A stretch of DNA of 33,304 nucleotides from Baffinella frigidus (Eukaryota > Cryptophyceae > Cryptomonadales > Baffinellaceae). The notes beneath the pieces are model-generated. The model ran no database searches. It saw only the letters and a program-made list of their open reading frames with translations, and had not been told where the DNA came from. Below are positions 1 to 33,304 of the stretch, in pieces. The number at the start of each line of letters is the position of its first letter. Within the stretch, counting starts at the first letter, position 1. The position numbers were made by a program, and so were the translations under genes. Location of the stretch: contig MU646338.1 in the NCBI GenBank assembly GCA_026770585.1, forward strand, positions 657,948 to 691,251, given 5' to 3'.

Positions 1-200
1 CCCCAAACCCCAAACCCCAAACCCCAAACCCCAAACCCCAAACCCCAAACCCCAAACCCCCAATCCTACCCCTAAACCCTGAACCCCAACCCCCAACCCA
101 CAACCCCAAAACCCAACCCACAACCCCAAAACACCCCAAACCCTGAACCCCAGCCCCCAACACCCCAACCCAAAACCCAACCCCCGACACCCCAACACCA
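1..200 (+). repeat. CCCCAAA / CCCTAAA-type heptamer array
   Basis: The window opens with near-perfect CCCCAAA heptamers that decay into CCCTGAA and CCCAACC variants by about position 200. It ends next to a candidate exon (207 onward) preceded by CCAG, so it is most simply the 3' part of an intron on the + strand. The unit differs from the array at the other end of the window, which argues against true chromosome ends. Confidence 0.85.
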
Positions 201-206
201 CACCAG

Positions 207-331
207 CACACTTCCTCACCGCCACGCTCTCAGCGTTCTCGAACAACCCCTCGCACAAGATCTTCGCGCTCTCAGGGACACCTGGGAAAGACACGCGCGA
301 GATGCTCCTCCAGCTCGAGCTTGTCCGAGGC
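207..331 (+). CDS. Possible upstream exon of gene A
   Basis: An open frame follows the acceptor-like CACCAG at 201-206 and encodes FLTATLSAFSNNPSHKIF and SGTPGKDTREMLLQLEL. Its composition is coding-like compared with the heptamers on both sides. The visible GT donors (323 or 332) leave phase 0, whereas the next exon (615) needs one leftover base, so the 3' boundary or the linkage is unresolved. Confidence 0.35.
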
Positions 332-360
332 GTCGCAGGCGACCCCCAAAGCCCTAACCC

Positions 361-606
361 CCAAAGCCCAAAGGCTTAACCCTAACCCTAAAACCCTAAA
401 ACCTGAACCCTAAACCCTCAACCTCAAACACTAAACACTCGACCCTCAACCTTGGACCCTCAACCCTAAACCCCACACCTCAAACTCCAAAACCCTAACC
501 CTGCACCGTGCACCGTGCACCCTGCACCATGCACCCTGCACCCTGCACCCTGCACCGTGCACCCTAAACCCTAAACCTTAAAACCCTAAGCCCTAATCCC
601 TAAACC
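361..606 (+). repeat. Degenerate CCCTAAA heptamer array in intron
   Basis: Heptamers of the type CCCTAAA, CCCTCAA and CCCTGAA fill the space between the possible exon at 207 and the exon starting at 615. A run near 499-560 has a 7-base CACCCTG/CACCGTG variant. The acceptor CTGCAG at 609-614 follows directly. Confidence 0.8.
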
Positions 607-614
607 CGCTGCAG

Positions 615-3600
615 GCCGCCAAGACCCAGAGGCCATGCTCGACCAGCGCGCGGGGGGGTGGGCGGAGCGCTTGCGGGATTATTCGCAGGGATTTGTGTCG
701 TACGTGGACGGGTGCAGGGACCTGCGGAATTTTCCTGAGGACTTGGGGTGCTACCCTGTGGACTGCGTCATGAGTCGGTATGGCACCGTACACACTAAAC
801 ACCAACTATAAACACTAACCCTTAACCCCAAAACTAATCCCTAAACCCTCAAACACTGAACACATACTCCACACACTAACCCCTAACCCCTAAACCTACT
901 CCCTACACCCTAAACCCATCAACCCTAAACCCTAAACCCTGAACTCTAATCCCTGAAATGCAGTCTTGCGCCCCTTAAACACGCCCTACGCTCTATACAA
1001 CCACAGGAAGGAGTGGGCGATTTTCAGCGACCGGCAAGGAGACTCGATCCGCGCGCTGGGGGGAGAATCTGGAGGGGATAGCGAGACGGCAATCGCTGAG
1101 TTCTTCGCCAAGCTCGGCCGGAGCGATGGGGTTGACGCTGCCGCGTATCAACCCCGAAACCCTACACTCCAACCTCTAAACACTCCATCCTCAGCCCTCA
1201 ACACTAAACCCCAAACCCTCTCGCGCAGGTACAGACGCGCCGTGAACGTTGCCAGGACGCTGCAGACAGCCACTTCGGCGTTTTGGGGGGGTCCCAGCTC
1301 TGGGCTGTGTGCACTTCTTCACAACGAGGAAAGCGTTACGCTGGACGAGGTCAGTTGAAACCCTGCACTCCATTTACATCAATTATGAACCCCTGAATCG
1401 TGAACTTCATCGACATCACGCATAACCCCCCAATCCGACAGACGAACAAAACCGACTTTATGTTTCCTCTCCATCTACAGACTCAACCTGGCGTTGATGA
1501 AACACCAAGTTGAACAACCTACTTCCGGTGGCTCAGCTGCTTCAAACGATCAACACACGGAAGTTGAAGGTCGGGTTGTAGGAGGTGGAGTTAGAATCCA
1601 TCCGTATAATGCTCGTATGAGCGGCCGACACGGGGACCAGTAAGTCGCACAATGCGTAGCATCTTCGGCGCTGACGCTGGTTGTTTGGCAACAAATTATC
1701 AACTTCTCTCTGAAGGTCGGGCTATCGGCCGCCGCCGCAAGAAGGTGAGGTGTTGATCTGTCGGGTCTGAACCCAGGTGAAGGAGCTGAGCGCCAAGTTC
1801 GAGAAAGTCGCCTACAACCTTCTCCACCCCGCCAAGGCTCTCCAACATCTCCGCACACGCGAATACCTGCCCGAAAAGCTCAAGGTCCGTTTCTTAAGGC
1901 GCATAGTCATCTGAAAAGCTAACGCCAGCGAGGCACTTGGAGCCTACTGATTGCCTACGGTAAGAGCCCTCCTCCTACGACTTTCAAAGACCTTTTTGTT
2001 TCAAACGTCGTAGGAGGAGGGGGGGTTCCGCTACCGTAGGCTGAGGGGTCCGCTGGCGTTAGCTTGTGGCATTAATAGACGTTTGTATAACTCAAGGATT
2101 AAGGGCCTACCTAGGACCGGTATCGAGAGTGATAGAGAAGAAGAAGAACAACAACAAGGCCCGCTCTCGAGTGACTTCAAACCACTTCAAAATTCCAGGT
2201 TCCAGATTCTGATAGAGCGTTTGCGGTAATTGTTGTCCGTTTTGGACGTACGGTTTTCCGGTTTTACGGTTTTTTGAAATGTTGTAAAGGTTGTTGAATA
2301 TTTTAAATGGACACTTCTCTGGTACAAATGAATCGGGGGGGGGGGCAAATGAAAACCGGAAAACCGGAAAACCGCACTTCCAAAACGGACAACAATTACC
2401 GCAAACGCTCTATTGGCTCCAGGTACACATCTTCAAACCCCTTCCAGTTGTTCCCGTTCCGCTCGAACGCTGCTGAACTGTTCCTTCTGCTGAACGGTTC
2501 CTTTCTCACTCGGCAGGTTATGGACCTCACGGACCTGACGCCGCTCGACACGCGCCACTTTGTCTACTCTGCGAACCGCGCGGGCTGCACGCGCCTCATA
2601 ACCTGTCTCAACAGCCTCAAGACGGAAAGTGGGAAGGAGTTCAAGCAGTTCACGGTGTTGGATCTGGTGGATCCGGATAGGCCGGACGAGTATGCGCTCC
2701 GAAACGCAGGTTCTTTCAGGGGGTAGAGCGTGTGCGGTAATTGTTGTCCGTTTTGGACGTACGGTTTTCCGGTTTTCCGGTTTTGAAAGGGACTTATAGG
2801 ACGTGACAAGGATTTTAAATCGTACCAGAATTGCGCCTCTTGGTACTATTTAAAATCCTTGTCACGTCCTATAAGTCCCTTTTCAAAACCGGAAAACCGG
2901 AAAACCGTACGTCCAAAATGGACAACAATTACCGCAAACGCTCTAGGGTTCAGGATTCAAGGTTCAGGGTTCAGGGATTTGGTGGCAGGGTGTTTGGTTC
3001 CTCCGCCTCGGATTCCTCCGCCGTATCAGGTGGGTGGGTTCACCTTGGTGCGTGTCGCGGGGTGCAGCTGAATTTGTGAAACGCGTTGCAATTTAGGCGT
3101 GATAATGGTCAATCAAAAGTTGATTTAAGGGCAAAATCCCCCAAAGGGGGGGTCTGCCAAAAGTTGACGTTGCGGCAATGGTGAGTTGACTTTTCAATTG
3201 CATCCTCTCAGGTCTAGCGTAGAATACGGAACATTACACGATTGAAGCAGTGGTGGATTGGCGCGAGGCCCCTCCCGTGGTGCTTTGGTGCTTTGTATTA
3301 CACTCATGATCGCCTCTCACTCCTACCTCATCAGTGAGGAGATATGAAATCATTTCCCTGCTGCACGCTTCTATGAACTTACAAGAGCTGGTATATATTT
3401 GCAGGTAGACGAAAACGTGCGTTTATTCCAAATTGAAACCACCATGGCCACCATGTATTCCCTGCTGCCTGCAGCCAAAAAAAAAGCGACCTTTACTGCC
3501 AACACGGCCGCCATGTATGCACCCCCAGGGAGAGAGAACAGTGCGTATATTACAGATCGAAACCAACAGGGCCATCATGGTTTTTGGCTCTTAAAACCCT

Positions 3601-5152
3601 TGGCCCTAATCCCTAAACCCAGGTGATCTGAAGCTTGACTTCGAAGGGCAAATGGCGTTCCTGATGCTGGAAGGCAACGCCAAGGAGAAGGAGGTCTTCA
3701 TTCCCGCGGAATGAGGGACCCTCTCCCTCTTTCGCCCCCCCCCCCCCTCTTCCTCCCCTCTCTTCCTGATTTCGCAGATGTGGGCACACGACCCACAAAC
3801 AAGATGGATGTGCATGTTGTTACAACGCGCATAATCAAGTTGTTACAACGCTCATGATCACGCTGAACCCTCCACCTCCCTCGACACCCTCACTCACAAC
3901 CCTTGAACCCGCGTGACGTGCTGCCGCGAAGGTCCTCTTGAACGCCCGGAGGTATTGCTGGAAGCCTTTCATGGGTAGGAAGTAGTGGGCGGGGGTCCTC
4001 ATGCCCACCCACTCCTTCCTACCCATGAAAGGTCTCTAGCAATGCCTCCTTCCAACACCCGCCCGAGGGTTTGGGCCCCGCCGGCAGGCTCGTGAAGGCC
4101 CGCGTGACCGGTCACGCGGACGCCGAAGCCAACTGTCCGAGGTGACTGCCTTGCGTTGTACAACACCCGCCCGCTCCTTCCTACCCATGAAAGGCTTTCA
4201 GCAATACCTGCCTCTCCCCTCTATCAACGAGTACTCCTGAATAACACCGCTCCCTCCACCCACACAGGTGCTCCTGAAAGCATTTGGGTATGTCACGGCC
4301 GATTCAACCCGCCACGAAGGCTTCAAGCGCCGCGACGGCAAACCCTTTTTCCAGGTTTCACCACTCCACCCAACTTCTTGCACTCCGCGTTCACATCGCA
4401 GGCACCGAGGTCTTCACGGATGCGGTCCATCTAAACGATTTGTACTAGAATATCATCCATTGCTATGGATTCCAACCGGAATTTCCCCTGACCTTCGGTC
4501 TTCGGTCGCTGCTAAGTGGTAGTCCCTGAAGTGGCCTTACGCCGCAAACCCTAGTCCCGGAAGTGGCCTCACGCCGCAAACCCTGAACCCGAAACCCCGC
4601 ACCAGGTGCTGCTCGGGACGCACGAGACGAACCAAGGCCTCACGTTCCTCCGCGTGCAACTCGTGCACCTCCTCGATCCTATCGCGCGTGGGTGGTCTCA
4701 GGTAACTCAATGTTTTATCCAGCGTGTATGCAGCTTTATCCAGCGTTTATGCTATCTTAAGGGTGTAGTCTGTCGGATTTTACCATGTCAGCTTTGCCAT
4801 AGCTTTACCATAGCACAAAACCCACTCCCGCTGACAGCAAAAATACGGTTTAAATTGAATGGCCACGCGCGGGTAGTCTCCGGTCGTGCACTCCACTGCA
4901 CCCCACCAAGCAGATCCTACACCCTAAATCTAAATCCGAAGCCCGAAACCTTAAACCTAGATCTCAAACCCTAAACTCTCAACCCTCAACCCTTAACAAT
5001 TGCAGGTGGTGCAGGCGACGGGGCGCGCGGTGCGGCGGGGGACGCACTCGGGTCTGGAAGGAAGGGGGGAGGCGTTGCGCTGCGTCGTCACGCTCATTTA
5101 CCGGTCTGGTCGCGTGGTTACCTCTCCACCGCGATTCACGTTTGCGAGATAA
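615..5152 (+). CDS. Multi-exon gene of unknown function (gene A), 3' portion
   Basis: I do not recognise this protein. The phase-compatible exons are 615-777, 1007-1144, 1229-1349, 1777-1884, 2517-2709, 3623-3693, 4268-4354, 4606-4701 and 5006-5152, the last ending in TAA. Every junction keeps the frame with GT-AG introns; for example the split codon across 777/1007 gives Arg and that across 1144/1229 gives Ala. Characteristic peptides are FVSYVDGCRDLRNF, TLQTATSAFWGG, FVYSANRAGC, GQMAFLMLEGN, FGYVTADSTRHEGFKRRDG and LTFLRVQLVHLLDP. It looks like a soluble globular protein; no signal peptide or membrane segment is visible. The 5' end is not found, and a possible earlier exon lies at 207-331. 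Introns carry heptamer arrays or hairpin elements. It might be the 5' part of the downstream PARP gene if 5150-5152 lies inside an intron, but the stop and the fresh ATG at 5377 favour two genes. Confidence 0.5.
787..960 (+). repeat. Degenerate CCCTAAA heptamer array in intron
   Basis: The intron between exons 615-777 and 1007-1144 is almost wholly AAACCCT-like heptamers with point variants. The donor GTATGG is at 778 and the acceptor CCACAG at 1001-1006. Confidence 0.8.
1917..2064. mobile_element. MITE-like hairpin, TIR AGCTAACGCCAGCG
   Basis: The ends AGCTAACGCCAGCG and its inverse CGCTGGCGTTAGCT enclose inner inverted pairs (CCTACGGTA/TACCGTAGG and CCTCCTCCTACGAC/GTCGTAGGAGG). The element lies in the intron between exons 1777-1884 and 2517-2709 of gene A and is non-coding. 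No second copy of this end sequence was seen in the window. Confidence 0.75.
2213..2412. mobile_element. MITE-like hairpin, TIR TAGAGCG(T)TTGCGG, copy 1
   Basis: Terminal inverted repeats of about 50 bp begin TAGAGCGTTTGCGGTAATTG and end with the inverse. The outermost TA could be a TA target duplication of the Tc1/mariner type. The inner part contains a G run and ATTTTAAAT-like sequence. It lies just 5' of the exon at 2517 and shares its ends with the element at 2724-2945. Confidence 0.85.
2724..2945. mobile_element. MITE-like long hairpin, TIR TAGAGCG, copy 2
   Basis: This is an almost perfect palindrome of about 220 bp. It has the same outer arms as the element at 2213-2412 but a different core: GGGACTTATAGGACGTGAC pairs with GTCACGTCCTATAAGTCCC. 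It starts 14 bp after the donor of exon 2517-2709, so that exon is bracketed by two copies of one family. The better pairing of arms suggests this copy is younger. Confidence 0.9.
3944..4210. repeat. Three-copy repeat around TTCCTACCCATGAAAGG
   Basis: One inverted copy (about 3951-4000) is followed by two direct copies (about 4003-4048 and 4166-4210). The first pair forms a hairpin around 4000. The candidate sequence 4040-4141 between the direct copies is open in two frames and ends at an AG|GTGACT donor, so it could be a further exon of gene A, but its phase does not fit both neighbours convincingly. Confidence 0.6.
4512..4590 (+). repeat. Short tandem repeat containing AAGTGGCC-TACGCCGCAAACCCT
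   Basis: Two adjacent units contain GAAGTGGCCTTACGCCGCAA and the near-identical GAAGTGGCCTCACGCCGCAA, each running into an AAACCCT heptamer. They lie in the intron before exon 4606-4701. The fusion of a unique segment with the telomere-like heptamer in both units suggests local tandem duplication. Confidence 0.6.
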
Positions 5153-5376
5153 GACACGGATTGTTGGTGTTGCGGTCGGGTGGGCCTTGATCATCCAGGA
5201 GCCGTACAGGGGTCTGCGCCGTGACCCTGTCGCATCATTGCTCGCATCCCGCAATGCACCGAGAGCCGCCATTCTGTCGGCGGCGGCCGATATAGCTAGC
5301 ACGACTCCTTACCTTATCGACGGCATTGGTTCGTCAAACATTGGCGAATCATCTCTCATTAACCAGGACGCTCGAA

Positions 5377-5505
5377 ATGTCCAACCTGAACCCCGTCGCC
5401 TCCTTCAGGTCTGCTGCTGACCTCCAGGACCTCAAAACCCTGCAAGTCGCGCAAGAAGCGCACTTTCGGACGGATTTTATCGACAGCTGCTGCGAGTTCG
5501 TGCAG
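5377..5505 (+). CDS. Proposed first exon of the PARP gene
   Basis: The ATG at 5377 opens a 43-codon frame beginning MSNLNPVASF and ending IDSCCEFVQ at a CAG|GTGCGT donor, phase 0. The start lies 225 bp after the stop of gene A. An alternative is that only 5428-5505, after a CTCCAG acceptor, is the exon. Confidence 0.5.
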
Positions 5506-8500
5506 GTGCGTTATGAGCCCACTCCATTTCCTTTGGCACAGCTAGGAGCCTTGCACCTTCACCCAACCAAAACACCTCAATCCGGAACCTCCATTTGATC
5601 CAGTTCTCAGGTGCGTTCAGAGTTCTGAGTGCAGGTAAGTTCTGAGATAACCCGAAGTGAAACCCGGTGCCTACCAGGTGTTGACTATCGACAGCTGTTG
5701 CGAGTTTGTGCAGGTGCGTTCTGAGTTCACTGAACATAAAATCTCTCAGGTTTGAGAAATGCCGCTTGACTTCCGTGCGTCCACTGGCTCCAACCCCCAC
5801 TGCTCGTCGTCGTGGGTTTGTTCAGACAGAGCTCGGATTGTGCCGCAGCCCGAAACTGTTCAGGCATTTTCGGAGCCGTTGTTTCGCGCCTTTCTGGTCA
5901 CCAAACGACCCGAAGTAATGCTTTCTCTGCAGTCCTTGCTACGGAAGGGCGTGTCGTTGGCATATGTTGTGCGAAATTAGAACCTAAAGGACCTACAGGT
6001 CGCTGCCCCACCGTTGCATCCCCACCGTATCGTCACGTCCAAATAAGCCGTCCATCTATCATAGATAGGCCACACCCACAAGAATTTGCTAGCCACCTCC
6101 TACCGTAGGGCGACCCGTAGGTCATACAATTCGCACGAGGATCCTCGCGAGTCGATGCGGCTCGTAACACGCCCCTGTTGCCAAAACGGTCTTCCACGGA
6201 AGGGCGAGGTGTCCGCCTATCTTGCGAGCGATCAAACCCTAAATGACCTGACCCTCATGCCGCTGAATCAGTGCGAGGCGTCAGAGGAGCGAGCACGAAA
6301 TCGGTTCAAGCAGCTCACGGATTGCTACCAGAAGCTGCGAAGGTGATGCTGCCCTGCTTAGCCACTTAGCAGCCACCAGTGCCTTCGATGATGTGTCCAT
6401 CTAAACGATTCTGGTACAAATTGCAGTTCGTTTCATTGTAAGGGGCTTGAAATGCCGCCCTGTTCCCTCGCAAGTCTGAACCCGGACTGCAGGGTCCCCA
6501 ACTTCAGTCTGAACCCTGCTTACGCATACGTCTGAGCCCGAACCCGAATGTGAGAGTTAGCTCCTTGATAGTCGATGCCGGCTCTTGGAAGATAACCAAA
6601 AACAATGGCGCCCCCTGGTGTGAGCCTCTGCTATACAGACTTATCGTGATGCTCTGAGTGTTACGAGTGGATGGACCGATGGATGGCGAATCCTCTCTAA
6701 TGAATTCGGAAATCAGAAACAACCACTGAAGTGACGCCCTTGAAAAGGTCGCGAAAACCAGGGGAGTGGAAGGTGTCTTGATCAAGACACCATCTGTCTT
6801 GATCAAGACATGATGCGACAACCATTGAAGTAACGCCCTCGAAACGCGCAGTGCACTATCGTCAGGAAAGGACACGACACAGATGGCAAAGGAGGTCAAG
6901 AGCGCGAAGAAGCTCCTCAAGCAAACGCAGGTGCCTTTTCTTCTTTTTCTCTTTGTTTATTACTCTCGAGCCTGGAGATGCGTGGTCCAAACGAACCGGT
7001 GCCCCCACACGAGGATGCTAGAGGTGCCTATTTAAAACCGATGTGCTTTTAAAAGAGGGCATTTGTGTAGTAACTTTCGTTGAATGGTCACGTGACTCTG
7101 CTCACATTGCACAGTCAGGAGGTTACTTTACCTTATCCGGGTACAAATATTTACAACCCCACATGTAAATAGGCCCCTCTAGCATTCTCGGGTGGCCTGT
7201 AGAAGTGTGGGTGGTTTGGGAATTTCAAACTGAGCGGGGAACTCCGACGTAGTCACCCCAGGTATAGATGCGGTGATACTATGATGCGTTCATGTTTGTA
7301 TGCTCTCATGCTGTCTTGACCTTTGTCGAGCGACTTGACCTGTTTCGCCCTTGGACCCGCAGCATGATTGCCTAAACCCGAAACACTAGACCCTAAACCA
7401 TCAACCGCAAACCCTAAACCGTAAGCCCTAAACCGTAAGCCCTAAACACTAAACCCTAAACCCTAAACCCTAAACCGTAAGCCCTAAACACTAAACCCTA
7501 AACCCTAAACCCTAAACCGTAAGCCCTAAACACTAAACCCTAAACCCTAAACCCTAAACCCTAAACCCTATACCCTAAACCCTAAACCCTAAACCCTGAA
7601 CCCTAAACCCTAAACCCTAAACCCTAAACCCTAAACCCTAAACCCTAAACCCTGAACCCTGAACCCTGAACCCTAATCCCCGAGGCAGGTGGCAAAGGAG
7701 AAAGAGGACGAAGGGATGAAGCAGCTTGCCGCGTGGATCGAAAGCGTCACATCAGGTCATGCACAAATCTGCTTTAAATGTCCTGAAATTGCTTTTGAAA
7801 TCATTTTTGGTGCAGACATATCCCCCTTAACCAGGGACGTATTGTAGAAATGGGCTTCGGGCGGAATTTTAGAAGGTCGGGTAAGGAGGTCAGGAACACC
7901 AAAAAATCGATTTTTCCCGTTTTGTGACATGTTATGGTTGGTTGATTCTATTTTAGGCATCTTGCCCATGCCTAAGATAGCATAAAAGTTCATTTTCGAC
8001 GTTTTTCAATCAAATTTCCTGATCTCCTGACCTGACCTTGATTCCGCGCGGAGCACATTTCTACAATAAGGTGCTTACTAACGTAAGCTTTCGGCATTAC
8101 AGGGTGGGTGCACGTCGACCCTGCGCTGCTCGGAAAAGGCAAGAAGCATCGCTTCCTGCAGGTATGGATTCCGTGCAAGGCCATTACGAGCATTCTGATT
8201 TTTTTGAGAGGTTTTGTTTTTGTGCCAAACCCATGCCGTCGCCACCATGAGGAGCAGGACTCCTCATGGTGGTCTTCGAGGGTTTCGTTGGGCCTGGATT
8301 CCAGGGGGGTACGTGACCAAATTGCACCAGAAAAACTCTAAAGTTATTTGCATCAAGGTAAGTAGACTTTTGATGAAAGTTTCGTAGTCCACCGTGTGCT
8401 GTCTTCGCCGTGATGCGTGTTGCTTCTTGCGATGATGGATTCTTTCTGCGTGCGGTGAACAAGATATAACCGGTACACGGTTGTTAGATTTGTCGACATT

Positions 8501-11500
8501 AGTTCCAGCGAGGCGTCGTACCACGCGTGGTGTAGGTTTACATCAAGTCAAAACATGCGGGGCTTGGGCGTTGGACTTGCAATTGCTGCCCATGAGTGCA
8601 AGACGGGGTGCCGATGGGGAGGGGGGGTTCTCACGTTCCACGGTCAAACCTTCAAGACTTTTTGGATTGATGGATTTCTAACATATGCAAACACCTTTCC
8701 CTTCCGCTACAATGAGTCGACAGAACCGTTGGAAGGGTGGTCCACAGGAGGTATGTGAGTTGAACCAAAACGGCTCGCGATCCCACACCGATTCCAGGTT
8801 TGGGTATTGGGTGGGGATTTGCTGAAGGAGTTGGCGGTTCCAGGTGTGGGATGTGATGCCGGATGAAGCGGTGTACGACGCTACCAAAGCCCTCGAGAAG
8901 ACCAAGGTCCTTTCAGACCTTGAGGATTGATTGGATTCACCTTCACTTTCCGTTGTCGGATTGGGCGGAACCGTCTATGGTCTCCGATCTCCTGGCGTTT
9001 TGTTTTACTGCTCGTTCCAACCGAAATGGAAGTCGGCGAGAAGGGACCTCGGCCTGAGTTTATTTTGGCTTGCCCTTCAAAACTATTTAAGAGCAGAAAT
9101 TCACTACAAAAAGTCGAGCCTTAGGGCGAGTTATAATTAGAACTCATGCACAATTGTTTCTTTGAGGATTCGGCCAAATGTCTCTTGTGCCAGGCTTTCA
9201 GAGAGAACACACCTGGACCACTACGCTGACTTTTCAAATAAAATTGGTAGTCCACCGAGTGGTGTGGGTATCCAATCAACCGCATCTTTACGCATCCAAT
9301 GAACTTCGTGCATTTGGGCAGGAGGATTTCGACCGCATCCTGAAAGAAACAAGCGTCGACTCCTCCCTCCTCGCAGACTTCCACGCCGAGCCCTCCTGGA
9401 ACACTCCGCGACTCGGAACGCACCTCCCCGCAAAAGGAGTGTTGATGGCGGGTGGGGGTGCCGGCGGTGCGGGGAACCTGTCGCTTGAGGAGCTGATGCG
9501 GCGCGCTGCTGAGGTGAACCCTTCACCGTTCCGCGCAGTGGTAGCGTTTGAGGATGAGGAACACTTGCCGGGGCAGCGCGCGGGGGGCGCCCGTCTTTGT
9601 TGGAAGTAATCAAACCCGAAGGAACCTAAACAACCGGGGATGACAGGCGGCTGGGATCGTGCGGCATCGGGCCGCATTTGATGCAGGCGTGGCGTTAGTC
9701 AATAACCATCTCCCTCTATCAGGTTCGGATCGATGCACCGAAGAAAAAGGAGGGGCTGCGAAAAGAGAAAAGAGGGAATGCGGTGCCTGGGTGGGTGGCG
9801 GAAGCGTTGGTGGACGTGCGGAAGCAGTTCGAGGCCGTGCAGAAAGTCGAAGTCCCGCGCAACTGGACGAACAAGGTAAGAGCTTTTTTTACCGCACGTT
9901 CCCTGTAATGTACACCTGGTGTACTACACGAGTCACACCTGCCTGCGGTCCACCATTCTAGACCGTGTACAACGACGCGAGTAGGCTGTTGCGGATCTGA
10001 AAGGGGGTAAGAACGGACACCCTGATTCCGGCGTCGACCTGAGTCCTGCGTTCCGTAGCACCCTACGGTATTGCATACAGTAGCACCCTACGAAATGTCG
10101 GAATTTGGTCGACGCCGGAATTAGTTCGTCCACCCTTAGCGCTCTGTCCTCCCACACGAGGCTACCTATGCGAACAGAATAAATGTCGATTGTAAACGTG
10201 TGTAGTAATTTTCAGATCAAAAGCAGTGACTTTACACAGGTCCGACCGCTCAGCGGGCGGAAACGTGATCATTTGCCCACAAAATTTTAAAAGTCCGTTT
10301 TATTCTGTTCGCCTGGGTAGCCTCGTGTGGTCGGCCTGAAGTGCTCTCCCTCCTTGCAGGGGCCGAACTCGGTTGCGTCGCTTGAGGTGGAGGAGGATCA
10401 CGGGTTGCGCTGCATGGTGCAGGTCTTTCGCTCTCTCTCTCTATATCTCTCTCTCTCTCTCTCTCTTTTTCTCTCTTGCTCTCTCGCTCTCTATCTGTCT
10501 GTCTCTATATATTTCTCGCTCTCTCTCTCTCTTTATCTGTCTCTCGTGTTGGTGACTGCAGTGACCCTCCCCCCGGTTGTGAGTTCACAATTTTCTTCTC
10601 GCACGCCTTCTCGCTATAGTGAGAAAACGTGCTCTTTGCAGAAACGGCCTTGTTGATCTTCAAGAGTTTATAGTATAACGGACTGAAAACCGGGTAGTAA
10701 GGCCTACGGTAGGCCGTAGGCCCCCCAGGACCCGATTTTTTGTATGAGCCCCCCTAGGCCCCTACGGTCTACCGTAGGCAATACTGTAGGCCTAACCACC
10801 CCGTTTTCAGTCCGTTACCCTGTTAGATTGGTTTGATCCCGCCATCCCCCTTCTGTCGGAGGGTTCGATCGTAACGGTCCAGGGGACGATCCACAGGCGT
10901 TGCTTGAACATGAAATTGCAGAGAGCATGTCTCCAGCCCGCAGACGCACTCTAGACCCTAAACTTGAAACCCTAAACCCCAACTGTAAACCATAAACCAT
11001 AAACCATAAACCATAAACCATAAACCATAAACCATAAACCATAAACCACCACATCTGCAGGCGTTCATGCGGCAGACGCAGGGCTGCGAGAAGTCGCAGC
11101 ACTGCACGCACGGGCGGAAGATGCATCACTGCAAAGTTGTCAAGATCGAAAGGTGAGGTTTGCAGGGCTGCAGTCCCCGCAGGGTGCTGTGGAATAACGA
11201 AGATAAGTTGATGCTGAAATTAGGGTGCCCAACACATCACATTCCTCCACCCGTAGACACGCATGCAGGTACACCGCCATAACAGTTTATTTGATTTTAG
11301 GGTTCGGGGTTGGCTGAAGGGTCGATGTGGGTGGCTTTCCAGGGTGGAGAACTACCATCTCTACAAGCTGTATGAAATGAAGAAGGCGCAAATCAAAGCG
11401 TGCCTCGGGCCCAAGACGCGCGCGTCGCTCTCAGGCAGCACCAACCAGCATCAAGGACTGGGGGCGTCGCTCGATCCGTCCATCAACGAGTTCAGGCTGT

Positions 11501-12839
11501 TTCACGGCACGGAGCGATCGATTGCAAGGTCAGAAGTGACCCCCTCCGCCTGGGGTTGCAAGGTCGGAACGGGGCGTTGCTTGGGTGGGTGCTTCTCGGC
11601 ACCTGCATCCTCGCTCGGAACTTTCAAATGAGTTAAAGTGACCCACTTTACGGGGTTGACTGTCTCGTAACTTTCAACCGAATTGAACTAACTTAGAACG
11701 GCTCATTGGCGCAGATCTATCGTATCGCTATTTTGAGGCTAATATAGCACATTCCACCCTTACCACAGCACAGACCGGTGCTCAAAAACGTATCTGTTTC
11801 TGCATCAGGTCGATCATTGCAGCACACGGATTCGATGAGCGCTGCGCGTCTTTCAAGGGGCTCTATGGCGCCGAGACTTACTTCGCAGACCGCACCCTTT
11901 TTAAATGTCGACGGTAGGCGTTTTGTTTGGAGCTTGTCACGTGGCTACACGTAAAGCGTGTAGCCACGTGACCAAACATATGAAAATTACTACACAATGA
12001 TCACCTGTACAGCTCCTCGGGTTTTCAACAGGGTGTTTGATCCGCCCGGTGTTGCAGGTCGATTATTGCAGCACACGGGTTCGACGAGCGCTGTGCATCC
12101 CTCGGGGGGCTCTATGGCGCCGGGACTTACTTCGCTGACTGTGCGTGCAAGTCGCAACAGTACGCCGTACCTCATCAGGTGCACTCCTTTCTCCCTTTAC
12201 GACCTTTGGGGCTGATTCGACCCCGCCATTGCCGGACACCTCGCCCGTACGAAGTCGGACTCGGCAGAACCGTGTAGGGGCCCGCACACCGTCTGAGCTT
12301 TCCACGGCTCTGCGTTGCGTATAAGAAATGGTGCTACTTCGGGGGACAACCTGATGCAGCCCTGGGTCCAGGCGCGTGAACCCGCGTGGGGACCGCGTCA
12401 ACATGGTGGGGGGTATCAGCATCACATGGATGGATTCACATGGCTGGCAAACAGATGTCAGGATGCCATTACCATGGCATCCTGACACGCGGGACAATTC
12501 AACGACGCCGGGTGCGTGGGACTCTATGCGGTGCTGCCCCTAAACTATACACCCTCGCCCCAAACCCTCACATAAACCCTGAACCCTCTACCTTCACAGG
12601 ACGAAACCTTCACGATGCTCATCAGCCGCGTGACGATGGGGGGAGCGTATCCAACGACGCGTCAGCACGTGGACCAACGCCGCCCCCCCGACAACCCGGA
12701 CACCCCAGGGCGGCCATTCGACTCGATTTTCGCGCTCTCGGGGAGGGCGAATGGCGGGAAGCAGCAGCATAATGAGTATGTGGTGTTCGCCTCTGCGCAA
12801 GCGTACCCTGAGTATTTGATCACCTACACGTTGGGCTGA
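5377..12839 (+). CDS. Poly(ADP-ribose) polymerase (PARP) family gene, about 16 exons
   Basis: The product should transfer ADP-ribose from NAD+ to protein targets. Proposed exons: 5377-5505 (ATG 5377), 5678-5713, possibly 6272-6342, 6883-6930, 7689-7755, 8103-8161, 8331-8357, 8724-8750, 8844-8906, 9322-9513, 9723-9875, 10360-10422, 11061-11152, 11343-11528, 11809-11913, 12058-12178 and 12600-12839. Phases agree from 6883 to the TGA at 12837-12839. The catalytic half shows VPRNW (9723 exon), KIERVENYHLYKLYEMKKAQI, FRLFHGT (triad His), GLYGAGTYFA (triad Tyr) and HNEYVVF with YPEYLITY (triad Glu, C-terminus), the order typical of PARPs; Glu is compatible with polymer synthesis. The N-terminal half is charged and not recognised; no BRCT, WGR or macro domain was confirmed. 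The start and the 5678 and 6272 exons are uncertain, the latter not fitting the phase of 6883. Confidence 0.82.
5678..5713 (+). CDS. Small duplicated exon encoding VLTIDSCCEFVQ
   Basis: This 36-bp phase 0-0 exon lies between ACCAG and CAG|GTGCGT. Its last nine residues, IDSCCEFVQ, and the following donor bases match the end of the exon at 5377-5505, so it is a partial tandem copy. Being a multiple of three, it can be included or skipped without frame change. It could also be a relic that is never spliced in. Confidence 0.4.
7003..7195. mobile_element. MITE-like hairpin, TIR CCACACGAGGATGCTAGAGG
   Basis: The left arm CCACACGAGGATGCTAGAGG followed by TGCCTATTTAAA pairs with the right arm TGTAAATAGG-CCCTCTAGCATTCTCGGGTGG. 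Copies are diverged at several bases. It sits in the intron between 6930 and 7689. Its outermost CCACACGAGG matches the outer end of the element at 10152-10330, though the inner arms differ. Confidence 0.75.
7376..7684 (+). repeat. CCCTAAA heptamer array in PARP intron
   Basis: About 300 bp of largely perfect AAACCCT heptamers, including a higher-order unit with AAACCGTAAGCCCTAAACACT repeated three to four times near 7410-7550, ends just before the acceptor GGCAG of exon 7689-7755. The higher-order unit shows that blocks of several heptamers are duplicated together. Confidence 0.95.
7832..8078. mobile_element. Large inverted-repeat element, arms TATTGTAGAAATG
   Basis: The left arm (GTATTGTAGAAATGGGCT, then CGGAATT and AGGTCGGGTAAGGAGGTCAGG) pairs with the right arm that ends CATTTCTACAATAAG. 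A short inner palindrome around 7950-7980 carries TTAGGCAT/ATGCCTAA. It is AT-richer than the surroundings and fills most of the intron between exons 7689-7755 and 8103-8161. Confidence 0.75.
8232..8272. repeat. Short hairpin CCACCATGAGGAG/CTCCTCATGGTGG
   Basis: A 13-bp perfect stem with a short loop lies in the intron between exons 8103-8161 and 8331-8357. It is non-coding in the PARP model. Confidence 0.65.
9322..9513 (+). CDS. PARP gene exon with Gly-rich linker
   Basis: A 64-codon phase 0-0 exon from GGGCAG|GAG to GAG|GTGAAC encodes EDFDRILKETSVDSSLLADF, a Gly/Ala linker (GGGAGGAGN) and LSLEELMRRAAE. The frame stays open to 9609, so a later donor is possible, but GAG|GTGAAC is the best consensus and keeps phase with exon 9723. 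Confidence 0.65.
9723..9875 (+). CDS. PARP gene exon leading into the catalytic domain
   Basis: A 51-codon phase 0-0 exon lies between TATCAG and AAG|GTAAGA. It is strongly basic at its start (DAPKKKEGLRKEKRG), a possible nuclear targeting or DNA/RNA contact patch, and ends KVEVPRNWTNK. A P-x-x-W near the start of the fold is typical of many PARP catalytic domains. Confidence 0.75.
10006..10138. mobile_element. MITE-like hairpin, TIR family TAAGGGTGGACGAACTAATTCC, copy 1
   Basis: The left arm TAAGAACGGACACCCTGATT followed by CCGGCGTCGACC pairs with the right arm ending CCACCCTTA. The inside has a repeated TAGCACCCTACG motif. A second copy lies at 29119-29249. It is in the large intron between 9875 and 10360, directly beside another element. 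Confidence 0.8.
10152..10330. mobile_element. MITE-like hairpin, TIR CCACACGAGGCTACC
   Basis: The left arm CCACACGAGGCTACC, then GCGAACAGAATAAA, pairs with TTTATTCTGTTCGCC and GGTAGCCTCGTGTGG. Arms are about 30 bp with few mismatches. The core holds GTGTAGTAATTTTC and ACTTTACACAG, words that recur in other hairpins of the window. It ends 29 bp before the acceptor of exon 10360-10422. Confidence 0.85.
10360..10422 (+). CDS. PARP exon at start of catalytic fold
   Basis: The 63-bp phase 0-0 exon (TTGCAG to CAG|GTCTTT) encodes GPNSVASLEVEEDHGLRCMV. The pattern V-x-L-x-x-x-x-x-EY/DH-x-x-V preceding a F-x-x-T helix matches the early strand and helix of PARP domains. An alternative exon at 9962 upstream has an in-frame stop. 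Confidence 0.65.
10427..10545 (+). repeat. CT-rich microsatellite
   Basis: An interrupted (CT)n tract begins five bases into the intron after exon 10360-10422, in the pyrimidine-rich strand sense of the transcript. Confidence 0.9.
10676..10817. mobile_element. MITE-like hairpin, TIR TAACGGACTGAAAAC
   Basis: TAACGGACTGAAAACCGGG pairs with CCCGTTTTCAGTCCGTTA. Nested pairs of CCTACGGTAGG type (GGCCTACGGTAG and CTACCGTAGG) lie inside, like other 'GTAGGGCC' hairpins in the window. It is in the intron between exons 10360-10422 and 11061-11152. Confidence 0.85.
10960..11048 (+). repeat. AAACCAT heptamer array in PARP intron
   Basis: A short CCCTAAA stretch is followed by about nine perfect AAACCAT units (near 10986-11048), a homogenised one-base variant of the telomere-like heptamer. 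The acceptor CTGCAG of exon 11061 follows within 12 bp. Confidence 0.9.
11061..11152 (+). CDS. PARP catalytic exon with Cys/His cluster
   Basis: The exon encodes AFMRQTQGCEKSQHCTH and GRKMHHCKVVKIE, ending in a split AG|G arginine codon shared with exon 11343. F-x-x-T and V-x-K-I-E-R are typical PARP positions. Between them sits an unusual cluster of Cys and His (C-x5-C-x-H-x5-H-H-C) that could bind a metal; no such cluster is standard at this place in PARPs known to me. Confidence 0.8.
11343..11528 (+). CDS. PARP catalytic exon with triad histidine
   Basis: The exon reads VENYHLYKLYEMKKAQI, then a polar Ser/Thr/Gln-rich loop, and closes with EFRLFHGTERSIA. The FHGT histidine is the NAD+-binding member of the triad. 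The loop before it (KTRASLSGSTNQHQG) is a low-complexity insert in a position often variable among PARPs. It ends in AG, phase 2. Confidence 0.88.
11809..11913 (+). CDS. Duplicated PARP catalytic exon, upstream copy
   Basis: This copy begins with the same phase and nearly the same bases as exon 12058. It encodes SIIAAHGFDERCASF and KGLYGAETYFADRT, then diverges (LFKCR) and ends at ACG|GTAGGC. It is exactly 35 codons, so using both copies keeps the frame. The Gly before the triad TYFA is Glu here, and the KSQQY segment that normally follows is missing. It may be a cassette exon or a decaying copy. Confidence 0.6.
11936..11972. repeat. Perfect short hairpin between duplicated PARP exons
   Basis: GTCACGTGGCTACAC pairs perfectly with GTGTAGCCACGTGAC around a 7-base loop. 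It lies 23 bp after the donor of the upstream exon copy. The stem contains a CACGTG palindrome. Confidence 0.85.
12058..12178 (+). CDS. PARP catalytic exon with triad tyrosine, downstream copy
   Basis: The exon encodes SIIAAHGFDERCASLGG, GLYGAGTYFAD and CKSQQYAVPHQ, which gives the classic G-x-G-x-YFA followed by K-S-x-x-Y of PARPs. It ends phase 0 at CAG|GTGCAC. The complete motif makes this the functional copy of the duplicated pair. Confidence 0.85.
12465..12486. repeat. Short palindrome CAGGATGCCAT/ATGGCATCCTG
   Basis: An 11-bp perfect inverted repeat with a short spacer lies in the last PARP intron (12179-12599). The rest of that intron is unremarkable, with a short heptamer-like stretch before the acceptor TTCACAG. 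Confidence 0.55.
12600..12839 (+). CDS. Last PARP exon with triad glutamate and stop
   Basis: The exon encodes DETFTMLISRVTMGGAY, a Pro-rich loop (RRPPDNPDTPGRPFDSI) and HNEYVVF...YPEYLITYTLG followed by TGA. The NEY glutamate is the third triad residue, and a short YPEYLI strand is the normal C-terminal end of a PARP. Confidence 0.92.
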   Translation, partial: DETFTMLISRVTMGGAYPTTRQHVDQRRPPDNPDTPGRPFDSIFALSGRANGGKQQHNEYVVFASAQAYPEYLITYTLG

Positions 12840-13221
12840 CCGAGTGAGATCGTGGGCGAGTGAGGGGACGAGTCATAGACGTGTGTAGCACTCAACGCAA
12901 GGCTCAAGGGACTTACTGCAAGTCCATGGGGGGGAAGCAAGGTTTAATGAATTGACACACACGCCCGCTACACGGAGTAGGGCAAGGCGAGACGAGACGT
13001 AAGGGCTCTAGGTGCCCGCGACCACCCCGAAGGGTGAGGGAGGGGAGCATGCCGAGGTGTGTAGGGTGGTCCTTGGGGGATTGCGGTATCTTGAATTCTG
13101 GAGGGCCCTAGGAGCGTGTGCCGCCTTGTGAACAAGGTGCATGCACCACTGTAAATGCACGCGGAAGGTGGCGGGTCCCTGGGACCATGGTGCACACTTC
13201 ACTTGGATCTCTCTCAGAGAG

Positions 13222-13261
<40 letters not shown>

Positions 13262-13452
13262 CGCGCGCGCGAGCGAGAGAGAGAGCGAGAGAGAGAGAGA
13301 TGCTCACGGGAGGCAACCGTGTGCACCACTTTCGCACCGCAGTAAAGCTGTGGGGTTGGGTACACAGGCCCCGACGTTGGATTGTGCATCGCGTGCTTAG
13401 AATTTCCTGGCGGACACCCGGGAGTCTTTTTATTCCTTGCTGACACGAACGG
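12840..13452. other. Intergenic stretch after PARP
   Basis: No gene is supported here. Apart from the GA microsatellite at 13211-13300 nothing structured stands out. Open frames across it are created by the GA repeat (Arg-Glu or Ser-Leu runs) and are not credible proteins. Confidence 0.6.
13211..13300 (+). repeat. GA / GCGC microsatellite
   Basis: A (GA)n tract is interrupted by a (GC)n block near 13257-13270. It mirrors the CT tract inside the PARP gene. Confidence 0.95.
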
Positions 13453-13632
13453 ATGTCTCTTTCAGTTGTTGAGGAGGACGAGCGGGACGGGACCATGTTG
13501 TTCCATTCGCACGCGGGCGCGAAAAGTGGTGTTTTGGGGGACGAGGAGGGGGACATGTTTGAGCGACTCGCTGCGAACATGGCCTTGTCGACGCTGACAA
13601 AGGAAGGGAACTCCAGTGATACGTACCCCTGA
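13453..13632 (+). CDS. Small acidic ORF or terminal exon, 59 codons
   Basis: ATG at 13453 opens a frame starting MSLSVVEEDERDGTML and ending GNSSDTYP before TGA at 13630-13632. Composition is coding-like and acidic. A TTTCAG just inside (ending about 13465) could instead be a splice acceptor, making this the last exon of an unseen transcript or an alternative 3' exon of the PARP gene. No family is recognised. Confidence 0.4.
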   Translation: MSLSVVEEDERDGTMLFHSHAGAKSGVLGDEEGDMFERLAANMALSTLTKEGNSSDTYP

Positions 13633-13926
13633 TAGAGCAGAGCAGAAACGAGAGGTCACTACAAGAGAATACTTGTGAGGGGTCGCCAGTTACGTTCACG
13701 TGGGTTCACTGATTAGAGGACATAGTGTAAACCTTGGGATTCAAAAACAAACTGAGTGCAATGTTATATGATCACCACAGTGGCTCACTAACAGCCGGAA
13801 ACCCCAATTGCTTCTGCAACATTCGCCAGCGATGCGAGTCTGGAACTTTCCAGTTCACTTGTACAGCCACGAACATGCAAAATGTGCACCTATCTCCGCC
13901 CGACACACGCTGCGCGCTTGCACATC

Positions 13927-14265
13927 GCAACCTTAAACCCTAAACCCTAAACCCTGAACACTACACCCTACACCCTAAACCCTACACCCTAAAAACCTAA
14001 AGCCTAAAGCCGAAACCCGAAACCCGAAATCCTAAACCCTAAATCCTAAACCCTAAACCTAGTAAACCCTAAACCCTAAACCCCAAACCCTAAACTCTAA
14101 ACCCTAAACCCTGTGCTCAAAACCCTAACCCCTAACCCCTAACCCCTAACCCCTAAACACTCAACACTTAACCCTAAACCCTAAACCCTAAACCCTAAAC
14201 CCTAAACCCTAAACCCTAAACCCTAAACCCTAAACCCTAAACCCTTAATTCTAAACCCTAAAACC
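13927..14265 (+). repeat. CCCTAAA heptamer array
   Basis: An AAACCCT array has variants early on and a run of about eleven perfect units near 14170-14245. Its polarity is that of + strand introns elsewhere in the window, although no flanking exons are firmly identified here. Confidence 0.95.
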
Positions 14266-14341
14266 TACACACAACCTCGAGAGGGGCGGGCAAGGGCATT
14301 TTGCGGCACGTCAATGTAGACAAAGCATGTCGAAAGGAAGC

Positions 14342-14400
14342 ATGGCGTTTCTGCAGAACCGGTTCCAGTGTCTGCCTATGGTGGGATCTCGAAGAACCCA
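14342..14400 (+). repeat. CCGCCTATGG-family repeat, + copy
   Basis: ATGGCGTTTCTGCAGAACCG begins a copy of a dispersed segment that continues through CCAGTGTCTGCCTATGGTGG to AAGAACC. The same segment recurs at 15238, 27000 and, inverted, at about 15000 and 31790. The AUG-led frame reads MAFLQNRFQC. Confidence 0.75.
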
Positions 14401-14974
14401 TAGGATCTCGGGTCGTTGGTTTCAATCAACGGACCTGCAACTTGTTCCCGAGCGAATGAGACTCCTGCGAGACGCGTAGCAACATGACATGCTGCAGGCC
14501 GCACCAAAGCAGCAATCAGTTTCCTTCCTGATGTCATTTTGGTACAGCTGAGGTTGTCGAGTGCACAGCACCCCACGTCCTACGCACCCCACCAGAGAGG
14601 CACTGAGCAATTCACTAGCGGAGGGGCCCGGCATCAGCAGCTGGAAGCACAGGTACGATTGCACTGATGCTGACCTCGCAGCACCGCCCCACCAGCTCAG
14701 CACAGGCCCCACCAGCTCTGGCGAGATGACGGCTGCATGGTCACCTGCAAAACCATGATATCGCCCACCCCACCACCCAAATAGGGCAAGGCCAGCAGCT
14801 TGGAGCATAGGTGCGATGGCACACATTCCAGCCGTCCAGCAGCTCTGTGTAAGCTCAGAGCACCCCTCAGCACACTGACAGGCCTCCTTGAAAATTTATT
14901 GATTACAAGACCAGCATGACCACATTCTAAGACCCCCTGAGGTGTTTTTGGTACTACAAGGATCTGAAGTCCTT

Positions 14975-15045
14975 GAGGTCCTTTAGGTTCTTTTGACTCC
15001 CACCATAGGCGGACACCGGAACTTGTTCTGTAGAAAGGCCAAGCT
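14975..15045 (-). repeat. CCGCCTATGG-family repeat, inverted copy
   Basis: On the minus strand it reads TTCTACAGAACAAGTTCCGG, then TGTCCGCCTATGGTGGGAGT and AAAAGAACCTAAAGGACCT. It is about 200 bp from, and inverted relative to, the copy at 15238-15303. Confidence 0.8.
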
Positions 15046-15235
15046 TCCTTTCGGATCACATCAAGCCCCCCTGTACAGTTCGACTGCAGGGTTGTTTTGC
15101 ATGCGGTATTGACGACGACACGGTACGTCCCAGAGCTCTTAACATCCAACATGCTTTTGATGAGTGTAGATGACACGCACCCCCCCCGCCCCTTGCTCTC
15201 TCCCTCATCTCAAACCCTAAACCCTAAACTCCAAC

Positions 15236-15303
15236 CATGGCCTTTCTACAGAACCGGTTCAGGTGTCCGCCTATGGTGGGAGTTAAAAGAACCTAAAGGA
15301 CGT
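15236..15303 (+). repeat. CCGCCTATGG-family repeat, + copy
   Basis: ATGGCCTTTCTACAGAACCG continues through GGTGTCCGCCTATGGTGGGA to GAACCTAAAGGACG. Just before it is a short CCCTAAA stretch. A further, shorter copy begins about 15371 (TGTCCGCCTATGTTGGGAGC, then AAGAACCTCAAGGACC). Confidence 0.8.
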
Positions 15304-15875
15304 AAACCCCCACACCAGGCTGAATGGCTCCGGGGGGGGCGCGAGTAGGAACGTGAGCGTTCGGAGCCCCATGTCCGCCTATGTTGGGAGCTCCAAGAAC
15401 CTCAAGGACCTCAAGGGCATTTCCGCCGAGGCAGCGCGCGGAGCCGCCTCGGGGGGTCGCAAGTACTTTCTTCAGGATCCTAAGCAGCCCTTCTAAGCGA
15501 TAACGTGTCCACTTTCTACCAAATTTATGCTGCCGGCGCACCGCAATGCGAAACCCGAATTAAAATAAAAAAATACATTTTGAACCGTGGTGTGAGTATC
15601 AGTTGCTCTGGCGGAAGGGCTCCGCTCGGGCGCTAGAGACACACGGGAACATCGTGTGCGAGATAGTCTTCACTGAGGGAAGGGGCGGATGGCACGTGCC
15701 GAGTCTTATATCTCCTTATAGTGGACGTGACCGAGTGGACGTGACCGAGTGGACGTGACCTGTGTAAAGTCACTCCGGGATCCTGCATGGGGTAATATCC
15801 TCAGTTTGGACCAGAAGTTTTTGAAGACAACATCGATCGCCGCGTGAAATGTCTCGGGGGGGGGGGCGGCGGTGG

Positions 15876-16019
15876 CTCTGGGGATACCACCCCGTGTAGG
15901 ATGACCGGTGTGACTTTACACAGTCACGTCCGCAGCACGTGCGGGCTTATATCTCCTTATAGTGGACGTGACTGTGTAAAGCCACTCCGATCATCCTACA
16001 CGGGGTAGTATCCCCAGAG
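15876..16019. mobile_element. MITE-like hairpin, TIR CTCTGGGGATAC
   Basis: CTCTGGGGATACCACCCCGT followed by GTAGGATGA pairs with the inverse ending GTATCCCCAGAG. The core carries GACTTTACACAGTCACGTCC and its inverse. Half copies occur near 15735-15812 and 32128-32174; the latter abuts an exon. Confidence 0.9.
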
Positions 16020-16084
16020 TGGCGGGAGGGAGGGGGCAGGCTCCGTAGCTCTCGAGCGCCGGTTTCTGATCACATAGCACGACT

Positions 16085-16204
16085 ACAGGAGTATCTCGCT
16101 CATAAGAAAGCGCCCCCCCCTAGGACCCTACAGTACGGCTGTGCCTATGGCTCCATGGTGGTCCTAGAGGGGGGTGCGCTTTCTTATGAGCGAGGTACCC
16201 CTGT
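16085..16204. mobile_element. MITE-like hairpin, TIR ACAGGGGTACCTCGCTCATAAGAAA
   Basis: The left end reads TATCTCGCTCATAAGAAAGC and the right end is its inverse, closing TACCCCTGT. The centre is a run of CCTAGGACC/GGTCCTAG words with ATGGTGG. Relatives are at 30953-31089 and 31404-31522, with partial forms near 16331 and 31636. Confidence 0.9.
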
Positions 16205-16848
16205 ACGGAAAGCTCAGGTGTAGTGCAGGGAGAAGCGTGCGGGCAGACGTAGAGGGGGGGGGGGTCATTTGGTTTTCCTGTACCCATCGAAAAGCAAGGT
16301 GCCCCCCGACACCTCCTTCTTGTAACCTTCACAGGTTTACCTCGGTCGTAAGAAAGCACACCCCTCCCTAGGACCATCATAGGCACAAGGCTACGGTAGG
16401 GTCCTGGTGGGGGTCATTTGGTTTTCTTGGACCTTTCAAAAAGCAAGGTGCCCCCTCAACGCCTCCTTTCAGGTCTTTTAGGTTTTAGATGCGCCCAACA
16501 TTAACTTAGGCCAAAACCTTGCCCTTATGTGGAAAGGATTTGTTTTCAAAGCAAGGGGGCAGGGGGGGGCGTTTCGTACGCCGTCTTCATAGACCAGGCC
16601 TGTGTATTGAAACGAGCGACAACACGACGGTGCCGAGGCCGATGGGGGTGAACGGGTAGGCTAGGATCCTAGAGGGTTTGCCCCATAAGTTATGGGGCAA
16701 CCACAGTCAAACAGTAGGATCCTAGACGGGGTCTGGCATTTGATTTTCTGACCTTTCTGCCAGCAGCGTGTCCCCCCCTCCTCCTTTTTGTACTAAAAAC
16801 GGGAGGGGGGGGGGGATTGCGTACGTCATGAATCCGTTAGGTCCTAAG

Positions 16849-16950
16849 AAGTGGCCTTAAGGTTTTGATTTCTCCCAACATAGCCCACCGATACGCCCTT
16901 CCGTACTAGGATCCTAGAAAGGATCTGCAGAGAAAGCATTTTCGCTTTCG
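16849..16950 (-). repeat. Dispersed repeat ATGCTTTCTCTGCAGATCC, minus-strand copy
   Basis: On the minus strand it reads ATGCTTTCTCTGCAGATCCT, then ACGGAAGGGCGTATCGGTGG, GCTATGTTGGGAGAAAT and AAACCTTAAGG. Other copies are at 5918-5999 and 27098-27180 on the + strand. This copy carries an extra AGGATCCTAG palindrome after the first segment. Confidence 0.8.
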
Positions 16951-16970
16951 GTTTGAACTCTCCAGTGCAG

Positions 16971-17385
16971 AGGCTCGTGAAGAGGTCGTGCGAGCTCTTA
17001 CGAGTCGTACAGGGTGGTTCTCTTTGGTTATGGAGGGCTTCCCCAGAAGAGGGTTTGCCGGAATTTCCGAACCTGGACCTTCCCGCGTACGAACATCTTC
17101 GAAAACCACCGCCAAGTGCGAAGCCATACGATCCTACCGCAAGGGAATACCCAAGGGATTGCAGGAGCCTTGAAACGATCACTTGTCGGCCTTACCCTAT
17201 TTTCGGCCGGGCAAATTGGTTCGAAATCACCACAAAAGTCAAATCTCAGCTGGGATTCTCCAAAAGTCAAGACACGAGATGGAGGGCGGCGGGTTCAGGG
17301 GTCCGTGGCGGATGGAGAACGGGCCTGCTGTCGGGTCAGAGGCGCGGAATTCAACGTGACCAGCCCACTGAATCTTTCATTCAAG
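16971..17385 (+). CDS. Possible 5' exon of the convergent + strand gene
   Basis: After CCAGTGCAG the frame is open and encodes EFPNLDLPAYEHLRKPPPSA, EYPRDCRSLETITCRPYPIF and FEITTKVKSQLGFSKS. A CAAG|GTGAGC donor at 17386 in phase 1 matches the acceptor CCGCAG|AC at 17570, which would give Asp-Ala just before MMASGS. No ATG is in frame here, so a start must lie further 5'. Two other frames are open over the first part, so this is tentative. Confidence 0.35.
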
Positions 17386-17570
17386 GTGAGCCCCGCGCAG
17401 CGGTGGCCGCAACACCGGATACCCCACACTGGGCACCATCTTTTGAGCCAGGTTGGGAGAGGCTGTGCTGGTGGCGGATTGGTGCTGTGGGGGTGCGGCG
17501 GCGGGTCTGAGCAGCGGAATCCGATGGGGCGAGCCCACTGAATCTGCCCTACCTTGACCGCAGACCGCAG

Positions 17571-18910
17571 ACGCGATGATGGCCTCGGGATCCCCAAGCA
17601 TGGAGCCTCCGACGGATCCTCCTGAACGAACTGTGTACGATTGGATGGAGGGCAAGGCCCGTGCCAAGGTACCAACGGGAGCGTTCTCCAATAATGTCGG
17701 CAACGCTGATTGCCGGAGGTTTCTCTACTCTGTTGTTTCTCGAAGGGATGAGTTCGAACTTCCATTGTCTGGCAACCACGTCCCAGGCAGCAACCTCGAG
17801 CTCGATGCCTTCCTGTCGTGGTCCGGCCTCGACTGGAATCAGTTAGTGGACCAGTCCGCACCTTTTTGGCCATGGGAGGACGGTGCGGCTCGGGCCTCAC
17901 GGAAAGTCATCAACCAAGTCGGTAAGAATGATTGCAGGAGGTTTCTGGACTCAATATTTTCTCTCAATCAGCAGTTGAAGTTACCATTCACTGGCAGGGC
18001 GATAACCAAGGGCCACAACCCTGAACTCGATGCTTTCCTGGTTTGGTCTGGTGTTTCCTGGGACCAATTGAAATACCAGTCGGCACAGTGGAAAAACTTC
18101 GGACGTGTCTTGAGACCCTTTGATCCCAAGAAATTCAGGAATTTGCTCCTGCGGCTCGACCTGGAAACCTTGGTGCAAGCAGCGTGGGACCGGATGTTGC
18201 TCTCTGTTCCCTGTAAAGAGGAAATCGGGGGTCCTACTCATATTGCTGCGGTGACCTGGTTGCGTGGTAGGCGGACGTTGAACAAGTTATTGGAAAAGCA
18301 TCTGGCGCGTTTGGGAGAATGCTTCCATATGTGCTTAACTGACGATCCTCGCAAGGTGGACGATGCCGAACTACAGTATGCAGAGAGCCATAACAACTTT
18401 TGCGCCGAGTTTATCCGCGACCCAGATGTGACCAAGTTTTTTTCGGTGATATTTCTGGAACACATTTACAAGGATGATGAGTTTGGGCTCGAGGTTGCTC
18501 GTGGCTCGTTACCTGCGTACCTGGATGACTGCATTTTCAAGGAATTCAACGAGAGAGTATTCAATCTGGACCGACCCGACGTCTTGACTGACCTAATCCA
18601 GCCTGTGTCCGAGGGACGTTCTGGTCGGGTCGTTGCCTACTGTGCAGGTTGGCTGCTTCACAGGGCGTTCAAACGCTTCAAGTTTCAGGATGCTGTTCCA
18701 ACACTCGAGACCCTCACTTCCCGGCGGGTAAATCTTCTCAAGCTCCTCCTTCACACACTTCTGACTGAAAAGGTGCTTGTCCAAATGCTCAGCAGCCTCG
18801 GGGGAAACAATAACGGAACTCTTTGTTTGCTGCAAGATCGCAACCTTCTTGTTAAGCGCAATCCTCTCCAGCGCAGACATTTTCATGGCGTGCTTGGCAC
18901 GGGAAGGTGA
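17571..18910 (+). CDS. Protein of unknown function with two internal repeats
   Basis: From ATG 17576 the frame encodes 444 residues. I do not recognise the family. It contains a tandem repeat: ADCRRFLYSVVSRRDEFELP...LELDAFLSWSGLDWNQLVDQS (about residues 44-91) and NDCRRFLDSIFS...PELDAFLVWSGVSWDQLKYQS (about 118-169), so a module of about 60-75 residues has been duplicated. The second half is helical-looking (RRTLNKLLEKHLARLGECFH, FNERVFNLDRPDVLTDLI, VVAYCAGWLLHRAFKR). No signal peptide or clear catalytic motif is seen. The last 318 bp overlap the frame of the opposing gene, so the true C-terminus may be earlier. A two-ORF mobile element is possible but unproven. Confidence 0.6.
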
Positions 18911-19854
18911 TCCCGCCAGAAACGTATGAGTCATGTGAGCAGGAATAGGGGCGGACGAATCAAGACCTTCCACCGCGCGCTCCTGACGTTTCAGCAGTTT
19001 CCCCCATGTTCCTTTACCAAGTTTAGAAACACACCTGCATTTGGATCCCCCCGGGGATCCTGTAAACATGGAACACGTACTCTTCCGGAATACATGCCGA
19101 GTACCGGACCCCTCCTCGCGAGTATAATACAGATAATTGACACTGTCGGGAGGCATAAGAGAGACGATAGTAGGGTCAAGGGAACGTCCCGATTTTCTGA
19201 CCAAAATTTGGTCAACGTCGGCCTTGAAAACAGAAACGATGCGGTTACCGGTAAGGAATCCGGACGATCCTAACCAAGCAGGCTTCCCAGCCTTTTTCAG
19301 CTCCCCCTGGTTGTGCAGTGAACACCCACACAGGTAATCGAAAGATGCATGTCTGGCCGCCACCATATCTTTGTCCTTAGGATCACAGTACACAAGACCA
19401 GGACACAACTCATGCGTCATCGTTTCCTGAAGTAACGAAGAGGCCAGAGCAAGGGAAGAAACTACATGCTCTGTACGAACGCCATCCAGAATCCGAACTG
19501 CCAGGATCTTCCCGATCTCAGATCGCCGGGAAAACAATCGACGCTCCATCTCATCCGCAGCTACGCTTGCATCCAAAGTAAAGACAACTTTATCCACCGA
19601 TCGACTCTTGGTGACACAGCTGAGACCAGAAATGTCGTCAGGCACCTGGAGCCCAAAAATATCGTCGAGTACAACCCCACTGTCCAGAGAAGCAATTGTG
19701 GGAGGCGAGGAGGCGAAGTCGTCGACAAGCTGGCGAGTCAATGTTTGGGAGGCACTGAGAAGAGCGGTGATACCTTCCCGGTCCGTATCAGAAGACATGC
19801 CTCCCATATTTATCGTAGATGCCACTCCAGGAGTAGTGAAAGAGGTGGCGGCAC
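18593..19854 (-). CDS. Protein of unknown function, main exon, convergent to its neighbour
   Basis: On the minus strand an exon starts after CTCATTTCAG (19855-19864) with GTGCCGCCACC, first codon incomplete. It runs through MGGMSSDTDREGITALLSAS to a stop at 18593-18595, about 420 residues. It has a Ser/Thr-rich start, a Cys/His patch (DYLCGCSLHNQGE), a second Cys group (CSMFTGSPGGSKCRC) and a charged C-terminal region (ALERIALNKKVAILQQ, KCVKEELEKIYPPG) likely helical or coiled coil. No family is recognised. N-terminal exons must lie across the gap at higher coordinates; candidate Ser/Pro-rich frames occur between 20850 and 21300. Confidence 0.62.
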
Positions 19855-19957
19855 CTGAAATGAGAGAATTGGGGGCAGGCCATTAAAAGTTGAGATTCTG
19901 GCCGAATAATCCTTAGATGACCCTCCCGCCTCTCTACAAACTCGTTTCCTATCACAT

Positions 19958-20018
19958 GGGCCCCCAAACCCTAGGGTTTAGGAAACTCCCAGACCAAAAC
20001 TCGAGCAGCCGTGAGGGC
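19958..20018 (+). repeat. Direct repeat left of gap
   Basis: ATGGGCCCCCAAACCCTAGG, then GTTTAGGAAACTCCC and GACCAAAACTCGAGC, matches the bases immediately after the gap (20788-20835) with one or two differences. It contains the palindrome AAACCCTAGGGTTT, two telomere-like units head to head. Confidence 0.9.
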
Positions 20019-20787
20019 NNNNNNNNNNNNNNNNNNNNNNNNNNNNNNNNNNNNNNNNNNNNNNNNNNNNNNNNNNNNNNNNNNNNNNNNNNNNNNNNNN
20101 NNNNNNNNNNNNNNNNNNNNNNNNNNNNNNNNNNNNNNNNNNNNNNNNNNNNNNNNNNNNNNNNNNNNNNNNNNNNNNNNNNNNNNNNNNNNNNNNNNNN
20201 NNNNNNNNNNNNNNNNNNNNNNNNNNNNNNNNNNNNNNNNNNNNNNNNNNNNNNNNNNNNNNNNNNNNNNNNNNNNNNNNNNNNNNNNNNNNNNNNNNNN
20301 NNNNNNNNNNNNNNNNNNNNNNNNNNNNNNNNNNNNNNNNNNNNNNNNNNNNNNNNNNNNNNNNNNNNNNNNNNNNNNNNNNNNNNNNNNNNNNNNNNNN
20401 NNNNNNNNNNNNNNNNNNNNNNNNNNNNNNNNNNNNNNNNNNNNNNNNNNNNNNNNNNNNNNNNNNNNNNNNNNNNNNNNNNNNNNNNNNNNNNNNNNNN
20501 NNNNNNNNNNNNNNNNNNNNNNNNNNNNNNNNNNNNNNNNNNNNNNNNNNNNNNNNNNNNNNNNNNNNNNNNNNNNNNNNNNNNNNNNNNNNNNNNNNNN
20601 NNNNNNNNNNNNNNNNNNNNNNNNNNNNNNNNNNNNNNNNNNNNNNNNNNNNNNNNNNNNNNNNNNNNNNNNNNNNNNNNNNNNNNNNNNNNNNNNNNNN
20701 NNNNNNNNNNNNNNNNNNNNNNNNNNNNNNNNNNNNNNNNNNNNNNNNNNNNNNNNNNNNNNNNNNNNNNNNNNNNNNNNNNNNNNN
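20019..20787. other. Assembly gap (769 N)
   Basis: A run of unspecified bases. Open frames reported across it are artefacts. Confidence 0.99.
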
Positions 20788-20835
20788 ATGGGCCCCCAAA
20801 CCCTAGGGTTTAGGAAACTCCCCGACCAAAACTCG
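20788..20835 (+). repeat. Direct repeat right of gap
   Basis: Same 45-bp segment as left of the gap. Downstream, GAGAGGTAGCGGCACC with GGGGGCATGCC also resembles 19841-19880 (AGAGGTGGCGGCACC with GGGGGCAGGCC). The segments flanking the gap are therefore related, and the gap probably hides a tandem duplication. Confidence 0.85.
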
Positions 20836-22753
20836 AGCCAGCTGTGGTGGTTCAGTGGTACAATTCAAGGTGAAATGAAGCGATGGGAGAGGTAGCGGCA
20901 CCAGATTTGGGGGCATGCCTTGCAAAATCGGGCTCGACCGTCCCTCCAAATTATCCTACAGGTAGTCGGGGCCGCAAAAAACGGTACATAAAGAGAAGGT
21001 CTGGGCAGGAAACACGTGCACGTCCTGACTATCAAAGCGAATCATGGCAAGATCCACTAAACATGACTGACGTACCAACAACAGGCGACACAGACTGGCA
21101 ACAGAGGCTGTACACAACCCAACAAGACCCATACAAGACATCACAGACGGAAAAATGGCGGGGCCGACCCACCGGCCTGCGCCACAGCGGCGGGAGAGTC
21201 TGAGAGAGGTGTAGAAGATACATCGGATGCGCCACCACCTGCTCGAAAGACGGAGAACAGAATCAAGCCCGGAACACGACCATCCCCGCGAACCACCCTG
21301 TTTCAAGGGAATTGAGCCGGTGGCGGGACAGAGGGCGGAGTTTGACAGGGTATTACCGCGCCCAGCAAAGTTCTGGAGTCGATTGCCCAGATGAGACCGA
21401 CTCCGGTGCTTCTTTAGCGTGTTCTTGTCCCCGCCCATCCGCCCCGACCCCTCAAACAACTGCCCAAGTACCCAGACTGCAAGGCAGAGGCCCAAAACGC
21501 ACAGCAGCGGTGCCCGCATGGGAGTGGGCCGGCCGCTGTCGTCCCAGCCCTGCCGACAAGTGATCGAAAAATCGGGTCCCTTAAAAGGATTTCATCTGGC
21601 TGACCCCCCGAGTAAATTTTTACTGGTACTAAATCGCCGAGAAATTGCCCGACAGACCCCCGTTTAAAGCGTGAGATCTATTTTAAAAAGCCTGCAACCC
21701 TAGTTATTTTTCTATGCCTACCGGTAGGACCTACGTTTGCCCTCTATTAGCTGCTTCTCTAAATTAGGACTGTCTTCACAGTCCCCAACCTTTAGGTTTC
21801 AAGTCAGCATCCAAGTTCAAGAGTCGCGTTTTCCGTGACTCTGGCGAACGAAACAGAATTTGGGAAAACGTGATCATAACAAAAGTCAACATTCCGGCCA
21901 CTTTAGACAATCCTGGTACAAAAACTAAAAACACTTTTTAAAAAATGTCAGCGGCGAACCAAAGATGGACGGATGGGGGATCTTGCGGGAATCTCCTAGA
22001 TCTCGCATTTGTGACAACGTCAATCAATTCCGGACCCTGAGAGATCCACAGAAGCTCGCGTATCACACGCCTGTCCGCCGCCGTCTCGCCCTCGCTGCCG
22101 CCACCGTCTTGACTTCTGCCCGCTCTGCAAGAACGGGCAGCAGCCGGCAGTACCGCAAGCGCCCCCAAAGGCGCACCAGCCTGCGAGGTACAGGCCCGTC
22201 CCGTGGAAAGGCACATCACCTAGGATGAAGGATCCTTTGCTCTCTGCAACACGCTGATCTCTCGCCTGGCCGACAGTTGCGCAGGAGAGGCCGGACTGAA
22301 CTTTCGGATTCCTGCGCCACGCGGTGAGACTCCCTCCCTTCCTGCACCGCACTACTCCATCTGGCTGTCCTCCCCTGCGTCCCCGCCAGCCCCGCCCATT
22401 CTCCTTGCGTGCGGATCTGAAATGCGAGTGGGATCGCAGGCGCGCAGTTCCCAGCGTGGAACGCACTTGTGCTTGCGTGCCGAGTCTGCGCTCGGTGCGA
22501 CTTAAGAGCGGGTGCTAGTTTGTGCTTCCCAGCACCCGTTTCGCGTTTCTGTGTTGGTCGGAGGGCTAGAAGGGGCATTGAAGTGCGCTAGAGCGGGGGG
22601 CGCTAACACAATCCTTCGAGCCGTGGTCGCTTTTGCGATTCCCCGACGGCGTCTAACCTGCATGCAAATGCTCCGGGGCTGCAGGAGAGAGGGTTCGGCG
22701 CAAGAACTTCCGCGGACACTCGAGACTCGCTCGGGAACGCACGGGCCAGCAGA

Positions 22754-25700
22754 ATGCGGCGGAGCACTACAGTAGCGGCGCTCGCGACTCTTCACCTTGC
22801 AGCAGTCGCCCTTCTTCTCTTTGCCCCCACGGCAAGCACCCACCACCACCAGCAACCCGCTGCAGCTTATACCTGGATCGGGTACTGTAGTAATTTTCAG
22901 CTACACCGAAGAAATCTCTTCGGTATCTCCCGTCAGCAATTCGAGGTCCCTAGTGTTTCCTACTGTAGGGTCATAGGAAAGATTGTTTTTCCAATAAAAT
23001 ACCCGAATTCTTGCGAGTACCCGGTATAAGCTGCTACGGGTTGCTGGTGGCACCCTCCAGCTGCGCGCTGCGCCCCTCACGCCCTTCTCTCCCACCGACA
23101 CGCAGACACGTCCCTCCCTCACGACAACCGCCCGTGTGCAGGTGGTGTCCGAGTGTCCAGCGGGTGCGATCTCGGCGGGTGATCATCACACCTGCGCCGT
23201 TCTCGCCGACGGGGTTGCCAAGTGCTGGGGGGGAAACTTGTACGGGCAGCTCGGGTACGGCGACACACGACAGCGCGGGGACGGGGCGGGGGAGATGGGC
23301 TCGGGGCTGCCGGCGATCAACGTCGGGGCGGGGCGGACGGTGGTGTCGATCTCGACAGGCTATTACCACTCGTGTGTCGTGCTGGACAACGGGGTCCTGA
23401 CCCCTACACAATAAACCATAATCCATACACCATCAACCGTAAACCGTGAACCCAAAACCCAAAACCATACATCATACACCATAAACCATAAACCATACAC
23501 CATACACCATACACCATACACCATACACCCTCAACCCTTAACCTAAACCCTACACCCTAAACCCTGAACCCTCAACCCTCAACCCTAAACCTTGAACCAG
23601 GTCGCCAAGTGCTGGGGGGACAACCGTTTCGGGCAGCTCGGGTACGGCGACACGGAAGATCGGGGGGACGATGCGGGGGAAATGGGCACGAGTCTCCCGG
23701 CGATCGACGTGGGGTTTGGGCGGACGGTTTTGTCAATCGCGGCGGGCGACGACCACACGTGTGTCGTTCTGGACAACGGGGTCCTAACCCTAAACCCTAA
23801 ACCCCAAACCCTGAACCCTAATCCCTAATCCCTCAACCATAAACCCTGAACCTAAACCCGAAACTCTAAATCCTGAACCCTGAGCCCTATACCCTAAACC
23901 CTAAACCCCAAACCAGGTCGCCAAATGCTTCGGGGACAACTCCTACTACCAGCTCGGGTACGCCGACGGAGGAGATCGGGGGGACGGGGCGGGGGAGATG
24001 GGTGCGAGTCTTCCGGCGATCGACTTGGGGCAGGTTGTGGTATCAATCTCGGCTGGGGATTTGCACACGTGCGCGGTGCTTTCCGACAGGTCTGCCCGGT
24101 GCTGGGGCAAAAACGACGTCGGGCAGCTCGGGTATGGCGACACAACATCGCGCGCGGCCTTGGTGTGGGACGGGGCGAGGCTGTCGGCGATCGACCTGGG
24201 ACGGGAGGTGATGTCGATCTCGGCCGGCTCGTCTCACACGTGTGTTGTGCTTATCAACGGCGACGCCAAATGCTTCGGGTACAACTATTACGGCCAGCTC
24301 GGGTACGGCGACACGGCCAACCGAGGTGACTATGAAGACGAGATGGGCTCGGCGCTGTCGGCGATCGCCGTGGGGTCGGGGCGGACGGTGTTGTCGATCT
24401 CGGCGGGTCTCTGGCACACGTGTGTCGTGCTGGACAACGGGGTCCGAAATCCGAACCCTAAACCCTAAACCCTAAACCCTAAACCCTGAACCCTAAACCC
24501 TAAATCCAAAACCCAAAACCCTAAACCCTCAACCCTCAACACTAACCCTAAACCCCAAACCCCAAACCTAAACCCTAAACCCTAAACCCTAAACCCTAAA
24601 CCCCGAACCCTCAACCAGGTCGCCAAATGCTGGGGGGACAACGGGCGCGGTAGGCTCGGGTACGGCGACACGATAAATCGGGGGGACGGGCCAGGGGAGA
24701 TGGGGTGGGCGTTGTCGGAGATCGCCGTGGGGGCGGGGCGGACGGTGGTGTCGATTTCGGCGGGCAGTGCGCACACGTGCGCGCTGCTCGACGATTTGTT
24801 CGTCAAGTGCTGGGGGGCAAACAACGACTGGGGGTCCACCTACGGGCGGCTCGGGTACGGCGACGGGGTAGATCGGGGGGACGAGCCGGGGGAGATGGGC
24901 GATGCTTTACCGGCCGTGTCGCTGTGCGAGACGTGCCCCGCCAACTCGGAGTCCTCCTCGGGCAGCGCGCTGTGCCGGTGCTCGGCGGGGTTCACGGGCG
25001 CGGCCGGTGGGCCGTGCAGCGCGTGCGAGGCGGGGACGTACAAGGCCACGGCGGGTTCGGCGAGCTGCGCGGCGTGCACAGGCTCAAGCTCCGCGGCAGG
25101 GAGCGCGGGCTGCGCGTCGTGTGACGCTGGATACACCAGGGATGACGCTGGGTCCAGCGGCGTGGGAGCAGTTCAGTGCGGAGGGTCGTGCGGATGCTGG
25201 CCCTCGTTGGCGCCGGGCGGCGTCATCTCCGACGGTGCAGGCTCCTACTCCAACTACGATGAGTGCTGGTGGATCATCAGCGGCGACAACCCGTCCGTGA
25301 CGTTCACCTCCTTTGACATTGAACCCACCTTCGACAATCTGTATGTGGAGGAGTGTGGGGACGCGGCGTGCTCCTGGGGCGGCGTGTTGGAGCTTGCGGC
25401 GCTGAGCGGCACCCCTGCGCTGGCGACGTACGCCGCGACGGGGCAGCACCTGCGGGTGCGGTTCACGTCAGACAGCAGCGGGACGCGCAGTGGGTTCACG
25501 GCGAGCTGGCGCTCTGAGCTCTTTGGGCCGTGTGACGCGTGCATGGCGGGGACTTACAAGGCCGTGGCGGGGTCGGGGACCTGCACGGCGTGCCCTTCGC
25601 GATCAAGCTCTGCGGTGGGGAGCGACGAGCGGGCGGACTGCGCGTGTGCCATTGGCTACACGGCGGCCTCGGACGGGGTGTCGTGCGTGGAGTGTTTCGA

Positions 25701-26329
25701 TTGCGATTCGGTAGTCTCCTTCACCGCGACGGTGACCACCATCGATCGCGCAGATTTCACCTCACGAAAGCAGTACGACTACATGGCTGGCGTGGCGCAG
25801 GCCCTTGCGGTCGCGCCAGCGAGGGTGGCCATCGCGTCGATCACGGATCCATCCTCGCGCCGGCTGCTTGCCGTCTCCGTGTTGACGAAAGTGACGGTAG
25901 CTCCCACACCCTCTCCGCCCTGCCGTGACTCTGCCAGCTCTCTCTGCAGTGCCTTGCATGCTTTCCTCTGTCGTGGAGCGCAGGCGAACAGGGAATGCGG
26001 GCGGCTGAGTAGGGGCGCCGCAGGTCCCGAAGGACAAGGCGGCGGGCGTGGCTGCCTTGGTCACGGCCGCGAACCTCAACCGCGCGCTCGCTTCCAGGAC
26101 GGCTTCCGGGGCGTCAGATATCTCCGTCTTGGTGGTCTCGACACCAGAGATTCTCGACCCGGAGACCGCAGGCAGAATCAGCATTGTCGTGCTGGTTCTC
26201 GTTCCCATCGGGGGCGCGGCCTTCCTCCTCGCTTTAGCTGTCATGTCCTACTACGGCCACAAGTCCAGGAGGGCGCAGCAAGATCAGTTCGTGGGACCGG
26301 TGCGCATCCCGCCCCGCCCCGCCCAATGA
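22754..26329 (+). CDS. Predicted surface protein: seven RCC1-like blades, Cys-rich repeats, CUB, transmembrane helix
   Basis: Exons: 22754 to about 22945, 23142-23393, 23601-23780, 23917-24441, 24619-25896, 26024-26329 (TGA 26327-26329); all junctions are phase 0. The start encodes MRRSTTVAALATLHLAAVAL with LLLFAPTAS, a good signal peptide. Seven blades of the RCC1/BLIP-II type follow, each with ISAG-x-x-HTCxVLxxG and KCWGxNxxGQLGYGDT, enough for one closed propeller. Then come ephrin-receptor-like Cys repeats (CPANSESSSGSALCRCSAGF, CSACEAGTYKA), a CUB-like domain (about 25177-25510; GSYSNYDECWWIISG, LRVRFTSDSSGTRSGF), another Cys repeat, and a segment with VSFTATVTTIDRADF and SSRRLLAVSVLTKVTV. 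A membrane helix (ISIVVLVLVPIGGAAFLLAL) and a short basic tail end it. Likely a type I surface receptor or adhesin-like protein; ligand unknown. Exon 1's 3' end is uncertain because it lies in a hairpin. Confidence 0.85.
22846..23050. mobile_element. Inverted-repeat element overlapping the signal-peptide exon
   Basis: CCACCAGCAACCCGCTGCAG with CTTATACC (22846-22873) is the inverse of GGTATAAGCTGC and CGGGTTGCTGGTGG (23022-23050), with a two-base mismatch, and GTAC lies just inside both arms. The inside contains GTAGTAATTTTCAGC, a word seen in other hairpins here. The left arm overlaps the bases encoding HHHQQPAA of the RCC1-like gene. Confidence 0.8.
23142..23393 (+). CDS. RCC1-like exon, blade 1
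   Basis: 84 codons, VVSECPAGAISAGDHHTCAV to SCVVLDNG. It ends GACAACGGG|GTCCTG, the same place in the repeat as the next two exon ends. Confidence 0.9.
23401..23600 (+). repeat. Heptamer array forming RCC1-like intron
   Basis: The 207-bp intron is composed almost wholly of AAACCAT, ACACCAT and CCCTAAA heptamers between GGG|GTCCTG and CCAG|GTCGCC. Confidence 0.92.
23601..23780 (+). CDS. RCC1-like exon, blade 2
   Basis: 60 codons, exactly one repeat: VAKCWGDNRFGQLGYGDT to HTCVVLDNG. Phase 0 at both ends, so the exon equals one propeller blade. Confidence 0.92.
23783..23916 (+). repeat. Heptamer array forming RCC1-like intron
   Basis: CCCTAAA, CCCTGAA and CCCTAAT units fill the whole 136-bp intron (23781-23916); donor GTCCTAACCCTAAACCC is itself part of the heptamer pattern. 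Confidence 0.93.
23917..24441 (+). CDS. RCC1-like exon, blades 3-5
   Basis: 175 codons holding three repeats: VAKCFGDNSYYQLGYADG, SARCWGKNDVGQLGYGDT and DAKCFGYNYYGQLGYGDT. It ends at the same GACAACGGG|GTCC junction. Confidence 0.92.
24446..24618 (+). repeat. Heptamer array forming RCC1-like intron
   Basis: The 177-bp intron 24442-24618 is AAACCCT heptamers throughout with a few AAACCCC and CAACCCT variants, from GTCCGAAATCCGAACCC to CAACCAG. Confidence 0.93.
24619..25896 (+). CDS. RCC1-like gene exon: blades 6-7, Cys repeats, CUB
   Basis: 426 codons. Blades VAKCWGDNGRGRLGYGDT and FVKCWGANNDWGSTYGRLGY are followed by Cys-rich repeats, a CUB-like domain with four cysteines (CGGSCGCW, DEC, EECGDAAC) and a further Cys repeat. 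Ends ACG|GTAGCT. GC content is clearly higher than in the introns. Confidence 0.9.
26024..26329 (+). CDS. RCC1-like gene last exon with membrane helix
   Basis: From GCAG|GTCCCG the exon encodes VPKDKAAGVAALVTAANLNR, STPEILDPE, a hydrophobic helix of about 23 residues and a basic tail (YYGHKSRRAQQDQF) ending with PRPAQ. Positive charge after the helix fits a cytoplasmic tail. Confidence 0.88.
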   Translation, partial: VPKDKAAGVAALVTAANLNRALASRTASGASDISVLVVSTPEILDPETAGRISIVVLVLVPIGGAAFLLALAVMSYYGHKSRRAQQDQFVGPVRIPPRPAQ

Positions 26330-26999
26330 ATCCATGGTGTTGGTTGTTTCGATTTCGATTTCGTGATTTATTAGCTTGGATTCGTCGGCCGACCCGGGCC
26401 TTCTGTTAGTCTAAAGTACGGTCCTGCATACGTTGAATGTAAGCACCGCCTTGCCTAATTCTGGGGGTCGCTCCGGTTGTAGCTCCCGCTGCCTGCAGGC
26501 TCGCGTTGCAAACAATCGATTCGGACCGGATACACGCACCGGCGTGTTGCATCTTGGCTCGATCACGCCCCGGCGCCTGCGCCTGCGTGCTCAACACGCC
26601 GTGTATCCATTCACGACCTGTATGGATGCAGTCGGGGCAGTGTGAGACTCACACCTCCGCGTCCCTGTCAACCGAACAGGGTGTGGAGTTGCCTTCCTTG
26701 GAGGCCCCGCGCGCGCAAGACCCGCCCGTCCCCAGTTTCCACACAACCATGCCCGCCAACACTGGCGGTGCCGGGCTTCTCGCCCCCCCCACACCGTGCG
26801 TACCCCACATCCGCACCCTCCCCAGACTCACCCCCCGCTGCAGCGCGTGCACGTCTTGGGTGTCGCCGAGACCAGGGGTTGTTCTATGGGAGTTACTTGC
26901 GAACACGGAGACACATGGCCCCTAGGGTGGTCTTTGGCTCTTGGAGATAGGCCTGCAAGTCGTCCACGTTGCATTTGGGACGTGGCGCAGGTCCATCCT

Positions 27000-27055
27000 G
27001 CAGAATAAGTTCCAGTGTCCGCCTATGGCGGGAGTTTTCAAACCCTACAAGAACA
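27000..27055 (+). repeat. CCGCCTATGG-family repeat, + copy
   Basis: CTGCAGAATAAGTTCCAGTG followed by TCCGCCTATGGCGGGAG is a diverged copy of the family at 14342 and 15236, followed here by CAAACCCTACAAGAAC. Confidence 0.7.
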
Positions 27056-27097
27056 ACGATGGACGCCCTCACCTGTACGGGGGGCTTGCCACCTATG

Positions 27098-27180
27098 CTT
27101 TCTCTGCAGATCCTTTCTACGGAAGGGCATGTCGTTGGGCTATGTTGGGCGAAATTAAAACCTTAAGGACCTAAAGGACC
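27098..27180 (+). repeat. Dispersed repeat ATGCTTTCTCTGCAGATCC, + copy
   Basis: ATGCTTTCTCTGCAGATCCT is followed by ACGGAAGGGCATGTCG, GGGCTATGTTGGGCGAAAT and AAAACCTTAAGGACC. It closely matches 5918-5999 and the inverse of 16849-16950. A GTACGGGGGGCT word flanks it on both sides (27076 and 27189), suggesting a target duplication or local duplication. Confidence 0.85.
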
Positions 27181-27224
27181 CTAACCTGTACGGGGGGCTC
27201 GCAACCTGCAGTGTGCGTGCGCAG

Positions 27225-27254
27225 ATCGGGCTCGTGGGCATCCCCGGCGTACAG
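27225..27254 (+). CDS. Possible 10-codon exon IGLVGIPGVQ
   Basis: Bounded by GCGCAG and CAG|GTGGTG, phase 0-0. Too short for confidence; a similar GGCGTACAGGTGGTAAACCC occurs at 28272 directly before another heptamer array. Confidence 0.25.
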
Positions 27255-27255
27255 G

Positions 27256-27560
27256 TGGTGAACCCGAAACCCGAAACCCGAAACCCGAAACCTTAAACCC
27301 TATACCATGTACCCGAAACCCGAAACCCGAAACCCGAAACCTTAAACCCTATACCATGTACCCGAAACCCGAAACCCGAAACCCGAAACCCGAAACCCTA
27401 TACCCTGTACCCGTACCCCTAAACCCGAAACCTAAGACCCGAAACCCGAACCTCTCAACCCTAAGCCCTAAGCCCTAACCCCCAAACCCTAAACCCTAAA
27501 CCCTAATCCCCAAACCCTGAACCCTAAACCCTGAACCCTAAACCCCAAACCCTGAATCCT
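27256..27560 (+). repeat. AAACCCG / CCCTAAA heptamer array
   Basis: It begins with homogeneous AAACCCG units in three blocks, each ending AAACCCTATACC(A/C)TGTACC, and shifts to CCCTAAA and CCCTGAA. The higher-order blocks of about 60 bp are repeated nearly unchanged. Confidence 0.95.
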
Positions 27561-27623
27561 CAACCATTGACCCATCCCCAGACCCCAACGCTAAATGCCA
27601 ACCCCCAGACACACGCGGCGCAG

Positions 27624-30465
27624 GAGGACTTGGAACTTGCGGCGGCGATGCGCGCATCCCTGGCCGACCAGGTGTGTGTCCACAGCCCGCGCCCCGAGAC
27701 CTCCTGAACCATGGCCTCGAGGACAGTGTCCGTTGCCTCCTGGGAGGCGATGCGCGCATCCCTGGCCGACCAGGTCTTCTTCCTCTTCTTCATGTTGGTG
27801 TTGGTGTGGGTGTCGGTGTTGGTGTTCTGCTTCTTCTTTTTCTTTTCTTGTTCGTCTTCTTCTTACTCTCGAGATAACTCCTATATTCGCCCTTACGCCT
27901 TGAGTTGAGCTGGGTGATACAAACGTCTACGCGCCTTAAGAACGAGCCCGCCTCGGAGACGACGCACGACCGACCAGGTGTGTGTTCACAGCCCGCACCC
28001 CGAGACCTCCTGAACCATGGCCTCGAGGACAGTGTCCACTGCCTCCCGGGACATCCGCGAGGCTTTGGTTCCGGAGGTCGGGATCTCCCGCCCTGGGGGT
28101 GTGTGCCCAGGGCCGTTGCGACACGTGCTCGCTCGCGTCCGCGACTCGGTGCAGTTTGCCGTGTTTTGCACTCTATGGCCGATCAGGGGTCAAACCTCAG
28201 GTGTGATGGTCTTTTGTTTAGCCAGCTGTGGGGGTAAGGGTTAGGTTCTTTTTATTTAGCCAGCTGTATGGCGGGATCTGGCGTACAGGTGGTAAACCCT
28301 AGACCCCAAATTCTAAACCCTAAACCCTCAATTCTAAACCCTAAACCCTAAACCCTAAACCCTAAACCCTAAACCCTAAACCCTAAACCCTAAACCCTAA
28401 ACCCTAAACCCTAAACCCTAAACACCAAAACCCTAAACCCTAAACCCTAAACCCTGAACCCTGAACCCCAAACCCTAAACCCTGAACCCTGAACCCTGCA
28501 CCCTAAACCCCAAACCCTAAACAACCTAGACCCTAGACCCTAGACCCTAGACCCTAGACCTTAGACCCTAGACCCCAAACCCCAAACCCAAACCCAAACC
28601 CTAACCCCGAAAGTGTAAATCCTTTTCCATGAACCCTGAACACCGAACCCCAAACCCTCAGCGGTGCTTGGTCAGCTGAGTGGTGAAAGGAGGTGTAGAC
28701 TGTAGGGTGTGGGGTTTAGGGTCTGACTGGTCCTTAACAACGCACCGGTATACGCACCACTAAAATAAAATTAAAATCAGGCCTAGCGTCCCAACGGCAA
28801 GCTTATCTCCAAGAGCTAAGGACCACCCTTATCCGGGGAAACCTATTTTTCTTTAGTTTGATGGTAAGAAAAATTACTACACAATTCGTTTTTATTAGTA
28901 ATATTAAAGTATTTGTGTAGTAGTTTTCCTTGCCATCAAACTAAAGAAAAATAGGTTCCCCCGGATAAACCCTAGGGGTGGGTTGTGTCCTTGGTCGCGA
29001 GTAACCCCTGCAGAGTAACCCCTGTTCGCATTCACTGGCCAGTGCTGTGCACCCTGTCACGACCGAATTCAAGCACCCTGCTTTTGCGCTCGACCAAACA
29101 GGGATAGGTGCATTCGAGTAAGGGTGGCCGACCTAATTCCACCACCAACCTAATTCCCGCAATCCTCAACAACCTACCGCATTGCATACCGTACCACCCC
29201 ACGAAACGCCGTATTTAACTTGGCGCCGGAATTAGGCCGTCCACCCTCAACCCCTGCACCACCGCAGATGGGCCAGCAGCAACACCCCCAGCCGCCAGCC
29301 GCTAGCCAAATGCCGCCCGCGCGCTTCTTCGGCGCGCAGCTGGACGACGGACCGCAGCAGCCGGGCGAGGAGGGCCAGCCTACTGCGCAGCCTCCGGCCC
29401 AGCAGGCGCAGGACCTGCCTGCCCCGGGCGGTGTGCTGCAGGCGCAGGGGCGGGATGCCCCGGCTGTTCTGCAGCCAGCGTTCGAGGACGTTGCGGCGCA
29501 GGGCCCGCCTGCCCCGCTCACGCCTCCCGGTGCGTTGTCCCCCCCCTGAACCAAACACTTGACCCTGGACCCTACATCTTAACCCTTAACCCTGGACCCT
29601 GGACCCTACATCCTAACCCTTAACCCTTAACCCTGGACCCTACACTCTGAATCATGAATCCTGAACCCTGAACCCTGAACCCTGAGACCTGAATCCTAAA
29701 TCTTAAACCCTAAACCCTAAACCCTGACCCAGAACCCAGAACACTTAACCCCACCAACCCCCTGTGCGTTGCTCCCGGGGGGCCTACACCTCTCGAGGCC
29801 GCACAATGTGTTATTTTCACAACTAGTTTGGATCTGAAAGACTCAAGGTCGCGCGCCGTTTATTCTTGACCCCAACCCCCCTACACTGTGCAGTGCTCAC
29901 GCACCCCCGGAATTTCCGGGGGGGGTCTCAGTTCAAAATCATACAACCAAATTCAGAAATAACCCTAAGTCCAGCATGGAGTGGCAATAGGCCTATTTAT
30001 ATGAGCCTAGGACCCCTTAGAGATTGCGTGTGCCCTTATTCGCGAGTAACCCCTGTATGAGATCAATAAACGGAGCTATCCCCTAGCAGGGGCGGCGAGG
30101 TCCACCTTGAAGCACTTGCAACCGTCGATAATTTAGTGCCAGTATCGTCAACGTTTGCCATTGTTGAAGTGAGTTTGCGGGGCCAACAGGTCTCAAGACC
30201 GCCGTCTCCCCATGCAGCTGCCGCGAGGCCCAACTCCCGCAAATTCTGCGTAGTTTTTCCTTATTTTTGCGTAGCCTCTGCATATGATCCGTAATATTTT
30301 TGTCACCCCCTTGCATGTGGGGCCAGGCGCAACCCCTTCGTGTGGTTCTTAAAAGTTTTTTGCCGTTTCCTTGCAGGTGGGGTCGAGCGCAACTTCTGCA
30401 ATCTCTGCGGGGCCAGGCTTGCCCCGGAAGCCGCCTTCTGCGGGGGCTGCGGCGGGAAGATCTGA
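27624..30465 (+). CDS. UIM-like motif, Gln/Pro-rich linker and C-terminal zinc ribbon (partial gene model)
   Basis: Exons supported: 27624-27671 (EDLELAAAMRASLADQ), 27747-27773 (AMRASLADQ), 29268-29529 and 30377-30465 (TGA 30463-30465). The first fits the ubiquitin-interacting-motif pattern hydrophobic-x-x-A-x-x-x-S-x-x-acidic. Exon 29268 encodes MGQQQHPQPPAASQMPP, ARFFGAQLDDG and an Ala/Gln/Pro-rich chain. The last exon gives FCNLCGARLAPEAAFCGGCG, two CxxCG knuckles of a small zinc ribbon, and stops. The 29529/30377 junction splits a glycine codon and keeps frame. Together this suggests a ubiquitin-linked adaptor, which is inference. The 5' end and the link across the 28290-28600 array are unproven; exon 29268 begins with ATG just after GCAG and could be a start. 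Confidence 0.55.
27660..28045 (+). repeat. Direct duplication of an 80-bp exon/intron segment
   Basis: CGACCAGGTGTGTGTCCACA through CTCCTGAACCATGGCCTCGA to GTCCGTTGCCTCC (27664-27742) is repeated at 27968-28046 with few changes. The first copy is followed by a second UIM-like exon, the second is not. Confidence 0.88.
27775..27870 (+). repeat. CTT / GTTGGT low-complexity tract
   Basis: Runs of CTTCTTC flank TTGGTGTTGGTGTGGGTGTC-type repeats in the intron after the second UIM-like exon. Confidence 0.8.
28296..28600 (+). repeat. CCCTAAA heptamer array
   Basis: A run of about thirteen perfect AAACCCT units (near 28333-28425) is followed by CCCTGAA variants and then a homogeneous CCCTAGA block (near 28530-28572). 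Confidence 0.96.
28829..28968. mobile_element. MITE-like long hairpin, TIR TTATCCGGGG
   Basis: TTATCCGGGGAAACCTATTT and TCTTTAGTTTGATGG pair nearly perfectly with CCATCAAACTAAAGA and AAATAGGTTCCCCCGGATAA. The loop is AT-rich with AATTACTACACAA/TTTGTGTAGTAGTTTT. Weaker pairing continues outward (AAGGACCACCC and GGGTGGGTTGTGTCCTT), so the element may be 28815-29000. Confidence 0.9.
29119..29249. mobile_element. MITE-like element, TIR TAAGGGTGG-CCGACCTAATTCC, copy 2
   Basis: Related to 10006-10138: it shares TAAGGGTGG ends, CTAATTCC, GCATTGCATACCGTACCACC and GGCGCCGGAATTAGGCCGTC. The right end lies 18 bp before the start of exon 29268. Confidence 0.78.
29268..29529 (+). CDS. Gln/Pro/Ala-rich exon
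   Basis: 87 codons plus one base, from ACCGCAG|ATGGGC to CCCG|GTGCGT. The product is low complexity with QPPA and QAQ runs, probably a flexible linker. High GC and lack of stops separate it from the surrounding repeat DNA. Confidence 0.7.
29548..29755 (+). repeat. CCCTGGA / CCCTAAA heptamer array
   Basis: TTAACCCTGGACCCTGGACC blocks pass into CCCTGAA and CCCTAAA units in the intron between exons 29268-29529 and 30377-30465. Confidence 0.92.
29895..29960 (+). repeat. Dispersed repeat GGGGTCTCAGT-CATATAACC, copy 1
   Basis: A C/G hairpin (CCCCCGGAATTTCCGGGGGG) is followed by GTCTCAGTTCAAAATCATAC and AACCAAATTCAG. A related copy (CCCCGCTCCGGGGGAGG, then GGGTCTCAGTACATATCATA and TAACCGCATTTGAA) lies at 31205-31268. 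Confidence 0.7.
30377..30465 (+). CDS. Zinc-ribbon terminal exon
   Basis: After TTGCAG the exon completes a Gly codon and encodes GVERNFCNLCGARLAPEAAF and CGGCGGKI, then TGA. Spacing C-x2-C-x10-C-x2-C is typical of short zinc-ribbon domains found at protein ends. Confidence 0.82.
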
Positions 30466-30493
30466 ACCCCTCGATCGAGGAGAGGAGAGGCGG

Positions 30494-30609
30494 TATCCCT
30501 TAAGTGCCTAGCAGGCTCATACGCCCTACGGTAGGGCCCTAGGACCTGCCTAGGGCGAGTTAGGGCGAATATTCACCCTAATATTTATCATATGGGCACT
30601 TGAGGGATA
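30494..30609. mobile_element. MITE-like hairpin, TIR TATCCCTTAAGTG, copy 1
   Basis: TATCCCTTAAGTGCC and the inverse GGGCACTTGAGGGATA bound nested CGCCCTACGGTAGGGCCCTA and GGGCGAATATTCACCCTAAT palindromes. It follows the zinc-ribbon stop by 28 bp. Confidence 0.88.
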
Positions 30610-30739
30610 GCCGGTGGGGCGATTGAAGAGGGGCAGGGTGATGGGTGGCGTGGTTTGTCGGAGTGGAGCAGAGGAGATGGAGGGTGGTATTTTTGTGCTT
30701 GAGGTACATGCCACATTCTTGCAGCAAGGGCGGCGAGGG

Positions 30740-30848
30740 CTTTTGGTCCCCGGAAGCCGCCTTCTTTAGGTCCTTCAGGTCCTTTAGGTTCATTTAACTC
30801 CCACCATAGGCGGACACCGCGGGGGCTGCGGCGGGCAGATCTGAACCT
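30740..30848 (+). pseudogene. Second copy of zinc-ribbon exon, interrupted by 53 bp
   Basis: CCCCGGAAGCCGCCTTCT ends at 30765 and continues at 30819 with GCGGGGGCTGCGGCGGGCAG followed by ATCTGAACC, exactly the bases of 30422-30468 with one change. Between them lie 53 bases of the CCGCCTATGG family in minus orientation. The upstream half of the exon (first CxxC) is absent, so this is a truncated copy broken by an insertion. Confidence 0.85.
30766..30818 (-). mobile_element. 53-bp CCGCCTATGG-family insert
   Basis: On the minus strand it reads GGTGTCCGCCTATGGTGGGA, GTTAAATGAACC, TAAAGGACC, TGAAGGACC, TAA. Its borders are defined by the duplicated zinc-ribbon exon. No clear target duplication or inverted ends are seen. 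Confidence 0.8.
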
Positions 30849-30952
30849 TCTTTCTCCTTCTGTATTCCTCTCAGCCTAGAGATGAGTGCTCCAAAAGTCT
30901 TTGCGCCTTACGACGAGACCAAGTCAAAGATTTGAACCCCTCGCATACCGAG

Positions 30953-31089
30953 CCTACTGGTGTATCTCGCTCAGAAGAACCCGCCCCCCCTAACTAGGAT
31001 CCTACTGCAGGCCTATGCCTAGGGGCCTAGGGCCCTATGGTGGTCCTAAGGGGGGGGGGGGCTTTCTCATGAGAGATGTACCCATGTAG
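30953..31089. mobile_element. MITE-like hairpin, CTCGCTCATAAGAAA family, copy 2
   Basis: TGTATCTCGCTCAGAAGAAC and TTTCTCATGAGAGATGTACC form diverged ends around CCTATGCCTAGGGGCCTAGG and a G tract. More diverged than the copies at 16085 and 31404. Confidence 0.8.
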
Positions 31090-31403
31090 AGAGAGGCCTG
31101 GTTTCGAAGCTGGAGTGGTGCCTCCCTCTCGTGACTGGAAGAGAGGGCGTTTTCAGAACGCCTCTATTTGGGCCCAAAAGTCCTAATTCCAGGCGTAACG
31201 GTCACGCCCCCCCCCGCTCCGGGGGAGGGGGGGTCTCAGTACATATCATATAACCGCATTTGAATCTACCACTCCCAGCACAGCACAGCACAGCACAGCA
31301 CACCCGCCCTGCGAAATCCGACGCCCCACGCCCCAACCCCCCAGGCCCCCGGCGCAGCATCCCCAGAAACGCTTCAGAGGGACCACAAGGCCACAAGGGA
31401 GGT

Positions 31404-31522
31404 ACAGGGGTACCTCGCTCATAAGAAACCGCCCCCCCCTAGGACCCTACAGTAGGGCTATGCCTAGGGCCCTATGGTGGTCCTAGGGGAGGGGCAGTTT
31501 CTTATGAGCGAGGTACCCCTGT
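31404..31522. mobile_element. MITE-like hairpin, CTCGCTCATAAGAAA family, copy 3
   Basis: ACAGGGGTACCTCGCTCATA with AGAAACCGCCCC is perfectly matched by its inverse ending GAGGTACCCCTGT. The centre holds CCTAGGACCCTACAGTAGGG and CCTATGGTGGTCCTAGG. The best preserved member in the window. Confidence 0.93.
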
Positions 31523-31719
31523 AGGCCTAGCGGGTTGGGGGCCTTCAGCAGCAACATGGTGTCGGACTGCCGCCACATGACTACTCAGAGCGCAGGCCAG
31601 GCGCTCCGCCTGAACCCTCTGGGGACAAACCCCATGTAGGAGACCACCATAGGGCCCTCGGCATAGGCCCACTGTAGGGTCCTACGGGTGGTCGATTTCT
31701 TCTGAGAGAGGTGCCCGTG

Positions 31720-31790
31720 TAGGTCCTTGAGGTTCTTCGAGCTCCCATCATAGGCGGACACTGGAACTGGTTCTGCAGGAAAGCCATGCG
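31720..31790 (-). repeat. CCGCCTATGG-family repeat, inverted copy
   Basis: The minus strand reads ATGGCTTTCCTGCAGAACCA, GTTCCAGTGTCCGCCTATGA, TGGGAGCTCGAAGAACC, TCAAGGACC. The frame from that ATG gives MAFLQNQFQCPPM. Confidence 0.8.
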
Positions 31791-32127
31791 GGTTGTTCAC
31801 GCTGAAGCTGGCGCACTCATTTGAGGGCTACAGGGGTTCCTCGCAAATAAGGGCACGCACCGCCCGAGGGTCCGACGGCAGGGCCGTGTCTAGGAACATA
31901 TGCTCTCCAGAAGTGCAACGAACAATAGTTGGTCCTAAAGTTAGCTCTATTCATAAATCTGAAGATTCCAACACGGCAATCGTGACCCGTGTAGATAGGC
32001 TCGCTTGCTTGCCGGAGAGAGTTTTGTCAAATCAGGGTGAGTTGGGCCTCCTCCTTCCGGCAACCTCCTCGAGACCTTAATTGATGACTGAGAAAGGGAT
32101 GGGATGGATTCCAGAAGAGTCTTGAAG

Positions 32128-32175
32128 CCTGTGTAAAGTCACTCCGGGATCCTACATGGGGTAATATCCCCAGAC
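32128..32175 (-). mobile_element. Half copy of the CTCTGGGGATAC element abutting an exon
   Basis: On the minus strand GTCTGGGGATATTACCCCAT, then GTAGGATCCCGGAGTGACTT and TACACAGG, matches the end of the hairpin at 15876-16019. Its first GT is the splice donor of the minus-strand exon at 32176-32307. Confidence 0.75.
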
Positions 32176-32307
32176 CTGCGCCATCCCGTCCTCGTAGATG
32201 CACCAGACTTGCCGCTGCGCCCGGTTTGGAGGCTTAGTTTCGACCAGCGAGTCGGTCTTCACCACCTGCATCGCCAGGCCAAGCAGTCGAAGTGCACTTG
32301 CACTGTC
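32176..32307 (-). CDS. Internal exon of an unknown minus-strand gene
   Basis: On the minus strand ATGCTCAG| is followed by 44 open codons, DSASALRLLGLAMQVVKTDS through KPPNRAQRQVWCIYEDGMAQ, then |GTCTGG. Phase 0 at both ends. It lacks stops, has balanced amino-acid composition and good splice borders. No family is recognised. Other exons are not visible: upstream ones should lie beyond 33304, downstream ones below 32128. Confidence 0.6.
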
Positions 32308-32322
32308 CTGAGCATTCCGGTT

Positions 32323-33240
32323 AAGGGTTGAGGGTTTAGCGTTTAAGGTTTAGGGTTTGGGTTCTAGGGTTTCGGGTTTAGGGTTTTAGGGTTTGAGGTT
32401 TTGGGTTCAGGGTTCAGGGTTGAGGTTTTAGGATTTGGGGTTTATTCAAGGTGGGTGGTTTAGGGCTTAGGGTGCAGTGTTTCGGGTTTCGGGTTTCGGG
32501 TTCAGGGTTCAGATTTTCTGGTTTCGGGTTTATAGTTTTGGTTTTAGGGTTTCGGGTTTAGGGTTCAGAGTTTAGGGTTCGGGTGTTTAGGTTTCAGGGT
32601 TTAGGGTTTAGGATTCAGGGTTCAGGGTTTGGGTGTTGGGGTATCCCTTAAGTGACCAACGGGCGAATAATCGCCCGTGGAAGCCCTAGGCAAGTCCTAG
32701 GGCCCTACGGTAGGGCGTATAAGCCTACTAGTCACTTAAGGGATAGGGTTTAGGGTTTGGGATTTCGGGTTCAGTGTTTAGGGTTTAGGGTTTCGGGTTT
32801 GGGGTGAGGGCTGAGGGTTGAGGGTTGAGGGTTGACGGTTGATGGTTGAGGGTTTGTGGTTGAGGGTTTAGGGTTCAGGGGTCAGGGTCTGGGGTGAAGG
32901 GTGAAGGGTTGAGGGTTTAGAGTTGAGGTTTTTAGGTGTGAGGGTTTGGGGTTCAGGGTTGAGGGTTGAGGGTTGAGTGTTGAAGGTCTGGGGTTTAGGG
33001 TTCAGGGTCTCGGGTTTAGGGTTCAGGATTTAGGGTTTAGGGTTCAGGGGTTTGGGGTGTAGGGTGTAGGGTGTAAAGTTTAGGGTTCAGGGTTCAGGGT
33101 TGTGAGTTTAGGGTTCGGGTTTCGGGTTAAGAGTTTTGGGTTTAGGGGCTGAAGGAGTTTGGTTTCGGGATTAGGGTTCTAGGTTTGAGGTTCAGGGTTT
33201 AGGGTTTCGGGTTTTGGGGTTAGTGTTGAGCGTGTAGGGT

Positions 33241-33300
<60 letters not shown>

Positions 33301-33304
33301 GGTT
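32323..33304 (-). repeat. TTTAGGG / GAGGGTT heptamer array, reversed polarity
   Basis: Nearly 1 kb of GGTTTAG, GGTTCAG, GGTTGAG and GGTTTCG heptamers on the + strand, i.e. CCCTAAA-type on the minus strand. It ends in about nine perfect GAGGGTT units. It directly precedes the minus-strand exon in transcript direction, so it is most likely its upstream intron. Confidence 0.96.
32642..32745. mobile_element. MITE-like hairpin, TIR TATCCCTTAAGTG, copy 2
   Basis: TATCCCTTAAGTGACC and its inverse CACTTAAGGGATA bound nested GGGCGAATAATCGCCC and CCCTACGGTAGGGCG palindromes. It is inserted cleanly inside the heptamer array. Confidence 0.92.

What the first reader, a model, noticed from the sequence alone, without database searches (positions are those of the whole stretch)
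23394..24618. Introns made almost entirely of telomere-like heptamers
Three consecutive introns of the RCC1-like gene (207, 136 and 177 bp) are tandem CCCTAAA/CCCTGAA/AAACCAT heptamers from donor to acceptor; similar arrays occupy introns of gene A, the PARP gene and the zinc-ribbon gene. Interstitial telomere repeats are known, but their use as the routine body of spliceosomal introns is unusual. It suggests a genome-wide process, such as telomerase-like addition, break repair or introner spread, that makes introns from heptamers.
Basis: seen in the sequence. Interest (0 to 1): 0.85.

Follow-up and report, generated by a model that had tools for sequence, protein, structure and literature searches.

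The report
Introns built from telomere-like repeats
In a large algal genome, probably from a cryptophyte, many genes are interrupted by introns that consist largely of a degenerate telomere-type seven-letter repeat, mostly on the strand that carries few false splice signals, which suggests how telomere-like DNA can become routine intron filler.

Summary
The three RCC1 introns (207, 136 and 177 nt) are heptamer arrays from GT to AG, and removing them restores one open RCC1 frame. This is genome-wide: arrays make up 11,444 of 55,656 letters in 14 sampled loci from 8 places (20.6%; 0 in a resampled control). The plant-type 21-mer has 53,120 matches, the vertebrate-type one 204. Of nine introns chosen blind, bracketed by chaperonin or kinesin exons, five hold an array and four are at least half array. 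In genes whose strand is known from protein homology, 30 of 34 arrays have the C-rich strand in sense (p = 6e-6; 25 of 29 outside the window). That strand has few GT or AG and hardly folds. Best reading: telomere-type repeat DNA seeded and expanded in introns of a cryptophyte-like alga, filtered by splicing. The three RCC1 introns probably descend from one intron copied with the RCC1 unit. That heptamers create introns is not shown: no inverted repeats, no clear target duplications, and 4 of 9 blind introns lack arrays. Removal was inferred from restored frames, not RNA. Ten paper searches found no description.

The parts
23394..23600 (+). RCC1 intron 1, 207 nt, heptamer array from GT to AG (CCATACA/CCATAAA-rich, then CCCTAAA/CCCTCAA)
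23781..23916 (+). RCC1 intron 2, 136 nt, heptamer array from GT to AG
24442..24618 (+). RCC1 intron 3, 177 nt, heptamer array; its only GT is the donor and its only AG the acceptor
23142..23393 (+). RCC1-like exon ending LDNG; its start after ..GTGCAG is inferred from the sequence
23601..23780 (+). RCC1-like exon VAKCWGDN...LDNG
23917..24441 (+). RCC1-like exon holding two repeat junctions without an intron
24619..25900 (+). RCC1-like last repeats, Ephrin_rec_like and CUB region (3' end of the exon approximate)
345..607 (+). heptamer array in gene A, followed by GCTGCAG|GCC
785..957 (+). heptamer array in gene A
1150..1219 (+). heptamer array in gene A, followed by CTCGCGCAG|GTA
4916..4997 (+). 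heptamer array in gene A, followed by AATTGCAG|GTGG
7371..7680 (+). heptamer array followed by CGAGGCAG|GTGG
10948..11047 (+). heptamer array in the intron before a PARP-gene exon
12538..12592 (+). heptamer array filling only the 3' part of the last PARP intron
27261..27610 (+). heptamer array in the putative zinc-ribbon gene region
28293..28658 (+). heptamer array in the putative zinc-ribbon gene region
29544..29760 (+). heptamer array in the putative zinc-ribbon gene region
13929..14270 (+). heptamer array outside the genes that I recognised; no [CT]AG within 45 nt after it
32319..33304 (-). heptamer arrays with the C-rich strand on minus, split by a small inverted-repeat element

Best explanation
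The introns are ordinary GT-AG spliceosomal introns whose bodies have been taken over by a degenerate plant-type telomere minisatellite, (CCCTAAA)n read on the sense strand, which has spread through the nuclear genome of a cryptophyte-like alga. Shown: arrays run from donor to acceptor, removal restores conserved proteins, arrays are about a fifth of the sampled letters, and they sit mostly C-rich-sense in introns of conserved genes. Inferred mechanism: (1) short telomere-type tracts are seeded at interior sites, by telomerase extension of broken ends, capture of telomere DNA or recombination; (2) they grow and drift by slippage and unequal exchange; (3) selection on splicing keeps those that sit in introns with the C-rich strand in sense, because that strand has few internal GT or AG and hardly folds, so that a long array is a near-neutral spacer, whereas the other strand brings about one GT and 0.7 AG per unit and folds strongly; (4) in the RCC1 gene one such intron was multiplied together with the RCC1 repeat unit.
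For: Exact boundaries and restored frame. 53,120 plant-type 21-mer matches against 27 for its reversed control, and 204 for the vertebrate-type repeat against 6 for its control. 11,444 of 55,656 letters. Nine blind introns: 5 hold arrays, 4 are at least half array; one 1,702-nt kinesin intron is 85% array and runs into CCTAAACAG|GAGCGGG before the P-loop exon. 30 of 34 arrays, 5,421 against 260 nt, C-rich in sense in genes of known strand; 25 of 29 outside the window (p 1e-4). CAG within 12 nt of the C-rich 3' end in 60 of 105 arrays against 22 of 105 at the G-rich end, p 2.5e-6. In 59 arrays (9,601 letters) the C-rich strand has AG 114 and GT 56; the other strand has AG 993 and GT 1,376. Sense folding 0.0, -0.8 and 0.0 kcal/mol, antisense -28.4, -22.1 and -34.1; with quadruplexes allowed, sense unchanged, antisense -36.9, -32.2 and -45.0. 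A>G variants that make an AG are rare: A5G 59, A6G 6, A7G 9. 18 perfect copies in a row occur at only three places, so arrays are mostly short and degenerate. Among the 120 best hits to a C-rich reading, the seven with an organism name are five Baffinella frigidus and two Rhodomonas salina proteins; none of the 120 best for a G-rich reading has an organism name (p 0.014; the two queries are from different loci).
Against: Four arrays in genes of known strand are G-rich in sense, two of them in introns of an RCC1 paralogue (L034). A coding-potential classifier, blind to arrays but trained partly on genes of the window and of L032, L034 and L035, put only 84 of 114 arrays (115 tested, one tie) C-rich-sense, and 16 of 19 confident ones, several of which lie in its training genes. 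GT upstream of the C-rich 5' end is only weakly in excess, 71 against 58 of 105, p 0.09. Arrays in one gene are not independent. A bias set at insertion by transcription would look the same as selection. The A5G excess could be a property of the repeat. No RNA was available. Three contig ends with letters have no array in their last or first 800 bases, so the species' own telomere was not seen.
Confidence: 0.6

Rival explanations
1. Heptamer arrays create introns: a telomere-type tract inserted into an exon brings or completes the splice sites (GT at its 5' edge, AACC(C)AG|G at its 3' edge) and is spliced from the start, as introners are.
For: Arrays fill whole introns with nothing else between GT and AG. 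Donor GT directly abuts the array in several cases, such as GTCCTAACCC, GTCAACCCTA and GTAAACCCC. In 43 of 105 arrays a CAG lies within about 6 nt of the array's 3' end. Introns of RCC1 paralogues lie at neighbouring but different positions, which suggests gains within the repeat. GGTC is found at both ends of the RCC1 introns and of one Ulp1 intron.
Against: Repeated AGGT-like ends are what any GT-AG intron in a proto-splice site shows. No terminal inverted repeats. Arrays are partial in some introns (PARP 12538-12592, L049) and absent in others (4 of 9 blind introns). One array of the window lies outside the genes that I recognised (13929-14270). The three RCC1 introns are best explained by unit duplication.
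Confidence: 0.22
2. The strand bias comes from the way arrays arise (telomerase priming or strand breaks linked to transcription), not from selection on splicing; arrays are then neutral intron filler.
For: A telomerase and recombination model tied to transcription was proposed for plant telo boxes (PMC3022908, passages seen). Neighbouring arrays share strand in 77 of 100 pairs.
Against: AG-making variants A6G and A7G (6 and 9) are much rarer than A5G (59), as splicing selection would give; but this is also open to other causes.
Confidence: 0.12
3. The arrays have a function in the cell, for example in splicing regulation, chromatin or binding of telomere proteins along genes.
For: Their number and recurring unit; telo boxes act in plant promoters (PMC3022908, abstract and passages).
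Against: Lengths and unit orders vary; the fetched pieces of other members of the same families have no arrays (L032, L033, L035, L036, L045).
Confidence: 0.05
4. The arrays are not spliced introns but insertions that disable the genes, or assembly noise.
For: No RNA evidence; many stretches of the genome are withheld.
Against: Removal restores conserved domains in RCC1, PARP and Ulp1, and the arrays separate conserved chaperonin and kinesin exons; GT and AG abut the RCC1 arrays; related gene models and unnamed proteins show the same exon-to-array passages.
Confidence: 0.01

Closest known systems
Interstitial telomeric sequences
   Same: Degenerate copies of a telomere repeat (here CCCTAAA/TTTAGGG) inside chromosomes
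   Different: Here they form about a fifth of the sampled letters and the body of many introns, mostly in one orientation; the known cases that I recall are occasional blocks or short tracts
Telo boxes of plants (PMC3022908, abstract and passages seen)
   Same: Same heptamer, gene-associated, telomerase-based spread proposed
   Different: Telo boxes are short motifs in 5' regions; here arrays of up to 1,339 nt are intron bodies
Introners (Amoebophrya introner elements, PMC7789003, passages seen; PMC9860276, only a word count seen)
   Same: Repeated DNA in many introns of a protist or alga
   Different: The Amoebophrya elements have inverted repeats and direct repeats; these arrays show no inverted repeats, and direct repeats cannot be told from splice consensus
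Repeat-rich introns of Amorphochlora amoebiformis (PMC12730881, abstract and passages seen)
   Same: Simple repeats in many lineage-specific introns of an intron-rich alga
   Different: There [AT]n in half of 26 introns; here telomere-type heptamers with strand bias
Simple repeats and minisatellites in introns (general, recalled)
   Same: Growth by slippage is the likely cause
   Different: One telomere-type family dominates, with no other sequence between donor and acceptor in some introns

Membership tests
Interstitial telomeric sequence | Tandem telomere-type unit away from chromosome ends | tested here: met
   Window lies at 658-691 kb of a 1,278,729-base contig; TRF period 7, CCCTAAA-type
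Interstitial telomeric sequence | Unit equals the species' own terminal repeat | tested here: inconclusive
   Three 800-base contig ends with letters hold no array, a fourth was withheld; cryptomonads are reported to have TTTAGGG (PMC7046594, passage)
Spliceosomal GT-AG intron | GT...AG ends whose removal restores a conserved frame | tested here: met
   for the three RCC1 introns
Spliceosomal GT-AG intron | Removed from transcripts | not testable with these tools
   No RNA data
Introner | Terminal inverted repeats | tested here: not met
   The three introns hold only heptamers between GT and AG, and the sense strand hardly folds
Introner | Target-site duplication at the insertion | tested here: inconclusive
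   GGTC at both ends of the RCC1 introns, but this cannot be told from AG|GT consensus
Introner | Many near-identical copies at unrelated intron positions | tested here: inconclusive
   Same unit at many positions, but orders and lengths differ
Telo box | Short motif in promoter or 5' region | tested here: not met
   Arrays of up to 1,339 nt between coding exons

The most novel reading that the evidence does not exclude
Telomere-type heptamer arrays are an intron-making and intron-growing element in cryptophytes: arrays inserted C-rich-sense behave as ready-made introns, completing GT and AG at their edges, so that chromosome-end DNA has supplied much of a lineage's introns without any transposase.
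Probability: 0.22. Interest if true: 0.9.

Novelty: new variant of a known kind. Interest (0 to 1): 0.74.

Why it matters
It gives a genome in which telomere-type repeat DNA is a main material of introns, with a built-in test: the two strands of one repeat differ sharply in splice signals, so the orientation of a very large number of arrays could measure how strongly splicing filters inserted DNA. It may also bear on the large genomes and broken gene models of cryptophytes, since some gene models of Baffinella run into arrays.

Tried and rejected
Tried: (a) Is the genome the published Baffinella? (b) Target duplications: given up, because AG|GT ends mimic them. (c) Branch points: CT[AG]A[CT] motifs number only 1, 3 and 1 in the three introns, so I make no claim that heptamers supply branch points. 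(d) Reversed-motif control of the detector: it also scored on the arrays, since it resembles the motif; replaced by Markov resampling. (e) Species telomere: no array in three 800-base contig ends, and none of the three places is near a contig start. (f) Papers: ten searches (listings seen) gave no report of telomere-type introns; in the Baffinella genome paper the word count gives 'intron' 0 and 'telomer' 0 (PMC9756366, passages only); in PMC9860276 'telomer' and 'cryptophyt' 0. Passages of PMC11453091 added nothing to the case. The library lacks most subscription journals. (g) HSP70 (PF00012), PF13540, PF02902 and PF00183 searches of the genome did not complete.

Limits of the samples: of 19 loci only 5 had letters (L015, L017, L023, L026, L027). 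The 14-locus sample adds three contig ends (a fourth was withheld) and six stretches, each chosen next to a stretch that had shown letters, so the 14 loci come from 8 places. Withheld stretches may not be random. The nine blind introns are all the pairs of matches on one strand whose model ends adjoin; their ends are match ends, not exact splice sites. In one of the four counted as without an array (C62:783521-783726) a 23-nt tract scores 15, below my threshold of 18. L048 and L049 were fetched too but left out of the nine, because their matches overlap or do not adjoin; they are in the 34 of the strand count.

Full report
What was claimed and checked. Three consecutive introns of an RCC1-like gene were said to be heptamer arrays from donor to acceptor. 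They are: 23394-23600, 23781-23916 and 24442-24618, lengths 207, 136 and 177. The detector, a wraparound alignment to (CCCTAAA)n, covers all but the terminal GT and AG. Their scores of 119, 98 and 137 stand against a best of 37 in 300 shuffles of intron 1. With the introns removed the gene reads in one frame through seven RCC1_2 stretches, Ephrin_rec_like and CUB.

The window and its genome. The window lies at 657,948-691,251 of contig 36, which is 1,278,729 bases long, in a genome of 382,457,362 bases in 1,364 contigs. A search with the RCC1 protein lists one Baffinella (cryptophyte) protein among 120 best hits whose other names are bacterial where names are given; three local alignments to it have 41-45% identity. 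A search with an opposite reading, from another locus, gives 0 of 120 with an organism name (Fisher p 0.014). Several hits show conserved domains passing into the array: a phosphatase P-loop (P0151, Baffinella; my reading of the motif), RCC1 (P0138), WD40 (P0139), and ankyrin repeats on both sides of an array (P0160). That the R. salina entries stem from transcripts is recalled, not from a call.

How common. The 21-mer (CCCTAAA)3 has 27,288 forward and 25,832 reverse matches, against 14 and 13 for the reversed pattern (overlapping matches). The vertebrate-type 21-mer has 85 and 119, against 0 and 6. Eighteen perfect copies in a row occur at three places only, on contigs 32, 350 and 365 (13 overlapping matches). 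In 14 sampled loci from 8 places, with 55,656 letters, arrays with a score of 18 or more cover 11,444 letters; in Markov-resampled non-array sequence of the same loci they cover none. The sample is limited by withheld stretches.

A blind sample of introns. Exons of TCP-1 type chaperonins (PF00118) and kinesins (PF00225) gave nine gaps between adjoining matches. Array content at score 18 or more: 73%, 70%, 30%, 0, 0, 0, 0, 85% and 69%. So five of nine hold an array, and four of nine are at least half array. The 1,702-nt kinesin intron carries a 1,339-nt array up to the acceptor before its P-loop exon. A Ulp1-type protease gene (PF02902, E 1.5e-16 on exons that I joined) on the minus strand of L038 has seven C-rich-sense arrays and one opposite.

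Strand. In genes whose strand is known from protein homology, 30 arrays (5,421 nt) are C-rich in sense and 4 (260 nt) are not, p 6e-6; without the window's five arrays it is 25 against 4, p 1e-4. Arrays within a gene are not independent. Two of the four are in introns of an RCC1 paralogue (L034). Without any gene call, CAG lies within 12 nt of the 3' end of the C-rich strand in 60 of 105 arrays and of the G-rich strand in 22 of 105 (p 2.5e-6); GT upstream is less clear, 71 against 58 (p 0.09). A coding-potential classifier, trained partly on the same genes, gave 84 of 114, and 16 of 19 confident cases. Neighbouring arrays share strand in 77 of 100 pairs.

Why that strand. In 59 arrays with 9,601 letters the C-rich strand has 114 AG and 56 GT; the other strand has 993 AG and 1,376 GT (read as CT and AC). 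Intron 3 has no GT or AG other than its own ends; intron 1 has no other AG but two internal GT; intron 2 has one extra AG and no extra GT. The sense RNAs have folding energies of 0.0, -0.8 and 0.0 kcal/mol, the antisense ones -28.4, -22.1 and -34.1; allowing quadruplexes leaves the sense values unchanged and lowers the antisense ones to -36.9, -32.2 and -45.0. Single variants that would create AG are rare (A6G 6, A7G 9) compared with A5G (59). These facts fit a filter by splicing; they do not exclude a biased origin.

One intron or three. The three RCC1 introns sit at the same point of the repeat unit, in exons 68-83% identical over 60 nt on either side, and their unit orders are slightly more alike than shuffled orders (1, 0 and 1 of 200 shuffles reach the score). 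Fetched pieces of the RCC1 paralogues L032, L033 and L034 have introns near, but not at, this point, with other contents; L032, L033, L035 and L036 have no arrays. The simplest reading is one intron multiplied with the repeat unit.

Origin. The heptamer is the complement of TTTAGGG, which a review says arose in cryptomonads among others (PMC7046594, passage). A telomerase and recombination model exists for plant telo boxes (PMC3022908, passages). Whether telomerase seeded these arrays cannot be tested here. Introner hallmarks (inverted repeats and direct repeats, as described in PMC7789003, passages) were not seen or could not be told apart for the arrays, although other introns of the window carry inverted-repeat elements.

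Novelty. Ten paper searches gave no description of introns made of telomere-type repeats (listings). The Baffinella genome paper (PMC9756366, passages) reports 534.5 Mb with 41% repeats, and a word count of its main text finds neither 'intron' nor 'telomer'. I rate this a new variant of a known kind: interstitial telomere repeats, here as a common intron body.

Noticed in passing
window 2212-2413 and 2724-2945: Two copies of an inverted-repeat element (arms 62 and 68 nt, 95-96% complementary, alike between copies) between gene A exons: possible MITE or introner.
   Followed up: partly
window 22846-23050: Inverted-repeat element (31-nt arms, 90%) between a possible signal-peptide exon and the first RCC1 exon.
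   Followed up: partly
window 32642-32745 and about 30498-30613: TATCCCTTAAGTG... inverted-repeat element (28-nt arms, 79%) inserted in a heptamer array; by eye a similar sequence at about 30.5 kb and related ends beside arrays in L001 and L040.
   Followed up: partly
window 16084-16205: Inverted-repeat element with 38-nt arms, 92% complementary.
   Followed up: no
window 11809-11915 and 12058-12180: Near-copy of a PARP catalytic exon (SIIAAHGFDERCAS...) in tandem, perhaps a decayed or alternative exon.
   Followed up: no
L038 minus strand, about 1,360-2,000 nt from its start: A Ulp1 exon (..IFIPVCDKLHWMLFV) occurs several times in tandem, and L048 shows overlapping kinesin exon matches: tandem exon copies may be common.
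   Followed up: no
window 17575-18930: Long open reading frame without a Pfam match, no array inside.
   Followed up: partly
L043, first 700 bases; window 10431-10545: Long (CT)n runs, pyrimidines in sense, in the same genes as heptamer arrays.
   Followed up: no
RCC1 introns and L043, L047: Several donors look weak by the usual consensus (GTCCTG, GTCCTA, GTCCGA, GTCAAC, GTCCCT); U1 RNA of this genome was not examined.
   Followed up: no
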